Source of the DNA: Hyphomicrobiales bacterium
GTDB lineage: Bacteria; Pseudomonadota; Alphaproteobacteria; Rhizobiales; Rhizobiaceae
DNA length: 64,000 nt
Direction: 5' to 3'
Assembly (NCBI GenBank): GCA_900473795.1
Contig: UCMT01000006.1
Location: 1-64,000, forward strand
Positions 1 through 64,000 of this stretch are shown one piece after another; within the stretch, counting starts at the first letter, position 1; each line of letters starts with the position of its first letter. A program made the position numbers and the translations under genes. Below the pieces are notes generated by a model that saw only the letters and a list, made by a program, of their open reading frames with translations, was not told the DNA's origin and did no database searches.

Positions 1-2
1 CA

Positions 3-560
3 GGTGGCGCAGGCGGCGCGGCGACGGACGCCGGCGACGGCGCACGCGGTGGCGACGCACTTGGCACGGGCACTGGTACGGGCACCGGCACTGGCAACGG
101 CACGGGCACCGGCGGCGACGGCGGCGATGGCGCTGCCGGAACTGGTGGCGATGCGACCAGTGGCAGCGCCACGAGCGGCGACGTCTATGGCGGTTGGGCC
201 GGGGCCGGCGGTGGAGACGGCGGTGCTGCTTTGAGCGGCGCATGGGCCGATGGCTTTGGCGGTGACGGCTATGGCGGTTGGGCCTATGGCGGTGCCGGCG
301 GAGCCGGCGGTGCCGGTGGCGTGGCGACCACGGGCTATGGCGGCGCCGGTGACGGCGGCTCGTGGGGCTCTGATAATGGTGACGACGGATACGTTACAGG
401 CACAAGTTCGGCGACAGCTGACGGCGTCATCGAAACGAACGCCTTCAACCAGGAAATCGTGATGGGCGCAAACCTGCAACAGAACGCGATCGATATGACC
501 GTGGTCGGTGGCAGCCTCACCAGCACGGTGGCCGGGGAAGATGGCGACGACGACGCATAA
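3..560 (+). CDS. Glycine-rich protein, 5'-truncated by window edge, possible type I secretion substrate
   Basis: The reading frame is open from base 3 and ends at 560, so the N-terminus lies outside the window; 185 residues are visible. The first two thirds are low complexity, almost only Gly, Ala, Asp, Thr and Ser, including a Gly-Thr dipeptide run and YGGW repeats. The last 45 residues differ: they contain the motif NAFNQEIVMGANLQQNAID and an acidic end (GEDGDDDA). The NxxxQ/QxN pattern recurs in the larger protein encoded next (678-2672), so the two are probably related. It lies just upstream of an ABC exporter and fusion protein, which makes a secreted surface protein likely. I do not see canonical GGxGxDxUx RTX nonapeptides. 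ATGs inside the frame (for example 231) are unlikely starts because coding composition continues upstream. Function unknown. Confidence 0.7.
   Translation, partial: GGAGGAATDAGDGARGGDALGTGTGTGTGTGNGTGTGGDGGDGAAGTGGDATSGSATSGDVYGGWAGAGGGDGGAALSGAWADGFGGDGYGGWAYGGAGGAGGAGGVATTGYGGAGDGGSWGSDNGDDGYVTGTSSATADGVIETNAFNQEIVMGANLQQNAIDMTVVGGSLTSTVAGEDGDDDA
63..110 (+). repeat. Hexanucleotide array encoding Gly-Thr dipeptides
   Basis: Eight consecutive GGN-ACN/AAC hexamers encode Gly-Thr repeats (one unit is Gly-Asn) inside the glycine-rich protein. Such arrays can change length by slippage, so the protein may vary in size between strains. Confidence 0.75.
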
Positions 561-600
561 GAGCAAACTCGCTCTCAACCAGTTGTGAACACGCAACCTC

Positions 601-625
601 AGCTGCGCAGGTTCCCTGCGCAGCT
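601..625 (+). other. Intergenic hairpin between glycine-rich gene and cargo gene
   Basis: A perfect 11-bp inverted repeat (601-611 with 615-625) has a 3-base loop TTC. There is no T-run after it, so it may be a processing or mRNA-stability hairpin, or a factor-dependent terminator, rather than a classic intrinsic terminator. Confidence 0.55.
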
Positions 626-677
626 ACCTCACGCCGCCAAGCTTCGTCCGGGCGGCGATTGACCGGGAGTTCGTGCC

Positions 678-2672
678 GTGACGATGCTAGACAAGATCAC
701 CGAAGAGATTGCCCACTTCATTGGCTTTTTCCACGTGAGCGTCGAAGACGCTCGCTTTAGGGAGACGTATCCAGAATTCTCCTTCAGTCCCGTCAAGGCC
801 GAACTGGATCCGCTTTCGGTTGTCGAAACCAGTTTCTCCGCACCCTATGAGCTGCTGGGTTACGAGCCAGGAGTGGACTACCGATCGCCCGCGCCCCAGC
901 CCTGGCATCTCGATCCGCAGCCAGCAAGGTTCCAGGACGCACCACCTTTCCAAGATGATGATGGAAATGTCCCAGGCCATACAGGATACGACTGGCCGGA
1001 ACATGCAGCAGCCGCAGCCACCTCCCACGGAACGACGAAATTTGTTCCTCCGGAGATCGAGCCTCCCGGATCGGTCGTCAATCATCTCAATCAGGCCATC
1101 GCTCTTGCCGACAATGACTATGTTGGTGTTGGCGGGCACGGCCTCGTCTTTTCTGCAGATCCAATCGATAATTCCAAATTGCTTCAGGGCGCAGATGCCG
1201 CGGTCTCGCTAACACCCATCGGCGATCTGGAACGACCCGGTTCGAGCGCGGAAATCATCACGGTCATCAAGACAGCCGTGGGCGAGGTTGAGACTACCCA
1301 ATCCGGTGCCGGCGACGCAGTGCAGGAATTCATCACAGCAGAGACCGTTGAAGGTGTGTATGTCAACGGTGAACTGGTTTCGGAGGCTCCCAAGCTCGAG
1401 GACTACCACTCGTTCGAGGAGGAGGACGCCGAAGACGGGCCAAGCTCCAATACCTGGACGAGGGACGATGGAACAGTAGCCATCGACGTTTCTGTCGAAC
1501 TTGAGGCCGGCGGAAACACGTTGGTCAACGACGCCGTCCTGAAGAGCTACTGGACCGGGGGGACGGTCACCGCAGTCGTCGGCGACCATGTGGAGATGAA
1601 CGCGATCGTCCAGATCAATGCGTTGTGGGACGTCGATGCGATTACATCGGCAGTCGGCGCTTCGACGAGTGGCGACGCCAACGAGTTGTTCAACAGCGCA
1701 ACGTTCGAACGTTCGGACGCGTCCAAGGAAACAGACACAGATCCCGCTGTTTCCGGCGACTACCCAAAATACTGGTCAATCACGGAGGTGAAGGGAGACC
1801 TCATGATCTTGAACTGGCTCGAACAGTTCATCTTCATGAGCGACAACGACGTTGGTATTCTCTCGTCCTCCGGCGTCACGACAAGCGTCGTGACCGGCGA
1901 CAATCTCGGCGTCAACCATACCTCCATCTTCGAATTAGGCTTTGCCTACGACCTGATTGTCGTTGGAGGCTCAGTTTACGATGCAAACATCATTCAACAA
2001 TTCAACGTCCTGTTCGACAATGACGTCGTGGGCGCCACATCCGGTTTCCAGACCAACGGCAAGGGCACCATCTCCTCGTCCGCAAACCTCCTCTGGAACC
2101 AGGCTCATATCGCCAACGTCGGACATCCGGACCGCTTTGACGTTTTACCGCAGCAGTATCTGGATGCCGCCAATGCGCTTGCGGGCGGTAGCCGGAATAT
2201 ATCCCATGACGTGCTGTCGGATGATGCGTTCGCCGGCCTGGAATGGCTACGCGTTCTCCATGTAAGCGGTGACATCCTCAACCTACAGTTCATCAAACAG
2301 ACGAACATTCTGGGCGATAGTGACCAAATCGCACTCGCGATGGATGCGATATCGCCTCATCTCGATGCGGGATGGTCGATCTCGACCGGTTCCAACGCGT
2401 TGTTGAACAATGCCGCCATCGTTGATCTCGATTCCTTCGGAAAGACCTATGTCGGAGGCGATCAATATTCTCAAGAGACGCTGTTCCAGGCTGAACTCAT
2501 ATCGCACCGGCCTGATTTTGCCGGTCCCGATGCGGACGCACTCGTCAACGAGGCAGTGCTTTTCCTCGATGATTCCATGCTGGAGCCGACGGATGCAGCG
2601 GCATCTCGGCCCTACACCGCAGAATACGATGTGCACCCGGACGACGGGGTGAACAGCGTGCTCGGACACTAG
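678..2672 (+). CDS. Repeat-containing protein, likely type I secretion substrate
   Basis: A 664-residue acidic, Asn-rich protein without an N-terminal signal peptide. The GTG start at 678 is preferred because GGGAG lies 8 bases upstream; an ATG at 684 is possible. From about residue 275 the chain shows a repeated unit of roughly 80-100 residues: a segment like NTLVNDA or NALLNNAAI, then a VxGDxxxxN strand, then NxIxQxNxLxDxD. Instances of the last part are near nt 1598-1642, 1812-1858, 1987-2037 and 2278-2338. Regular Asn and hydrophobic positions suggest a beta-solenoid (inference). It ends 8 bases before an exporter ATPase gene, so the simplest reading is that this is the secreted cargo of that system. 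I know no characterised function. RTX nonapeptides are not evident, so the secretion signal would have to be of another kind. Confidence 0.7.
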   Translation: MTMLDKITEEIAHFIGFFHVSVEDARFRETYPEFSFSPVKAELDPLSVVETSFSAPYELLGYEPGVDYRSPAPQPWHLDPQPARFQDAPPFQDDDGNVPGHTGYDWPEHAAAAATSHGTTKFVPPEIEPPGSVVNHLNQAIALADNDYVGVGGHGLVFSADPIDNSKLLQGADAAVSLTPIGDLERPGSSAEIITVIKTAVGEVETTQSGAGDAVQEFITAETVEGVYVNGELVSEAPKLEDYHSFEEEDAEDGPSSNTWTRDDGTVAIDVSVELEAGGNTLVNDAVLKSYWTGGTVTAVVGDHVEMNAIVQINALWDVDAITSAVGASTSGDANELFNSATFERSDASKETDTDPAVSGDYPKYWSITEVKGDLMILNWLEQFIFMSDNDVGILSSSGVTTSVVTGDNLGVNHTSIFELGFAYDLIVVGGSVYDANIIQQFNVLFDNDVVGATSGFQTNGKGTISSSANLLWNQAHIANVGHPDRFDVLPQQYLDAANALAGGSRNISHDVLSDDAFAGLEWLRVLHVSGDILNLQFIKQTNILGDSDQIALAMDAISPHLDAGWSISTGSNALLNNAAIVDLDSFGKTYVGGDQYSQETLFQAELISHRPDFAGPDADALVNEAVLFLDDSMLEPTDAAASRPYTAEYDVHPDDGVNSVLGH

Positions 2673-2680
2673 GGGGTTAG

Positions 2681-4858
2681 ATGTTTGATAACCGCAACCG
2701 CCTTGCCGCCACGACGGCACCGATGGAGGCCAACACAGGGAGCACAAGCGCGCCTTTGAGCACATATGACGATATGAAGGAAGCGTGTGCGAAATTCGAC
2801 CGTGCCGTGGAAGAATGCCTGAGTACGGGCACATCCTCACCAGACGCAGACACATCCCGACAGCCAAGCGCGGTGGGGGCGTCGCCGATACGAACGCCCC
2901 ATAGCGCCCGTGACACCTTTGCCCCGTCGCTGAGAACGGCGCACCCTTCGATCGAGCCGGCAAGCAGAGCCCGGCCAGAGCCTTCGGCACGCGATCTGCC
3001 AAAGGCAAAGGTGGTCGATGGCATGAAAATCGTAGAGGGAGACTGCGGCCCCTTGCCCGCCGATCCTTCATTCAAGCCGCTTTCGGGTGGAAACGGCAAA
3101 GGATCGGGCGACGGGCGCGGCACGTTCCACAAGCGCCTCGGGCCGATCGACTTTACTGCCAGTCTCAGGGCCGGCATCAGCGCCGTGAAGCACAATCTGA
3201 TGATCGTCATGTTGTTCACGATCGCGAGCAATGTGCTTGTCCTGGCGATCCCGGTCTATCTGTTCCAGATCTCGGATCGTGTTTTGACGAGCCGGTCGAT
3301 CGACACTTTGATCATGCTGACGGTCGTGATCGTCGGCGCGATCATCCTGCAAGCCATGTTCGACGCATTGCGGCGTTTCGTCCTGATGCGAACGGCGGTG
3401 GAAGTTGCCGCCCAACTCGGTGCGCCGATCCTGAGCGCTGCGGCCCGTGCTTCGCTGCAAAGCAATGGGCGAGAATACCAGACCCTCGGGGATCTTCAGC
3501 AGGTTCGATCTTTTCTGGTCTCGAAAACGCTGCTGTCCTTTCTTGATGCGCCGATCGCACCCGTTTTTCTTCTCGCGGTTTTCCTGATCCACCCGCATCT
3601 CGGATTTATCGTCGTGACGACAGCCATCCTGCTGTTGATTCTGACGCAGATAAACCAGCGCATTACAGCCGCACCCTTCGCGGATGCAAACACGGCTCAG
3701 GTCAAGGCCAATCTTCACCTCGATTCGATGACGCGCAACTCGCAGATCATCAATGCGCTGGCGATGATACCGGAAGCCGTGCAGATCTGGGGAAAGGACA
3801 CCGCCGCCTCCTTGAAAGCGCAAGTGATAGCCCAGGACAGGAACATCGCGATTTCCGCGATCTCAAGGGGCACGCGGCTTCTAACCCAGGTGACGATGCT
3901 TGGCTGGGGTGCCTATCTCGCGGTTGAAGGCGAACTGACCGGCGGCATGGTCATCGCCTCATCGATCATCGCCGGCCGTGCCCTGGCGCCGATTGAGGGT
4001 GCAATCGAAGGATGGAATCAGTTCAGCCAGTCGCGCGCCGCCTACGGACGGATCGCGGCCTTGCTGAAAGCATCGCCTTTCAATTTCGAACGCCTCAATC
4101 TGCCGAAGCCCGAAGGGCGCCTTGACGTCGAGCGGTTGCTCTACGTGCCGCACGGGACGAAGCGCGTCGTGCTCAACGGGATCACGTTTGCCCTACAGCC
4201 CGGAGATTCCCTCGCGGTTATCGGCAACTCCGGCGCGGGAAAGACCACGTTAGGCAAGATGCTCGTGGGATCGATCCTGCCAACCTCGGGAAATGTCAGG
4301 TTGGATCTGATGGATCTCCGCAACTGGGACCAGCGACAGTTCGGCGAGAATATCGGCTACCTGCCGCAGGACGTGCAACTCTTCCCCGGGACGATCAAGG
4401 CCAATATTGCCCGCATGAGGATGGATGCCGACGACGAGCAAGTCTACCGGGCTGCCATGCTGGCCGACGTTCATGAGATGATCGCGACCCTACCGCACGG
4501 ATATGAGACGATCGTCAGCGCCGACGGTTCTCCTCTTTCCGGCGGCCAGAAGCAGCGTATTGCCCTTGCCCGCGCCTTTTTCGGTGATCCCCATCTGGTC
4601 GTGCTGGATGAGCCCAACTCCAACCTCGACAGCGCCGGCGATACGGCGCTCGTTCGGGCTCTCGGCCACGCCAAGGAGCAAAAGATCACGGTCGTCACCA
4701 TCACTCAGAGGCCGGCGCTTCTCAAAGGTGTCGACAAGGTACTCCTGTTGGTGAACGGGACGGTGGCGCTCTTTGGCATGCGAATGGACGTATTGAAGGC
4801 GTTGGAGGCGCGCGGGATAAATATCGAGGGCGGCTCCTTCGGTCATCAATTGCAGTAG
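2681..4858 (+). CDS. Type I secretion ABC transporter (PrtD/HlyB-like permease-ATPase)
   Basis: A 725-residue inner-membrane exporter half-transporter that powers secretion of the neighbouring protein(s). Start ATG 2681 follows a GGGGG ribosome site. Residues 1 to about 165 form a Ser/Pro/Arg-rich extension of unknown role, not the C39 peptidase-like domain of HlyB. Several membrane helices follow (from about residue 178), then a nucleotide-binding domain: Walker A GNSGAGKTT near 514, Q-loop YLPQD, signature LSGGQKQR, Walker B LVVLDEP. The usual H-loop histidine is replaced by Gln676 in TITQRP. Length is about 150 residues above typical PrtD proteins because of the extension. The fusion-protein gene follows after 10 bases; no TolC-type outer membrane gene is nearby, so a genome-wide shared channel is likely. 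Confidence 0.9.
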   Translation: MFDNRNRLAATTAPMEANTGSTSAPLSTYDDMKEACAKFDRAVEECLSTGTSSPDADTSRQPSAVGASPIRTPHSARDTFAPSLRTAHPSIEPASRARPEPSARDLPKAKVVDGMKIVEGDCGPLPADPSFKPLSGGNGKGSGDGRGTFHKRLGPIDFTASLRAGISAVKHNLMIVMLFTIASNVLVLAIPVYLFQISDRVLTSRSIDTLIMLTVVIVGAIILQAMFDALRRFVLMRTAVEVAAQLGAPILSAAARASLQSNGREYQTLGDLQQVRSFLVSKTLLSFLDAPIAPVFLLAVFLIHPHLGFIVVTTAILLLILTQINQRITAAPFADANTAQVKANLHLDSMTRNSQIINALAMIPEAVQIWGKDTAASLKAQVIAQDRNIAISAISRGTRLLTQVTMLGWGAYLAVEGELTGGMVIASSIIAGRALAPIEGAIEGWNQFSQSRAAYGRIAALLKASPFNFERLNLPKPEGRLDVERLLYVPHGTKRVVLNGITFALQPGDSLAVIGNSGAGKTTLGKMLVGSILPTSGNVRLDLMDLRNWDQRQFGENIGYLPQDVQLFPGTIKANIARMRMDADDEQVYRAAMLADVHEMIATLPHGYETIVSADGSPLSGGQKQRIALARAFFGDPHLVVLDEPNSNLDSAGDTALVRALGHAKEQKITVVTITQRPALLKGVDKVLLLVNGTVALFGMRMDVLKALEARGINIEGGSFGHQLQ

Positions 4859-4868
4859 GAGAGGACAT

Positions 4869-6209
4869 ATGTCTGAGATCGCCAAGGTCCACGATATCGA
4901 ATGGTATGCTGACGTTCCCAGATCGATCTGGAAGCAGACCGCGGTCGGGTTGGTCCTTCTGGGCGTGTCATTCGGTGGTTTCGGGACCTGGGCGTCGACA
5001 GCTCCCCTTGCGGCTGCGGTCATCACGCAGGGCAGTTTCGTGGCGACTGGCCAGAACAAGATTTTGCAGCATCTGGAGGGTGGCATCATCAAGCAAATTC
5101 TCGTCAGCGAGGGGGATCAGGTGGTGGAAAATCAGCCGCTTGTGCGGCTCGACGAGACGGCGGCGCTGGCAAAAAAACGGGAGCTGTTTCTACGCCGTAT
5201 AAGACTGGACGTCACAGCGGCGCGTCTGACGGCGCAATTCGAGCGCGCCGAAATTCTCGATATATCGAGCTTGCTGAAGGAACACCGCGGCGATCATGAT
5301 GTCTGGTCGATCCTCGTCAGCCAGCAACTCAATTTCAAGGCACAGCAAATTAAGCTTTCCGGCGAACTCTCCCTGCTTGAGCAAAATATCAAGGCCCTGC
5401 AGTTTCGGGAGGTAGGGTATACACGGCAGCGTGATGCGACCGTCCGGCAGCTCGAACTGCTCAAGGATGAGCATCAAAGTAAGAAGGCTCTGCTGGCCAA
5501 GGGACTCGTCCGTGCGAATGAGGTGAAATCCATACAGCGGGCGATTGCCGAGGCTGAAGGTCAGATCGGGCGGCTCGAGGCGGAGATAGCGGAAACCCAG
5601 GCACAATCGGTGAAAGGGCAACAAGAGGTCCTTCGGGCGGAAGGGATTTATCGCGAGGAAGCTCTCGAACGCCTGCAAACGATACAAAGTGAACGCGATG
5701 CGGTTCGCGAGCAATTGCGCGAAGCTGAAAATGTCCTCCAGCGCGCGACGATCAATGCGCCCGTCTCAGGCACTGTTGTCCGCAGCCATTACCATACGAC
5801 CGGTGGCGTCATCGAAACCGGTAAGGCCATTCTCGAAATACTTCCTGCCGGTGTGCCACTGATCATTGAAGCGCAGATATCACGTAACGACATTGACAGC
5901 GTGAAGCTCGGACAGAGTGCCACCATACGGCTGGTCGCACTCAACCAGCGAACAACACCGGTCCTTCGAGGGACCGTATTCTACATTTCGGCGGACGCCG
6001 TGCAAAACAGCAAGACAGGCTTGGCGGAGCATGACGTCTATCTCGCTCGCATCAATATTTCGTCAGAAGAAATCGCGAGGGTCCATGGGTTTGCGCCAAC
6101 GCCCGGCATGCCCGTCGAGGTCATGATTCAGACTGCGGAACGAACGTTCTTCAGTTACCTTGCAAAACCAATCACAGACAGTATGTCCCGGGCCTTCTCC
6201 GAGCAGTGA
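4869..6209 (+). CDS. HlyD-family membrane fusion protein of type I secretion system
   Basis: A 446-residue periplasmic adaptor that links the ABC exporter to an outer-membrane channel. It has a short cytoplasmic N-terminus, one membrane helix at about residues 21-43, a half-lipoyl motif (ITQGSFVATGQNK, LEGGIIKQILVSEGD), a long coiled coil at about 100-290, then the second half-lipoyl (ATINAPVSGTVVRSH) and a beta-barrel C-terminal part (GMPVEVMIQTAERTF). This order matches PrtE/HlyD. The start ATG 4869 has AGGAGAGG just upstream. It is in an operon with the ABC gene (10-base gap). The stop TGA overlaps a downstream ATG (TGATG), see the small frame at 6209. Confidence 0.92.
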   Translation: MSEIAKVHDIEWYADVPRSIWKQTAVGLVLLGVSFGGFGTWASTAPLAAAVITQGSFVATGQNKILQHLEGGIIKQILVSEGDQVVENQPLVRLDETAALAKKRELFLRRIRLDVTAARLTAQFERAEILDISSLLKEHRGDHDVWSILVSQQLNFKAQQIKLSGELSLLEQNIKALQFREVGYTRQRDATVRQLELLKDEHQSKKALLAKGLVRANEVKSIQRAIAEAEGQIGRLEAEIAETQAQSVKGQQEVLRAEGIYREEALERLQTIQSERDAVREQLREAENVLQRATINAPVSGTVVRSHYHTTGGVIETGKAILEILPAGVPLIIEAQISRNDIDSVKLGQSATIRLVALNQRTTPVLRGTVFYISADAVQNSKTGLAEHDVYLARINISSEEIARVHGFAPTPGMPVEVMIQTAERTFFSYLAKPITDSMSRAFSEQ

Positions 6210-6412
6210 TGTCTCTGGATGCGCTCAACGGCAGCGGCAAAACCGAGGCCGCCGACAGCACATATCCATCCCCGAGGATCTTTCCCACCAGCCTCGGCTC
6301 CGGTCGTGTTGCCGAGGGCGTTGAAGCGCTTCTGGCGACGCCCAGCTTCTTGCCTGCAGCGGATGATCTCTTCAGCTCTCGTCAAATCAGAGGGCTACAG
6401 ATCAGGCGCTGA
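6209..6412 (+). CDS. Possible small protein translationally coupled to the fusion protein gene
   Basis: A 67-residue frame whose ATG overlaps the stop of the HlyD-like gene in a TGATG arrangement, a typical coupling geometry. Codon use is not odd for this replicon, and it fills the gap up to the convergent kinase gene, overlapping its 3' end by 11 bases. No motif, membrane segment or known family is recognised and the sequence is Ser/Ala/Gly-rich. It may be real or just the 3' untranslated region of the operon; conservation in relatives would decide. Confidence 0.3.
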   Translation: MSLDALNGSGKTEAADSTYPSPRIFPTSLGSGRVAEGVEALLATPSFLPAADDLFSSRQIRGLQIRR

Positions 6413-9400
6413 CATAATTGCGTCCATCGCGTAGCAGAGAGCGTAAATGTTCGAGATCCTTGCGCAGGGCGTGGGCAAGGTTGTTCAATTCGTCGTCGCC
6501 TGCTGCACCTTTTTTCATGACGTGCGCCAGTACGAATTCACCGGAGCGGATTACGTCGCGCCAGCGCGGATTGAGCGGCAGCGTCTCGATGAGCAGATAT
6601 TTGTCGAGCGTCCTGGCCTGAAGGGAAGAGCGGTCGAAGCTCACGCGCCAGATACCGCTACGCTCGGCGAATTCAATCTTGCCTTTGCCTGTCGCACATT
6701 TCCAGAGCTCCAGGCTGTGCTGCATAATATCGACGACAATGGATCGGTAAGCGCTTTGGTTTTCCTGTGCTGCTGGCGGTTCGACGAAGAGCGAGTCCGT
6801 GCTCTCCTGTTCGGGGGCGGTAAGAGCGAGGCTGGCGCCCACGCTGTCGATCGCGCCGAGCACATGGCGGACCATCCGCCGGCTCAGACCGGGATCGCTG
6901 CGGGCAGACGGCTGTATGACCAGCGCGAGGCCGCCGCCGTTTCCGCTGTCGAGTTCGAATGCGTTCAGAGTGGACGTATGGTCCCCGAAGCGGACGTCCC
7001 CAAGAAAGAATTCGCCGTCCTGCTTGACCGCCTGGTTCACGCGTGTGGCCAGCTCGCCGCCGGTCAGGGCTGACAGCAGCGTTTCCCCGGCAATGGCAGG
7101 CGTGCCAAACATTCCCAGAGCGGTCTGGTTTGCATACGCTATCCGGCCCTGGCGGTCGGTACAGAGGATTGCGACCTCGAATATGTCGAGAAGCCGCGCC
7201 ATTCGTTTCTGCGACAGCCGAAGCGCTTCCTCGATCTGCACACGCCGGTCGATCTCCGCTTTCAGCGACGTATTTTCGCGTATCTGGCTGCGGGCACGCG
7301 CCGCCTCGAGCAATGTCGCCACCCGGGCGAGGAGCTCCTCCTTGACGAAAGGTTTGACGACGTAATCGTTCGCGCCGTGCTCGAAACCCGCGATCACGTC
7401 GCGTGTCCGGCTGCGGGCGGTCACCATGATGATGGGTATGTCGAGCAGGTCGTGGCGCTCCCGTATGGCTTTGGCGACCTCCAACCCGCTCATGCCGGGC
7501 ATCATCACGTCCAGTACGACAAGATCGGGTTTCAAACGCTCGATGCAGGCCAGCGCGTCAACGCCGTTCTCTGCCGCTCTAACCGCATAACCTACCGGCT
7601 GCAGAACATTGCGTAGAACCTGGATGTTGATCGGCTCGTCGTCGACCACCAGGATGAGCGGCATGCCTGGATCGGCCGGCGCGTCGGCGGTTATCTGGCT
7701 GCGAGCGATCATGTCCACGGTCTCGTGGAGGCGCTTCTGATCGAGTTCTTCGCCGAAATAGTCGACATAGGACGGCTCGACGGTTGCGGCGGGCAGGACG
7801 AGCGTAAAGCGTGAACCTTCGCCAAGCACCGAATGTGCCGTCAGCTTTCCGTTGAGAAAGGTTGCGAGCTGGCGAGCTATCGTTAGTCCAAGACCCGTGC
7901 CAGACGCCCCCCGCGTCCCATCCCCGACGCCTGCCTGCTCCAGCGGTTGGAAAATCCGTTCCAGGTTGTCGTTGGCGATGCCAACGCCGGTGTCTTCCAC
8001 GCTGATGGCGATGTCCTTTCTTTCCGGTGCGGCAATCAAGCGGATGGTGCTCTGGCCCGCATATTTGATGGCGTTTCCTAAGAGATTGTAGAGAATCTGC
8101 TCTAAACGTACCGGGTCCGCCATCACGAAGGGGATGTCCTCGGGGATGTCGACCTCCAAGGCCACCGGTTCTCCTCGCAGCAGCGGTTCGCACATTTTCA
8201 GAACGTTACTGACGCTGGTGGCGATATGCACCGGGTGGATGTCGAGCCGCATGCGGCCCTGACGGATGCGGTAGAGGTCGAGAAGGTCGTCCACCAGCCG
8301 TGAGAGCCGCCGGGCGCTAAAGCTGATGAGCTGGAGCTGGTTGCGCTGCGTCGCGGTCAATTCGCCGGCAACACCTGCCGCCAGCGTTTCCGAAATGCCG
8401 ATGATGCCGTTGAGCGGCGTGCGCAACTCATGGGAAGTGTTGGCGACGAAGGCGTCTTTCATCCGATCTGCTTCCTCGAGCGCCTTGTTCTTCTCCTCGA
8501 TCAGGCCGACATGCTTTTCCAGCTCGGCATTCTTCTGGTTGATGAGGTTGAGTTGTTCACTGACGGCATCGCGCATGCGTGTGAAACTGGCCGTCAGCCG
8601 GCCGAGCTCGGACGGGTTCTTGATCTCCGGCATGGCGTGATCCAGATCGCCGTCGGCAATGGCGCCAGCCGCATCGGTCAGGCGCTGTACGGGCCGGGTC
8701 ATCGTGCCGGAGAGGTAGAAGACCAAGCCCGCCAGCACCGGGAGCAGGACAAGGGCAAGCGCGATCACGATCTGCCGGAGTGAATTGCTGTTGGCGAAGG
8801 CCACGGATTCCGACACTTCGGCAACCAGGCTCCAAGCGACGGCACCGAAATGCACTTGGGTGCTTGCCGCGAGCGCGGGTACACCGCCCAGCCCATCCTC
8901 AACTAGCGCCGCACTCGAAGGCGCACCGTCAAAGTCGGTCGCGACGGGATCGCTTTGCGTGCCCGCCTTTCGACCTTCCGGTGCTGAGATGTAGCGACCG
9001 TCGGAATTAAGGAGATAAAGGCTGCCAGCCGCGCCTTGCTGTGATTGAACGATCCGGTTCAGTCCTTTGGTTCCCATCCGGAATATGACCATGCCGCGCA
9101 CCTTGTTATAGAATGCGACGCGCACGGCGAGGTAGGCGGCAAACTTGCCGGTTACCGGATCGGTGGTGAAATCGCCCACCAAGATGGTCTGGCTCTTCGG
9201 CGCTTCGGCCATGGCTCGGGAAAGGCGGGAGAGCGGTGTGGTGGTGACCAGCGCCTTCAGATCAGTCCCGAGATAGCGATCCTTCTCGACCGAGTATACC
9301 ACGCGCTGATCGGGGGTGATGAGATAGAGGTTCTCGAACTCGGACGTGGTGACGAAGCTTACGAAATCATCGTGGAACTGCTGGTGCGCATTGGCATATT

Positions 9401-9809
9401 CGAGTGCGGAGCGAAGCATCGCGTCATTGTCCTTCGGCAACAGGGCCTCTCCGCCGCCGTCGCGATCGATCCCGAACATCTGGTGCAGAATGGCGGTCGC
9501 CCGCTCCGGAGAAGGATCGATTTGCCGAAATGCATAGGCAAAGCCATAGAAGTCGCCGATCGAATAGCGCACGGCATTCGACTGGCTGAGGCTTTCGGCC
9601 TGCCGCGTGGCAAAGGTCAGATACTGTTCGATTTCACTGCGCTTGGCGTCCCGAACGAAACCGAGTTTGGCGAAGGTTTCCGCCGTGACGCTGCGGTTGA
9701 GAATATAGAAGAAGGCGGAAGCGGTGGCCAAAAGCGGCAGCAGGCTGATCGCCAGAAGAATGAGCAGAAGGCGGCCCCGGAATCCGGACGGCGACAGCGC
9801 TCTCAGCAT
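6402..9809 (-). CDS. Hybrid sensor histidine kinase with Cache-type sensor, HAMP, kinase, receiver and PAS-like region
   Basis: About 1135 residues. Order: membrane helix (about 10-32), a periplasmic region of about 290 residues resembling a double Cache sensor, second helix (VIALALVLLPVLAGLVFYL), HAMP, coiled coil, HisKA with phospho-acceptor His460 in [10 protein letters not shown], HATPase (N, G1 DTGVGIAND, G2 GTGLGL), and a receiver with Asp767 in VVLDVMMPG and Lys in VVKPF. A PAS-like segment (LLDIFEVAILCTDRQGR) and about 190 further residues with no family I can name follow. Start is uncertain: 9809 has GGGAAT about 9 bases upstream; 9860 is an alternative 17 residues longer. The frame stays open far upstream (to 11378), but that part is antisense to the binding-protein gene. 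The gene is divergent from the peptide transporter operon; whether it controls it is unknown. Confidence 0.88.
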   Translation of the reverse strand: MLRALSPSGFRGRLLLILLAISLLPLLATASAFFYILNRSVTAETFAKLGFVRDAKRSEIEQYLTFATRQAESLSQSNAVRYSIGDFYGFAYAFRQIDPSPERATAILHQMFGIDRDGGGEALLPKDNDAMLRSALEYANAHQQFHDDFVSFVTTSEFENLYLITPDQRVVYSVEKDRYLGTDLKALVTTTPLSRLSRAMAEAPKSQTILVGDFTTDPVTGKFAAYLAVRVAFYNKVRGMVIFRMGTKGLNRIVQSQQGAAGSLYLLNSDGRYISAPEGRKAGTQSDPVATDFDGAPSSAALVEDGLGGVPALAASTQVHFGAVAWSLVAEVSESVAFANSNSLRQIVIALALVLLPVLAGLVFYLSGTMTRPVQRLTDAAGAIADGDLDHAMPEIKNPSELGRLTASFTRMRDAVSEQLNLINQKNAELEKHVGLIEEKNKALEEADRMKDAFVANTSHELRTPLNGIIGISETLAAGVAGELTATQRNQLQLISFSARRLSRLVDDLLDLYRIRQGRMRLDIHPVHIATSVSNVLKMCEPLLRGEPVALEVDIPEDIPFVMADPVRLEQILYNLLGNAIKYAGQSTIRLIAAPERKDIAISVEDTGVGIANDNLERIFQPLEQAGVGDGTRGASGTGLGLTIARQLATFLNGKLTAHSVLGEGSRFTLVLPAATVEPSYVDYFGEELDQKRLHETVDMIARSQITADAPADPGMPLILVVDDEPINIQVLRNVLQPVGYAVRAAENGVDALACIERLKPDLVVLDVMMPGMSGLEVAKAIRERHDLLDIPIIMVTARSRTRDVIAGFEHGANDYVVKPFVKEELLARVATLLEAARARSQIRENTSLKAEIDRRVQIEEALRLSQKRMARLLDIFEVAILCTDRQGRIAYANQTALGMFGTPAIAGETLLSALTGGELATRVNQAVKQDGEFFLGDVRFGDHTSTLNAFELDSGNGGGLALVIQPSARSDPGLSRRMVRHVLGAIDSVGASLALTAPEQESTDSLFVEPPAAQENQSAYRSIVVDIMQHSLELWKCATGKGKIEFAERSGIWRVSFDRSSLQARTLDKYLLIETLPLNPRWRDVIRSGEFVLAHVMKKGAAGDDELNNLAHALRKDLEHLRSLLRDGRNYVSA

Positions 9810-10058
9810 CGGCAATATTCCCGCAGCGTGTCTGGCATACACTCTCCCGCTTTTCCGCATGGCGGACAATCCCGGGCAATCTATACAATTGCGGAAAAAG
9901 AGGGATCGGTTTTTTCGATATGACCGTAATTTCCGGTTTTGACGATTTTGCCGCAACTCTTGCCGGAATTGCCGGGTGACTTTGCCGTGGGCGCTGCGCT
10001 GATATGCCCTCGCCAACCGGCCGGGCAGAGACCCGCGCCTTGAAAATGGGGAACGGAA

Positions 10059-11714
10059 ATGAACATCAAGACTGTTTTGAAGGCCGTGCTCGTTGCCAGT
10101 GTCATGGCCCCGGTGTCTGCACGTGCGGAAGTGATACTGACCGCATTGCCGGACGAATCGACGGCATGGGTGGAGAATTACAATCCTTTCAATACCACGA
10201 CCCGAGTGCCGTCGGTCGAAGATTTCATGTACGAGCCGCTGGTGATTTTCAACGCACTCAAGGATGGCGAACCGAACTATCGGCTGGCGGAATCCTTTTC
10301 CTATTCGGATGATCTGAAGAGCGTCACCTTCAAGCTCAGGGATGTGAAATGGTCGGACGGCAAACCCTTCACGGCGAAGGACGTGGTCTTCACCTTCAAT
10401 TTGATCAAGGAACACAAGGCCCTTGACCTGCAGGCGATCTGGGACCAGATCGACGGTATCGAGGCGCCTGACGATCGTACGGTGAAGATCAATTACAAAA
10501 GCCCGAACAGCGGCCTGATCTTCAAAATCGTGCAGATCTACATCGTACCGGAACATGTCTGGGCGTCGGTCAAGGATCCCGTCTCGTTCACCAATCCCAA
10601 GCCGGTGGGGAGCGGTCCACTCACAGAAATCCGTCGCTTCACGCCGCAGGAATATGTGCAGTGCCGCAATCCCAACTATTGGGACAATGCCACGCTGAAG
10701 ATCGATTGCATGCGCTTCCCGCAGGTCGCCGGCAATGATCAGACGATTGCGCTCGCCGCCAAGGGCGAACTCGACTGGTTCGGTTCTTTCCTTCCCGACA
10801 TCGAGAAGACCTATGTCGGCACCGACCCAAAAAACCATGGCTACTGGTTTCCGGCCGGTTCCATGGTCACCTTTACAATGAACTTCGAGACAACGAACGC
10901 CGGCAATCACGAGGCTTTCAACAACCTCGCATTCCGTCGCGCCTTCTCGATGGCGATGGATCGGCAGGGAATGGTCGATATTGCCGGCTATGGCTACCCC
11001 ACGCTCAACGAATATCCTTCCGGTCTCGGTCGCGCCTTCCATTCCTGGAACAATCCGAAAGTTGACGAGAAATACGGCTCCTTCTCGAAATACAATATCG
11101 AGGGCGCCAGGGCCGAACTCGCCAAGGCGGGCTTCAAGGATACAGATGGCGACGGCTTCGTGGAAAACCCCGACGGCAGCAAGATCAGCTTCGACATCAT
11201 CGTGCCGAATGGCTGGACCGATTGGGTGAACACTTGCCAACTGGCGATCGAGGGACTGACCGAGGCCGGCATTCAGGCAAAGCTTGCGACGCCGGATGTT
11301 CCCGGCTGGACCGATGCGCTGATAACCGGAAAATATGATGTGGCGATCAACTCGTTCCGCACCGGCGTCACCCCGCATTTCATGTATGACGAGGCGCTCA
11401 ACTCACGCAACAAGGGTAAAACGCGCTTTGCATCAGCCCACTACAGCAATCCCGAGCTCGATGCCCTGCTGAACTCGTTCTACACCACCAATGATCACGG
11501 CAAGCAGATCGAGATCATGAACAAGATCCAGGACGTCATCGGCGCGAACATGCCCTTCGTGGCGGTGTTCAACAATCCACTCTGGTACGAATACAACACC
11601 AAGCGCTTTACCGGCTGGTTCAACGCAGACAATCCGGTGGCCCGTCCCGTCGTCTATGGCGGTGTGCCGGAACGGCTCCTGCATCTTCTGGCCCTGCGAC
11701 CGGTCGCCCAGTAA
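10059..11714 (+). CDS. ABC transporter substrate-binding protein, dipeptide/oligopeptide type (SBP family 5)
   Basis: A 551-residue periplasmic binding protein. Residues 1-24 form a signal peptide ending in VSARA. The family-5 signature is present: YEPLVIF, YRLAESFSYSDDLKSVTFKL, and DVKWSDGKPFTAKDVVFTF. Start ATG 10059 has GGGGAACGG upstream. It is the first gene of a complete importer (binding protein, two permeases, two ATPases) running to 15507. Family 5 proteins bind peptides, nickel complexes, opines or oligosaccharides, so the ligand cannot be given from sequence alone. A stable hairpin follows before the permease gene and may raise expression of this gene relative to the rest. Confidence 0.92.
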   Translation: MNIKTVLKAVLVASVMAPVSARAEVILTALPDESTAWVENYNPFNTTTRVPSVEDFMYEPLVIFNALKDGEPNYRLAESFSYSDDLKSVTFKLRDVKWSDGKPFTAKDVVFTFNLIKEHKALDLQAIWDQIDGIEAPDDRTVKINYKSPNSGLIFKIVQIYIVPEHVWASVKDPVSFTNPKPVGSGPLTEIRRFTPQEYVQCRNPNYWDNATLKIDCMRFPQVAGNDQTIALAAKGELDWFGSFLPDIEKTYVGTDPKNHGYWFPAGSMVTFTMNFETTNAGNHEAFNNLAFRRAFSMAMDRQGMVDIAGYGYPTLNEYPSGLGRAFHSWNNPKVDEKYGSFSKYNIEGARAELAKAGFKDTDGDGFVENPDGSKISFDIIVPNGWTDWVNTCQLAIEGLTEAGIQAKLATPDVPGWTDALITGKYDVAINSFRTGVTPHFMYDEALNSRNKGKTRFASAHYSNPELDALLNSFYTTNDHGKQIEIMNKIQDVIGANMPFVAVFNNPLWYEYNTKRFTGWFNADNPVARPVVYGGVPERLLHLLALRPVAQ

Positions 11715-11755
11715 CCCCACGCGCGTCCGGCGTTCTCCCCGCCCGGACGTGCCCC

Positions 11756-11784
11756 TTCGGTTCAGGCGTCCCGCCTGAACCGAA
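11756..11784 (+). other. Hairpin between binding-protein gene and permease gene
   Basis: A perfect 13-bp inverted repeat (11756-11768 with 11772-11784) has a 3-base loop. No T-run follows. Hairpins at this place in ABC operons commonly stabilise the upstream message or cause partial termination, so that the binding protein is made in excess (known behaviour, inferred here). Confidence 0.65.
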
Positions 11785-11830
11785 TTGGTCACTGCCGTTC
11801 GCCCGCTCGGCCGCTGCCGGAGACAAATAG

Positions 11831-12808
11831 ATGACCTTTATCCTGCGAAGACTGGTTTTCTACATTGCCGCCTTCTTTACCGCGGCCACGATAAATTTCT
11901 TCATACCGCGGTTGATGCCCGGCAATCCGGTGGATGTCATGTTCGCTAAGATGAACTCCTCCCTGCCGCCGGAAGCCAAGGCGGCGCTGATCGAGACCTT
12001 CGGCTTTGCCTCAGGGCCGCTTCATCTGCAATTCCTCGATTATATGAAAAGCGTCTTCATCTGGGATCTGGGACCATCGATCAAATTCTATCCGCTGAGT
12101 GTTGGCCAGGTGCTCGGCCATGCGCTGCCCTGGACGATCACGCTCGCGGGTACGGCGTCTGTTCTCGCCTTCATGACGGGTTCACTCCTGGGCGTTTCTG
12201 CCGCCTGGCGGCGCGGCGGCATCCTTGACACGGTTGCCTCCCCCGGCGCGCTTGCACTCCAATCCATTCCTGCTGTCGTCATTGCCCTGACCGGGCTCTA
12301 TGTCTTCGGCCTAATCCTCGCCTGGTTCCCGACAAGCTTCGCCTTCGATCCGCAGCTTGACCCGGGGCTGACGCCGAGCTTCCTTTCCAGCGCGCTTTAT
12401 CATGCCGCCATGCCGGTCTTGTCGCTCGCGTTCGTGCACATTGGCGGCTATCTCGTCACCATGCGCAACAACATGATCGGCCAGCTCGGCGAGGATTATG
12501 TTGTCATGGGCATGGCCAAGGGACTGTCCGACCGGCGGGTGATGTTCAACTACGCTGCACGCAATGCCCTGCTTCCGAGCGTCACGGCCTTTGCCATCAC
12601 CCTGGGTGCGGTGATGGGTGGGTCGCTGGTAACGGAGGTGGTGTTCAACTATCCGGGCCTTGGCCATCTCCTCTATCTCGGCATTGTCGCCCGCGATTAT
12701 CCGCTCATCCAAGGCCAGTTGCTGATCATGACGCTCGCCATGCTCTCGGCCAATCTGCTGGTGGACCTCATGTATGTGCTGCTTGATCCACGACTGCGGA
12801 AGGCTTGA
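11831..12808 (+). CDS. ABC transporter permease, DppB type
   Basis: A 325-residue inner-membrane permease with the typical DppB start (RRLVFYIAAFFTAATINFFIPRL at its N-terminus, seen as one helix then PGNPVD) and about six helices. The BPD_transp_1 coupling motif is near residues 226-250 (VMGMAKGLSDRRVMFNYAARNA). It forms the channel with the next gene. Start ATG 11831 has GGAG 9 bases before it. The stop lies 2 bases before the ATG chosen for the next permease. Confidence 0.92.
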   Translation: MTFILRRLVFYIAAFFTAATINFFIPRLMPGNPVDVMFAKMNSSLPPEAKAALIETFGFASGPLHLQFLDYMKSVFIWDLGPSIKFYPLSVGQVLGHALPWTITLAGTASVLAFMTGSLLGVSAAWRRGGILDTVASPGALALQSIPAVVIALTGLYVFGLILAWFPTSFAFDPQLDPGLTPSFLSSALYHAAMPVLSLAFVHIGGYLVTMRNNMIGQLGEDYVVMGMAKGLSDRRVMFNYAARNALLPSVTAFAITLGAVMGGSLVTEVVFNYPGLGHLLYLGIVARDYPLIQGQLLIMTLAMLSANLLVDLMYVLLDPRLRKA

Positions 12809-12810
12809 TC

Positions 12811-13725
12811 ATGCAGAGAATTTTCTTGCCGCTTCTCAGCAACCGCAAGGCACTCATCGGCCTTGCCATTGTCTTCCTGTATGTGGCGATCGCCGTGCTC
12901 GCGCCTGTGCTGACCGGTCATGATCCCATCAAACGCGTCGGCCGGCCGCATGAGGCACCGTCGCTCGATCATATCCTTGGCACGACCCGCATGGGTCGCG
13001 ATGTCTTTACCCAGTTGATCTGGGGCACGCGCACATCATTGTTCATCGGGCTTCTGGCGGGCTCGATCGTCACTGTGGTCGGCGTCATCCTGGGGGTGAC
13101 CGCCGGCTATTTCGGTGGCAGGATCGATGAGACCATCAGTTTCATCACCAATATCGCACTCGTGATCCCGCAACTGCCGCTGCTGCTTGTCATCGCAGCG
13201 TTTATCGGTGAAGCGAGCCCCTTGGTGATCGCGCTGATCATCGGGCTGACCTCCTGGGCCTGGGGGGCGCGGGTCACGCGGGCGCAGACCATGACGCTCC
13301 GGCAGCGCGATTTCATCCTTGCCTCCGAACTGATCGGGGAGCCCAAATGGCGCATGATCGTGGTCGAACTCATGCCCAACCTACTCTCGATCATCGGCTT
13401 CAACTTCATCGGTTCGGTCATCTATACGATCATCACCGAAGCGACGCTGGAATTCCTGGGTCTCGGCGATCCCCTCGCAATATCCTGGGGCACCATGCTC
13501 TATAACGCCCAGACCGCCTCTGCAATGAGCGTCGGCGCCTGGTGGGAAGTGTTCGCGCCGGCAACCGCAATCGCCGTCGTCGGCATCGGTCTCTCGATGA
13601 TCAATTTCGCCGTCGATGAGATTTCCAATCCGCGGTTGCGCACGCTCGGGACGCTTAGTGCGGCCATCAGGAAGCAGCGCAAGCTGGATCGCGACCGGCG
13701 CGTGATCCATGAACAGGAGGCTTGA
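12811..13725 (+). CDS. ABC transporter permease, DppC type
   Basis: A 304-residue second permease of the peptide-type importer. It has a short N-terminal cytoplasmic part, a first helix at about 11-33, the DppC-like linker (LGTTRMGRDVFTQLIWGTRTS), then five helices and the coupling motif near ILASELIGEPKWRMIV. ATG 12811 is preferred because GGAAGG is placed 7 bases upstream; a TTG at 12805 would overlap the preceding stop. It pairs with the DppB-type gene. Confidence 0.92.
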   Translation: MQRIFLPLLSNRKALIGLAIVFLYVAIAVLAPVLTGHDPIKRVGRPHEAPSLDHILGTTRMGRDVFTQLIWGTRTSLFIGLLAGSIVTVVGVILGVTAGYFGGRIDETISFITNIALVIPQLPLLLVIAAFIGEASPLVIALIIGLTSWAWGARVTRAQTMTLRQRDFILASELIGEPKWRMIVVELMPNLLSIIGFNFIGSVIYTIITEATLEFLGLGDPLAISWGTMLYNAQTASAMSVGAWWEVFAPATAIAVVGIGLSMINFAVDEISNPRLRTLGTLSAAIRKQRKLDRDRRVIHEQEA

Positions 13726-13726
13726 A

Positions 13727-14536
13727 ATGAGTGTCTCCTCCAATCTCGTCGAAGTGCGTGGCCTGCAGGTGGATTTCCTTACTCAGAACGGTCTGTTCAC
13801 GGCGGTCAAGGGCGTGGATTTCGACATAAAACGCGGCGAGGTGATGGGGCTTGCCGGCGAAAGCGGCTGCGGAAAATCGACCATCGCGTTCGCTCTTATG
13901 CGGCTGCATCGCCCACCGGCGATCATTTCAAAAGGTGATATCAGGATCGACGGGACGGATGTGCTCGCGCTTTCTCCCCGGGCCTTGGAGCAGTGGCGAT
14001 GGCGCAAGGTGTCGATGGTGTTTCAAAGCGCCATGAGCTCGCTGAACCCGGTATTGACGATCTTCGAACAGTTCCGGGATGTGCTGGCGCGGCACGAGGG
14101 AATGGGGCGGGATGCGGCGCGGGCACGGGCCGAGACGCTGATGCGCCTGGTTTCCATTCCCTCCAATCGGCTCGACGACTATCCGCATCAATTGTCCGGC
14201 GGCATGCGCCAACGTGTCGTGCTGGCCATTGCGCTCGCGCTCGAACCGCAACTGGTGATCATGGACGAGCCGACGACGGCGCTCGATGTGGTCGTCCAGC
14301 GGGAAATTCTGCAGGAGATCGTCGTGCTCAAGGAAACGCTCGGTTTTTCCATTCTGTTCATCACGCATGATCTGGCCCTGATGGCGCAATTCGCTGATCG
14401 AATCGCCGTCATGCTGAAAGGAGAAATCGTGGAAACCGCGGCGGTTGGCGAGATCGTCACCGCACCGCGCCATGACTATACCCGCCGGCTTTGGGCGGCG
14501 ATGCCGCGGCTCGGCCATGGAATGGAGGCCGTATGA
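13727..14536 (+). CDS. ABC transporter ATP-binding protein, DppD type
   Basis: A 269-residue ATPase of the importer. Walker [10 protein letters not shown] is at about residue 40, Q-loop MVFQSAM, signature LSGGMRQR, Walker [13 protein letters not shown], and H-loop ITHD. All catalytic positions look intact. ATG 13727 is chosen because a perfect AGGAGG ends 6 bases upstream; the ATG at 13709 lies inside the previous gene. It is shorter than many DppD proteins because the C-terminal oligopeptide-transporter extension ends early (at GHGMEAV). Its stop overlaps the next start. Confidence 0.92.
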
Positions 14537-15507
14537 TGGAAGGTAATTCCTCTCCTTTGCTGCAACTCGAGAACGTCACCAAGACCTTCACGCTAAAGCC
14601 GCTCTTCGGGTCTGAAAAACGGGTCGAGGCCCTGCGAAACGTATCTCTGAGACTGGAGGCGGGAAGGGCGCTCGCAATCGTCGGCGAATCCGGTTCCGGT
14701 AAATCGACCGTGGGGAGGGCGGTCACCCGGCTCTTCCAGTTGACATCGGGCCGCATCCTGTTTGCGGGCCGGGATATCGCCGATCTCACCACGCGTGCGG
14801 ACCGGATGCGCTATCTCAGCATGGTACAGATGGTGTTTCAAGACCCATTCGCGGCCCTCAATCCCGCGCACACGATTCGTCATCACCTTGTCCGGCCGCT
14901 CGCCCTACGGGGCTTGAAGAGCGCCGCATTGGAGGCGGCGGCGCGGCAAACGCTTGCCGACGTCGAGCTCGATCCGGATATGACGCTCGACAAGTATCCG
15001 CACGAGCTTTCCGGCGGGCAGCGACAGCGCATCAATCTCGCTCGCGCGCTGGCCGTCGATGCAAGATTGATCGTGGCGGATGAGCCGACATCCATGCTGG
15101 ACGTCTCGATCCGCCGATCGGTGCTCGATCTCATGCGCCGGCTGAAGCATGAACGCGCCATCAGCTTCCTCTACATCACGCACGATATCGCCACGGCGCA
15201 TTATATCGCCGAGGAGACGGCGGTGATGTTTGCGGGTCAGATCGTCGAGTACGGCCCTTCGGCAAGCGTAATCCGTAACCCGCAGCATCCCTATACGCGG
15301 CTGTTGCTGTCGGCGGTACCTGATCCAGCTGTCAGGATCGTGGGGCCGAGCGGAGCGGAAAGCCAGTCGTTTTCGGTAGATGCCGAGACCGTCCGTGATT
15401 TCTCGCGCAGGCCGGTCGGGCAATCCCGTGAAGTTGTTCCCGGCCACTTTGTCTACCATCATTCCGACATGAACCCATCGATAGGGGAGGCTGCCCTGCA
15501 TGCCTGA
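14533..15507 (+). CDS. ABC transporter ATP-binding protein, DppF type
   Basis: A 324-residue second ATPase. Walker A GESGSGKST, Q-loop MVFQDPF, signature LSGGQRQR, Walker B LIVADEPTSMLD and H-loop ITHD are complete. The C-terminal oligo_HPY-type segment (NPQHPYTRLLLSAVPDP) is present. Start ATG 14533 overlaps the previous stop (ATGA); the adjacent ATG 14536 would be equally placed after GGAGG at 14524-14528. Working with the DppD-type subunit, it energises the permease pair. Confidence 0.92.
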   Translation: MMEGNSSPLLQLENVTKTFTLKPLFGSEKRVEALRNVSLRLEAGRALAIVGESGSGKSTVGRAVTRLFQLTSGRILFAGRDIADLTTRADRMRYLSMVQMVFQDPFAALNPAHTIRHHLVRPLALRGLKSAALEAAARQTLADVELDPDMTLDKYPHELSGGQRQRINLARALAVDARLIVADEPTSMLDVSIRRSVLDLMRRLKHERAISFLYITHDIATAHYIAEETAVMFAGQIVEYGPSASVIRNPQHPYTRLLLSAVPDPAVRIVGPSGAESQSFSVDAETVRDFSRRPVGQSREVVPGHFVYHHSDMNPSIGEAALHA

Positions 15508-15970
15508 TCTTCTGGTCCGCCTTTACGACCTGCCTGCCCACGACGCCGCAAGGGTGTCATCGCAGGGCATCACGATACGCCGCGCGCTGACGCCGGAGCG
15601 CCGCCAGGTCCTCGACTGGATAGAAAAGCATTTCGGCCCGAAATGGGCCGCCGAAAGTGAAACCGGCTTCGGCGGCCATCCGATCATGACCTGGATTGCG
15701 GTCAAGGATGGCGACATGCTCGGCTTTGGCTGCGGCGACGCCACGGCCAAGGGCTTTTTCGGTCCGACCGGGGTCATAGAGGATCGGCGCGGCCAAGGGG
15801 TGGGCGAGGCGCTGTTGTTTGCCGTTCTCAACGGTCTGCACGAGGCAGGTTACGCCTATGCCATTATCGGTGATCCAGGCCCGATCGAATTTTACCGCAA
15901 CCGCCTTGATGCGCTCGAGATTCCCGCCTCCTGGCCCGGAATCTATCGCGGCATGCTCGGCACGTCCTAA
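15500..15970 (+). CDS. GNAT-family N-acetyltransferase
   Basis: A 156-residue protein with the GNAT acetyl-CoA motif at about residues 95-110 (GVIEDRRGQGVGEALLFAVL) and the following strand YAYAIIGDPGPIEFYRNR. Start ATG 15500 overlaps the ATPase gene by 8 bases and has GGGGAGG 9 bases upstream, so it belongs to the importer operon. It may modify the imported compound, for example by detoxifying or activating an amine; the substrate is unknown. Confidence 0.85.
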   Translation: MPDLLVRLYDLPAHDAARVSSQGITIRRALTPERRQVLDWIEKHFGPKWAAESETGFGGHPIMTWIAVKDGDMLGFGCGDATAKGFFGPTGVIEDRRGQGVGEALLFAVLNGLHEAGYAYAIIGDPGPIEFYRNRLDALEIPASWPGIYRGMLGTS

Positions 15971-16402
15971 ACTCGCCGATGTTGCGTCTATCCTGACCGC
16001 CGAAGGCTGATTGCATCTTGCAGGCTCGGTCACTGAGCGGCGAGGGTTGCAGCAACACAGGGGAGACCACTGGCTCTCGCTACCTCTGTCGAGGCAAGAT
16101 GCTCCGCGTTCATTTAAAGTGTCTGCCGGTGTCTGCCAGAAGCGAGAGCCTGCCATTCCGCGCCGAAGGAATGAGCAGCCCGGAGAGGGCGCCGTTTACC
16201 TGCTTGTGGTTAGCCGCTTCGTGCTTGCAAAAGCGACCGGCTTTGCTCTGGTTCCATTTTGTGAGAATAGTTCGTAAAATGGATACGGTCGTGCTTTTTC
16301 GTACGACTTGATGTTCACCGAAAAGTTGCGTCTTAATGAAACTCAAACCAGTCTTCGCGTAAGATCGGTTTTCCAAGTCTGTGAGAAGGCCCACGTAGCG
16401 TG
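15971..16402. other. Gene-free stretch upstream of diguanylate cyclase gene
   Basis: There is no convincing coding frame here. The right half becomes AT-richer (about 16250-16340), as expected for the promoter region of the downstream gene, but I cannot name a clear -35/-10 pair. Confidence 0.5.
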
Positions 16403-18301
16403 ATGAATGGCATATGGGAGCAGTTTGCTGGCAACCTTGCCTTTGTCAGCTTGGCCATTTCGATTTGGGCTCATCTCTCGATCTGGTTTCAACGTCAAAT
16501 TGTCGGATATGAAAAAATCATGTTCGGCACCATGGCCGGCGGTGCGTCCATCGGCTCGATGTTGCTTGCCGTTCAATTCAGTCCTGGCGTTTATGTGGAC
16601 CTCCGCTTTGCGCCGCTTGCCCTTTCGGGCATGTTTGGCGGGCCGATTGCGGCAGTCGTGGCCGCCTTGCTTACAGTTGCTTTTCGCATTTGGATCGGCG
16701 GGACTGGAATGACCGATGGCGTGCTGGTGACCATTGCCGTCACTGGCATGGGGCTTGTAGCGAACCTCTTGATCAGAAAGAAAGCTCCGGTCTTCTCGCA
16801 CCTTGTTCTACTCGCGGCTGCGATCGGATGTCTGCTTATTGCGTCAATGGGATTGCTGCCTGCTCTGTCGAAGGTCCAGGCGCTGAATGCAGTCGGTCTA
16901 CCTATGACGGCGATGAACTGTGCAGCGACCATCGTAGGCGGCCTTATCATATTGAAAACGCAGCGTCTCGAGCTCGAGCGCAGAATATTGGAGACTGCAT
17001 TTTCGCAATCGCCCGACTATCTCTACGTGAAGGATCGGGACAGCCGGTTCATCACCGTCAACGAAAATATGATCCGCCTCTATCGTTTCGAAACCACGAC
17101 AGAGATGTTGGGCCTGTCGGATTTCAATCTCTTGCCGCGACCGCTCGCTGAGGAATTGTATCACCGCGAGCAGGAAGTCATGCGCACGGGCATACCCCTT
17201 ATCGACTGCGCCGAGTATATCGAGGGTAGAGATCTGCTCGCCTCCAAGGTTCCTCTGAGGGACCGGGATGGGCGCGTGATCGGTCTGGCCGGCGTAACGC
17301 GGGATATCACCGAACGCACAGCCCTTGAACGGGAATTGCGGCAAAGCAAGAACCTGCTATCCCACGCGATGGCGGGAATGCCAGACGGTTTTGCGATGTT
17401 TGACAGCGAGGGCATTCTCCTCTTTTGCAACGAACAATACCGAGACGCGTTTCCGTTGTCCGCAGATGCTCGGGTGGTTGGTGCGCACATCAGCGACATT
17501 TTACGCCGTGTGGCCGAAACCCGTGAGCGGCTGGATATCTCCTACGATTCGACGGAAGACTGGATCAAGGCGGCCAGTGCCACCTTGCATGAGAACAAGA
17601 ACGAAGAGATTCAACTTCAGACCGGCGACTGGCGCAGCATCAAGACGCGACGGGCGGCAGACGGGACCGCGATGGTTGTCGTTTCGGACATCACGACGAT
17701 GAAGCAGGCCGAAATCGCCTTGAGGCTGTCTGCCGAGCAGATGAAAAACCTCGCGGAAACCGACGGATTGACGGGGATCGTCAACCGCCGGGCCTTTGAC
17801 GACGCGTTTGTGCGGGAGGCGGCGCGAAGTGCAAGGAACAAGACACCACTGAGCCTGTTGATGATCGATATCGATCGTTTCAAGGCGTTTAATGACACCT
17901 ACGGCCATCCCGCCGGAGACCAATGCCTGCGCCTGGTCAGCGAATGCCTGCTTCGATCCGTGAAGCGGCCCGCGGATATCGTCGCGCGATATGGTGGCGA
18001 GGAGTTTGTCGTTCTGCTTCCCGAAACAGAAGAGAATGGAGCGGTTATCGTTGCAGAAGGCTTCGCAAGCCACTTGAGGGCGGAAAATATCGTCCATTCC
18101 CAGAGTGAATTCGGCAGGGTGACTGCGAGTATCGGTATCTCGTCCGCAACAGGGGGCATTCTGCGCGCGGAGCCAAATCGCCTTCTGTCGATGGCGGACG
18201 CCGCGCTCTACGACGCCAAGGCGCAAGGTCGCAACCGCATTCTCACTCGCTCCCCTGCCGCCGGTTTAAACGTGGTCAGGGACGCTGCTGGCGCTACTTG
18301 A
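16403..18301 (+). CDS. Membrane diguanylate cyclase with 5TMR-LYT sensor, PAS domains and GGDEF
   Basis: About 632 residues. The N-terminal 190 residues are five or six helices resembling the 5TMR-LYT sensor of LytS-type proteins (AGGASIGSMLLAVQFSPG, VDLRFAPLALSGMFGGP). A first PAS (TAFSQSPDYLYVKDRD), a second PAS (HAMAGMPDGFAMFDSEG) and a GGDEF domain follow. The active-site motif is GGEEF (531-535), with an RxxD inhibitory site (RPAD) five residues before it, so it should make c-di-GMP under product feedback. The start may be GTG 16400 or ATG 16403; the ribosome site is weak. It stands alone between two unrelated operons. Cellulose synthase in the same window is a plausible c-di-GMP target (inference). 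Confidence 0.9.
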   Translation: MNGIWEQFAGNLAFVSLAISIWAHLSIWFQRQIVGYEKIMFGTMAGGASIGSMLLAVQFSPGVYVDLRFAPLALSGMFGGPIAAVVAALLTVAFRIWIGGTGMTDGVLVTIAVTGMGLVANLLIRKKAPVFSHLVLLAAAIGCLLIASMGLLPALSKVQALNAVGLPMTAMNCAATIVGGLIILKTQRLELERRILETAFSQSPDYLYVKDRDSRFITVNENMIRLYRFETTTEMLGLSDFNLLPRPLAEELYHREQEVMRTGIPLIDCAEYIEGRDLLASKVPLRDRDGRVIGLAGVTRDITERTALERELRQSKNLLSHAMAGMPDGFAMFDSEGILLFCNEQYRDAFPLSADARVVGAHISDILRRVAETRERLDISYDSTEDWIKAASATLHENKNEEIQLQTGDWRSIKTRRAADGTAMVVVSDITTMKQAEIALRLSAEQMKNLAETDGLTGIVNRRAFDDAFVREAARSARNKTPLSLLMIDIDRFKAFNDTYGHPAGDQCLRLVSECLLRSVKRPADIVARYGGEEFVVLLPETEENGAVIVAEGFASHLRAENIVHSQSEFGRVTASIGISSATGGILRAEPNRLLSMADAALYDAKAQGRNRILTRSPAAGLNVVRDAAGAT

Positions 18302-18581
18302 CAACTGGTCGACGCTGCCTGGATTCCACACAAGCTGGCTGCGTTCTGTAAAGCGGCTGGAGCTGTCGTCACTTGTTGCCCGCGAGCTGCCAGTTGCAGG
18401 AGAGGCGGGCGCTTAAGCGAACAGCCCTCGTTGCGCCTTCGACGCCAAGAACCGTATCACTCCTCAGTGCTGCATGGTATGGTCTCAGAGTTGGCGATGA
18501 TCGCAGCCGAAACTGCAAGTCGCTGACTGCGAGACCCGCTCCGTTGGCTAAATTGCGGGATCGACGCGGAAGGTTTCTTCC

Positions 18582-19679
18582 ATGCACCGCATCGTTCTCT
18601 TTGTCATTGTCGGCCTTGCTGCTGTGGTCAGTTGCTCCGCGCATGCCGACGTGTTGATCGGGGTTTCGGCCGCGATGACAGGACGGCTGGCGTGGATTGG
18701 TGAGCAGGGGCAGCGTGGAGCGGAGATGGCGGTTGCCGATCTCAATAGGGCGGGCGGCGTTCTCGGCCAGCAGGTGCGGCTCATTGCGGTCGACGACTTC
18801 TGTGATCCCGAGCAAGCGGTGGTCGCCGCCGAAAAGCTCGTGGCTGACGGTGCCGTGTTCGTCGTCGGACATTACTGTTCTGGAGCCTCGATTCCAGCTT
18901 CGAAAGTGTACGAGGCCGCAGGAGTTCTGCAGATTTCGCCAGGGTCGACCAATCCGCTGTTGACCGAGCAGGGTCGCGACAACGTCTTCCGCGTCATTGG
19001 TCGCGACGATGCGCAGGGTGTTGTGGCCGGCAGCTACCTGGCCGATCATTGGGGGAACAAGAAGATTGCGATCCTTCACGACGGCACCACCTATGGCAGG
19101 GGACTTGCCGAGGAGACCAGAAAGCAGTTGAACAAGCGGGGTGTGACCGAAGCGATCTACCGGGCATACACGCCTGCAAGGAATGACTATTCGGCTGAAA
19201 TCACCGCGCTGAAAGCTGCCAATGTCGCCGTGGCATATGTGGGCGGCTATCATGCCGAGGTAGCGCTCATGGTTCGCGGTGCACGTGATCGCGGTGATCC
19301 AATACAGTTCATCTCGGGCGATGCCCTCGCGACCGAGGAATTTGCCCTGATCGCCGGCCCCGCCGCTGAGGGAACCCTGTTCACGTTTTCAGCAGATCCC
19401 CGACGAAATCCCCAGGCCGCTCCGGTGGTGGAGCGGTTTCGGGCGGACAACTTTGAACCCGCAGGCTATACGCTGTTGAGCTACGGCGCCGTTCAAGCTT
19501 GGGCGCAGGCGGTCAAGGAAGCCGGTTCGCAGGATCTGCGCGACGTGATTACGTCCTTGCGCACCCATCAATTCGATACGGTGCTCGGTCGCATCGCCTT
19601 TGATTACAAGGGCGACCTCACGGTCCAGAGCTGGGTATGGTATGTCTGGAAGGATGGCGAATACGTGCCATTGAAATAA
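18582..19679 (+). CDS. Periplasmic binding protein of branched-chain amino acid type, orphan, likely sensor partner
   Basis: A 365-residue Peripla_BP_6-type protein (ADVLIGVSAAMTGRLAWIGE, GQRGAEMAVADLNRAGG). Residues 1-22 form a signal peptide; cleavage after AHA is likely, but VVSC could act as a weak lipobox. No permease or ATPase genes are near. It is followed by a histidine kinase, a receiver and an adenylate cyclase, so I infer that it presents a ligand to the kinase rather than to a transporter. Ligands of this family include amino acids, urea and amides; the ligand here is unknown. Confidence 0.88.
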   Translation: MHRIVLFVIVGLAAVVSCSAHADVLIGVSAAMTGRLAWIGEQGQRGAEMAVADLNRAGGVLGQQVRLIAVDDFCDPEQAVVAAEKLVADGAVFVVGHYCSGASIPASKVYEAAGVLQISPGSTNPLLTEQGRDNVFRVIGRDDAQGVVAGSYLADHWGNKKIAILHDGTTYGRGLAEETRKQLNKRGVTEAIYRAYTPARNDYSAEITALKAANVAVAYVGGYHAEVALMVRGARDRGDPIQFISGDALATEEFALIAGPAAEGTLFTFSADPRRNPQAAPVVERFRADNFEPAGYTLLSYGAVQAWAQAVKEAGSQDLRDVITSLRTHQFDTVLGRIAFDYKGDLTVQSWVWYVWKDGEYVPLK

Positions 19680-19766
19680 CACAACGCTGATCACTGCGGA
19701 TCGTGTTCGAGAAAAAAGCTGTGCGCGCCATGTTGACCACATCGGCCGGATCGATTGGTCGCCGCG

Positions 19767-22700
19767 ATGTTTGAACGTCTCGGCATACGCGGCCGCTTGC
19801 TCTTCGCTTTTTTTGGGATCAGCACTTTCGCGGTGCTCGCGACCGCAGCGGCCGTGTATGCCTTCCTCCAGGTGGGTGCGGTCGTCGAGCGGATCACGGA
19901 TCGCCGGGTCCCATCCGCGCTCGGATCGCTCGAAGTCTCCCGCCAAGCTGAGCGGGTCGCCGCCACTGCGCCGGCTGTCCTTGCTACCACCAGCACGGTT
20001 CAGCACAAGGACGTCTCGGCTGCGATCGGAGCGGAGATGGCGCGCCTCGAAGATTTGCTCGCCGCGCTCAAGGGCACCGCGGTAAACGCGGCGGCCGTAG
20101 CTGAAATCGAAACCGCGGTGATCGGTCTGCGGCGCAATCTCAAAGCTCTCGACGACCTTGTCGCCGCTCGCCTCACCGTGGTCACACGCAAGGAGGACCT
20201 GCTGCGCCGTTTGTCGGCGACGACCACCGCAAGCGAGCGTCTCGTGGCTCCCGGCATTCTGGTGATGAATGCCAAGGTTCCACAGTGGCGCGCCACCGTT
20301 GCAGATGCCGCCGCGCCACCCGATGCGCGTGCTGCGGCGACAACAGATCTTGCGCTTGCAATCTCTTCCTACATCCCACAACAGAAGGCGCAAAGGGAGA
20401 TCTCGGCGATCAATGAAGCGTTGCTCAAGGCGGCGGTGGCGCCGACGACCGGCGATCTGGCGCTGATGTCCTTTGCGTTGCGCCGCTCGGTTGCGTCCCT
20501 TGCTGCGACGACACCCGAGATCGATGAGAAGCTGCGAATGCGGTTCCGCCAGCGCATTGACGAGTTCGAGGGACTGATCGACGGTGCAAAGGGCATCCTG
20601 AAGGCGCGCGAAGAAGAGCTCGCAGTGCTCGCGAAGGGCGGGAAGCTCCTGTTGGAGAATGACCAGCTGTCGCGCAAGTTAACCGGTGCCGCGAACCGTC
20701 TTGTCGGTGCGGCCAACCGCGACATCGCCGAGGCTGGCCGCGAAGCTGCAACCGTCCAGCGCATTGGCACCGGCGTTGTCCTTGGTTCGGCCGTCCTGAG
20801 CCTTCTCAGCTCGGTTCTGATTGTTTGGCTCTATGTGGACCGTAGTCTTCTCGCCCGGTTGGCGGGGCTGAGCCAGAGCATGCTTGCCATCGCCGGCGGC
20901 AACCTTCGGGCACCACTGCCTCCAACGGGCCGCGACGAGATCGGTCGCATGGCCAAAGCGCTGCAACTGTTCCGTGACACCGCGGTCGAGATCGAGGAAA
21001 AGAACCTGCGCGAGGTTGCCGAAGCGCGCCAGCGGCTCGTCGATGCAATCGAAAGCATCTCCGAAGGCTTCGCCCTTTACGATACAGAGGACCGTCTTGT
21101 CCTGTGCAATAGCCGTTACAGGGAAATCCTCTATCCCGGCATAGCCGATTCAGTTGTCCCGGGGGCACAATTTGAGACCATTGTCCGAAAGGCGGTGACA
21201 CAGGGCCTCGTCGAGGATGCGAAGGGCCAAGAGGAGGCGTGGCTCGCTGCGCGGCTTGAGGCACATCGCAATCCTAAGCAGACGCTGGTTCAACACCGCA
21301 GCCAGGACCGCTGGGTTCAGGTCAACGAGCGGCACATAACCGGCGGCGGCACGGTCGCGGTCTACACGGACATCAGCAAGCTTAAGCGGCACGAAACCGA
21401 GCTCGAGCTCGCGCGGGATGCGGCCATGGCGGCGACACAGGCCAAAAGCAAGTTCCTTGCCAGCATGAGCCACGAATTGCGCACCCCGCTGAACGCCATC
21501 CTGGGCATTACCGAAATGCTGCAGGAAGATGCCAACGACGCTGGCCAGGACGAGCTGATCGAACCACTTGGGCGCGTTACGCGTGCCGGGAAGCATCTGC
21601 TCAAGCTTATTAATGAGGTGCTCGATCTTGCCAAGATTGAGGCCGGCCGCCTGGAACTGCATATCGAGGCGTTCGATATCGCAGGCATGGTTCAGGATGC
21701 CGCGACAACCGTGCGGCCACTTGCCCAGAAAAACCGCAACGGGATCATTATCGAATGTCCAGAGGACATTGGCAGCATGCGCGGCGATCCGCTCCGGGTT
21801 CGTCAGATCCTCCTCAACCTATTGAGCAATGCATGCAAGTTCACGGAAAATGGACAGGTCACGATTGCGGCGGCGCGCATGAAGGTTGACGATGCCAAGG
21901 GCGTGTTGTTGACGGTTGCCGATACCGGCATCGGCATGACGCCGCAGCAGATGAAGAACTTGTTCCAGGAGTTTAGCCAGGCCGATAGTTCCACCACGCG
22001 CAAGTACGGCGGCACCGGACTAGGGCTTGCCATCAGCCAGCGCCTGTGCCGCGCAATGGGTGGTGACATCACCGTTGACAGCACTCCTGCCGTCGGCACC
22101 AGGTTTACCGTGTGGCTGCCGTCGGCGATCGAGGCGCCTCCCACGTTGGCACAGCCGCCGGTCCCTGGGATCGCCGCCGCCGAGCAGGTTCGCCTCGTCT
22201 CGAACATCGTCCTCGTCGTTGATGACGATGAGGCGGTGCGAGACCAGATGCGGCGGTTTCTGGTCCGCGAGGGCTGCGATGTGGTGACGGCCAAGGACGG
22301 TGTGGAAGCCCTTAGACTGGCGCGGCAACTGAAGCCGGCACTTATCACCCTTGATGTGATTATGCCGGGTTGCGACGGCTGGAGCGTCCTGCAGGAATTG
22401 AAGGCGGATCCTGAGCTCGCGACTATCCCCGTCGTGATGCTCACCATGGCCGACGAGAGGAACCGCGGTTACGCGCTCGGGGCCGCCGATTACATGGTTA
22501 AGCCGATCGAGCGCGATGCGCTGCGCAAACTCATTGCGAAATTCTGGTCCGGAGTGCCTGGCTCAGCGCCGCGGGTTCTGATCGTCGAGGATGATGGGGA
22601 CACGCGTCAGCAATGGCGCCGCATATTACGCACAGAGGGTTGCGACGTGGACGAGGCGGAGAATGGCCGGTTCGCGCTGGAACGTGTCATCCGTGAGCGT

Positions 22701-22979
22701 CCGGACCTCATCATTCTGGACCTCATCATGCCGGAAATGGACGGCTTCGAGTTTCTTGTCGAACTGCGCAAGCGGCCTGCCTTCAAGGCGGTGCCGGTCG
22801 TGGTCGTGACAGCCGCGACCCTCAGCGAGGAGGACCACGAGCGCCTCAGCGGTGGCGTCGAGCGTGTGCTCGCCAAAGCTGCCTTCAGCCGCGACGAACT
22901 TCTTGAGGAGTTGCGCAAGACGGTTGCACTGTACAGCCTTAAACGGAACTCGCCTGACAAGGATCACCCGCATGGTTAG
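19767..22979 (+). CDS. Hybrid histidine kinase with PAS and two receiver domains
   Basis: About 1070 residues counted from ATG 19767 (a TTG at 19755 is an alternative). Order: first membrane helix at about 12-34, a long alpha-helical periplasmic region to about residue 335, second helix ([20 protein letters not shown]), HAMP, PAS ([19 protein letters not shown]), HisKA with His569 in SHELRTPLN, HATPase ([19 protein letters not shown]), receiver 1 with Asp863 ([13 protein letters not shown] lysine), and receiver 2 with Asp985 ([12 protein letters not shown]; lysine in VLAKAA, the following proline missing). It lies 87 bases after the binding-protein gene and overlaps the next receiver gene by 8 bases. 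Output is probably phosphate flow to the next two receivers. Confidence 0.92.
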
Positions 22980-23349
22980 CATCCTTTATGTCGAAGACAA
23001 TGAGGACAACATCTATATGCTGTCCACGCGGCTAAGGCGCAAAGGTTACGAGGTCATCGTCGCCACCGATGGGGAGCAAGGTGTGGCGCGTGCGCGATCG
23101 GATGCACCGTCGCTTATCCTGATGGACTTGAGCCTTCCCGTCATTGACGGATGGGAGGCCACCAGGCGTCTGAAGGCCCTGGCTGTGACGCGCGACATCC
23201 CCGTGATCGCTCTCTCCTCACACGCGATGCCTGGCGACCGCGAAACAGCACTGGCAGCGGGCTGCGATGACTTCGATACCAAACCCGTCGAGTTCGCGCG
23301 CTTGCTTGCAAAGATCAAGGCTCTGCTTCCAAGGGGGACGATATCATGA
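22972..23349 (+). CDS. Single-domain response regulator, DivK/CheY-like
   Basis: A 125-residue receiver without an output domain. Acid pocket EDN, phospho-acceptor Asp52 in LILMDLSLP, Ser in ALSSHA and Lys in TKPVEF are all present. ATG 22972 overlaps the kinase stop, and the gene overlaps the cyclase gene by 4 bases (ATGA), so the three are translated as a unit. Likely a phosphate shuttle or sink between the hybrid kinase and the cyclase. Confidence 0.92.
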
Positions 23350-24407
23350 GCGAGATTGGGCCTGCTCTGCTTGTCGTCGACGATAACGAGGACAATCGCT
23401 TCACGCTGACGGAGCGGCTGAAACGAGAAGGCTACGCAAACGTGGCATGCGCCAGCAATGGTCGAGAGGCGCTCGAACTGCTGGCGACAAGGCCATTCGA
23501 CCTCGTGCTGCTCGACATAACGATGCCGGAAATGGACGGCTACCAAGTGCTCCAGGAGGTCAAGGCCGACACGACCCTGCGCAATATTCCGATTGTCATG
23601 ATATCGGCGGTCGACGAAATCGAAAGTGTGGCGCGCTGCATCGGCCTTGGTGCAGAGGACTATCTGGCCAAGCCCTTCAACGCGGTTCTTTTGCGCGCGC
23701 GCGTGGCCGCCTGCCTGGAAAAGAAGAAACTGCGCGACCAAGAGGCGGTTTATACGCAGCAGATCGAAAACGAAAAGCGCCGAGCAGACGAGCTCCTGTA
23801 CGCCATGCTGCCTCCCGGGGCTGTGCGCGAGCTCAAAGCGACCAATGCCGTGCGCCCCCGTCGCTACGACGAAGTCGCGGTGCTCTTTTGCGATATCGTT
23901 GGCTTTACGGCCTATTGCGACGAGAACCCGCCGGAGAAAGTGGTGGAGCATCTCCAGGAGCTGAACGGGGAATATGAACGAATCGTCCGTCAGCACGAGA
24001 TGGAGAAGATCAAAACGATCGGCGACGCTTTCATGGCGACGGCCGGCCTGTTCAATCGCGTGCCAGATCCGGTTTTTGCCAGTTTGCAATGCGGGCTGGA
24101 GATGGTGACGGCATCACGCCGCATCGAACCGCATTGGGAGGTGCGAGTCGGCGTCCAGTTCGGGCCAGTCGTGGCGGGGATCATCGGACACCGACAATAC
24201 CTCTTTGACCTGTGGGGCGACACCGTGAATATGGCGTCCCGGATCGCAGCTCATGCCAACCCCGGGACTGTGGCGACCAGTGGGGCCACTTGGCATCGCA
24301 TTCGCGATCGGGGCCGCGGGCACTCCCTGGGCTTCGTGGACATCAAAGGCAAGGGCCGGATCGAACTGATCGAATGCCAGGGACTGAAGGAGGAGGGGTC
24401 GTGCTAG
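23346..24407 (+). CDS. Receiver-class III adenylate cyclase
   Basis: A 353-residue cytoplasmic protein. Residues 1-130 form a receiver (Asp57 in LVLLDITMPEMDG, Lys in LAKPF), followed by a coiled-coil linker (about 130-160) and a class III cyclase domain. Metal-binding Asp183 (FCDIVGFT) and Asp227 (IGDAF) are present. The base-specificity pair is Lys223 (KIKTIGD) and Asp in FDLWGDTVN, which is the adenylate rather than guanylate pattern. The TVNMASR transition-state residues Asn and Arg are intact. So cAMP production controlled by phosphorylation is predicted. It is last in the overlapping kinase-receiver-cyclase unit. Confidence 0.93.
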   Translation: MSEIGPALLVVDDNEDNRFTLTERLKREGYANVACASNGREALELLATRPFDLVLLDITMPEMDGYQVLQEVKADTTLRNIPIVMISAVDEIESVARCIGLGAEDYLAKPFNAVLLRARVAACLEKKKLRDQEAVYTQQIENEKRRADELLYAMLPPGAVRELKATNAVRPRRYDEVAVLFCDIVGFTAYCDENPPEKVVEHLQELNGEYERIVRQHEMEKIKTIGDAFMATAGLFNRVPDPVFASLQCGLEMVTASRRIEPHWEVRVGVQFGPVVAGIIGHRQYLFDLWGDTVNMASRIAAHANPGTVATSGATWHRIRDRGRGHSLGFVDIKGKGRIELIECQGLKEEGSC

Positions 24408-24719
24408 ACCGTTTTGTTTTCCGTCGTGGATCAGTGGGCAGGACATCGTAGCCGGGGTTCGACAACGTACGGGAACTTCCTGGCGGATGCCGAGTAAAGG
24501 GAGCTGGTGGCATATAGAAGGTGCGGCCATCCTTCTTGGCCTCAGTTGTCAACCGCGCCCTTCAGCGCGGATGTGCGCGGCGTGGTTGAGACGCTCTTGG
24601 AGGAACGCGCATTTTTCCTGACAATGGGTTGGAACAATCCATTTCGTTGCGCGTTAGGCGTCCGGTCGATTTCTGTCGACATCAAACACCGTGATTTCCA
24701 ACGATGCGAGGATGCACAG
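24408..24719. other. Gene-free stretch after the cyclase gene
   Basis: No supported coding frame, repeat or clear terminator was seen. A frame reaches upstream from the next gene but without coding signals, and a good ribosome site sits only at 24706-24712. Confidence 0.45.
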
Positions 24720-25112
24720 ATGAACAACCGGTTCCCACAACTCCATGAAGGACACGCGCCGATCACGCTACACCAGCTGTTCCGCGATGCCCTGGAAGCC
24801 TATGACGACTGGGTCGATGGCGGAGATACTCCGACGGTATACCATCAAGGAATGCCAGTTGCGATCGAAGTCGTCTTCGATCACATGCGCGATTGCACGG
24901 ACATTCTGCCGAACAATATGGTCAGTGCCATTACCGAGCGCCTGACAAAGCCCTGGAGCAGCGACAGCCCCCTTGATGAGATGACCTTTTCTACTGCGGC
25001 ACGCATTATGTGCGTGCTTGTTCGCAAGCGGGAATTGCGGCGCACCGGCAGCGATATTGATGCCTTTGTCCGGCGATTCGAAAAGCTTCGCTCCGACCAC
25101 GTCGACCCTTGA
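24720..25112 (+). CDS. Conserved-looking hypothetical protein
   Basis: A 130-residue soluble acidic protein beginning MNNRFPQLHEGHAPITLHQL. GCGAGGA lies 7 bases before ATG 24720, which decides this start over the longer upstream frame. Predicted mostly alpha-helical; no motif recognised. It ends with a charged helix (RRFEKLRSDHVDP). It is 312 bases after the cyclase gene on the same strand, so co-transcription is uncertain. Confidence 0.65.
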   Translation: MNNRFPQLHEGHAPITLHQLFRDALEAYDDWVDGGDTPTVYHQGMPVAIEVVFDHMRDCTDILPNNMVSAITERLTKPWSSDSPLDEMTFSTAARIMCVLVRKRELRRTGSDIDAFVRRFEKLRSDHVDP

Positions 25113-25353
25113 GGTTTATGCGTAAAACAAAGCCTCTGGGGACGCGTCCCACGGGCAAAACGTTCATCCCAACCCAAATAAGTAACGGAAATATATCGGA
25201 AAATTACAGGGCGTGAAAACGACTTGCTACCGTGTGCCTGCCGTGGTTAAAATGATTAAATACATAGAGTATGCCGTATATTTGTGAACTGGCGTTTGAG
25301 TGACAGTGCCAAGGTTCAACAATCCAGCCGCATGATGCGGGGGAGGGGATGAT

Positions 25354-26748
25354 ATGACGGTTCACGGTTTCGCGTCGCCTTACGGTCACGGCGGCCAGTC
25401 CTTGCAGATCGCCATCGTCGGCCGCGGCTTTTCCGGTCTGATGATGGCGATCGCTCTACTGAAATCAGTCAGCCAGCCGTTCCAGTTGCGCATGTTCGAT
25501 CCGCAGCCGATCATCAGCGGCGGCCAGGCCCTGGCAACGGCCCGTTCCACCGAAATCCTCAATAGCCGCGCCCGCGATCTCTCCGTCTCGACCGGTGAGC
25601 CGAAGGATTTCACCCGCTGGCTTCAGGCCAACGCGCATTTTCGGCAAGCCGTTTCGGCTGCGATCCCGGGTTTTGGCCAGATCTTCGTGCCCAAGGCCAC
25701 GTTCAGCGACTATGTCTATCAGCGATTTTCCGAAGCTTTGGCCCAACGCACCGATGTCAGCGTCCAGATGTCCAACGAGGGCATTGCTCGAATCCGGCGC
25801 AACGACAATGGTCTGTTCACGCTGAGCCTCGCTGACGGCAGCGAGGCTGTTTGCGATGCGGTGGTTCTGGCTACCGGCTATGGCTTGAAGGTTCCCCTTG
25901 AGAAGAACGAGCAGGATCGTGAAGCGGCTCTGCGAAGTGCCTCGAACAATGCTGAGCATGTCGTCGTCATGGGCAATGGCCTGCGGGCGGTGGATCAGGT
26001 CCTGCAATTGCGCGACGGCGGATTTACCGGGCGCATCACGATCCTGTCACGCCGCGGCTTCCTGCCGCAACCGCATACCCGAATGCCCGCGGACGCTGTC
26101 TTTCCGTCGCAGCCCATGCCATCTCAGCTTCGCCATATCGTCCGGTTCGTCCGCAGTGCCTGCGCGGAAGCCGAAGAAAACGGCTGGAGCTGGCAGGCGG
26201 CGATGAATGGCCTGCGCAAGCGTGCCCGCACCTTGTGGGCCTCGTTGCCGCCGAGCGAGAAACGGCAATTCAATCGTCATCTCAGGGCCATTTACGACAG
26301 CCACCGCAACCGGCTCCCGGCTGACGTGCATGCAAGGCTGGACCGTGAACTGGCAGGCGGCATGACGGAGCTCAAGCGTGGGACCACGCTAAAGCATATC
26401 GTCGGCGGGCTTGTTGTACGCTGGGCCGGTCAATCGGCTGAAGAACCGTTCGCTGCGGACAACGTCATCGACTGCCGCTGCCTTTCGCCAGACCTGAAGG
26501 ATCCCGTCATCGCCGACCTGCTCTCCTCAGGCCTCGCGACCACCGATGAACTCGACCTTGGCCTTTCCGTAAATCCTGCGGGCGAACTGCTGACGCCAAG
26601 GGGTCGGCCTGCTGGCCTCTTCGCTATCGGCCCGCTCGGTCTCGGTTCGCTTCCGGATATCGATCTCGTTCCCGAGATCGTGACGCAGAGCTACGCCGCC
26701 GCAGCCCTGATCGAGGCGCGATCTCGGCCGCAATTACAGGCTGGCTGA
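25354..26748 (+). CDS. FAD/NAD(P)-binding protein (NAD_binding_9-like)
   Basis: A 464-residue flavoprotein. The N-terminal dinucleotide-binding motif GRGFSG (GxGxxG) is at about residues 24-29, followed by a helix and a strand ending in an acidic residue (MFDPQP). A second nucleotide-binding-like stretch, HVVVMGNGLRAVDQVLQL, is at about 203-220. This matches the family of putative FAD-NAD(P) proteins described as HI0933/NAD_binding_9-like. ATG 25354 follows GGGAGGGG. The enzyme reaction is unknown. The gene lies upstream of a sulfonate monooxygenase but is separated by a UUCG hairpin, so functional linkage is only possible. Confidence 0.8.
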   Translation: MTVHGFASPYGHGGQSLQIAIVGRGFSGLMMAIALLKSVSQPFQLRMFDPQPIISGGQALATARSTEILNSRARDLSVSTGEPKDFTRWLQANAHFRQAVSAAIPGFGQIFVPKATFSDYVYQRFSEALAQRTDVSVQMSNEGIARIRRNDNGLFTLSLADGSEAVCDAVVLATGYGLKVPLEKNEQDREAALRSASNNAEHVVVMGNGLRAVDQVLQLRDGGFTGRITILSRRGFLPQPHTRMPADAVFPSQPMPSQLRHIVRFVRSACAEAEENGWSWQAAMNGLRKRARTLWASLPPSEKRQFNRHLRAIYDSHRNRLPADVHARLDRELAGGMTELKRGTTLKHIVGGLVVRWAGQSAEEPFAADNVIDCRCLSPDLKDPVIADLLSSGLATTDELDLGLSVNPAGELLTPRGRPAGLFAIGPLGLGSLPDIDLVPEIVTQSYAAAALIEARSRPQLQAG

Positions 26749-26782
26749 CGGCGGACAGGCTGAGCGCCCGCAGTGGTGTGAT

Positions 26783-26804
26783 GCCGCGGCCTTCGGGCTG
26801 CGGC
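26783..26804 (+). terminator. Stem with UUCG tetraloop after the flavoprotein gene
   Basis: A 9-bp GC-rich stem (26783-26791 with 26796-26804, one G-U pair) is closed by C(UUCG)G, a very stable tetraloop. The T-run after it is short (AATTTCT). It lies 35 bases after the stop at 26748. Confidence 0.65.
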
Positions 26805-26989
26805 CGAATTTCTGTCGTCGACATTCCCCGGTTGTACCTTTGAACTCAACGCCTCAGGAACGGTGTGTCCGGGGACGGATTTTCCTTACTCGATAAAATT
26901 TATAGATATAATTGTTTTGCGGTCGACTCCATTCCCGGAAAGACTGTCGGCCAAATTGCCAACTCCGTACGCGCTGGAGAAAATTGCAC

Positions 26990-28159
26990 ATGAGTACCGT
27001 TCCGGAAAAAATCGACGTCCTGTGGTTTCTGCCAACCCATGGGGACAGCCGCTACCTCGGCACCTCGGTCGGCGGCCGCAACGTCGATCTCAACTATCTG
27101 AAGCAGATCGCCCAGGCAGCTGACAATCTCGGCTACTACGGCGTGCTGATTCCGACCGGCCGCAGCTGCGAGGACAGCTGGATCGTCGCCTCGGCGCTGG
27201 CGCCGCTGACGGAAAAGCTGCGGTTCCTCGTCGCCGTTCGCCCAGGCCTGCTCAGCCCGACGCTTGCTGCCCGCATGACCGCGACCCTCGATCGGATTTC
27301 GAGTGGCCGTCTTCTGATCAATGTCGTCACGGGCGGCGACCCGGTCGAGAACAAGGGCGACGGTCTTCATTATTCCCATGAGGAACGCTACGAGGTCACC
27401 GAGGAATTCCTCGACATCTACAAGGCGGTTCTGCGTGGCGAGGACGTGACCGTCAAGAACAAGCACTTTGACATTGAGGATGCAAGGCTCCTGTTTCGGC
27501 CGTTCCAGGAACCGCACCCCCCGCTCTATTTCGGTGGCTCCTCCGGTGTCGGCCAACAGGTTGCGGCGCGCACCATCGACAAATACCTCACCTGGGGCGA
27601 ACCACCCGAGGATGTCGAGAAGAAGATTGCCGAGGTCAGCGCACTGGCGGATGCCGAAGGCCGCAAGGTCACCTTCGGAATCCGGCTTCACGTCATTGTC
27701 CGAGAGACTGCAAAGGAAGCCTGGACGGCGGCGGACGAGCTCATCAAATATGTCGATGAAGACACGATCGCAGCCGCTCAGAAGGTCTTCCAGCGTATGG
27801 ACTCGGTCGGCCAGAGCCGGATGAGCAAGCTGCATGGCGGCCGTAAGGACAAGCTGGAAATCAGTCCGAACCTCTGGGCCGGTGTCGGTCTCGTGCGTGG
27901 CGGCGCGGGTACGGCGCTCGTCGGCGATCCCGACAGCGTCAAGGCGCGGATCGACGAATACCGACAGATCGGCATCGACACCTTCATCCTCTCCGGCTAC
28001 CCGCATCTGGAAGAAGCCTACCGGTTCGGCGAACTGGTCCTGCCGAACCTGCCGCTCAACCATCCGGTGAGAACCTATGCGGCGAGCGCCAATACGGGTC
28101 CGTTCGGCGAAACGATCGCCGGCGACCATCGCCCGACACTGAAGGTTTCCCAGTCCTGA
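26990..28159 (+). CDS. ssuD: FMNH2-dependent alkanesulfonate monooxygenase
   Basis: A 389-residue luciferase-like enzyme that splits alkanesulfonates to aldehyde and sulfite using FMNH2 and oxygen, for sulfur supply. The match to E. coli SsuD is extensive: WFLPTHGD at the start, [12 protein letters not shown] with the active-site-region Cys, [12 protein letters not shown] with Arg and His, and [11 protein letters not shown] with the active-site Tyr. ATG 26990 is chosen because the protein then begins like SsuD, with GGAGA upstream. No ssuE reductase or ssuABC transporter genes are nearby, so reduced flavin must come from elsewhere. An AT-rich tract (26890-26915) may hold its promoter. A strong terminator follows. 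Confidence 0.93.
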
Positions 28160-28173
28160 TCGCTGCCGATCAT

Positions 28174-28220
28174 ACCCCCGATGTTTCTGAGGAGAGAAAC
28201 ATCGGGGGTTGCGCATTTTT
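28174..28220 (+). terminator. Strong intrinsic terminator after ssuD
   Basis: A perfect 15-bp stem (28174-28188 with 28195-28209) has a 6-base loop, followed shortly by five Ts (28216-28220). It lies 15 bases after the ssuD stop. Confidence 0.93.
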
Positions 28221-28364
28221 ATGCAACGCCCCGCGATTAAACGGTGCGATCCAACCGTTAACCAGGGCAGAAACCACAGAGTGGTGGCTGCCCGATTCGA
28301 TTGACAAACGACTGACAAGTCTGAAGAGTACAACCGGTCAAAACGGCAGCGTTGGGGAGGACTT

Positions 28365-31300
28365 ATGTCTATGCGCGCGTTTATCCGATTTTCAGCCATC
28401 ATTCTCGCTGCCTTTGCATTTTCACCCACGACCCACGCGGCGGAAACGAGCCGGCACGTCGTGACGACGGAAAACGGCGACTATTTCGGCTTTGACCTGC
28501 GCATCGAGCAGAACGTCTCCCTTGACAAATGTGAAAAGGTCTGCATCGGCGACGCCGCCTGCCGTGCCTTCACCTACAATCCCAATGTGAAATGGTGTTT
28601 TCTCAAATCCGACTACAACAAGCTGAACACGTTCAACGGCGCGATTGCCGGCAAGATCGTCGACGCCTCCTCGAATGAGCCGGACATCGGTGCGCCGCCA
28701 GCGCTGCCGTTCCTCAGCGAGCAGTTGCTCGCCGACGCCCGCGCAGCCAAGGGCAATCTCGCGCTGGAAGCGGATCAGGAAGGGCAGGGGCTCAACGGCC
28801 TGATTGCGGCTGCCCATCGCGAACTCGCGGCCGGCAACATCGCCCCGGCGCTCAAAGCCTTCCAGGGTGCCTTGGCGATCCTTCCCGATGACGGTGCCTT
28901 GTGGATAGAGGCGGCTCGCGCCGCCAACCGCGTCTACGGCAATACCGATTTCGCAACGCAGGCCGCGCTTGCGGCCATCAACGGCTATCAGCTGACACGC
29001 ACGGCACAGTCGCGCGCCGATGCCCTTGCTGTCCTGGCAAAGGCGCTCGAAAGCGCGGAGAACTTCCGCTCGGCTCTGAGTGCCTACAAGGCGAGCCTCG
29101 CACTCGTCGAGACAAAGACGGTTCGCGCCGCTTACGCCGAACTGAAAACCCGCCAGGGTTTCCGCGTCACCGACCATACGGTCGATTCCGACAGTGCGGT
29201 ACCACGGGTCTGCGCCCAGTTCTCCGAGCCCTTGACGAAAACGGATTACACGCCTTTCGTCACGCTCGATGGCGCAGCGCCCAAAGCGCTGGAAGCAAAG
29301 GGCAGTGAAATCTGCGTCGAGGGCCTGAGCCACGGCCAGCGCTACAAACTGGCCTTCCGCAAGGGCTTGCCGTCGTCCATCGCAGACGAACCGCTCGACG
29401 CCCAGGTCAACCTCGAGGTCTATATTCCGGACCGGGCGGCGATGGTTCGCTTCACCGGCGACAGCTTCGTGCTGCCGGGGACGGCCCGGCGCGGAATTCC
29501 GATTGTCTCGGTCAACACGACGAGTGCAAATCTCAAGCTCTACCGCATCGGCGACCGCAACATCGCCTCGCTGCTGACATCCTCGCAATTCCTGACCCAG
29601 CTTGACGGATATAGCGCCCAGCGCATCCAGGATGAGAACGGCGAGATGGTCTGGCAAGGCTCGATCGATATTTCGACCGACCTCAACAAGGAGGTGGTGA
29701 CGAGCTTCCCGGTCGATGAGGCGTTGCCGCAGCGCAAGCCCGGTGTCTATGTGCTGACCGCCGTCTCTGCCACCGGAGCGACGAACGAGTGGGACAGCCA
29801 GGCGACGCAGTGGTTCGTCGTCTCCGATATCGGCGTCTCCACCTATTCCGGCACCGATGGCCTGAGCGTCTTTGCCCGGTCTCTGGCAACGGCAAAGCAG
29901 ATTGCCGGGGTCGAACTGACCCTGCTCGCCAAGAACAACGAAATTCTGGGGACGGTGACCACGGACGCCGATGGTCGCGCCACCTTCGACGCCGGTCTCC
30001 TGCGCGGCACTGCCGCCATGACCCCGGCGGTCATCACGGCAAAGGGCGGCAATGATGATTTCGTCTTCCTCGACTTGACCCGAGCCGGCTTCGACCTCTC
30101 CGACCGTGGTGTCACCGGTCGCGCTGCCCCGGGCGCCATCGATATCCTGACATGGACCGAACGCGGCATCTACCGTGCCGGCGAGACCGTGCACGTCTCG
30201 GCGCTGGCGCGCGACAGCGCCTCGGTTGCGATCGAGAAACTGCCGCTGACCTTCATCTTCATGCGCCCCGACGGGGTGGAGGATCGTCGCGTCATCAGCG
30301 ATGGCGGACAGGCCGGTGGCTATACGCTCGATCTTGACCTGCAGCCGAATGCCATGCGCGGCACCTGGACCGTGCAGGTCTTTACCGATCCCAAGGGGAC
30401 GGCGATCAGCGAAAAGCAGTTCCAGGTGGATGATTTCGTCCCGGATCGGGTCGAGTTCGATCTGGCAAGCGCCGTCAGGCAAATCGAGATCGGCAAGCCG
30501 ACCCCGGTGACCGTGGATGGCCGCTTCCTCTATGGCGCGCCGGCGGCAGGGCTCGAGCTCGAAGGTGAAGTCGGCCTGAAGCCGACCCGCGAAAGTCCAG
30601 ATTTCAAGGGCTATTCGTTCGGCCTTGCCGATGAGGAAGCGACGGAAGACAGCCGCACGCCGCTCGAGGGCCTGCTGCCGCTCGACGAGGATGGCAAGGC
30701 GACCTTTGACGTCGATTTGACAGAAACGCCTTCGACCACGCAACTGCTCAATGCCACCATCACCGTGCGCGTTCAGGAGGCCGGTGGCCGGGCCGTCGAG
30801 CGGTCGCTGGTCCTTCCCGTCCGGTCGCAAGGCGACATGATCGGCATCAAGCCGCAGTTCACCGGCGACCTCGCCGAAAACGCGGTCGGCAAGTTTCATG
30901 TCATCGCCATCGACGCGAATGGCGAGAAGCAGGCCAGGTCCGGCCTTGTCTGGAAACTGCTGCGTGTCGAGCAGGACTATCAGTGGTACCGGGACGGCTC
31001 CGCCTGGAAATACGAGCCGGTGATTTCGACCAAACAGGTTTCGACCGGCAAACTCGATTTCACCAAGGACGGGGGGGAGATTTCGCTTTCGGCCGGTTGG
31101 GGGCGCTACCGCCTCGAGGTCGAGACCGCCGATATCGACGGCCCAGCATCGAGCGTCGAATTCGATTCCGGCTGGTATGTCGCAACGACTTCGACAGAAA
31201 CGCCGGATGGACTGGAGATCGCGCTCGACAGGCAGGACTATGCGATCGGTGACACAGCCAAGCTCAGGATCTCGCCGCGGTTTGCCGGCGAGGCGTTGGT

Positions 31301-33818
31301 CACGATCGGTTCGGAAAAGCTGATCGCCACGAAGACGGCGACCATTCCCGCAGAAGGCGGGGAGATCGATATTCCGATTACTGAAGAGTTCGGCGCCGGC
31401 GCCTATATCACTGCGACGCTCTATCGTCCGGGCGATGCGCAGGAGAGCCGCATGCCGATGCGGGCCATCGGCATCAAATGGCTGACCGTCGATCCCGCCG
31501 ACCGCAAGCTCTCGGTCAAGCTGGACCTGCCGGAAAAGACATTGCCACGCCAGACCCTCAACATCCCCGTGGAAGTTGTCGGAGCGGGCGTGGGGGATGA
31601 AGCCTATGTCACCGTTGCTGCCGTCGACGTCGGCATTCTCAATCTGACGCGCTACGAAGTGCCCGATCCAGAGGGCTGGTATTTCGGTCAGCGGCAGCTC
31701 GGCCTCGAAATCCGCGATCTCTATGGACGCCTGATCGATGGATCGCTCGGTGCCACCGGCCGCTTGCGCACGGGCGGCGATGGCGGGCAGCTGCCGCTTC
31801 AGGGAAACCCGCCCACCGAAGAGCTGGTGGCCTTTTTCTCCGGCCCGGTCGAGCTCGACGCCAGCGGCAAGGCGATCGTCAGTTTCGACATCCCGCAATT
31901 CAACGGCACGGCCCGCGTCATGGCGGTTGCGTGGTCAAAGAGGGGTATCGGCCACGCCAGCGCGGATGTCGTCATTCGCGATCCGGTCGTGGTGACGGCG
32001 AGCCTGCCGAAGTTCCTGGCACCTGGCGACAAGGCAGAGTTGCGTCTTGACATCGCCAATACCGACGGGCCCGCCGGTGATCTCAATCTCAAGGTCACCA
32101 GCAGCTCATCTGTCGTTGTCGATGCGGCCAAAGCCGAACAGACCTTCAGTGTCAAACCGGGCGGCAAGTTCGATCTGACGCTGCCACTCTCGGGCGTTCA
32201 TCCTGGCAGCGGTGCTATCTCGATCGAACTGACGAGCGCCGATGGGTTGTCGCTGCAGCAATCTGTGTTTGTTCCGGTGCGCCCAGCGGCGCTGCCCGTG
32301 ACGACACGTCATCCGGTCACCATCGAGCCGAATGCCAGCCTGAAGGTCGACGGCGAGCTGCTGGCGGAAAGCATGCTGCAAGGGTCAGCCGTCAGCATCA
32401 GCGTGACGCGCTCGGCCGCCTTCGATATCCCGGCGCTGCTGACCTCGCTCGATCGTTATCCCTATGGTTGTGCGGAGCAGACGACCAGCCGGGCGCTGCC
32501 ATTGCTCTATCTGAGCGAACTTTCCAAGCAGTCCGGCCTGCCCGAGGATACCGACGTCCAGAAGAGGGTGCAGGAAGCGATCTACCGCGTCCTGTCCTAC
32601 CAGTCCTCGACCGGCAGCTTCGGCCTGTGGGGGCCCGGGTCGGGTGATCTCTGGCTGGATGCCTACGTCACCGACTTCCTCACTCGGGCGCGCGAACAGA
32701 AATACCAGGTGCCCGACCAGGCCATGGTGCAGGCGCTCGACAATCTGCAGAATGCCTTGAGCTACGATGTCGACGTGAAGAGCCAGGGCAACGAGATCGC
32801 CTATGGGCTCTATGTCCTGGCGCGCAATCGCAAGGCCGCCATCAGCGACCTGCGCTACTATGCCAACACGAAGATCGGCGAGTTCCCGACACCCCTGTCG
32901 AAGGGGCATCTGGCGGCGGCGCTCGCGCTTTACGGCGATGCGCAGCGCTCCCAGAGCGTTTTTGCAGAGGCGCTGCAAATGGCGGCGGACGCGAAGACCA
33001 GCGCGCTCGATCGCTCAGACTACGGCTCGCCGCTCCGCGACGATGCCGCGGTGCTGACGCTGGCCGCCGAAAGCCGCCCGGTGCCGGCGATCATTCCACA
33101 ACTCGCCAAGATCGTTGCGCGCGAATGGGAGCACACCTCCTATACAAGTACGCAGGAGCAGATGTGGACCCTGCTTGCCGCCCGCGCCATCCAGGGCGGC
33201 GACCAGGACCTGAAGCTTGACATCAATGGAACGGCACGTAGCGGCGGTTACGCGGCGCGTCTCACCGGCGATGCGATCCTCGACCAGCCGATCACAATCA
33301 GCAACCGGTCGAGCGATCCGGTCGCTGCTGTCGTCACCACGGTTGCGGCACCCGCCTTCCCGCTGCCCGCCGGCGGCAACGGCTTCACCATCCAGCGGAC
33401 CTACTACACGCTGGACGGCGAGGAGGCTAACATCACCCAGGCCAGGCAGAACGAACGCTACGTGGTCGTCATCAACGCCACGGAGAGCAATGCCTGGCCG
33501 TCGCGCGTGCTGATCACCGATCTCCTGCCGGCGGGCTTCGAGATCGACAATCCGAGCCTGGTCGATAGCGCCAAGCTGTCGAACTTCGAATGGATCGGTG
33601 AGATCGAGGCGGCGCACACCGAGTTCCGCAGCGACCGCTTCGTTGCGGCCTTCGACCGGTCGAGCGGCGACGACCGGGCGATCACTGTCGCCTATGTCGT
33701 CAGGGCCGTGACGCCGGGGACCTACGATCATCCGGCTGCCAGCATCGAGGACATGTACCGGCCGCAGTTTTCCGCGCGTACCGCCATGGGGCGCATGGAG
33801 GTTCAGGCGGTCGAATAA
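28365..33818 (+). CDS. Bacterial alpha-2-macroglobulin (YfhM-like) with N-terminal PAN domain
   Basis: An 1817-residue periplasmic protease trap that is thought to work with PBP1C at the cell envelope. A signal peptide (1-25, ending THAAE) is followed by a cysteine-rich PAN/apple-like domain at about 30-100 (six Cys, e.g. CEKVCIGDAACRAF), a helical TPR-like region (about 120-260), then macroglobulin domains and the thioester site YPYGCAEQT with Cys1369. The CxEQ motif is intact, so it can probably bind attacking proteases covalently. There is no lipobox after the signal, unlike E. coli YfhM, so anchoring may differ. It overlaps pbpC by one base (TAATG). Confidence 0.93.
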   Translation: MSMRAFIRFSAIILAAFAFSPTTHAAETSRHVVTTENGDYFGFDLRIEQNVSLDKCEKVCIGDAACRAFTYNPNVKWCFLKSDYNKLNTFNGAIAGKIVDASSNEPDIGAPPALPFLSEQLLADARAAKGNLALEADQEGQGLNGLIAAAHRELAAGNIAPALKAFQGALAILPDDGALWIEAARAANRVYGNTDFATQAALAAINGYQLTRTAQSRADALAVLAKALESAENFRSALSAYKASLALVETKTVRAAYAELKTRQGFRVTDHTVDSDSAVPRVCAQFSEPLTKTDYTPFVTLDGAAPKALEAKGSEICVEGLSHGQRYKLAFRKGLPSSIADEPLDAQVNLEVYIPDRAAMVRFTGDSFVLPGTARRGIPIVSVNTTSANLKLYRIGDRNIASLLTSSQFLTQLDGYSAQRIQDENGEMVWQGSIDISTDLNKEVVTSFPVDEALPQRKPGVYVLTAVSATGATNEWDSQATQWFVVSDIGVSTYSGTDGLSVFARSLATAKQIAGVELTLLAKNNEILGTVTTDADGRATFDAGLLRGTAAMTPAVITAKGGNDDFVFLDLTRAGFDLSDRGVTGRAAPGAIDILTWTERGIYRAGETVHVSALARDSASVAIEKLPLTFIFMRPDGVEDRRVISDGGQAGGYTLDLDLQPNAMRGTWTVQVFTDPKGTAISEKQFQVDDFVPDRVEFDLASAVRQIEIGKPTPVTVDGRFLYGAPAAGLELEGEVGLKPTRESPDFKGYSFGLADEEATEDSRTPLEGLLPLDEDGKATFDVDLTETPSTTQLLNATITVRVQEAGGRAVERSLVLPVRSQGDMIGIKPQFTGDLAENAVGKFHVIAIDANGEKQARSGLVWKLLRVEQDYQWYRDGSAWKYEPVISTKQVSTGKLDFTKDGGEISLSAGWGRYRLEVETADIDGPASSVEFDSGWYVATTSTETPDGLEIALDRQDYAIGDTAKLRISPRFAGEALVTIGSEKLIATKTATIPAEGGEIDIPITEEFGAGAYITATLYRPGDAQESRMPMRAIGIKWLTVDPADRKLSVKLDLPEKTLPRQTLNIPVEVVGAGVGDEAYVTVAAVDVGILNLTRYEVPDPEGWYFGQRQLGLEIRDLYGRLIDGSLGATGRLRTGGDGGQLPLQGNPPTEELVAFFSGPVELDASGKAIVSFDIPQFNGTARVMAVAWSKRGIGHASADVVIRDPVVVTASLPKFLAPGDKAELRLDIANTDGPAGDLNLKVTSSSSVVVDAAKAEQTFSVKPGGKFDLTLPLSGVHPGSGAISIELTSADGLSLQQSVFVPVRPAALPVTTRHPVTIEPNASLKVDGELLAESMLQGSAVSISVTRSAAFDIPALLTSLDRYPYGCAEQTTSRALPLLYLSELSKQSGLPEDTDVQKRVQEAIYRVLSYQSSTGSFGLWGPGSGDLWLDAYVTDFLTRAREQKYQVPDQAMVQALDNLQNALSYDVDVKSQGNEIAYGLYVLARNRKAAISDLRYYANTKIGEFPTPLSKGHLAAALALYGDAQRSQSVFAEALQMAADAKTSALDRSDYGSPLRDDAAVLTLAAESRPVPAIIPQLAKIVAREWEHTSYTSTQEQMWTLLAARAIQGGDQDLKLDINGTARSGGYAARLTGDAILDQPITISNRSSDPVAAVVTTVAAPAFPLPAGGNGFTIQRTYYTLDGEEANITQARQNERYVVVINATESNAWPSRVLITDLLPAGFEIDNPSLVDSAKLSNFEWIGEIEAAHTEFRSDRFVAAFDRSSGDDRAITVAYVVRAVTPGTYDHPAASIEDMYRPQFSARTAMGRMEVQAVE

Positions 33819-35902
33819 TGTCTCTCTGGTGGAAGTCCTCTGTTGCATTCTGCTGCCTCGCCCTTCTGGGAGTGGCGGTCGTTGCTGGCCTGGAGGCAGC
33901 CGACCGTGCCTATCCACCGCCGCTCAGCCAGGCGCGCACTGTCTCGGCCGAAGTTCTCGACGCCGATGGCCAGTTGTTGCGCGCCTTCGCGACGCCTGAG
34001 GGTCGCTGGCGGCTGAAAACGACGGCAAAGAATGTCGATCCGCAGTTTGTTCGCATGCTGGTCGCCTATGAGGATCAGCGCTTCTGGCAACATAAGGGTG
34101 TCGATCCCTGGGCACTGATGCGCGCCGCCTGGCAGTTTGCGACGCATGGACGGATCGTTTCGGGCGCATCGACGCTGTCGATGCAGGTGGCCCGCCTGAT
34201 CGAGCCACGCGAAGGTCGCTCGTTTACCGCAAAACTTCGCCAGCTCGCTCGTGCCATCCAGCTCGAGCGTCGGCTGAGCAAGGCGGAAATCCTCGATCTT
34301 TACCTGACGCATGCGCCCTATGGCGGCAATCTCGAGGGCATCCGCGCCGCAAGCCTTGCCTATTTTGGCAAGGAGCCGCGGCGCCTGAGCGTGTCGGAGG
34401 CTGCGCTGCTCGTGGCACTGCCGCAACTGCCGGAAAAGCGCCGGCCTGACCGCCACCTGAAGGCGGCCGAAGCGGCTCGCCAACGTGTTTTGACGCGCAT
34501 GGCTGTGGCAGCGGTGATCGGCGAAGGGGAGGCCGAGCGCGCCGCCGCGGTGACCGTGCCGGACCGCCGGCTGCAACTCCCGGCTCTTGCCGCACACGTC
34601 GCGGAAGCGGCCTTGCGCAAAGAGCCAAAGGGCGCCCGGTACCAGACGACGCTCAGGCGCCCGATCCAAAAGGCGCTTGAGACCGTCGCGAGGGAGGCTG
34701 CGGCGAAACTCGGCCCCAAAGTATCGATCGCCATGGTCATGGCCGATGCGCGCACCGGCGAGATCATCGGCGAGGTGGGTTCTGCCGATTACTTCGACGC
34801 CAGCCGCTCCGGCTGGATCGACATGACGCGTGTTTCCCGATCGCCCGGTTCTACGCTCAAACCCTTCATCTATGGCCTCGCCTTCGAGGAGGGGCTCGTC
34901 TCGCAGGAGACGATCATCGAGGACCGTCCCGCGGATTTCTTCGGCTACCGCCCACGCAATTTCGATATGACGTATCAGGGTGACGTCAGCATCCGCCAGG
35001 CCCTCCAACTGTCGCTGAACGTGCCGGCTGTCCGGCTGCTGGACGCTGTCGGTCCAAGCCGGATGATGATGCGTTTTCGCCGCGCCGAGGTCAGGCCGAT
35101 CCTGCCGCCCAATGAGGCGCCCGGTCTTGCCATCGGGCTCGGCGGGCTTGGTGTCACTCTGAAGGATCTTGTGCAGCTCTATGTGGCGCTTTCAAACCGC
35201 GGTCAACCGATGCGGCTTGGCGATGGCATACAGGACCGGCCTGGGCAGATCGAAGGCGAGCCGCTTCTCGACCCGGTCGCGACCTGGCAGATCACCGATA
35301 TCCTGTCAGGCGTGTTACCACCGGCCGGAGCCGTCCAACGCGGCATCGCCTATAAGACCGGCACGAGCTACGGCTACCGCGACGCCTGGTCAGTCGGATT
35401 CGACGGCCGTCATGTGCTTGGCGTCTGGGTCGGCCGGCCGGACAATGGGGCGGTTCCAGGTCTGACCGGATACGGATCGGCAGCACCCATCCTGTTCGAA
35501 GGGTTCGCCAAATCCGGCGTCGCGACAACGCCGCTGCCGCGCGCGCCGGCGGGCGCAATGCGGATTTCCCAGTCCGAGTTGCCGATCAGCCAGCGGCGGT
35601 TCTCGCTGACCTCCAATGGTCTCGTCTCAGCGGTCGTTGGCGAGCCGGCGCCGCAGATCGTCTATCCGCCGGAGGGAGCCCGCGTCGAACTCGGGGTAAA
35701 TACAGCGGGCACTCCCATGCCATTGGTTCTTAAGCTGCAAGGGGGAAGGGCACCGTTCCGCTGGCTGGCAAACGGCAAGCCGCTGCCGGAAACATCCCGG
35801 CGCCGCATCAATCAATGGATTCCCGACGGGGCCGGCTACTCGACGCTGACGGTTATCGATGCGGCGGGCCGGGCCGCGAGCGTTCGCGTCTTCCTTGACT
35901 AG
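33818..35902 (+). CDS. pbpC: Penicillin-binding protein 1C
   Basis: A 694-residue bifunctional peptidoglycan synthase. One membrane helix (about 6-26), a glycosyltransferase family 51 domain (catalytic Glu in YEDQRFWQHKGVDP; MQVARLIEP; RAIQLERRLSKAEIL), and a transpeptidase domain with the SxxK serine Ser345 (SPGSTLKPF), SLN (LSLNVPA) and KTG (YKTGTSYG), followed by a C-terminal BiPBP_C-like domain (from about 600). All catalytic motifs are present. The pbpC-macroglobulin pairing is widespread and is explained as repair of the wall after protease or envelope damage. Confidence 0.95.
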   Translation: MSLWWKSSVAFCCLALLGVAVVAGLEAADRAYPPPLSQARTVSAEVLDADGQLLRAFATPEGRWRLKTTAKNVDPQFVRMLVAYEDQRFWQHKGVDPWALMRAAWQFATHGRIVSGASTLSMQVARLIEPREGRSFTAKLRQLARAIQLERRLSKAEILDLYLTHAPYGGNLEGIRAASLAYFGKEPRRLSVSEAALLVALPQLPEKRRPDRHLKAAEAARQRVLTRMAVAAVIGEGEAERAAAVTVPDRRLQLPALAAHVAEAALRKEPKGARYQTTLRRPIQKALETVAREAAAKLGPKVSIAMVMADARTGEIIGEVGSADYFDASRSGWIDMTRVSRSPGSTLKPFIYGLAFEEGLVSQETIIEDRPADFFGYRPRNFDMTYQGDVSIRQALQLSLNVPAVRLLDAVGPSRMMMRFRRAEVRPILPPNEAPGLAIGLGGLGVTLKDLVQLYVALSNRGQPMRLGDGIQDRPGQIEGEPLLDPVATWQITDILSGVLPPAGAVQRGIAYKTGTSYGYRDAWSVGFDGRHVLGVWVGRPDNGAVPGLTGYGSAAPILFEGFAKSGVATTPLPRAPAGAMRISQSELPISQRRFSLTSNGLVSAVVGEPAPQIVYPPEGARVELGVNTAGTPMPLVLKLQGGRAPFRWLANGKPLPETSRRRINQWIPDGAGYSTLTVIDAAGRAASVRVFLD

Positions 35903-36017
35903 ACAGACTGTCGCGTAGCCGATCCGGACGGCACGGGCCAGCGTTTCACATCTGCAAATTGTGCGTCGTGATGAATTGGGATTCCCGAAGGCAAGCGCAT
36001 GATTTATCAATAGGCTT

Positions 36018-37013
36018 GTGATTCGGCGCGCCTTGATTCGAAAATGCGCGCGGCCGCGATCCTCCTGCCAGGAAACAGACGGGGGCTCATTGTCTTCTGC
36101 GGAAATCCCAAGATTGTGGTATGCGCTTGCCAGCGTCATTCTGACGCTCGGTCTCGCCGGTTGCGGCGCCCGCGACGGGGTACGGCTGTCCGATACGGCG
36201 GTGACGGTTTCTGACGAGACGGCCTTTGCGCTGCCGCCGCCCGGCGGGCCAGCGGTCGTCAGCATCGTCGAGCGCCGTTTCAGCAACAGCACCCAGCAGG
36301 ACATCTTTCTGTTTACCTCCGCATCGACGCCAGGGCAGAACGTCCTTCGCGTGCAGATGTTCGGACCGGTCGGCCTGCAGATGGATAGGCAAAAGGCGCT
36401 TGGCTATTCGTCGATCCGGGCAAGCGACATTGCCAAGGAAATGCACCGAGAGCTTCCGGGCGTTGCCCTCGTCCAGTCGCCGCTCTACCTGCAGAACAAC
36501 TACGGGCCCTTCAGCTACGCCTACGGCCGAGGTCACGGCAATGATGCCTGTCTCTATGGCTGGCAGCAGATCCGCTCACCTGACGAAGCGAGGACGGTCT
36601 TCCAGAACCGCGGTACGATCCACGTCCGCCTTCGCCTTTGCGAAGACGGTGCGAGCGAAGAGAAGCTGCTCAGCACAATGTACGGCTACACCATTCGCGG
36701 TGCGTTCAATGCAGCGGGATGGAACCCCTATGGCGAACCGCCGAGCGTTGATCCGACTTTGGGCCGAACCGGAAACCCGATCTATCCGAAAGCAGAGGAG
36801 CTGCACGATGCTGCCATCGTGGCTGTAGAAAGCACGAAACCTCGCCCCGTCGTCCGGCAATCGCAAGCCGTGCGCGTCGAGAAGGTTGAGCCTGCGAAAC
36901 AAGCGTCTTCGAGTGAAACGATTCCTTTACCAGCAGGCACGGATATAGGGGGCGTCGTTGTTCCTTCGCCGGACTGTATGACACAGTCTGAAGGTACCAC
37001 GCAGTGCAAGTAA
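36018..37013 (+). CDS. bcsN: Cellulose biosynthesis protein BcsN, lipoprotein
   Basis: Up to 331 residues. A helix ending LGLAGC at about 45-50 is a lipobox, so the mature protein is probably a lipid-anchored envelope protein. The body (VSIVERRFSNSTQQDIFLFT, FGPVGLQMDR, YGPFSYAYGRG) matches my memory of BcsN from rhizobial cellulose operons; its exact role is not established. GTG 36018 puts about 33 residues ahead of the signal helix, which is long; a TTG at 36090 would give a more normal lipoprotein signal. It lies 104 bases upstream of bcsA on the same strand. Confidence 0.75.
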   Translation: MIRRALIRKCARPRSSCQETDGGSLSSAEIPRLWYALASVILTLGLAGCGARDGVRLSDTAVTVSDETAFALPPPGGPAVVSIVERRFSNSTQQDIFLFTSASTPGQNVLRVQMFGPVGLQMDRQKALGYSSIRASDIAKEMHRELPGVALVQSPLYLQNNYGPFSYAYGRGHGNDACLYGWQQIRSPDEARTVFQNRGTIHVRLRLCEDGASEEKLLSTMYGYTIRGAFNAAGWNPYGEPPSVDPTLGRTGNPIYPKAEELHDAAIVAVESTKPRPVVRQSQAVRVEKVEPAKQASSSETIPLPAGTDIGGVVVPSPDCMTQSEGTTQCK

Positions 37014-37117
37014 CCTCGACATGGTCAATTGCTGATCGCAGTGAGTTGACCGTGGCGTTTTAAGGGCCTCCGCCATGAACGGCTTGTCACCGGGCGGTCT
37101 CCTGAAGGGCATCCATC

Positions 37118-39304
37118 ATGCGCAAGGCAGGCATTATCCTTTTCTGGATCATCACGTCCCTCGGCGTGATTGCGCTGGTTACCTTGCCGATCAACCTGCA
37201 GACGCAACTGATCGCCAGCATTGCCGTCGTCACCTTCATGGCGGTGATCAAGATATTGCGGGCGGAAGGCACGTGGCGGCTTACCGCGCTTGCGTTCGGC
37301 ACCGCCATCATCATGCGCTATGTCTACTGGCGCACCACCAGCACGCTGCCGCCGTTCAACCAGCTCGAAAATTTCATTCCCGGCTTTCTGCTCTACCTGG
37401 CCGAAATGTACAGCGTCATGATGCTGGGCCTCAGCCTCTTCGTCGTTTCGATGCCGCTGCCGCCGCGGCCGTCGCGCGCGGCATCGGAAGGCAAATATCC
37501 GAGCGTCGATGTCTTCGTCCCGAGTTACAACGAGGACGCCCAGCTTCTCGCCAACACGCTGGCGGCTGCGAAAGCCATGGACTATCCGGCTGAGAAGCTG
37601 ACTGTCTGGCTTCTCGATGACGGTGGAACGCTGCAGAAGCGGACGTCGCCCAATCTCCTCGAAGACCAGATGGCCAAGGCCCGGCATCAGGAACTACAGA
37701 TTCTCTGCAACGACCTCGACGTACGCTATCTGACCCGCGACCGAAACGAGCATGCAAAGGCGGGCAATCTCAACAATGGCATGCAGCATTCAACCGGCGA
37801 GTTGATTGCGGTCTTCGATGCTGACCACGCCCCGACCCGGGATTTCCTGCTCGAGACCGTCGGCTATTTCGAGGACGACCCGAAGCTGTTCCTCGTTCAG
37901 ACACCCCATTTCTTTCTCAATCCAGATCCCGTCGAACGCAATCTGCGGACCTTCGAAAAGATGCCGAGCGAGAACGAGATGTTCTACGGCATCATTCAGC
38001 GCGGCCTCGACAAATGGAACGCTTCCTTCTTCTGTGGTTCCGCCGCGGTGCTACGCCGCCAGGCGCTTGACCAGACCGGCGGCTTCAGCGGCCTCAGTAT
38101 CACGGAAGACTGCGAAACGGCGATCGCGTTGCACGCCAGCGGCTGGAACAGCGTCTATGTCGATCGGCCGCTGATTGCTGGTCTGCAGCCGGCGACATTT
38201 GCCAGCTTCATCGGCCAGCGCAGCCGCTGGGCGCAGGGCATGATGCAGATCCTGCGGTTCCGCTTTCCGCTCCTGAAGCGTGGCCTGTCTATCCCGCAGC
38301 GGCTCTGCTACATGTCATCGACGCTCTTCTGGCTCTTCCCCTTTCCGCGTACGATCTTCCTTTTTGCACCGCTTTTCTACCTGTTCTTCGACCTGGAGAT
38401 CTTCACGGCATCCGGCGGTGAGTTCCTCGGCTATACCCTTGCCTATATGCTCGTGAACCTGATGATGCAGAACTATCTCTACGGCTCGTTCCGCTGGCCC
38501 TGGATCTCCGAGCTCTACGAATATGTCCAGACGATCCACCTGTTACCTGCCGTCGTCTCGGCCATTGTCAATCCCAGGAAGCCGAGCTTCAAGGTGACCG
38601 CCAAAGACGAGTCCGTCCTCGTCAGCCGCCTGTCGGAAATCAGCCGGCCATTCTTTGTCATCTTCGCCGTTTTGTTGCTCGCCGTCCTTGTAACTGCCTA
38701 CCGAGTTTACACGGAACCGTATAAAGCTGACGTCACGCTTGTGGTCGGTGGCTGGAACCTCCTCAACCTCCTGCTTGCCGGCTGTGCGCTGGGCGTTGTC
38801 TCCGAGCGCGGCGAATTGACGGCAACCCGAAGGGTCAAGGTCACGCGCCGATGTGAATTCGGCCTTGACGAACAATGGTACCCGGCCACGATCGATAACG
38901 TTTCCGTCAATGGCGCTCGCGTCAATGTTTATGCGAAGAACCTGGGAATCCTACCGTTGGACAAGCGCGGCCTGATCCGGTTCACGCCATACAGCAGCGG
39001 TCATGAGGAAATTCTGCCGGTGGCGGTCCGTAACACACAGGTCGCCGGCGATATCGTCACGGTCGGCTGCCTTTATCTGCCGGAGGCAGCACGCGACCAC
39101 AGTCTGGTCGCCGATCTCATTTTTGCCAATTCGCAGCAGTGGACGCAGTTCCAGATGTCGCGCCGCGGCAATCCCGGTTTGCTGCGTGGAACCATCTGGT
39201 TCTTCGGGCTTGCCCTTTATCAGACCAGCCGCGGCATCATCTATTTCTTCAGCAGTCCAGGGGCGAGAGACAAGGCCCGTCTGGCTGCGGAGGCGAAGCG
39301 ATGA
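37118..39304 (+). CDS. bcsA: Cellulose synthase catalytic subunit BcsA
   Basis: A 728-residue inner-membrane family 2 glycosyltransferase that polymerises UDP-glucose into cellulose. N-terminal helices are followed by the catalytic domain with DDGG (WLLDDGG), DAD (FDADHAP), TED (ITEDCET) and QRSRW (QxxRW). More helices and a C-terminal PilZ domain follow. The PilZ second motif DNVSVNG is intact; the Arg motif reads RRVKVTRR, where an exact RxxxR spacing is not obvious. c-di-GMP activation is expected for the family. It overlaps bcsB by 4 bases (ATGA). Confidence 0.96.
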   Translation: MRKAGIILFWIITSLGVIALVTLPINLQTQLIASIAVVTFMAVIKILRAEGTWRLTALAFGTAIIMRYVYWRTTSTLPPFNQLENFIPGFLLYLAEMYSVMMLGLSLFVVSMPLPPRPSRAASEGKYPSVDVFVPSYNEDAQLLANTLAAAKAMDYPAEKLTVWLLDDGGTLQKRTSPNLLEDQMAKARHQELQILCNDLDVRYLTRDRNEHAKAGNLNNGMQHSTGELIAVFDADHAPTRDFLLETVGYFEDDPKLFLVQTPHFFLNPDPVERNLRTFEKMPSENEMFYGIIQRGLDKWNASFFCGSAAVLRRQALDQTGGFSGLSITEDCETAIALHASGWNSVYVDRPLIAGLQPATFASFIGQRSRWAQGMMQILRFRFPLLKRGLSIPQRLCYMSSTLFWLFPFPRTIFLFAPLFYLFFDLEIFTASGGEFLGYTLAYMLVNLMMQNYLYGSFRWPWISELYEYVQTIHLLPAVVSAIVNPRKPSFKVTAKDESVLVSRLSEISRPFFVIFAVLLLAVLVTAYRVYTEPYKADVTLVVGGWNLLNLLLAGCALGVVSERGELTATRRVKVTRRCEFGLDEQWYPATIDNVSVNGARVNVYAKNLGILPLDKRGLIRFTPYSSGHEEILPVAVRNTQVAGDIVTVGCLYLPEAARDHSLVADLIFANSQQWTQFQMSRRGNPGLLRGTIWFFGLALYQTSRGIIYFFSSPGARDKARLAAEAKR

Positions 39305-41637
39305 CGAGGACCGCTCTGCTGGCATTGATCCTGCTTGCATCGCACAGTCTCCCGCTTCGCGCGCAGGTGCCCTTCGACATGACGCCGGAGCGGCCGGCGT
39401 CGGACGCACCGATCGAGGGCAGCAGGACAGGGGACGAGCCGGCTTCCCGGCCTGTGGTCGTGACACCGGCCGCCCAACCGCCTGAAACCGAAGCGTTCAA
39501 GCGCTACCTTCTGCCAAACGGCAATCTGGATATGAACGGGGAATCCGCGGGTCTGGCCTGGTCGGTGTATCTGACGCCACAGCAGGCGGCGACCGGGGCA
39601 AAGCTCAATCTCGGTTATCAGAACTCAATTTTCGTCGCGCCGGAAGTGTCGCGTCTTTCGGTCGAGATCAATGATACGAAGATCGCCGACGAAGCCGTTC
39701 GGTCGGCTGATACCGTATCCGACTTGAGCTTCACCGTGCCGAAGGATCTGCTGAAGCCCGGATCGAACCTGATCCGCCTCCACGCGGACCAGCGCCACCG
39801 CACCGACTGCACCATTGAATCGACCTATCAGCTCTGGTCGAACGTCGATGCGGAAAAAACTTTTCTGAGCTTTTCGGGCAGCGACGCGCGACGCCTCCAG
39901 AGCCTGGACGACATCCGGGCGATTGGCGTTGACGACGATGGCCTCACACGGTTCAATTTCGTCGTGCCGGCACTGGAGCAGCCCAGCACGACGATACCCT
40001 TGATGCGACTTGCCCAGGGTCTGGCTGTTCTCGCCGACATGCCGAACCAATCTTTCTCTTTCGACACGCGCAGCACGGCTGAAACAAAGCCGGGTGAGTT
40101 GACGGTGCTTGTTGGCTCGCCCGCCGAGCTTCAGCCCCTTTTTGCCTCCTTGCCCGCCACCGCCAGCGCGGGTCCCGTTGCCGGTTTTGTCGACGATCCG
40201 GCGACCGGATCACCGGTGCTGGTCGTCAGCGGACCGACATGGCAGGCGATCGGCGCGGCAATCGAGAGTGTCGTTGCACCGACCGACGTCAACGGTCCTG
40301 CGGTCCGTCGCGATGTGATAACGACAAAGCGGTGGCGCTCTCCCGACGCCCCTTTCCTTTTCTCCGACACACGGCTGCGTTTCTCCCAACTCGGCTTCAA
40401 GACCGAAGAATTTTCCGGCCGGCGGTTTCGCACCGATTTCACCATCGGCGTTCCGGCGGATTTCTATGCCAACGCCTATGGCGAAGCGGTCATCCTTCTC
40501 GATGCCGCCTATTCTCCGACGGTTTTGCCCGGCAGCCACATCGACGTTTACGTCAATGGGAATATCGCCTCGACGGTGCCGATTGCGTCCTCTGGAGGCG
40601 GTATCCTCAGACATCTTCCGATCAACGTGACGATGCGGCATTTTCGTCCGGGCGTGAACACGATCGCAATCGAAGCCATGCTCGAATCCGAGGAAGACAA
40701 GCTGTGCGCACCCGGGGCGACCGGCTCCGAAACGCCGCGGTTTGCGCTGTTCGACAGCTCCGAATTCCACATGCCCGACTTTGCGCGCATCGCGCAACTG
40801 CCCAATCTCGCCGCATCCGCCGGGACCGGTTTCCCCTATGGGAGAAGCCAGGATGCTACGCGTCTCTTCCTCGACCGCGTCGATGCCGATACCCTGTCGG
40901 CGACGGCGACCTTTCTCGGGCGGCTGGCGGCCGGTGCCGGCCACCCGATCCCGGTCGAGACCGTGGCGTCTCCGGCCTTGATCGGCAGTCGAAGCGCGAT
41001 CTTCATCGGTGCCCTTTCGCAAATGCCGGAAACGGTTCTGACGCAGACGAATATCGCCGAAACAAGCCGCACGACATGGGGATCGGACCCGGGCGGGCAG
41101 GACGCCGTCAACACCGAGGCTGCACTCGACGCGTGGCGGGAAAAACTGCGCGGCGGCACTTTCGCCGGCTGGCTCACTGTGTTCGAGGATTGGGTGAAGG
41201 AGAATTTCGACATTTCCCTTTCGTCGTTGCGTTTCGCGTCGGTGTCGGAGAGCAGCTTTGCGCCCTCGCAGGAGACGACGCTGCTGGTCGCCCAAGGCGC
41301 AAGCCCCGATGGCAGTGGCACGTGGTCCCTGGTTGCGGCACCGACGGGCAAGGACTTGCGCGATGGCGTGCAGGCCTTGAGCGCGCAGGGCACGTGGGGG
41401 CAACTGGCCGGTCACATCACGACCTACGAGCGTGGCACGAAAACGATCGAGACCGTACCCATCAATGATTTCGATTTCGTCGAGACCCAGCCATCGTCCC
41501 TTTCAAACTACCGGCTGATCGCCGCCAACTGGCTTTCGACCAACATTTTGACCTACGCCGTGTTGCTGGCGGTGCTTGGCGTAATGCTGGGGCTTGCGAC
41601 CGCCATGTTGCTCAACAATCTCGGGCGGCGGGAATGA
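39301..41637 (+). CDS. bcsB: Cellulose synthase periplasmic subunit BcsB
   Basis: 778 residues from ATG 39301; the frame extends upstream inside bcsA but the signal peptide (1-20, LASHSLPLRAQ) fixes this start. The long periplasmic part holds carbohydrate-binding and ferredoxin-like domains (RLHADQRHRTDC, VYVNGN) and a C-terminal membrane anchor (NILTYAVLLAVLGVMLGLAT). BcsB guides the nascent glucan across the periplasm and is required for BcsA activity. It overlaps bcsZ by 4 bases. Confidence 0.94.
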   Translation: MTRTALLALILLASHSLPLRAQVPFDMTPERPASDAPIEGSRTGDEPASRPVVVTPAAQPPETEAFKRYLLPNGNLDMNGESAGLAWSVYLTPQQAATGAKLNLGYQNSIFVAPEVSRLSVEINDTKIADEAVRSADTVSDLSFTVPKDLLKPGSNLIRLHADQRHRTDCTIESTYQLWSNVDAEKTFLSFSGSDARRLQSLDDIRAIGVDDDGLTRFNFVVPALEQPSTTIPLMRLAQGLAVLADMPNQSFSFDTRSTAETKPGELTVLVGSPAELQPLFASLPATASAGPVAGFVDDPATGSPVLVVSGPTWQAIGAAIESVVAPTDVNGPAVRRDVITTKRWRSPDAPFLFSDTRLRFSQLGFKTEEFSGRRFRTDFTIGVPADFYANAYGEAVILLDAAYSPTVLPGSHIDVYVNGNIASTVPIASSGGGILRHLPINVTMRHFRPGVNTIAIEAMLESEEDKLCAPGATGSETPRFALFDSSEFHMPDFARIAQLPNLAASAGTGFPYGRSQDATRLFLDRVDADTLSATATFLGRLAAGAGHPIPVETVASPALIGSRSAIFIGALSQMPETVLTQTNIAETSRTTWGSDPGGQDAVNTEAALDAWREKLRGGTFAGWLTVFEDWVKENFDISLSSLRFASVSESSFAPSQETTLLVAQGASPDGSGTWSLVAAPTGKDLRDGVQALSAQGTWGQLAGHITTYERGTKTIETVPINDFDFVETQPSSLSNYRLIAANWLSTNILTYAVLLAVLGVMLGLATAMLLNNLGRRE

Positions 41638-42686
41638 TAGGAAAACTGCTTGCAGCGCTCCTCGCAGGCATTTTCACTCTCTGCCTGCAAGCCCCTCCGG
41701 CCGAGGCACAACAGTCGATGATCAGCCCCGAAGCCTGGCAAGCCTACAAGACGAAATTTCTCGATCCCGGCGGCCGGGTCATTGACGACGGGAATGGCAA
41801 TATCAGCCACAGCGAGGGGCAGGGTTATGGCCTGCTGCTGTCTGTCCTGGCCGGCAGCCCGGCGGATTTCGAGTTGATCTGGACTTTCACGCGCACCGAG
41901 CTTGTGCTGCGCAATGACGGGCTCGCTGCCTGGAAATGGAGCCCAGCCGCCAAGCCGCATGTCACCGATATCAACAACGCGACCGATGGCGATGTGCTAA
42001 TTGCCTATGCGCTGGGCCTTGCCGGCCAGCAGTGGGGTCGCAGGGATTATACGACGGCCGGGGCAGCCATCGCGCGCGCCATTCTTGCAAAGACCGTTGT
42101 TCCGGAAGGAGCCCGGACGCTGTTGCTGCCGGGCGCCGTGGGCTTTTCTGCGAGCGACCGTGAGGACGGCCCGGTCATCAACCCGTCCTACTGGATTTTC
42201 GAGGCCTTTCCGGTTCTCGACCAACTGGCGCCGTCGCCGGCTTGGGGAAAATTGCGGAACGACGGGATCGCGATTGTCGACGAGCTTCGTTTCGGCCCGA
42301 AACAGTTGCCCGCGGACTGGATTTCGCTGAAACCCTCCCCGAGGCCTGCCTCCGGATTTCCGGCGGAATATGGATACAACGCGTTGCGCATACCGCTCTA
42401 TCTCGTTCGCGGCGGTGTCACGGACCGGCAATTGCTTTCAAGATTTCGGCAAGCCACGTCCGGCGCCGACGGCGCATTGACAATTGTGGACTTGAATTCT
42501 GGCGCAACCAGAAGCAATCTCGCGGACCCCGGTTATCGAATTGTTAACCATATTCTGGCCTGTGTGGTGGACAAGACAGCGTTGCCGGCGGATGTAAAGC
42601 AGTTCACGCCCACGCTGTACTATCCTTCGACGCTCCACCTATTGGGGTTATCTTTTGTTGCTGCAAAGCATCCGGAGTGCTTATGA
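41634..42686 (+). CDS. bcsZ: Periplasmic endo-1,4-glucanase BcsZ (GH8)
   Basis: A 350-residue glycoside hydrolase family 8 enzyme with a signal peptide (1-24, PAEAQ). The acid catalyst Glu is in SHSEGQGYG and the conserved Asp in NATDGDVLIAYAL; RIPLYL and the WSP strand fit the family. It trims cellulose during synthesis. Translation appears coupled to both neighbours by 4-base overlaps. Confidence 0.95.
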   Translation: MIGKLLAALLAGIFTLCLQAPPAEAQQSMISPEAWQAYKTKFLDPGGRVIDDGNGNISHSEGQGYGLLLSVLAGSPADFELIWTFTRTELVLRNDGLAAWKWSPAAKPHVTDINNATDGDVLIAYALGLAGQQWGRRDYTTAGAAIARAILAKTVVPEGARTLLLPGAVGFSASDREDGPVINPSYWIFEAFPVLDQLAPSPAWGKLRNDGIAIVDELRFGPKQLPADWISLKPSPRPASGFPAEYGYNALRIPLYLVRGGVTDRQLLSRFRQATSGADGALTIVDLNSGATRSNLADPGYRIVNHILACVVDKTALPADVKQFTPTLYYPSTLHLLGLSFVAAKHPECL

Positions 42687-44866
42687 AGCCGTCCATTATC
42701 GCATTGTCAGCGATCATCGCGGCCGTCGGCATCGTCGGCACGAAGAAGCCCGACTATGTGAGACATATGGTTCAGTCCTTTTCGCCGGTCGGTGAAAGCG
42801 GCCCCGCTTTGCCGTCAGGCCAGCCGCAACAACAGCCGTCCCTACAGACCGCAGAGGAAAAGGCGCCGATATTTCAGGAAATCAAGCGGCCTTCCCAGCC
42901 GCCGCTCGATACCGTGGTTACGGCGGCGACTGCATCCGAGGTTGACGAAAGCGCGCTACGCTACTTCGCAAGCCAGGGAGATGCCGCACGGCTGCAGGCG
43001 GAGATCTCGCGCCTGAAGGCGCTATATCCCGATTGGACTCCACCGAAAGACCCCCTGGCCATTCCTCCGAACGAAGACAAGCAACTGGAGACGATGTGGC
43101 AGCTCTATTCGCAGGCACGCTACGCCGAAGTCCGCAAGGCGATTGCCGAACGGCAAGCTGCGGATCCCGCCTGGCAGCCCCCTGCGGATCTGCTGGAACG
43201 CTTGAGTGTGGCCGAGGCGCGGCTGCGATTGATCAATGCATCCGATCTCAAGCAATACGAAACGGTTGTGCGCATCGGCGCCGAGACGACCAGTCTGCTG
43301 ACGTGCAGCGAGGTTGATGTTCTCTGGCGTGTTGCCGAGGCGCTTTTCCTGACGGGCAAGTCGCAACGGGCGACGGACGCCTACACCTACATCCTCAACA
43401 ATTGCCAGAACCCCGCCGAACGCCTCGCCACGATCCAGAAGGCAGCCGATCTTCTCCCCTCGAAAACGGTCGAGGATCTTCTGACCAAAGAGAAGACGGC
43501 AGCGGATGGAACGCCGGAATTCGACACGATCCGCGACGACCTATCGCGCCGGTTCATCGCCGAGGCCAACGGCGACGAAAAGATCGTCGTACCGCCCCAG
43601 TACGTCTCGCGCCTCGAGCATCTTGCAGAGAGCGGCGGCCTAGCCTCCGACGCCCTGTTGCTCGGCTGGTATTATCTGCCGCGCGGTGACATGGAGGCCG
43701 CCGAAAAATGGTTTCGGCGCGCCCGCGACAAGGAGGATTCCGCGTCCGCCGCACAGGGGCTGGCGCTGACCTTGATCGATCGCAACATGCCTCTCGAAGC
43801 CGAAAACGTGATGCATCGCTGGCGTGACGCCTCCAAGGAGGCGAAAGCCGTGTATCTGGCTGCGACCACAAACCTGCTTGCGCTTGATCCGCCGGTTCCG
43901 ATCACAGCAGAAGTTCTGAAGAGGATCGCCACGGAGGTGATCAAATCGCGCGACGCGGCAACAGCCCAGCAGTTCGGCTGGTACGCCCGTGCCCTGAACC
44001 AGCCGCAGACGGCGGTCCAATGGTTCAAGACGGCGCTGGGCTGGAAGCTCGACGACGAGCCTTCCGCCTACGGGCTGGCGATAACCTATCTGCAGCTCGA
44101 CGACCTGAAGGGCGTTTCCGAGATCCAGCATCTCTGGGCGGGACGATCGGAGCGCATCGCCAAGCTTGGCGAAGAAGAAAAAGAACCCGAAACCGCCGGG
44201 AAACGACTGCCGTCTGCGGAGGAAACGGTGACGATCCAACCTGACGCCCGCCCGGCTGCCCGAGTCGTTTCGGTTTCCGAAGAGCCTAGGGACTATGTCC
44301 GCCCGGAGACAGCCGTTCGACCCCGCGAGCGCAGAAGCGCCGTAACCGTGCGGGGCTGCAGGACGACGATCAACCCGCAAACGCTTTCTCCAGATGCAGC
44401 GCTGGCGCGCGGCTGGTGCCTGATGGAGCTGAACAGGCCGGTGGAGGCAGCCGCTGCTTTCGAGGTCGGCCTGCTCGGCGCGTCGGCGAAAACGCGCGAG
44501 GACGCAGCTTATGGCCAGAGCCTGGCCTATCTGCGTTCCGGATTGGCGAGCAAGGCTGCCGTTGCGGCAGTCAAGGCGCCGCAAAACCGCCAACGCGCCC
44601 TTGAACTGCAGACAGCCATCCTGGCCGACAAGGCCGTCGCCGCCTTCGACGCAGGCCGCCCGCGGGAAACCTTGCTTGCGCTCGACCAGTTGAAGCAGAT
44701 CACTCCGGAAAGGACGGACCTGATGGCGCTGCGCGGCTATGCCTATCTGAAATTGAAGCGCTATGGCGACGCCCGGCGGGTCTTCGAAGCCCTGGCCGCG
44801 ATCGGCAATCCGGATGGCCAGCGTGGAGTTGCCATTATCCACGAGATGTTCCACGGAAACGATTGA
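42683..44866 (+). CDS. bcsK: TPR-repeat protein of the cellulose operon (BcsK-like)
   Basis: About 727 residues: an N-terminal membrane or signal helix (IIALSAIIAAVGIVG), a Pro/Gln-rich linker, then tetratricopeptide-like helical repeats through the rest (AAEKWFRRARDKEDSASAAQ, ARGWCLMELNRPVEAAAAFE). No BcsC outer-membrane beta-barrel domain is visible at its C-terminus, so this is not a full BcsC. In rhizobial operons a TPR protein in this place has been called BcsK; symbol use here rests on position and repeats. Likely a periplasmic scaffold for glucan export. Confidence 0.75.
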   Translation: MKPSIIALSAIIAAVGIVGTKKPDYVRHMVQSFSPVGESGPALPSGQPQQQPSLQTAEEKAPIFQEIKRPSQPPLDTVVTAATASEVDESALRYFASQGDAARLQAEISRLKALYPDWTPPKDPLAIPPNEDKQLETMWQLYSQARYAEVRKAIAERQAADPAWQPPADLLERLSVAEARLRLINASDLKQYETVVRIGAETTSLLTCSEVDVLWRVAEALFLTGKSQRATDAYTYILNNCQNPAERLATIQKAADLLPSKTVEDLLTKEKTAADGTPEFDTIRDDLSRRFIAEANGDEKIVVPPQYVSRLEHLAESGGLASDALLLGWYYLPRGDMEAAEKWFRRARDKEDSASAAQGLALTLIDRNMPLEAENVMHRWRDASKEAKAVYLAATTNLLALDPPVPITAEVLKRIATEVIKSRDAATAQQFGWYARALNQPQTAVQWFKTALGWKLDDEPSAYGLAITYLQLDDLKGVSEIQHLWAGRSERIAKLGEEEKEPETAGKRLPSAEETVTIQPDARPAARVVSVSEEPRDYVRPETAVRPRERRSAVTVRGCRTTINPQTLSPDAALARGWCLMELNRPVEAAAAFEVGLLGASAKTREDAAYGQSLAYLRSGLASKAAVAAVKAPQNRQRALELQTAILADKAVAAFDAGRPRETLLALDQLKQITPERTDLMALRGYAYLKLKRYGDARRVFEALAAIGNPDGQRGVAIIHEMFHGND

Positions 44867-44905
44867 ACCGGTTTTTCGTTCACGACAAGAGGGGGTGCAA
44901 TACAC

Positions 44906-45457
44906 GTGACATCATCCTTACTGGATATTCCCGTCAAGACCGCTGACGGACGCCAGACGACACTGCGGGACTATCGCGGACGGGTGATGCTTGTCGTCAA
45001 CGTTGCCTCCAAATGCGGCCTGACCGTCCAGTATGCGGAACTTGAAAAGCTATTTGAGGCAAAGCGCGACGACGGCCTCGTCGTTCTTGCCTTCCCGGCC
45101 AATGACTTCATGGGCCAGGAGCCGGGAACCGAAGCCGAAATCATCGAATTCTGCACCAGCACCTACGACGTACAGTTCCCGATCTTCGCGAAGATATCGG
45201 TCAAGGGCGAGGGGATCCATCCTCTCTACCGCAGCCTGACCGCCATTGCACCCGAGGCGATCGGCGAGGGACCGATGCGCGACCGGCTCAAAAGCTATGG
45301 CGTCGAAGCCGACAACCCAAATGATGTCCTCTGGAATTTCGAAAAGTTTCTGATCGACCGCGACGGCAATGTCGCCGCCCGGTTTTCACCGGACGTCACC
45401 GCCGACGATAGGCGCCTCGTTTCCGCAGTCGAAAAAGAGCTTGCGCGACGAGGGTGA
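44906..45457 (+). CDS. Glutathione peroxidase family thiol peroxidase
   Basis: A 183-residue cytoplasmic thioredoxin-fold peroxidase that reduces hydroperoxides. The catalytic Cys37 is in NVASKCGLT (Cys rather than selenocysteine), the Gln in FMGQEPG and the Trp in LWNFEKFLID complete the active site. The GTG start 44906 follows GGGGG at a distance of about 10. It lies 39 bases after the cellulose operon and may be read through from it. Confidence 0.92.
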   Translation: MTSSLLDIPVKTADGRQTTLRDYRGRVMLVVNVASKCGLTVQYAELEKLFEAKRDDGLVVLAFPANDFMGQEPGTEAEIIEFCTSTYDVQFPIFAKISVKGEGIHPLYRSLTAIAPEAIGEGPMRDRLKSYGVEADNPNDVLWNFEKFLIDRDGNVAARFSPDVTADDRRLVSAVEKELARRG

Positions 45458-45573
45458 ATCCAGACCTGCGCGAGCTGCTACCACTTTCCATTCATGTCGC
45501 CCGAGCCGAAAACGCGCTTGCATTCGCCCCCAAATGTTCCAGATTCACAAGAGCGGTGTTGATGGAGACGGCG

Positions 45574-45858
45574 ATGACGGATGATCGCAAGGCAGCACTT
45601 GTGCACATATCTGGACGCGTGCAGGGCGTCAGCTTCCGCGTCTGGACACGCAAGCAGGCGCAACGGCTCGGCCTGACCGGTTGGGTCCGCAACGAAGACG
45701 ACGGTTCCGTCACCGCTTTGATCGCCGGGCCGGATGGCGCGGTCGCTAGCATGTTGAAGCAATTTTGGGACGGGCCGATCGGCGCGTCTGTTTCCGGCGT
45801 CGAGGCCGAACCAGCGCCTGTGGGCGAGCTGCCAACAGAGTTTATTATTAGGCATTAG
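45574..45858 (+). CDS. acyP: Acylphosphatase
   Basis: A 94-residue enzyme that hydrolyses acyl phosphates. Both signature motifs are intact: GRVQGVSFRVWTRKQA (phosphate-binding loop and catalytic Arg) and GWVRNEDDGSV (catalytic Asn). ATG 45574 is chosen because GGAG lies 6 bases upstream and the length then fits the family (about 90); longer frames start within the preceding spacer. Confidence 0.92.
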   Translation: MTDDRKAALVHISGRVQGVSFRVWTRKQAQRLGLTGWVRNEDDGSVTALIAGPDGAVASMLKQFWDGPIGASVSGVEAEPAPVGELPTEFIIRH

Positions 45859-46217
45859 GCGGCACTCTTTCGGGTGCCCACTTGCTCGACTGCCCCACGC
45901 GTCGCGGGGAGGGATCGGCGGTGCCGTCCGACGGGTAGAAGATCCCGCTCTTCCGAACGCGGTGACGTGCCTTGCCGCGCTCGGTCGCCTCCGCGCTAGC
46001 CGGGAGACCTCGGATATACGCACTGGCAAGCTAACCCGGGTTGATATATGGAGTCCGCAGATGCGGATGGCGTCGGGACGACAGGACCGCCTGCAGGATT
46101 TCTCGACACCGTGATCACAGAAAGGCCGCATCGTTTCCCATGCGGCCCATTTCACTTATGTACCGAGCTCTCATACGACCTCGAAATGGAGTCTGTCGCC
46201 GGGGCGGGAAAACCTTG
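45859..46217. other. Gene-free convergent region between acyP and the ethanolamine operon
   Basis: No coding frame is supported. It holds the terminator of the minus-strand operon at 46124-46147, plus a weak 5-bp hairpin right after acyP (about 45862-45880). Confidence 0.5.
46124..46147 (-). terminator. Terminator of the ethanolamine operon
   Basis: An 8-bp stem (GGCCGCAT/ATGCGGCC) with an 8-base loop. Read on the minus strand it is followed by TTTCTGT, giving an intrinsic-terminator shape about 70 bases past the permease stop. Confidence 0.7.
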
Positions 46218-47582
46218 TCAGACCGACGCCACAGCTTCCTTCGCGACGCCGCCCGAAAACAGGCGCCAGATGCAGAAAGCCACCACACCCATGGCGAGGA
46301 AGATCACGAAAATCAGGAAGTTGTAGTAGATCATCGCAGCCAGGGCGACGAGAGCCAGTCCGAGTGCTATGGCCGGCACGACAGGATAGCCCCAGGCCTT
46401 GAACGGACGGGCGAGCCCCGGTTCGGTGCGGCGAAGCTTGAATAGCGACGCCATCGAGACGATGTACATGATGATCGCACCGAAGACCGACATGGTGACA
46501 ATATTTGCCGTCAGTGGCAATCCGCCAATCTGGATGAGGCTGTCTGAGAAGATGGCGGCTATGCCGACGGCGCCGCCTGCAAGGACGGCGAGATAGGGTG
46601 TGCGGAACTTTGGATGGATCTTTGCCAGGACTTCCGGCAGATAGCCAGCGCGGCCCAGTGCAAATATTTGCCGTGAATAGCCCATGATGATGCCGTGGAA
46701 GGATGCGATCAGGCCGAACAGGCCAATCCAGACCAGCATATGCAACCAGCCAGAGCTTTCGCCGACGACCACCTTCATCGCCTGCGGCAGCGGATCGTTG
46801 ATATTGGACAGTGTGCGCCAGTCACCCACGCCGCCGGCAAAGATCATGGTGCCGAAGGCGAGAAACACCAGGGTGAGGATGCCCGCAATATAGGCAATCG
46901 GCACAGTGCGGGTGGGGTTCTTGGTCTCCTCAGCCGCCATGGCTGCGCCTTCGATTGCCAGGAAGAACCAGATGGCGAAAGGAATGGCGGCGAAGATCCC
47001 GCCGATCGCGCCGATCGAGAACTCTGGTGCGCCAGCCCAGCCATTGGCCGCGAAATTGGCAAAAGAGAAGCCCGGCGCAACGACGCCCATGAAGATCAGC
47101 AGTTCTGCAATCGCCAGAATGGTGATGAACAGTTCGAACGTTGCAGCGATGGTGACGCCGACGATATTGAGCGCCATAAAGACGATATATGCGCCGACGG
47201 CCGCCAGCTTCGGGTCAAGCCCGGGAAACTGCACATTGAGATAGGCGCCGATTGCAAGAGCAATGGCCGGCGGTGCAAAAACGAATTCCACAAGCGTCGC
47301 AAAGCCGGCCAGAAAACCTCCCAGCGGACCGAAGGCCCGCAGAGCATAGGCAAACGGCCCGCCGGCATGTGGAATGGCTGTCGTCAACTCCGTGAAGGAG
47401 AAGATGAATGTCGTGTACATGACGGCAATCAGAATCGTGGTGATCAGGAAGCCGAGGGTGCCGGCGGCGGCCCAGCCGTAGCTCCAGCCGAAATATTCCC
47501 CTGATATGACGAGGCCGACGGCTAGTCCCCATAGATGCAGCCCGGTCAGGCTTTTGGCGAGCGTGGGTCCGGAATCGGACAT
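46218..47582 (-). CDS. Ethanolamine permease, APC superfamily
   Basis: A 454-residue inner-membrane transporter with about 12 helices, of the amino acid-polyamine-organocation family. Its N-terminus (LTGLHLWGLAVGLVISGEYFGWSYG as one loop-helix region) and PHAGGPFAYALRAFGP resemble Eat-type ethanolamine permeases. ATG 47582 has GGGGAA upstream. It is the last gene after eutB and eutC on the minus strand (25-base gap), which supports ethanolamine as substrate. Confidence 0.88.
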   Translation of the reverse strand: MSDSGPTLAKSLTGLHLWGLAVGLVISGEYFGWSYGWAAAGTLGFLITTILIAVMYTTFIFSFTELTTAIPHAGGPFAYALRAFGPLGGFLAGFATLVEFVFAPPAIALAIGAYLNVQFPGLDPKLAAVGAYIVFMALNIVGVTIAATFELFITILAIAELLIFMGVVAPGFSFANFAANGWAGAPEFSIGAIGGIFAAIPFAIWFFLAIEGAAMAAEETKNPTRTVPIAYIAGILTLVFLAFGTMIFAGGVGDWRTLSNINDPLPQAMKVVVGESSGWLHMLVWIGLFGLIASFHGIIMGYSRQIFALGRAGYLPEVLAKIHPKFRTPYLAVLAGGAVGIAAIFSDSLIQIGGLPLTANIVTMSVFGAIIMYIVSMASLFKLRRTEPGLARPFKAWGYPVVPAIALGLALVALAAMIYYNFLIFVIFLAMGVVAFCIWRLFSGGVAKEAVASV

Positions 47583-47607
47583 GATTGTTCCCCTTTTTTT
47601 GATGGAA

Positions 47608-48357
47608 TTATGATTTTGAATATGACAGCGCTTCTGTGGCGCCTTGAGCGTTTTCCTTGAGATCCACGCCTGTCAGTTGCAGGCGCAGTGCCTCCCGCAC
47701 GATCCAGACGATCTTGTCCGCGGCGGTTTCATAGCTCAGCCCGTCGGCATGGATATTCGAAATGCAGTTGCGTTCGCTGTCGCGCCGCCCTGCTTGCGGA
47801 CGAAACGTAATATACGCGCCAAGGCTGTCCGGCACGCTGAGCCCCGGCCGCTCGCCGATCAGCACGATGGCGATTTCTGCTCCGAGCGCTGCTGCCGCCT
47901 CATCGCCAAATGCCACCCGAGCCTGCTCGCCCAATATGACCGGAGCGACACTGAACCCCCCGAGACGCTTGAGGCAGGCTTTAAACAGGGCAACCGCGTG
48001 CCGTTCAACCGCCGCGGCCGAGAGCCCGTCGGCAATGATGAATGCGATATCGTGGCGTTCCCCTGGGGGGGGTAGATCGGCACCATCGACCTGGCGGCCC
48101 AGATCGGGACGGGCGAGGTAGACCGTGCGATCTTTGGCGCGCGATCGAACCCGAATGCTAGGTACGGGGGCGAGTTCATCGGCAAGAGCCGTAAAATCCA
48201 CTTGCCCATGCACCGCATCCCGTGCGCGGGCGTGCGCCAGTTGGAAGTCGAGAATTGCCCTGGTCGGTATCGCATCCCCGGATCTGCCAAGCCCGATGCG
48301 CGCTCTCGTCACATCGCGAAAACGCGCAAACGGATCGAGTTCAATCGCCTTTGTCAT
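47608..48357 (-). CDS. eutC: Ethanolamine ammonia-lyase small subunit
   Basis: A 249-residue subunit that, with EutB and adenosylcobalamin, converts ethanolamine to acetaldehyde and ammonia. Diagnostic stretches include TRARIGLGRSGDAIPT, HDIAFIIADGLSAAAV, VLIGERPGLSVPDSLGAY and RNCISNIHADGLSY. The start overlaps the eutB stop (ATGA). Confidence 0.95.
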   Translation of the reverse strand: MTKAIELDPFARFRDVTRARIGLGRSGDAIPTRAILDFQLAHARARDAVHGQVDFTALADELAPVPSIRVRSRAKDRTVYLARPDLGRQVDGADLPPPGERHDIAFIIADGLSAAAVERHAVALFKACLKRLGGFSVAPVILGEQARVAFGDEAAAALGAEIAIVLIGERPGLSVPDSLGAYITFRPQAGRRDSERNCISNIHADGLSYETAADKIVWIVREALRLQLTGVDLKENAQGATEALSYSKS

Positions 48358-49751
48358 GCGGAAGCCTTGTAGCCCAGAAGGTTGCGGGAAAAGACACCGG
48401 TCGATGCCGCGGGTGCCAGCCGGCCCTTTCGGTCGAGCATGCCCATGCGCTCAAGCCAGGCTTCAAACTCCGGCGCGGGCGGGCGAGAAAACTGGTGCCG
48501 CAAGCCGACGATGTCGTGATAGGACAGGCTTTGGTAGTTGAGCATGACGTCGTCGGCGCCGGGAACGGCGATCAGGAAATTGACGCCCGCGACGGTAAGC
48601 AGCACCATCAGATTATCCATGTCGTCCTGATCGGCTTCGGCATGGTTGGTGTAGCAGACGTCAACCCCCATCGGCACGCCGAGAAGCTTGCCGCACAGAT
48701 GATCCTCGAGGCCTGCCCTGATAATCTGCTTGGCGTCATAGAGATATTCCGGCCCGATAAAGCCGACCACCGTATTGACGAGCAACGGCTTGAATTCGCG
48801 CGCGACGGCATAGGCACGGGCTTCGATCGTCTGCTCATCGACGCCGTGATGGGCATCGGCCGACAGCGCGCTGCCCTGGCCGGTTTCCAGATACATCACA
48901 TTGTTGCCGACGGTGCCGCGCTTCGTCGAAAGCGCAGCCTCCTGGCCCTCCCTGAGAACGGCGAGATCGACGCCGAAACCCGCGTTGGCAGCCTGTGTGC
49001 CGGCAATGGACTGGAAAACCAGGTCGAGCGGCGCACCCGCCTCGACTGCCTTGATGGAGGTCGTGACATGGGTCAAAACGCAGGATTGGGTGGGTATCTC
49101 GAACCGTTCGCGCAGCCTCTCGAAGAGAGCCATCAATCGGATGCAGGCATCGAGATTGTCGGTGGCCGGGTTTATGCCGATCACCGCGTCGCCGACACCG
49201 TAGAGAAGCCCGTCCAGCGTCGAGCCGGCCACGCCTTCCGGATCGTCGGTCGGATGATTGGGCTGGAGACGGCTCGAAAGCCTGCCGGGCAGACCGATGG
49301 TGGAGCGGAAAGCGGTGACGACGCTGCATTTGCCGGCAACGGTAATCAGATCGTGATTGCGCATGATCTTGGAGACAGCCGCGACCATTTCCGGGGTGAG
49401 ACCCGGCGCAAGCGCAGCCAGTCTTTCGGTCGTCGCTTCGTAGGAAAGAAGCCAGTCGCGAAACTCGCCGACCGTCATGTGCGAAACCGGCGCAAACGCA
49501 GCTAGGTTGTGGCGGTCGACAATCAACCGGCTGACCTCGTCGGCTTCATATGGTATCAGAAGCTCATTCAGGAACGTCTTGAGCGGCAAATCCGCCAGCA
49601 CGTAGCGGGCAGCAACCCGCCGTTCATTGCTCGATGCCGCGATCCCCGCAAGCACATCGCCCGATTTCAGCGGCGAGGCGCAGGCCATTACCGATTTCAG
49701 ATCCTGAAAACCATGGCGCTCGCGCCCCAGAACTATCGAATATGCTGTCAT
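48354..49751 (-). CDS. eutB: Ethanolamine ammonia-lyase large subunit
   Basis: A 465-residue catalytic barrel subunit (E. coli EutB is about 453). Recognised stretches: FQDLKSVMACASPLKSGD, VIGINPATDNLDACIRLM, CVLTHVTTSIKAVEAGAP, LYLETGQGSALSADAHHG-like segment and VNTVVGFIGPEYLYD. The start at 49751 is preferred: AGGAGC lies about 4 bases upstream and the protein begins like EutB; a further open frame upstream has no homology. No eutA reactivase, carboxysome-like shell or EutR regulator genes are adjacent. Confidence 0.95.
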   Translation of the reverse strand: MTAYSIVLGRERHGFQDLKSVMACASPLKSGDVLAGIAASSNERRVAARYVLADLPLKTFLNELLIPYEADEVSRLIVDRHNLAAFAPVSHMTVGEFRDWLLSYEATTERLAALAPGLTPEMVAAVSKIMRNHDLITVAGKCSVVTAFRSTIGLPGRLSSRLQPNHPTDDPEGVAGSTLDGLLYGVGDAVIGINPATDNLDACIRLMALFERLRERFEIPTQSCVLTHVTTSIKAVEAGAPLDLVFQSIAGTQAANAGFGVDLAVLREGQEAALSTKRGTVGNNVMYLETGQGSALSADAHHGVDEQTIEARAYAVAREFKPLLVNTVVGFIGPEYLYDAKQIIRAGLEDHLCGKLLGVPMGVDVCYTNHAEADQDDMDNLMVLLTVAGVNFLIAVPGADDVMLNYQSLSYHDIVGLRHQFSRPPAPEFEAWLERMGMLDRKGRLAPAASTGVFSRNLLGYKASA

Positions 49752-50190
49752 TTGCTCCTGGCTATCAATCAATCGATGCTTGTGCCGAAGAAATAGGCTG
49801 GGCTCGCCCATTTCACCGCGAGGACCGGCGTTTTTCGTGCTGATGCAAGTTTGCGCGGGCCTCAACCAGGCAATAGGCAAATCCCGTGCCATTTCATATG
49901 CACCGCACAAAAGACGCGTCTCTACCACAAGGGGGATGCCGTCCGGGCGAATTGGCCGAAGCCTTAAGAGGGACGCGAGCCAAGGGTGCGCAGCTCGGTG
50001 AAGCCGCCTGCGACGGCGAGATGACACGCGGCCGGATCCCTCACAGGTGACCGGCGCCCGATTGGATTAAGGTTCGGATAAAGTGACGGCACGCCAGGGA
50101 AGCGTGTCGATCGCCTGTTGGCTACAGGCGCTTCGGGTCGCAGCAAGCACGATCCCCGACATGATAATTGGTCCGGATAATCGCCATGGT
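49752..50190. other. Gene-free stretch upstream of eutB
   Basis: No supported gene. It must hold the promoter of the minus-strand eut operon; I cannot name convincing elements. Short frames here lack ribosome sites. Confidence 0.45.
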
Positions 50191-50224
50191 CGTTCGGAGC
50201 GCCCATGGTTGGGCGCCCCGAACG
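50191..50224 (-). terminator. Long hairpin after the sugar-binding protein gene
   Basis: A 15-bp stem (50191-50205 with 50210-50224) has a 4-base loop. The single mismatch on the plus strand (A-C) becomes a G-U pair on the minus-strand RNA, which fits use by the minus-strand gene ending at 50231. No T-run follows. Confidence 0.65.
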
Positions 50225-50230
50225 GCGCGG

Positions 50231-51217
50231 TTACTTCTGAATGCAGGTATCGACCGTGTCCTTGGTGCATTCGTCGAGACCCGTGAACACCGGATCTTCG
50301 ACCGGTTTACCGGCAATCAGGTCCATCATCACCGAGGGCGCCTTGTAGCCCATCTCGAAGGGTCGCTGGCCGACGAGTGCCGTTACCAGGCCTTCGCGCG
50401 CGATCGCCACTTCATCGCCGATGGTGTCGGCAGCGCCGATGACGAACTGGTTGCTGGCGATCTTGTCTGCCATCGGCTTGAACAGATCGCGATAGGGCTG
50501 CGGGGCGCCGAACAGCGGCCAGCCGCCCATAATGCCGAAGGCGTCGAGATCCGGATTGGCGGCGAGAATGTCGGTCATCGCCTGGACGCCCTGTGCTCCA
50601 TTGTCATTGGTGAAGACCGGGCAGCCTGCGACTTCCGTCCAACCGCCTTCGCCCTTCAACTCGGTGAGCCCTTTCTGACCGGTCAGCGTGTCACGCATGC
50701 CTTGGGCGCGACGCAGGATGTTGTCGGCGCCTGGATTGCCCTCGATCGTGCAGATCTTGCCGCCGTTCGGCTTGGCCTTCTTGATGTAGTCACCGATGCG
50801 CGCGCCCATCAGGTAGTTGTCGGTGCCGAGATAGGTCTTGCGCAACGCCGAATCCTCGGCAGCAAGATCGGCATCCAGCGTCATCACCGGAACGCTCGGA
50901 TTGGCGGTTTTGAGCGTCTGGGCGATGAGCTTGGCGTTGGACGGCGAGATGGCGATCGCCGCGGTGTCAGCCTTGCCCAGCATATCCTGGACGATCTGCG
51001 CTTCGCCCGCCTCGTCGGAGGTCGATGCCGGACCGGTGTAAAAGCACTCATACTCCGAGTCCGGATTCTCCTTGTTCCATTTCTGGCAACCTTGGTTGAT
51101 CGCCTCGAAGAACGGATTGTCGAGGCCTTTCACGACGATGACGAGCTGCTTCTTGGCCAAAGCCTCTCCCGCGCCGAGGGCCAAAACCGCGACGCCAAGC
51201 AATAATATCTTCCTCAT
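50231..51217 (-). CDS. Sugar ABC transporter substrate-binding protein (ribose type)
   Basis: A 328-residue Peripla_BP_4 protein. Signal peptide 1-21 (GAGEALA). The start at 51217 has GGGAGGA upstream; the longer frame is rejected. Typical stretches: KQLVIVVKGLDNPFFEAINQGCQKW, AIAISPSNAKLIAQTLKTA, VPVMTLDADL, ICTIEGNPGADN. The matching ATPase and permease are on the other side of the divergent dehydrogenase gene (52491-54271). The ligand is likely a monosaccharide or sugar acid but not identifiable from sequence. Confidence 0.9.
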   Translation of the reverse strand: MRKILLLGVAVLALGAGEALAKKQLVIVVKGLDNPFFEAINQGCQKWNKENPDSEYECFYTGPASTSDEAGEAQIVQDMLGKADTAAIAISPSNAKLIAQTLKTANPSVPVMTLDADLAAEDSALRKTYLGTDNYLMGARIGDYIKKAKPNGGKICTIEGNPGADNILRRAQGMRDTLTGQKGLTELKGEGGWTEVAGCPVFTNDNGAQGVQAMTDILAANPDLDAFGIMGGWPLFGAPQPYRDLFKPMADKIASNQFVIGAADTIGDEVAIAREGLVTALVGQRPFEMGYKAPSVMMDLIAGKPVEDPVFTGLDECTKDTVDTCIQK

Positions 51218-51264
51218 AGATTCCTCCCTTGAAACAGACGGACACGGCGTGCCCGCCACACACA

Positions 51265-52245
51265 TCAACCCGGATACCAGACGATGCGAGGGTCATTCTG
51301 TGAGCGCTCGTATTTCCAAGCCGAGTCGATAAGCAATTCCAGATCGTAGCGGGGCCGCCAATCCAGCAAGTACCTGGCCTTGCTGTTGTCCATCCAGTTC
51401 GAGTGGAACTGGCTCGGTATGTCGACCGAATCGAGGCCGCGGGTGCGGGCGAGGTAGCCAGCGACTTCGCCGTAGTCGACCGGCCGATCCATGCAGATGT
51501 TGAAGAGCTGGCGCTTCGCATGCGGATTGTCGATCGCGGCCAATATGGCGCTGACGAGATCATCGACATGGACGAAGTTGCGCTTCAACGGCCGACCGTC
51601 AGCGTCATGCAGCAGCGGCACGGTACCCTTGGCAGCATATCGCCTTGCGTCGGCTTCAGGGACAAGCGTTTTCCAGTCAGGCCCGCCGAATACGTCGTCG
51701 CCGAAGGACAACGTGTATTTGAAATCGTCCTTTTCCATGATCCACGGCGCGCGCAGGCAGCAACCATTGATGTCATACTGGATGCCGAACTGTTCCAGTA
51801 TCACCTCTTCCAGAACTTTCGAGAGAGCGTAGCTTCCCGGATAGGCCTGATGCGGCACGTTTTCGGTAATCGGGCCGTCGTGACGATAATAAAAATGGCC
51901 GATCCCGGCATCGCCGCCGATAAGGATGAACTGGCGGGCGGTGGTGCTGATCCGGAATGCCTCCAGAAGCCAGAACAGGCCCTTGACCGTGACGTCGATA
52001 ACGTCGTCGGGTGTTTCCTTGCACGTGGCGAGGTGCACGACGTGGGTAACGTCAGCGAGCGCTGCGTTTGCGACCTCTCGGTCGGAAATCGAGCCGCGCA
52101 CCACTTCAACCCGGTCGCTCTCTTCGCGCAACCGGTTATGGCAAAGGGCACGTATGCGCGCATTCGAAAAGCGCGGATTGTCAAGCAGCCCAGCTATGAA
52201 GTGCCGCCCGACCTTGCCCGTAGCACCCGTGACAAGGATAAGCAT
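51265..52245 (-). CDS. NAD(P)-dependent epimerase/dehydrogenase (extended SDR)
   Basis: A 326-residue Rossmann enzyme with GATGKVG at residues 7-13, catalytic YALSK (YxxxK), and C-terminal substrate region (RNFVHVDDLVSAILAAI). It is placed between the sugar-binding protein and the divergent ATPase, so it probably oxidises or epimerises the imported sugar. It is longer than uronate dehydrogenases (about 265), so that identity is doubtful. Gap to the binding-protein gene is 47 bases; they are likely co-transcribed. Confidence 0.85.
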   Translation of the reverse strand: MLILVTGATGKVGRHFIAGLLDNPRFSNARIRALCHNRLREESDRVEVVRGSISDREVANAALADVTHVVHLATCKETPDDVIDVTVKGLFWLLEAFRISTTARQFILIGGDAGIGHFYYRHDGPITENVPHQAYPGSYALSKVLEEVILEQFGIQYDINGCCLRAPWIMEKDDFKYTLSFGDDVFGGPDWKTLVPEADARRYAAKGTVPLLHDADGRPLKRNFVHVDDLVSAILAAIDNPHAKRQLFNICMDRPVDYGEVAGYLARTRGLDSVDIPSQFHSNWMDNSKARYLLDWRPRYDLELLIDSAWKYERSQNDPRIVWYPG

Positions 52246-52351
52246 GCTCTCCTCCCAACCATAGCTAATATCCGCGCGCGCCGCGCGTCAACAGGGTATT
52301 TATACTACAAATGGATATAGTGAGATGGTAAGCCCAATAGCGTACAATTGA

Positions 52352-52381
52352 TTGACGCTTTCGCGGCGTTTTGCGTAATGT
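52352..52381 (+). promoter_or_regulatory. Candidate promoter of the sugar ABC operon
   Basis: TTGACG at 52352-52357 and TAATGT at 52376-52381 with 18 bases between resemble a sigma-70 promoter. This places transcription start near 52388 and supports the downstream GTG start of the ATPase gene rather than the upstream TTG at 52371, which would fall within the promoter. Confidence 0.4.
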
Positions 52382-52490
52382 ATGGTATCGCTTCTTCTGG
52401 GAGGAAAGCGAGACGCGGACGGCTCGACCTGCAGGACGCACGGTTCGTGGCGGCCCCGCGACGGGCGAGCCTGGGGAGGCTAGAAGGCTG

Positions 52491-53231
52491 GTGGCTGTTC
52501 TCGAACTCACCAACATTTCCAAACATTTCGGCGCCATCCAGGCTGTCAACGACGTTTCGTTCGTCCTTGAGGCGGGACAGGTCGTTGGCCTCATGGGCGA
52601 CAACGGGGCAGGCAAGTCCACGTTGGTGAAGATGATCGCCGGCAATTTTCGGCCAAGTCATGGAACCATGCACATGGACGGCCAAGAGCTTGCCCTTCAC
52701 CGCCCGGTGGAAGCGCGCCAGCACGGCATCGAGATCGTTCACCAGGATCTTGCCCTGTGCAATAATCTCACGGCGGCCGCGAACGTGTTTCTCGGGCGCG
52801 AATTGCGCCGTGGCGTCGGGCCGCTGAAGGTGCTGGATTACAAGGCAATGTACCGGCGCGCTGGCGAGATCTTCAAGGAGTTGAAGTCCGAGACGCGTCC
52901 GCGAGACCTCGTCAAGCAGATGTCGGGTGGCCAGCGGCAGGCGGTCGCGATCGCCCGTACGATGCTCTCCGAGGCGAAGATCGTGCTGATGGATGAGCCG
53001 ACGGCTGCCATCTCTGTGCGCCAGGTGGCTGAAGTGCTCAACCTGATCCGCCATTTGCGTGACCGGGGCATTGCCGTCGTGCTTATCAGTCATCGCATGC
53101 CGGACGTTTTTTCGGTTGCCGACCGGGTCATCGTGATGCGGCGCGGCAGAAAGGTCGCAGACAAGCCGATTGCAGCGAGTTCGCCGGAGGAGGTGACGGG
53201 GCTCATCACGGGCGCAATAGAGCAGGTATGA
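52491..53231 (+). CDS. Sugar ABC transporter ATP-binding protein, single-domain (FrcA-like)
   Basis: About 246 residues with Walker A GDNGAGKST, Q-loop VHQDLAL, signature MSGGQRQA, Walker B IVLMDEPTAA and H-loop LISHRMP. Unlike RbsA it has only one ATPase domain, as in rhizobial FrcA, to which it is visibly similar. GTG 52491 gives a normal N-terminus (VAVLELTNISKHFG), with AGAAGG/GGGGAGG upstream; the longer frame has a non-coding-like Arg-rich start. It is followed after 41 bases by the permease. Confidence 0.9.
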   Translation: MAVLELTNISKHFGAIQAVNDVSFVLEAGQVVGLMGDNGAGKSTLVKMIAGNFRPSHGTMHMDGQELALHRPVEARQHGIEIVHQDLALCNNLTAAANVFLGRELRRGVGPLKVLDYKAMYRRAGEIFKELKSETRPRDLVKQMSGGQRQAVAIARTMLSEAKIVLMDEPTAAISVRQVAEVLNLIRHLRDRGIAVVLISHRMPDVFSVADRVIVMRRGRKVADKPIAASSPEEVTGLITGAIEQV

Positions 53232-53272
53232 TCGAAGCAGCCTAGCCGTATGGGCGGAAACGAAGGTCGACA

Positions 53273-54271
53273 ATGACAATTACCCTTGATCAGACCATCA
53301 AACAGAAACAGCAAAGCTGGCTTGCATCGGTACTTGGCAGCCAGACGGTGTGGATCCTGCTTTCGGTCATCCTCGCCTGCATTTTCCTCTCCTTCGCCAC
53401 CGACTCCTTCGCCACGGCGAAGAACCTTTACAACATCACGCGCAACGTAACGTTTGTTGCGATCATCGCGCTCGGCATGACGATCGTCATCATTACCGGC
53501 GGGATCGACTTGTCGGTGGGATCGGTGCTTTGTCTCTGCAGCATGGTGCTGGCTGTTGTTATGCATGGCGGCTACAGCATCGAGGTGGGAATCGCCGCCT
53601 CGATCGGTACCGCTCTTGTGATCGGTGCGTTCAATGGGGTGCTGATTGCCTATCTGCGCTTCCCGCCTTTCGTCGTCACGCTGGGCATGCTCTCGATCGC
53701 GCGCAGCTTGGCGATGGTTGCCTCCAACAACACCGTCGTTTTCCAGTTCGGGCCCGATCACGACAAGCTGCTGGCGCTGGGCGGTGGTGCATGGTTCTTC
53801 GGTATTGCCAACCCGGTACTCTATATGATCGTGCTGGCGCTCTTCACCGGCTTTGTGCTGCGCTGGACCAGGTTCGGCCGGTACATTTTCGCCATCGGCG
53901 GCAACGAGCATGCTGCCACGCTCACGGGCGTGCCCGTGCAAGCAATAAAGGTTGTCGTCTACATGATTTCTGCCCTGTCGGCCGGGGTGGCCGGGATCAT
54001 TCAAACCGGCTGGCTGGGCGCTGTCACGACAAACATCGGCGCCGGGATGGAACTCCAGGTCATCGCCGCAGCCGTTATCGGCGGCGCCAACCTGGCCGGC
54101 GGCGTCGGCACCGCCTTCGGCGCGTTGATCGGAGCGGCCCTGATCGAGGTGATCCGCAACAGCCTCGGCCTGCTCGGCATCAATGCCTTCTGGCAAGGCA
54201 CATTCATCGGCGGCGCCATCGTGCTTGCTGTGCTGTTCGATCGGATCCGTAATTTGAGACAAAGCGAATAG
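53273..54271 (+). CDS. Sugar ABC transporter permease (RbsC/FrcC type)
   Basis: A 332-residue BPD_transp_2 permease with about 8-10 helices. The signature GMTIVIITGGIDLSVGSV is present, as are GRYIFAIGGNEHAATLTGV (coupling segment) and the C-terminal FIGGAIVLAVLFDRIR. Start ATG 53273 is the first in the frame after the ATPase gene. With the ATPase and the divergent binding protein it completes a CUT2-class importer. Confidence 0.93.
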   Translation: MTITLDQTIKQKQQSWLASVLGSQTVWILLSVILACIFLSFATDSFATAKNLYNITRNVTFVAIIALGMTIVIITGGIDLSVGSVLCLCSMVLAVVMHGGYSIEVGIAASIGTALVIGAFNGVLIAYLRFPPFVVTLGMLSIARSLAMVASNNTVVFQFGPDHDKLLALGGGAWFFGIANPVLYMIVLALFTGFVLRWTRFGRYIFAIGGNEHAATLTGVPVQAIKVVVYMISALSAGVAGIIQTGWLGAVTTNIGAGMELQVIAAAVIGGANLAGGVGTAFGALIGAALIEVIRNSLGLLGINAFWQGTFIGGAIVLAVLFDRIRNLRQSE

Positions 54272-54646
54272 AAAAAAAGGACGCTAAAGCCTTCGGATTT
54301 CTTATGGCGATTTGATGCGCTGCGGTGTTCTTCAAGACACTGATTGGCAGCTCTCTGGCTCTTGTCGCCCTTGAAGCAGAATTCGGGCTGCTACGCGTAC
54401 GCGACGTTTTCGCGAGCCGAGCACGTCCTTGCCTCGAGGTGACTTCAATATCGACACCGTCGTTCCGCGTTTTGTCGCGAACGAAATTGAACTCTATGAA
54501 GTAAGGCAGCCGGCAAAAGCGTTCAGCCGCACGGCGCCCGTATTTTGCAAATACGCGCGATCCTCCGTGCCACGAAATTGCAGGGACGGCTTTTTGATGC
54601 CGTCACAACGGTTCGCAGACGGAGGCGATAAGCCGCGTTTGCTGCA
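54272..54646. other. Gene-free convergent stretch
   Basis: Apart from AAAAAAA just after the permease stop, I see no hairpin, repeat or supported gene; a 96-codon plus-strand frame (54429-54719) lacks a ribosome site and overlaps the convergent hypothetical gene. Confidence 0.45.
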
Positions 54647-55084
54647 TCATCCGACGAATATGTCACGCAGGCGAGCCCAAATGCCCTGTGGCCTGTCAAC
54701 ATGCCTTGCCCGGATATAGCTGGCGGTCGTCGCAGCGCTTACCGTCGCACCGAAATGGCAGTAGCAGACGATTCTGTGCAATTGCCTGTCCGACAGCTCG
54801 AAAAACCGTTTCGCTTCTCCGTACGTGTCGTTTTTCATCCCGGCTGCACGAAGGACAGGATCGTTGAAGGCGACCGAAATCGCGGAGTTGTCGCAGTGCA
54901 AGGCAGCACGCACCGCATGCGGCTGATATTCGGTTTCGTGCAGCGTCGAGAGAAGCCGCTGTGGTTCTGCGTCGAGGAGTTCTGCCCACCGTTGGATGCG
55001 CTTTTCGCGCGGCATGGTTTGATGCGGGTAATATTGGTTGATCCTGGCAAGATTTTGCAGTTGATCGAATTCATGGTGCTTCAT
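54647..55084 (-). CDS. Hypothetical protein, conserved in appearance
   Basis: A 145-residue soluble protein beginning MKHHEFDQLQNLARINQYYP. GGAGGG about 5 bases before 55084 supports this start over 55096. It has an N-terminal charged segment (MPREKRIQRWAELLDAEP) and a C-terminal part with a two-Cys stretch (RQLHRIVCYCHFG) and TTASYIRAR. I know no function. It is a lone minus-strand gene between transporter and signalling genes. Confidence 0.7.
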   Translation of the reverse strand: MKHHEFDQLQNLARINQYYPHQTMPREKRIQRWAELLDAEPQRLLSTLHETEYQPHAVRAALHCDNSAISVAFNDPVLRAAGMKNDTYGEAKRFFELSDRQLHRIVCYCHFGATVSAATTASYIRARHVDRPQGIWARLRDIFVG

Positions 55085-55595
55085 TTCGCCCTCCATTGAA
55101 CGATTGATGCTCCGACCCTTCTTCCCTCAGTAGCGTGACTCGTACGAGGCAATAAGTCCAATCACGATTGGGCGCTCCCGAAGATTTGGACCGCGACAGC
55201 GAACGGTTGTGCGGTGCCGATAGTGATATTGCATTGGACCACACCGACCGCCTCGTTGGTCAGAAAGCGCGAATACTATACAGAAAGCGCATCTACTGTT
55301 TCATTCTGGGAAGGGCATGCCTTTCTTTAAGGTTCCATTAGCGAGCGTATCCCAAAACTTCGTCCGTAGAATGTAGGCAACGCCGGGTGCTTTCAGGATC
55401 GCTTTGGCCGGAACCGGCTCGATCCGTGCAAGCTGTCCGGCAACCAAAGAAGGGCTGCTGTCGAGCACGTAGGAGCGAGACGTTGGGATGACCAATCGTC
55501 AAAAAAAAGGGGAGTATGGTTGCGCATGATGAAGATGAAAGGGGGCGTGAAGCGTTCATCCGAACCAAGGTGTTGTCGAGGGATTCGCCGGTAAC
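55085..55595. other. Gene-free stretch upstream of GGDEF-EAL gene
   Basis: Holds an unassigned minus-strand frame of 64 codons (55301-55495, TTG start, no ribosome site) with fairly protein-like composition, possibly a remnant; otherwise only the AT-rich promoter area near 55500-55560. Confidence 0.4.
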
Positions 55596-57698
55596 ATGCT
55601 GAAACAGTCAAGCCCGCTGACCAAACCGCTATCTTCCCTCGAAAACTACATCAAATCCATCGGGCGAAACTATTCCAATGCCGTCGTGGTCATGGGTTTT
55701 CTCATCGGGGCCACATATCTGACGGTTATGATCGCCCTTGATCGCCATGCGCTCCAGCAGGACATCAGCTCCCTGACCAGTAGCCAGTTCATCCGTTTCC
55801 AGCAGCTCGCCAACCAGACGCGAGCGCTGATGCGAGCCTCCGCCGATGCAAACTTGCCGGAATACATTATCGCGCCCATGGTCGACGACATCCGTGATGC
55901 CGTCACTGACATCCGAACCATGAGCGATCAGCTGGAGGGACTGCATCGCCGCATCGGCCAGAATCTCTTGGAGAAATTCAACCCCCGCGACGGGACTTCC
56001 GAACTGTTGCGCGTCGACCTCAACCGGCGCCTCGAAGACTTCCTCCGGCGTGCCGGGAGGGTGGCTGCCGCCACCAACAAGGAGCGTCGGCAACGCTACA
56101 CCTTCTGGGGGCCGATCGACTTTGCCGTCTCGTCGGAGGGCACCCTGACCCGTCAGTTCAGCGACCTCATCAACCGCACCCACGATCGCAGCAACATCAG
56201 CATCGACAACGCAAAGATGATCAGCACGTCTCTTCTTGCGTTGATCGCGGCCACTCTCGGACTGGCCAGCGCTTTCCTGTTCAGTCCCCTGCTGAAGAAG
56301 TTGCGGAACGAGCATCGGCGGACGATGGACTTTGAATTTCAGCTGAAGCAACTTGCCCATAACGACTCGCTTACAGGAATCCACAACCGATCTGCCTTTA
56401 GCGAGGCACTCGGCAATCTGTTCACTGAGCTGAGACGAAGCGGCGCCGGTTTTTCCGTGCTGCTCGTCGACCTCGACCGCTTCAAGAGCATCAATGACGG
56501 CTTCGGACATCCAGCCGGCGACGCGGTGTTGCGTCACGTTGCAGTCGCGCTCGAGCGGGTCTTCCGGTCCGACGACTTTGTCGCGCGGCTGGGCGGCGAC
56601 GAGTTCGCGGTACTGTTGCCCGGAATCGTTGATGAAGCCACCCTTGCAAACATTGCAAATCGCGCTGTGGCGACGGTTGCTGCAGATTTTCTTTTCGAGG
56701 GCCGCACCTTGCGGGTCTCGGCCAGTATCGGGGGGGCTGTCGTCCCCAATCACGCAACGGACGAGCCGGGGCTGATGCGGGTCGCGGACCTTGCGCTCTA
56801 CACGGCCAAAAGTGCGCGCAACACAGCCGTCATATTCGACGAAGCAGCGCTGGCGCGGCGACTGGAGGAAAACCAGTTATCCCTCGCCCTTGTCGTCGCA
56901 GTCGATCGCAACGAGTTCGTCGTGCACTATCAGCCGAAGGTCGATCTGCTGACTGGAGAGCATCTGGGTTTCGAGGCGCTCGTGCGCTGGCATCATCCCA
57001 GCCTTGGCCTGCTGGCCCCGGGACGTTTCCTGCCGTTGATGGAAGGGCCGCATCTCATCCGCGGCATGACCCGGTCGGTGGCGTCCATCGTCGGACGTGA
57101 TCTGCGGGCCTGGAAAGACGCCGGGCTTATCCCCGGACCGATTGCGATCAACCTGCCCGAGGCGCTTCTGGTCGGCGAGGACGGCTACGAGATGCTCGCC
57201 CAGGTCATCCGGGAACACGGCCTCGACTGGCATGATTTCGCGGTAGAAGTGACGGAAGATGTCTTCCTCAACCGCCATGCCGATCATATCCTTGAGACGG
57301 TAACGCGCTTTCGCGAGCATGGCCTTTCCGTCTCCCTCGACGACTTTGGAACCGGTTTTGCTTCGCTGGTGCACCTGCGTGACTTTCCCTTCGACGAACT
57401 GAAGATCGATCGCAGCTTCGTTGCCGACATAGGGACCGACATGCGCTCGGAGCAGATTGTTCGCGCCATGGTCGATCTGTCGCGCAATCTTGGAAAGCGG
57501 TGCGTCGCAGAAGGCATCGAGACCGACATGCAGCGGCGCTTCCTGGTGAACGCCGGTTGTGAGATCGGTCAGGGTTATTTCTTTGCCAAGCCGCAGCCCG
57601 CTGACGTGGCGCGTCAACGCCTGCTGAAGCCGCTCGTTTTTTCAGATCCATCGGCGAGGGTTGCCGCCGGACAGCGCGTCGGCCGAAGCGCCGGGTAG
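55596..57698 (+). CDS. Membrane GGDEF-EAL protein with periplasmic sensor region
   Basis: A 700-residue c-di-GMP turnover protein. Helices at about 31-50 and 207-230 enclose a periplasmic region of about 155 residues. The GGDEF domain has an intact GGDEF (333-337) and an RxxD I-site (RSDD) five residues before it. The EAL domain has EAL at 460-462 (GFEALVRWHHP), EVTED, DDFGTGFASL, LKIDRSF, AEGIET and GQGYFFAKP, so all catalytic positions appear present. It could make or break c-di-GMP depending on signal. A binding-protein gene follows after about 60 bases, a likely ligand-sensing partner. Confidence 0.93.
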   Translation: MLKQSSPLTKPLSSLENYIKSIGRNYSNAVVVMGFLIGATYLTVMIALDRHALQQDISSLTSSQFIRFQQLANQTRALMRASADANLPEYIIAPMVDDIRDAVTDIRTMSDQLEGLHRRIGQNLLEKFNPRDGTSELLRVDLNRRLEDFLRRAGRVAAATNKERRQRYTFWGPIDFAVSSEGTLTRQFSDLINRTHDRSNISIDNAKMISTSLLALIAATLGLASAFLFSPLLKKLRNEHRRTMDFEFQLKQLAHNDSLTGIHNRSAFSEALGNLFTELRRSGAGFSVLLVDLDRFKSINDGFGHPAGDAVLRHVAVALERVFRSDDFVARLGGDEFAVLLPGIVDEATLANIANRAVATVAADFLFEGRTLRVSASIGGAVVPNHATDEPGLMRVADLALYTAKSARNTAVIFDEAALARRLEENQLSLALVVAVDRNEFVVHYQPKVDLLTGEHLGFEALVRWHHPSLGLLAPGRFLPLMEGPHLIRGMTRSVASIVGRDLRAWKDAGLIPGPIAINLPEALLVGEDGYEMLAQVIREHGLDWHDFAVEVTEDVFLNRHADHILETVTRFREHGLSVSLDDFGTGFASLVHLRDFPFDELKIDRSFVADIGTDMRSEQIVRAMVDLSRNLGKRCVAEGIETDMQRRFLVNAGCEIGQGYFFAKPQPADVARQRLLKPLVFSDPSARVAAGQRVGRSAG

Positions 57699-57761
57699 GC
57701 GACCGGTGCACCGTATGATCCTCGCACAGTTGATGGTTTCTCATTTCAAAGGAAGGCAGTG

Positions 57762-59018
57762 ATGAAGAACAAGTCAAGGCGGTTTTGTTTCGCGGTGACC
57801 GTTGCGCTTGCGAGTTTGTGTCAGGGACAGCCAGTGGCCGCAGAAGAGGGAATGGCGGTCGACGTCGTCCACTATTGGGTATCAAAAAGTGAATCTGCGG
57901 CGCTGGACGTCTTTCGAAAGGCATGGGTCGCCGCTGGCAACCAGTGGGCCGATATGCCGGCCAGGAACAAGGTAGAGGTGCAGAGGACCGTCAGCGAGCG
58001 TGTTGCCAACGGCTACGCACCGGCTGTCATGCAATGGAATGCCAATGAGGGCTCGCGCGAGTTGCCCGAAATGGGAATTGTCCTGGACATTGATCAGGTG
58101 GCCCGAGAGGACAACTGGCGCGATTTCCTGCCCGCAACTGTGCTTGACCGTATCACCTATAACGGCAAGGTCTATTTTGCACCGACCAATATCCACGCCG
58201 AGAACTGGCTCTGGACAAGTGAAGCCGTCTTCCGCGACCTGGACCTGGCGACGCCGCACACCTGGGACGGCATCTTCGCCGCTGCAGAGAAGATCAAGGC
58301 GAGTGGCCGGCTGCCTGTTGCCGTGGGCGGGGGTAGCTGGGAGATATCGCTGATTTTCAACAACATCATGTATGAGAAGGTCGGGTCTGAGGGATATGCC
58401 CGTGTCATCAGCGGCGATCCGACGATGGTCAACGATCCGCGGATGATCGAGGCGCTCGAGGTGCTGCGCCGCGTATCGCGCTATGCCGAGCCTGCCGCAG
58501 CCCGAAAGACCAAGACCTGGGCGGATGCCACGACTGCGGTCGGGAGTGGCGCGGCGGGGATGCAGTTCATGGGAGATTGGGCCAAGGGCGAGCTGGCAGC
58601 GCATGGCTATACCGTCGACAAGGACTTCGGTTGCAGCTTGGTGCCCGGCACTGCCATCGCCTACTTCATGGTCATTGATGCCTTTGCCTTTCCGCTGACA
58701 AGCCGCGAGGAAGCAGCCGAAGGCCAGAAGGCTTTCGCCCGCATGGTGCTCGATCGCGACAATCAGGTGGCTTTCAGCCGCATCAAGGGCTCGCTCCCGG
58801 TGCGCACCGACGTCGATCCAAGCGGGCTCGACCGCTGCGGACGCCTTGGTCTCCAGATGATTGCCGAAAAGAAAGGCCAGGTTAGTGCCCAGTCGATGGC
58901 CATGCCGACGCAGATGTCGGACGGCTGGATCGATGTCCTGGCCGATTTCTTCAACGACCAGACCATCACGCCTGCGACAGCGCAACGGCGCCTGCATGAT
59001 GTCGTCATGCAGCGTTGA
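57762..59018 (+). CDS. Orphan ABC-type solute-binding protein (SBP family 1), possible sensor partner
   Basis: A 418-residue periplasmic protein. The signal peptide (about 1-27, ending PVAAEE) precedes VVHYWVSKSESAALDVFRKAW and later GAAGMQFMGDWAKGEL, typical of sugar-type family 1 binding proteins. ATG 57762 has GGAAGG 5 bases upstream; a GTG at 57759 is possible. No permease or ATPase genes are adjacent. Its place directly after the membrane GGDEF-EAL gene suggests it docks on that protein's periplasmic part, as NspS does on MbaA in Vibrio (analogy). Confidence 0.88.
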   Translation: MKNKSRRFCFAVTVALASLCQGQPVAAEEGMAVDVVHYWVSKSESAALDVFRKAWVAAGNQWADMPARNKVEVQRTVSERVANGYAPAVMQWNANEGSRELPEMGIVLDIDQVAREDNWRDFLPATVLDRITYNGKVYFAPTNIHAENWLWTSEAVFRDLDLATPHTWDGIFAAAEKIKASGRLPVAVGGGSWEISLIFNNIMYEKVGSEGYARVISGDPTMVNDPRMIEALEVLRRVSRYAEPAAARKTKTWADATTAVGSGAAGMQFMGDWAKGELAAHGYTVDKDFGCSLVPGTAIAYFMVIDAFAFPLTSREEAAEGQKAFARMVLDRDNQVAFSRIKGSLPVRTDVDPSGLDRCGRLGLQMIAEKKGQVSAQSMAMPTQMSDGWIDVLADFFNDQTITPATAQRRLHDVVMQR

Positions 59019-59178
59019 GATCAGCGGAGTCCAGATAACGCACGCTTTATACCAACTCCGCAGGAAATAGGCGGAACGGGATACATGTGACAGCTCGGTG
59101 GATTGAAGCTTGCCATTTGGCGCGGCAATCTGAGGCGGTCAATGCGACGGCCATGAAGGCCATTTGCTGAAGCAATAC

Positions 59179-59210
59179 CCGCCCATCGATCATGTCACCG
59201 CGATGGGCGG
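59179..59210 (+). terminator. Probable terminator after the binding-protein gene
   Basis: A perfect 10-bp stem (59179-59188 with 59201-59210) has a 12-base loop, followed on the plus strand by TTACTTCTTT. It lies 160 bases after the stop of the plus-strand gene and 84 bases before the convergent AraC-type gene end. Confidence 0.6.
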
Positions 59211-59294
59211 TTACTTCTTTCGCCGCCCCTTGCCGCAATCAGGATAGCGCGCGACCAAGTGTGGTGAGCGTGCCGGCACACCGATCCCAAGCCC

Positions 59295-60299
59295 CTATTT
59301 TCTCGTACGGCGTTGCCTGGTCTCGCTCCAGCCCATTCTGGCTGTCTCCGATGGCGTTTCCCCGAAAGCTTGATGATAGGCGGCCGCAAATCGACCCAGA
59401 TGGGAAAAACCCCAGTCTCGCGCAATCTCGGCAACAGACAGGGAATTGCCATCATTGGCGAGGGCCTTGCGAACCCCCTCGAGGCGGATCGTCCGCAAAT
59501 AGTTCAAGGGCGTGGTATCTTTGAATTGCTGAAAGGACGCCTGCAATGCCCGCACGCTGGTGCCAGCCTCGCGCGCAATATCCGCGACGGTGATCGAGCG
59601 CGATACGTTGGCGTACATGTATTCTATCGCTCTTTTCAATCGCCGAGGAACGGCAGGAGAAACCGGGCGAGTCAGTCGAGGCCAATAGTTGTTGGGAACC
59701 ACCTCCAAGAGCACGATCATCATCGCCTGGAAGAGGCGCTCGATGGCGATTGGCGAGAGGTGATCGGCATCATCGATGTCGACACAATTCCAGACAAGGT
59801 TTCCAAGCGCCACCAACCGCGAGCCTTTTACGGTTGACAGATCAATGGTGCCGGAGAATTCGATATTGTCGGTAACAGGCCCGTCGAGCAGTTCACTCAG
59901 TTGCTGGGTCATCGCCGATTTCTCGAAGGCCATGCCGATATGGCTGCGGTCTTCGTGGAGCACCAGCTTTTCAAAGTGGGACATGTCGCCCAAAAAGCCA
60001 GTCTTCGGCGTCGAGACGATGCGGCTGCGCCCGACATCAATCTCCATGGCGCCCGAGGTTGGAAGGTAAAGGACATAGGCGTCTGGCGCACTGCCGAGCG
60101 ACACTTTCATGCCGGAATGGCACTTTCCGTTCCACACGCTATAGCGGCCGATGGTGTAATGCCGGTCTTCGACGGAAATTCGTTGGCGCGGTCTGAGAGG
60201 CTCTACATTGGCAGGGGACAACGTCCTCGCGTAGTGCTCGGACATCTCGTCAGCATCGGCTTCCACGATGCGGAAGACGGAGTGAGTAACGTACCTCAT
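59295..60299 (-). CDS. AraC-family transcriptional regulator
   Basis: A 334-residue regulator. An N-terminal ligand-type domain (AraC_binding_2-like; IGRYSVWNGKCHSGMKVSLG) is followed by a C-terminal double helix-turn-helix at about 225-325 (ITVADIAREAGTSVRALQASFQQ and the second DWGFSHLGRFAAAYHQAFGETPSE, each part of the AraC signature). It is convergent with the GGDEF-EAL operon and divergent from the Tad-like genes; its targets are not evident. Confidence 0.92.
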   Translation of the reverse strand: MRYVTHSVFRIVEADADEMSEHYARTLSPANVEPLRPRQRISVEDRHYTIGRYSVWNGKCHSGMKVSLGSAPDAYVLYLPTSGAMEIDVGRSRIVSTPKTGFLGDMSHFEKLVLHEDRSHIGMAFEKSAMTQQLSELLDGPVTDNIEFSGTIDLSTVKGSRLVALGNLVWNCVDIDDADHLSPIAIERLFQAMMIVLLEVVPNNYWPRLTRPVSPAVPRRLKRAIEYMYANVSRSITVADIAREAGTSVRALQASFQQFKDTTPLNYLRTIRLEGVRKALANDGNSLSVAEIARDWGFSHLGRFAAAYHQAFGETPSETARMGWSETRQRRTRK

Positions 60300-60790
60300 C
60301 AGGGCTCCAAAAAAGAACGAGCCCCTTGGAACTCGAGCGATAAGTTGCCTAAACCGAACCCGCAGGACGGCCAGCTTTCAATTATCATATAAATAAGTTG
60401 GAATTAATATAGGACCGCGGTCACGGTTGCAGCCTATTTGCGCAGGTTATAGCCATTATAAGCGAAAATCATAGCCGTAGGACCGGTCGGGTGAAGACGC
60501 AGGTTTCTTTCGCGTCCGTTGGATCAGGGCGGCAGTTGCAGGGACGCTTGTTTGTCGCCATGTGATAACCTCCCGGCCCCTTTAATTGATGAGCCGGCTC
60601 AGAGCCGCACGCGGGGAAAGCAGTCCATTCTTTGGCCGAAAGCGCAAACGCGAAAAGCTTTAGGCCATTTTTCGGCGTGGTCCGGATAGCGCTGCGCTAT
60701 CTGGCCAGCATGAGCGTATCATCGTTGACTAATGGATAAGCTTCGTCGTGGATCATCGGCCTTCAACAAGCTGAAAAGGTCCCCTGCTGA
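60300..60790. other. Divergent intergenic region, AraC-type gene and Tad-like genes
   Basis: No gene is supported. The part near 60377-60415 is AT-rich and probably holds the minus-strand promoter. A palindrome at 60685-60701 precedes the Tad-like genes. Confidence 0.5.
60685..60701. promoter_or_regulatory. Palindrome upstream of the Tad-like genes, candidate operator
   Basis: GATAGCGC-T-GCGCTATC is a perfect 8-bp dyad around a single base. It lies about 90 bases before the first Tad-like gene. It could be a regulator site or a small hairpin; no protein can be assigned. Confidence 0.4.
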
Positions 60791-62185
60791 ATGAATTCCC
60801 CTCTTGTCTCCGGTTGTAGCAGCCTCGCGTCACGGCTGAAGTCGATGATTATCGACAGGCGGGGCAATGTCGCTATCTCGGCTGCGATCTGCGCCGTGCC
60901 AATGATTCTCGCAGTGGGCGCAAGCCTGGACTACACGCGCGCATACAACGTTCAAAGCAAGATGCAGGCCGATCTCGATGCGGCCCTGGTCGCCGCCATC
61001 AAGCAGATCGACACCTACGACGAAAAAAAGCTCGAGCAAAAGGTCATCGATTGGTTCGAAGCCCAGGCGGACAAGAGCGATTCCAGCTACGATCTCACGA
61101 GCGTCACGATCGACCAGACGAACCACACCATCACGGCCACCGCCAAGGGAACCGTGCCGACCACGATCATGACGATTGCCAATATTCAATCGGTTCCGGT
61201 TGGCGTTACCAGCGCGATCAAGGGGCCGGCAACGTCCTATGTCGACGTTCATATCGTCATCGACAAGTCGGCCTCCATGCTCCTCGCCGCGACATCTGCG
61301 GACCAGGCGATGCTGCGCAGCGACGCCAATCTCAAATGTGAATTTGCCTGTCACAGCACCGCTGATCCGGTCAAGAAAAACACCACCGGCGCGACATTGT
61401 CACCGACCTATTACGACTATATCAAAGCGCTCGGTGTCAAACTCCGCTCGGACGTTGCGCTCGATGCAGTCGAGGAAGTGCTCGACATGGTCGACGAAGC
61501 CGACGAGGACCACAAGCGGATCAGGGTCAGCCTCTATAGCCTCGGCGACAACGTTTCAGAGGTCCTGGCACCGACCTATTCGACCAGCGCGGCTCGCAAG
61601 AAATTGTCCGATGACGCCAACGGCCTCACGAGCGCCAGCTCGAAAGAAGCCACGTATTTCGACACTTCGCTGACGACACTCGCCAGCAAGATCGGGACTG
61701 GCGGTGACGGTTCGTCAGCATCGAGCCCGATGAAACTCGTGCTTTTGCTGACGGATGGCGTGCAGTCGGAGCGAAACTGGGTCTTGCAAGACAAAAAGCT
61801 GACCACGCTTCGCAGTCCAACATCCCTTGGCAATCTTCGAAAAGTGGTCACACCATTGAATCCGGATTGGTGCAATTCGGTGCAGAAGAAAACCGCGACG
61901 ATTGCGGTTCTCTATACGGAATATCTGGCGATTCCGGCTGACTGGGGATACAACGCGACACTGGCACAAAATATGGCCGGCAGCCGCTGGGACTCCGTGT
62001 GGGGCGGCACCCTTCATAGCGGCGTCAGCGGCAGCATTAGTCGCCAGGACTATATCCCCATTGCCCTGCAAGACTGCGCCTCGTCGCCCGACCTCTTCAT
62101 TTCGGCCGCTTCCGAAGACGAAATTACCAAAGGTCTCTCCACGCTCTTCAACCAGTATCTGACCTCGGTGCGGCTGACACAATGA
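60791..62185 (+). CDS. TadG-like protein with von Willebrand A domain
   Basis: A 464-residue protein. The N-terminal Tad_G-type segment (RRGNVAISAAICAVPMILAV at about 23-42, then a helix with DYTRAYNVQ) anchors it in the inner membrane or pilus apparatus. From about residue 153 a VWA domain follows with the metal-site motif DKSAS and later LLLTDGVQS. It overlaps the following TadE-like gene by 4 bases. Tad systems build Flp pili, but no secretion ATPase, prepilin peptidase or flp pilin gene is in the window. Confidence 0.88.
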   Translation: MNSPLVSGCSSLASRLKSMIIDRRGNVAISAAICAVPMILAVGASLDYTRAYNVQSKMQADLDAALVAAIKQIDTYDEKKLEQKVIDWFEAQADKSDSSYDLTSVTIDQTNHTITATAKGTVPTTIMTIANIQSVPVGVTSAIKGPATSYVDVHIVIDKSASMLLAATSADQAMLRSDANLKCEFACHSTADPVKKNTTGATLSPTYYDYIKALGVKLRSDVALDAVEEVLDMVDEADEDHKRIRVSLYSLGDNVSEVLAPTYSTSAARKKLSDDANGLTSASSKEATYFDTSLTTLASKIGTGGDGSSASSPMKLVLLLTDGVQSERNWVLQDKKLTTLRSPTSLGNLRKVVTPLNPDWCNSVQKKTATIAVLYTEYLAIPADWGYNATLAQNMAGSRWDSVWGGTLHSGVSGSISRQDYIPIALQDCASSPDLFISAASEDEITKGLSTLFNQYLTSVRLTQ

Positions 62186-62709
62186 CGCGCCATTTCCGGA
62201 AACCCTTGTCGCACCTTGTCCGCGATAGAAGCGGCGCGGCGGCCATTGAGTTCGCGATCCTGTCGCTTCCCCTTTTTATGCTTGTCTTCGGCATTCTCGA
62301 GCTCGCGGCAATGTTCTTCGTCGATACCGCTCTTGATGCGGCTTTGCACAAGACCGCGCGGCTCATCAGGACCGGCCAGGCGGCCGAGAAAAACACATCG
62401 CTTGCGGACTTCAAGGCAGCCATCTGCGAGGACATGGTCTATCTCCTCAGTTGCGAGAGCAACCTGCTCGTCGTGGCAAACGTGGTCAGTAACGTCTCGA
62501 CGGCAGCTGCCATGATGCCTGCCGATTCCGACGGCAACGTCACGATCACCGAGAGTTTCGACATCGGTTATGGCAGCGACTATATTCTCGTGCAGGCATT
62601 TTTGCCCTGGTCGCCGGTGGTGCCGCTCTATTCGCTCTCCAGCCAGAAATTCGTCGACGGCAGCTACGTGCTTGGTGCTGCCGTGCTGTTTCGCAACGAG
62701 CCCTTCTGA
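62182..62709 (+). CDS. TadE-like minor pilin
   Basis: A 175-residue protein with the TadE pseudopilin N-terminus RDRSGAAAIEFAILSLPLFML: a short basic leader, Glu at position +5-like location and a hydrophobic helix. The remainder is extracytoplasmic with two Cys (about 90 and 98, CEDMVYLLSC). Start ATG 62182 overlaps the previous stop. Confidence 0.88.
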   Translation: MTRHFRKPLSHLVRDRSGAAAIEFAILSLPLFMLVFGILELAAMFFVDTALDAALHKTARLIRTGQAAEKNTSLADFKAAICEDMVYLLSCESNLLVVANVVSNVSTAAAMMPADSDGNVTITESFDIGYGSDYILVQAFLPWSPVVPLYSLSSQKFVDGSYVLGAAVLFRNEPF

Positions 62710-62718
62710 GGAGCGCCG

Positions 62719-63294
62719 ATGATAAAACGTCCAGAAAGTGGTCTCACATCATGGCTGCCGCAACGGCTCTGGTGGGATCGGACCGGGGCATCTGCCGTGG
62801 AGTTCGCCTTGCTGCTTCCGCTTCTCCTCATTCTCCTTGCCGGATTGGCCGACCTCGGCCACGGATTGGCGGTTCGCAGGAAAGTGACCCAGATGGCCTC
62901 CACCTCGGGCGAAATGATTTCGATGCAGACGGCTTGGGTCAGTTCGGACGTGTCCAGCATTCTTTCCGGTGTCAGCTCGATCCTGCAACCTTACGACCTC
63001 GACAACCTCACCATCCTGCTCTGCGTTGTCGACATAGACAAGAAGGGTAAAGCGACGGTCGCCTGGTCGGCGGCCTATGGCACGACTGCTCTTTCGGCGG
63101 GACAGGCCTCACCGACGGATATTCCGGAGGATCTGCAAGAGGAAGATGTGCAGATGATCGTGACGCGCGTGCAATACAAGCTGAATACGATCCTGTCGGG
63201 ACTGTTTGAGAGCTTCACCGGCGATGGCGCTTATGAGTACGAGCAGTATTTTCTCACCCGGCCGCGCAACGGTGACACGATCACCTACAGTTAG
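62719..63294 (+). CDS. TadE/TadF-like minor pilin
   Basis: A 191-residue protein with a second TadE-like N-terminus (DRTGASAVEFALLLPLLLIL) and an extracytoplasmic C-terminal part. GAGGAG lies just before ATG 62719; the gene follows the TadE-like gene after 9 bases. The three genes form one operon. Confidence 0.87.
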   Translation: MIKRPESGLTSWLPQRLWWDRTGASAVEFALLLPLLLILLAGLADLGHGLAVRRKVTQMASTSGEMISMQTAWVSSDVSSILSGVSSILQPYDLDNLTILLCVVDIDKKGKATVAWSAAYGTTALSAGQASPTDIPEDLQEEDVQMIVTRVQYKLNTILSGLFESFTGDGAYEYEQYFLTRPRNGDTITYS

Positions 63295-63655
63295 CAAGCG
63301 CTCGCATAACACGAAAAATTCCCGCATCAGTGCGGATGAAAGCGGCTTCGGTTACTCGATCATGCCGTGCCCTTTCCGCGCCGTGCTGCTCGTACGACCG
63401 CCAGGACTGGACGACGCTTGAAGTGCTTCCACCGCACTCCTTGGCCACAGGCACGCGTTGATACGGGGAGGGGTTATCGCCGCAAAGATAGTGAAGGTGA
63501 CTGGCCGAAACGAAGCTTATACTCGACGGCGAACCTCCCCATATGTTCTGGAACAGCTGAAACGTCAGCAAGCATCACAAATCTGGAGCAATAGCCGCGG
63601 AGGACGGATCGACCCGTCCGCGCTCATGATGGGCGCCGCCGCCCTGTCCCAAGCA
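63295..63655. other. Gene-free convergent stretch
   Basis: No supported gene. A bulged stem of about 8 bp near 63597-63625 lies just past the stop of the minus-strand regulator and may act in its termination; no T-run. Confidence 0.4.
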
Positions 63656-64000
63656 TCATTTGCGTGCCGCATAGCCGGTTCGATTGATGCCGTGGCGCTG
63701 CAGTTTGTCGTAAAACGTCTTTCGTGGAATGCCGAGCGCTTCAATTGTCCGGCGCACATCGCCCTCATTGGCGGCCAGCGCTTCGCGAATGATTTCCGCT
63801 TCGTACTGCTCCAGCTTTTCCGGAAGCGTGGCTGAGGGCGACGGCACAGAGATCGCCTTCTCGCCACCACCTTCAAGGCCGAGTACCACTCTTTCGGCGA
63901 AATGGGAAAGCTCGCGAACATTTCCCGGCCAGGTGTGCGACGAGAGGTGGTGTCGCACGCTCTGTGAAAGGGCAGGCACGTCCCGATGAAAACGGGCCGC
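63656..64000 (-). CDS. Sigma-54-dependent regulator, DctD type, C-terminal part only
   Basis: The frame is open to the window edge; 114 residues of the C-terminus are visible. [19 protein letters not shown] is the end of the AAA+ sigma-54 activator domain, and the last 45 residues ([20 protein letters not shown], then [19 protein letters not shown]) are a Fis-type helix-turn-helix very like that of DctD, the regulator of C4-dicarboxylate transport in rhizobia. The receiver and most of the ATPase domain lie beyond base 64000, so the exact identity is open. Confidence 0.88.

Follow-up and report, generated by a model that had tools for sequence, protein, structure and literature searches.

A solute-binding protein, a TorS-type hybrid kinase, and a receiver-cyclase encoded together in Rhizobiaceae: a predicted signalling unit with receptor-cyclase relatives

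The sensor kinase TorS pairs with the binding protein TorT and has an Hpt domain at its end, and the output of TorT-TorS is a DNA-binding response regulator. Class III cyclases of rhizobia can also respond to outside signals, as described for CyaD1, CyaD2, and CyaK of Sinorhizobium meliloti (PMC13001267 and PMC4222275); these three use a CHASE2 sensor. PMC4222275 counts 26 class III cyclases in S. meliloti, with a function that is overall unknown. The portion to hand of a 2022 survey of receptors activated by solute-binding proteins (SBPs) covers chemoreceptors, sensor kinases, c-di-GMP enzymes, and Ser/Thr kinases, and does not list adenylate cyclases (PMC9602780).

Here we describe four neighbouring genes in a Rhizobiaceae genome, within a stretch of 64,000 nucleotides that was analysed as a whole and is referred to as the window. 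The kinase resembles TorS in being a hybrid with a TorS-family sensor and a HAMP domain and in having an SBP gene next door. It differs in that the SBP is of the LivK type, the kinase carries a PAS domain, two receivers, and no Hpt, and the output is a receiver-cyclase plus a lone receiver rather than a DNA-binding regulator. The proposed system shares with CyaD1, CyaD2, and CyaK a rhizobial class III cyclase under an outside signal, but their CHASE2 sensor is absent from the Pfam matches of the window proteins and of four receptor cyclases scanned. We propose that the four genes probably form one signalling unit, which would run from the SBP through the TorS-type sensor kinase to the receiver-cyclase and cAMP.

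Layout and conservation of the four-gene locus

All four frames are intact and on the plus strand (Table 1). An 87-base gap separates the SBP gene from the kinase gene, and the last three genes overlap, by 8 bases between the kinase and lone receiver genes (22972-22979) and by 4 bases between the lone receiver and cyclase genes (23346-23349); the overlaps agree with those given by a sequence-only reading of this DNA. The kinase starts at the ATG at 19767, from which its residues are numbered; a TTG upstream at 19755 also opens the frame, and relatives start at the same 11 residues. Its Pfam domains are HAMP, PAS_7, HisKA, HATPase_c, and two Response_reg, with His569 lying within SHELRTPLN. Four receivers for one histidine kinase, each with its acceptor aspartate, had been described previously, and Asp863, Asp985, Asp52, and Asp57 are indeed present together with His569. 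The lone receiver had been called DivK-like; it is a receiver, but the DivK label is loose, with PleD receivers scoring 96 bits versus 79 bits for DivK.

Table 1. Coordinates of the four genes and their parts in the window
Feature	Coordinates	Strand	Evidence
SBP (solute-binding protein), LivK/Atu2422 type, 365 aa	18582..19679	+	Peripla_BP_6 176 bits (cut-off 31.7)
Hybrid histidine kinase, 1070 aa, chimera	19767..22979	+	Pfam; identity profile
Input part of kinase (membrane helices, periplasmic sensor of TorS type, HAMP)	19767..20980	+	TorS_sensor_domain, HAMP, profile match to 3o1h
PAS_7 domain of kinase; end = chimera joint	21048..21395	+	Pfam; DNA match limit
HisKA + HATPase_c; phospho-acceptor His569 codon 21471-21473	21441..22124	+	Pfam, motif
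Kinase receiver 1, Asp863	22209..22535	+	Pfam, motif
Kinase receiver 2, Asp985 (limits approximate)	22569..22931	+	Two Response_reg stretches, motif
Lone receiver, Asp52	22972..23349	+	Response_reg; PleD/DivK relatives
Receiver (Asp57) fused to class III cyclase	23346..24407	+	Response_reg, Guanylate_cyc; residue alignment
Whole four-gene cassette	18536..24391	+	DNA common to relatives with differing flanks

Directly next to the SBP gene we see neither a branched-chain permease gene nor an ATPase gene, as had been noted before; its neighbours are a GGDEF protein gene upstream (16400-18301) and the kinase gene. Downstream of the cassette, the open reading frame at 24507-25112 has no Pfam match. 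Across 16 gene pairs, dN/dS is 0.08 to 0.15, and the genes are thus under selection.

The order SBP, kinase, receiver, receiver-cyclase, whose conservation had been named as a check, is kept in eight loci including the window, the other carriers being Rhizobium sullae (L084), R. mongolense (L100), and the Rhizobiaceae genomes G455, G528, G542, G553, and G558. Three of the eight are damaged or rearranged. L197 has its kinase frame broken in two, L198 shows a rearrangement, and the cyclase frame of L067 does not open until codon 25 of the window frame and is reported to contain one in-frame stop. In five loci (L084, L100, L067, L068, and L197) the DNA match to the window begins at 18536-18566 and ends at 24385-24391, with no other match longer than 150 bp across window positions 8001-36000; the flanks of the locus in G542 (L196) are also common with the window. 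DNA likeness confined to the four genes between unlike flanks indicates that the block moves as a unit between neighbourhoods.

The cassette is rare. The kinase has matches at an E value of ≤1e-150 in 5 of 26 genomes of the genus, and the cyclase at ≤1e-80 in 8 of 297 family genomes, three of which (the window, G455, and G528) carry orthologues at 83 to 100% identity. Among 72,556 records of a plasmid collection, three extend over 80% or more of the cassette, each a Rhizobium or Pararhizobium megaplasmid. A fourth match in that collection extends over 49 bases only.

The binding protein, the sensor, and their receptor-cyclase relatives

By profile comparison, the periplasmic part of the kinase, with a sensor domain at roughly residues 35-335, is a member of the TorS sensor family. 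A profile built from 18 sensors finds the TorS sensor structure 3o1h (likewise 3o1i and 3o1j) with an E value of 5.3e-10 over positions 53-320, and 16 of the 18 family members match TorS_sensor_domain. The window sensor alone scores 29.2 bits against a cut-off of 27, and the whole kinase falls just under it at 26.3. An AlphaFold2 model of the sensor from three sequences (window, L084, and L100) reached a pLDDT of 50 and a pTM of 0.33 and gave no Foldseek match in the PDB at an E value of ≤0.001, so nothing is drawn from it and the profile comparison is used instead. A single-sequence PDB search with the sensor returned six weak matches, the best (E value of 0.0027) in the HAMP region and none of them TorS.

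At an E value of ≤1e-12, the sensor matches in 37 of 289 genomes of the class, its own included. Twenty of the matching stretches were considered, and typing covered 16 of them (all but L231, L232, L238, and L239); it gave fused cyclases in three (L221-L223), histidine-kinase matches in eight (L220, L224, L225, L226, L230, L233, L234, and L235), and chemoreceptors by Pfam in five (L227, L228, L229, L236, and L237). A binding-protein gene of some family is close by in 7 of the 20, identified by BLAST in L221, L222, L225, L234, and L237 and by Pfam in L226 (DctP) and L223 (NMT1).

The closest relatives of the kinase input half (sensor, HAMP, and PAS) come in two forms. Used as a query against 394 family genomes, it matches at an E value of ≤1e-40 in 19, and in 11 of these at ≤5.2e-125. 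Three of the 11 have the relay form (the window, G528, and G455), and the other eight (G564, G445, G382, G492, G437, G229, G311, and G607) encode receptor cyclases, in which sensor, HAMP, and PAS are fused to a class III cyclase; Pfam was run on three of these loci. Seven of the receptor cyclases are single proteins of 819 to 860 aa, and the G607 sensor is split over two frames. An SBP gene lies directly upstream in all eight, coding for a protein 63 to 77% identical to the window SBP. All were found via the sensor, and G229 had also come up via the SBP. Five of the eight genomes with weaker matches were examined (G267, G326, and G407 were left out): G331, G366, and G644 code for an SBP (26 to 30% identical) and a sensor-cyclase fusion, and G336 and G313 for hybrid kinases.

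Judged by its identity profile, the window kinase is a chimera with a receptor-cyclase front and a phosphorelay back, joined near residue 540. In blocks of 40 residues, its identity to three receptor cyclases is 42 to 90% as far as residue 520-560 and at most 35% beyond it; against the relay kinases of L085 and L086 it is 57 to 60% in the 520-560 block and 75 to 77% in the next. The DNA shared with receptor-cyclase loci stops at 21387-21394, which places the joint together with the identity switch. The receptor-form cyclase domain is 23 to 27% identical to that of the window and has a Thr replacing the Asp of the specificity pair, and is thus of another subclass rather than the same domain moved. 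A single input reaches a cyclase along two dissimilar paths, which at the level of sequence is good evidence, and the best here, for a cyclic-nucleotide output and strengthens the earlier proposal of such an output.

The receptor cyclase likely came first and the relay form later. In the SBP tree and in an outgroup-rooted sensor tree, the relay sequences fall inside the receptor-cyclase sequences, with a sister that differs between the trees; the rooted tree omits L191, L197, and L198, which are broken or rearranged, and in it the outgroup fails to come out as a single group and long branches come together. An unrooted sensor tree of all 16 sequences separates the two forms by a single branch, with one form on either side. 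AU tests do not reject a single clade of all receptor-type SBPs (p-AU of 0.131) and reject holding L069, L188, and L189 together (p of 0.029).

The nearest solved relative of the window SBP is 3ip5, which we take to be Atu2422, and the SBP scores 328.5 bits with NCBIfam PRK15404, below the cut-off of 477. At the contact positions, assumed to be those of LivK and Atu2422, the 17 sensor-linked SBPs keep Ser100 (17), Thr123 (16), Tyr171 (16), Tyr223 (17), Asp247 (16), and Tyr296 (13), so that an amino-acid type pocket looks kept. An amino acid is a plausible ligand, and a GABA- or proline-like compound is the leading guess; according to PMC5924552, Atu2422 is a GABA-binding protein that works with the Bra transporter of Agrobacterium and also handles proline, alanine, and valine.

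Of 48 SBPs placed in a tree, the 17 linked to a sensor form one clade (100/100, branch of 0.74) apart from the 31 others, so the SBP does not group with a distant transporter operon. Among the 30 loci of those others, 15 have within 1.5 kb of flank an open reading frame of an ABC-ATPase-like cluster, named from its Walker motif and not from a family scan. We consider it unlikely that the SBP works for a branched-chain-type transporter with genes elsewhere while the kinase senses something else and their neighbourhood is historical. The transport role of Atu2422 speaks for this, as do AgtS and AruS, which show that an SBP gene and a kinase gene can lie side by side without a functional link (PMC11113362). 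Against it, the SBP gene adjoins the sensor gene in all 16 loci (eight relay and eight receptor cyclase), across two output designs and while the DNA flanks differ. The separate clade also has 27 columns that are fixed in at least 16 of its 17 members and different in the others, as expected if the docking partner changed, and the sensor is of the TorS family. The SBP is apparently no longer tied to a transporter, and its pairing with the kinase, proposed in the sequence-only reading, gains from the conserved order, the clade, and the sensor alike.

The relay half, the cyclase, and the proposed signal route

The kinase, receiver, receiver-cyclase order also occurs with other inputs, in L085 (Rhodospirillaceae), L086 (Sneathiella), L070, L071, and L075-L078, and, with an insert, in L226. 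The gene preceding the kinase codes for a Tll0287-like protein in five of the first eight (L085, L086, and L076-L078) and a Peripla_BP_5/6 protein in L075; in L071 the open reading frame scanned before the kinase matched nothing, and the scan covered none in L070. In L085 and L086, respectively, the cyclase is 65% and 60% and the lone receiver 77% and 70% identical to those of the window, whereas a Tll0287-like protein replaces the SBP in Tll0287-like-linked cores and the front half of the kinase has no match to the window's. As the relay half is found without this input, and the input without the relay half, both halves are modules. Similar relay kinases in L220 and L233 are paired with receiver-SpoIIE proteins, and the cyclase is thus neither a fixed partner nor the only output of such kinases.

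No Hpt domain is among the Pfam matches of the locus, kinase included, and the genome holds two Hpt matches. A relay of several steps inside the locus, by way of an Hpt, is for this reason not supported, which tells against that part of the earlier proposal; phosphate passing straight from His569 to several receivers makes a simpler scheme than a relay of four steps. The lack of an Hpt, the several routes offered by four receivers per kinase, and the related kinases with other outputs would also fit a genuine SBP-kinase pair that acts mainly via the lone receiver or other partners, with another kinase driving the cyclase. We regard this as quite improbable, given that the kinase-receiver-receiver-cyclase order is kept in nine further kinds of neighbourhood and that the same input is joined to cyclases in the sister systems.

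The cyclase domain matches Guanylate_cyc with 143.2 bits (cut-off 21.9), one of 28 guanylate-cyclase-type (class III) Pfam matches in the genome. Lys223 and Asp288 (of FDLWG), Asp183 and Asp227, and Asn295 and Arg299 are present, and we assume them to be, respectively, the specificity, metal, and transition-state residues of the adenylate cyclase type; the specificity pair had been pointed out previously and is borne out by the alignment. The fused cyclase is thus a predicted class III adenylate cyclase by its residues. That a real signalling unit ends in cGMP or in an inactive cyclase is very unlikely, even if Clr of S. meliloti responds to cAMP and cGMP alike (PMC10127613), since these adenylate-type residues are the same in all eight relay loci and the cyclase dN/dS is 0.08 to 0.13 in four pairs.

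In the single signalling unit that we favour, the periplasmic LivK/Atu2422-type SBP would bind a small molecule (an amino acid is the most likely kind), and the loaded SBP would dock on the helical TorS-type sensor of the kinase. The signal would run by conformational change from HAMP through PAS to the kinase core, and the kinase would phosphorylate the receivers, including that of the receiver-cyclase, and so set cAMP synthesis, in one direction or the other. The lone receiver and the two receivers of the kinase may be competing acceptors or phosphate stores. The system most likely originated from an SBP-coupled receptor cyclase, in which the fused catalytic domain would have been replaced by a phosphorelay output again ending in a cyclase. 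The earlier suggestion that an extracellular amine or amino acid sets cAMP levels is thereby reinforced as to the cyclic nucleotide, while the ligand class stays at plausible. Its symbiosis angle does not carry over to this strain: no NodC is found above the cut-off of 550 bits (best, 55.7) in a genome rated 100% complete, and a link of the system to nodulation is thus not supported here.

Occurrence in Sinorhizobium and significance

With the G229 receptor cyclase as the query, 56 of the 72,556 plasmid records match at an E value of ≤1e-150. In 53 of them the match extends over 80% or more of the query; the remaining three probably carry the relay form. Sorted by the first word of the record name, 52 of the 56 are Sinorhizobium, 2 Rhizobium, 1 Ensifer, and 1 Pararhizobium, and the SBP query returns the same number and genus breakdown. 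Adjacency of the two genes was checked in fetched records and is visible for a few listed in both. On pSymA of S. meliloti M162 and ml28, the annotation calls the two proteins a branched-chain SBP and a cyclase-domain protein, and their genes stand beside nitrate ABC transporter genes; the pair also occurs on pSymA of S. meliloti 1021, at about 306.3-309.8 kb of NC_003037.1. There the SBP is ∼73% and the sensor and PAS ∼72% and 68% identical to those of the window, but in these Rhizobiaceae pairs a cyclase of the other subclass is fused straight to the sensor, with no kinase and no receivers.

Our literature searches found no paper on an SBP with a TorS-type receptor cyclase in Rhizobiaceae, and no binding-protein-driven adenylate cyclase was recognised from titles and the start of abstracts, a scope that takes in few subscription papers. 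On balance, we lean toward a receptor class of the Rhizobiaceae in which a transporter-derived SBP would control an adenylate cyclase, in some cases directly (as on pSymA of S. meliloti) and in others via a swapped-in phosphorelay (as in the window). If so, adenylate cyclases and cAMP would join the receptor types driven by SBPs, with a probable amino-acid signal, and some of the many rhizobial cyclases of unknown function would gain a defined input, one that would also exist in the model symbiont S. meliloti, in which single genes can readily be deleted. The kinase would then be a clear natural case of a sensor that passed from a receptor enzyme made of one protein to a phosphorelay, or in the opposite direction, with the kind of output kept.

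Flanks of the cassette

The four-gene cassette is preceded by a gene whose product is probably a diguanylate cyclase, with a counterpart also upstream in L196, a related locus; it falls beyond the block that the other relatives share. In L196, DNA that is not present in the window separates the GGDEF gene from the binding-protein (SBP) gene at the point corresponding to window positions 18372-18375; it contains a 449-aa ORF and looks like an inserted element. The ORF on the other side of the cassette has no Pfam matches and falls beyond the block common to the relatives.

Coordinates of flanking features and of compared loci
Locus	Coordinates	Feature	Position	Basis
Window	16400-18301	5TM, PAS and GGDEF protein	Directly upstream of cassette	Pfam
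Window	24507-25112	ORF	3' of cyclase	Pfam; DNA comparison
L196 (G542)	10060-11644	Extra DNA (~1.6 kb)	Between GGDEF and SBP genes	
L198 (G558)	3848-9674	Cassette with disrupted order		DNA comparison with window
L090 (Myxococcales MAG)	3090-5751	Haem-NO-binding domain-receiver fusion and receiver-cyclase	Fusion upstream of receiver-cyclase	
L087 (SAR86 MAG)	8735-11047	Receiver-EAL protein and receiver-cyclase	EAL protein immediately before receiver-cyclase	
L220	2021-3673	Hybrid kinase, then receiver-SpoIIE protein		
L233	7582-8922	Hybrid kinase, then receiver-SpoIIE protein		
L190 (G311)	7901-10213	Tandem SBP genes	Ahead of single receptor cyclase	
L221 (G657)	2061-4102	Tandem SBP genes	Ahead of single receptor cyclase	

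A rearranged cassette

In the relative L198, pieces corresponding to window 19785-20463 are inverted at two sites, and a segment matching window 23170-23627 is placed ahead of the remainder of the kinase, such that the kinase frame opens with part of the cyclase receiver. This rearrangement is either an assembly error or a real inversion.

Inputs and outputs in related systems

Longer receiver-cyclases in L226, L091, and L088 have a HisKA-like match N-terminal to the receiver, without an ATPase domain. On visual inspection, the phospho-acceptor His appears to be missing from comparable proteins of L071, L075, L076, and L078. A short HisKA-like ORF also sits between the haem-NO-binding/receiver and receiver-cyclase genes of L090, a possible NO-to-cAMP unit; L087 is possibly a c-di-GMP/cAMP unit. 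We note that in L220 and L233 the hybrid kinases are of the same sensor family as that of the cassette, and are followed by receiver-SpoIIE proteins instead of receiver-cyclases. Because two SBP genes precede one receptor cyclase (an SBP-linked TorS-type sensor fused directly to the cyclase domain) in L190 and L221, these arrangements suggest more than one ligand per receptor.
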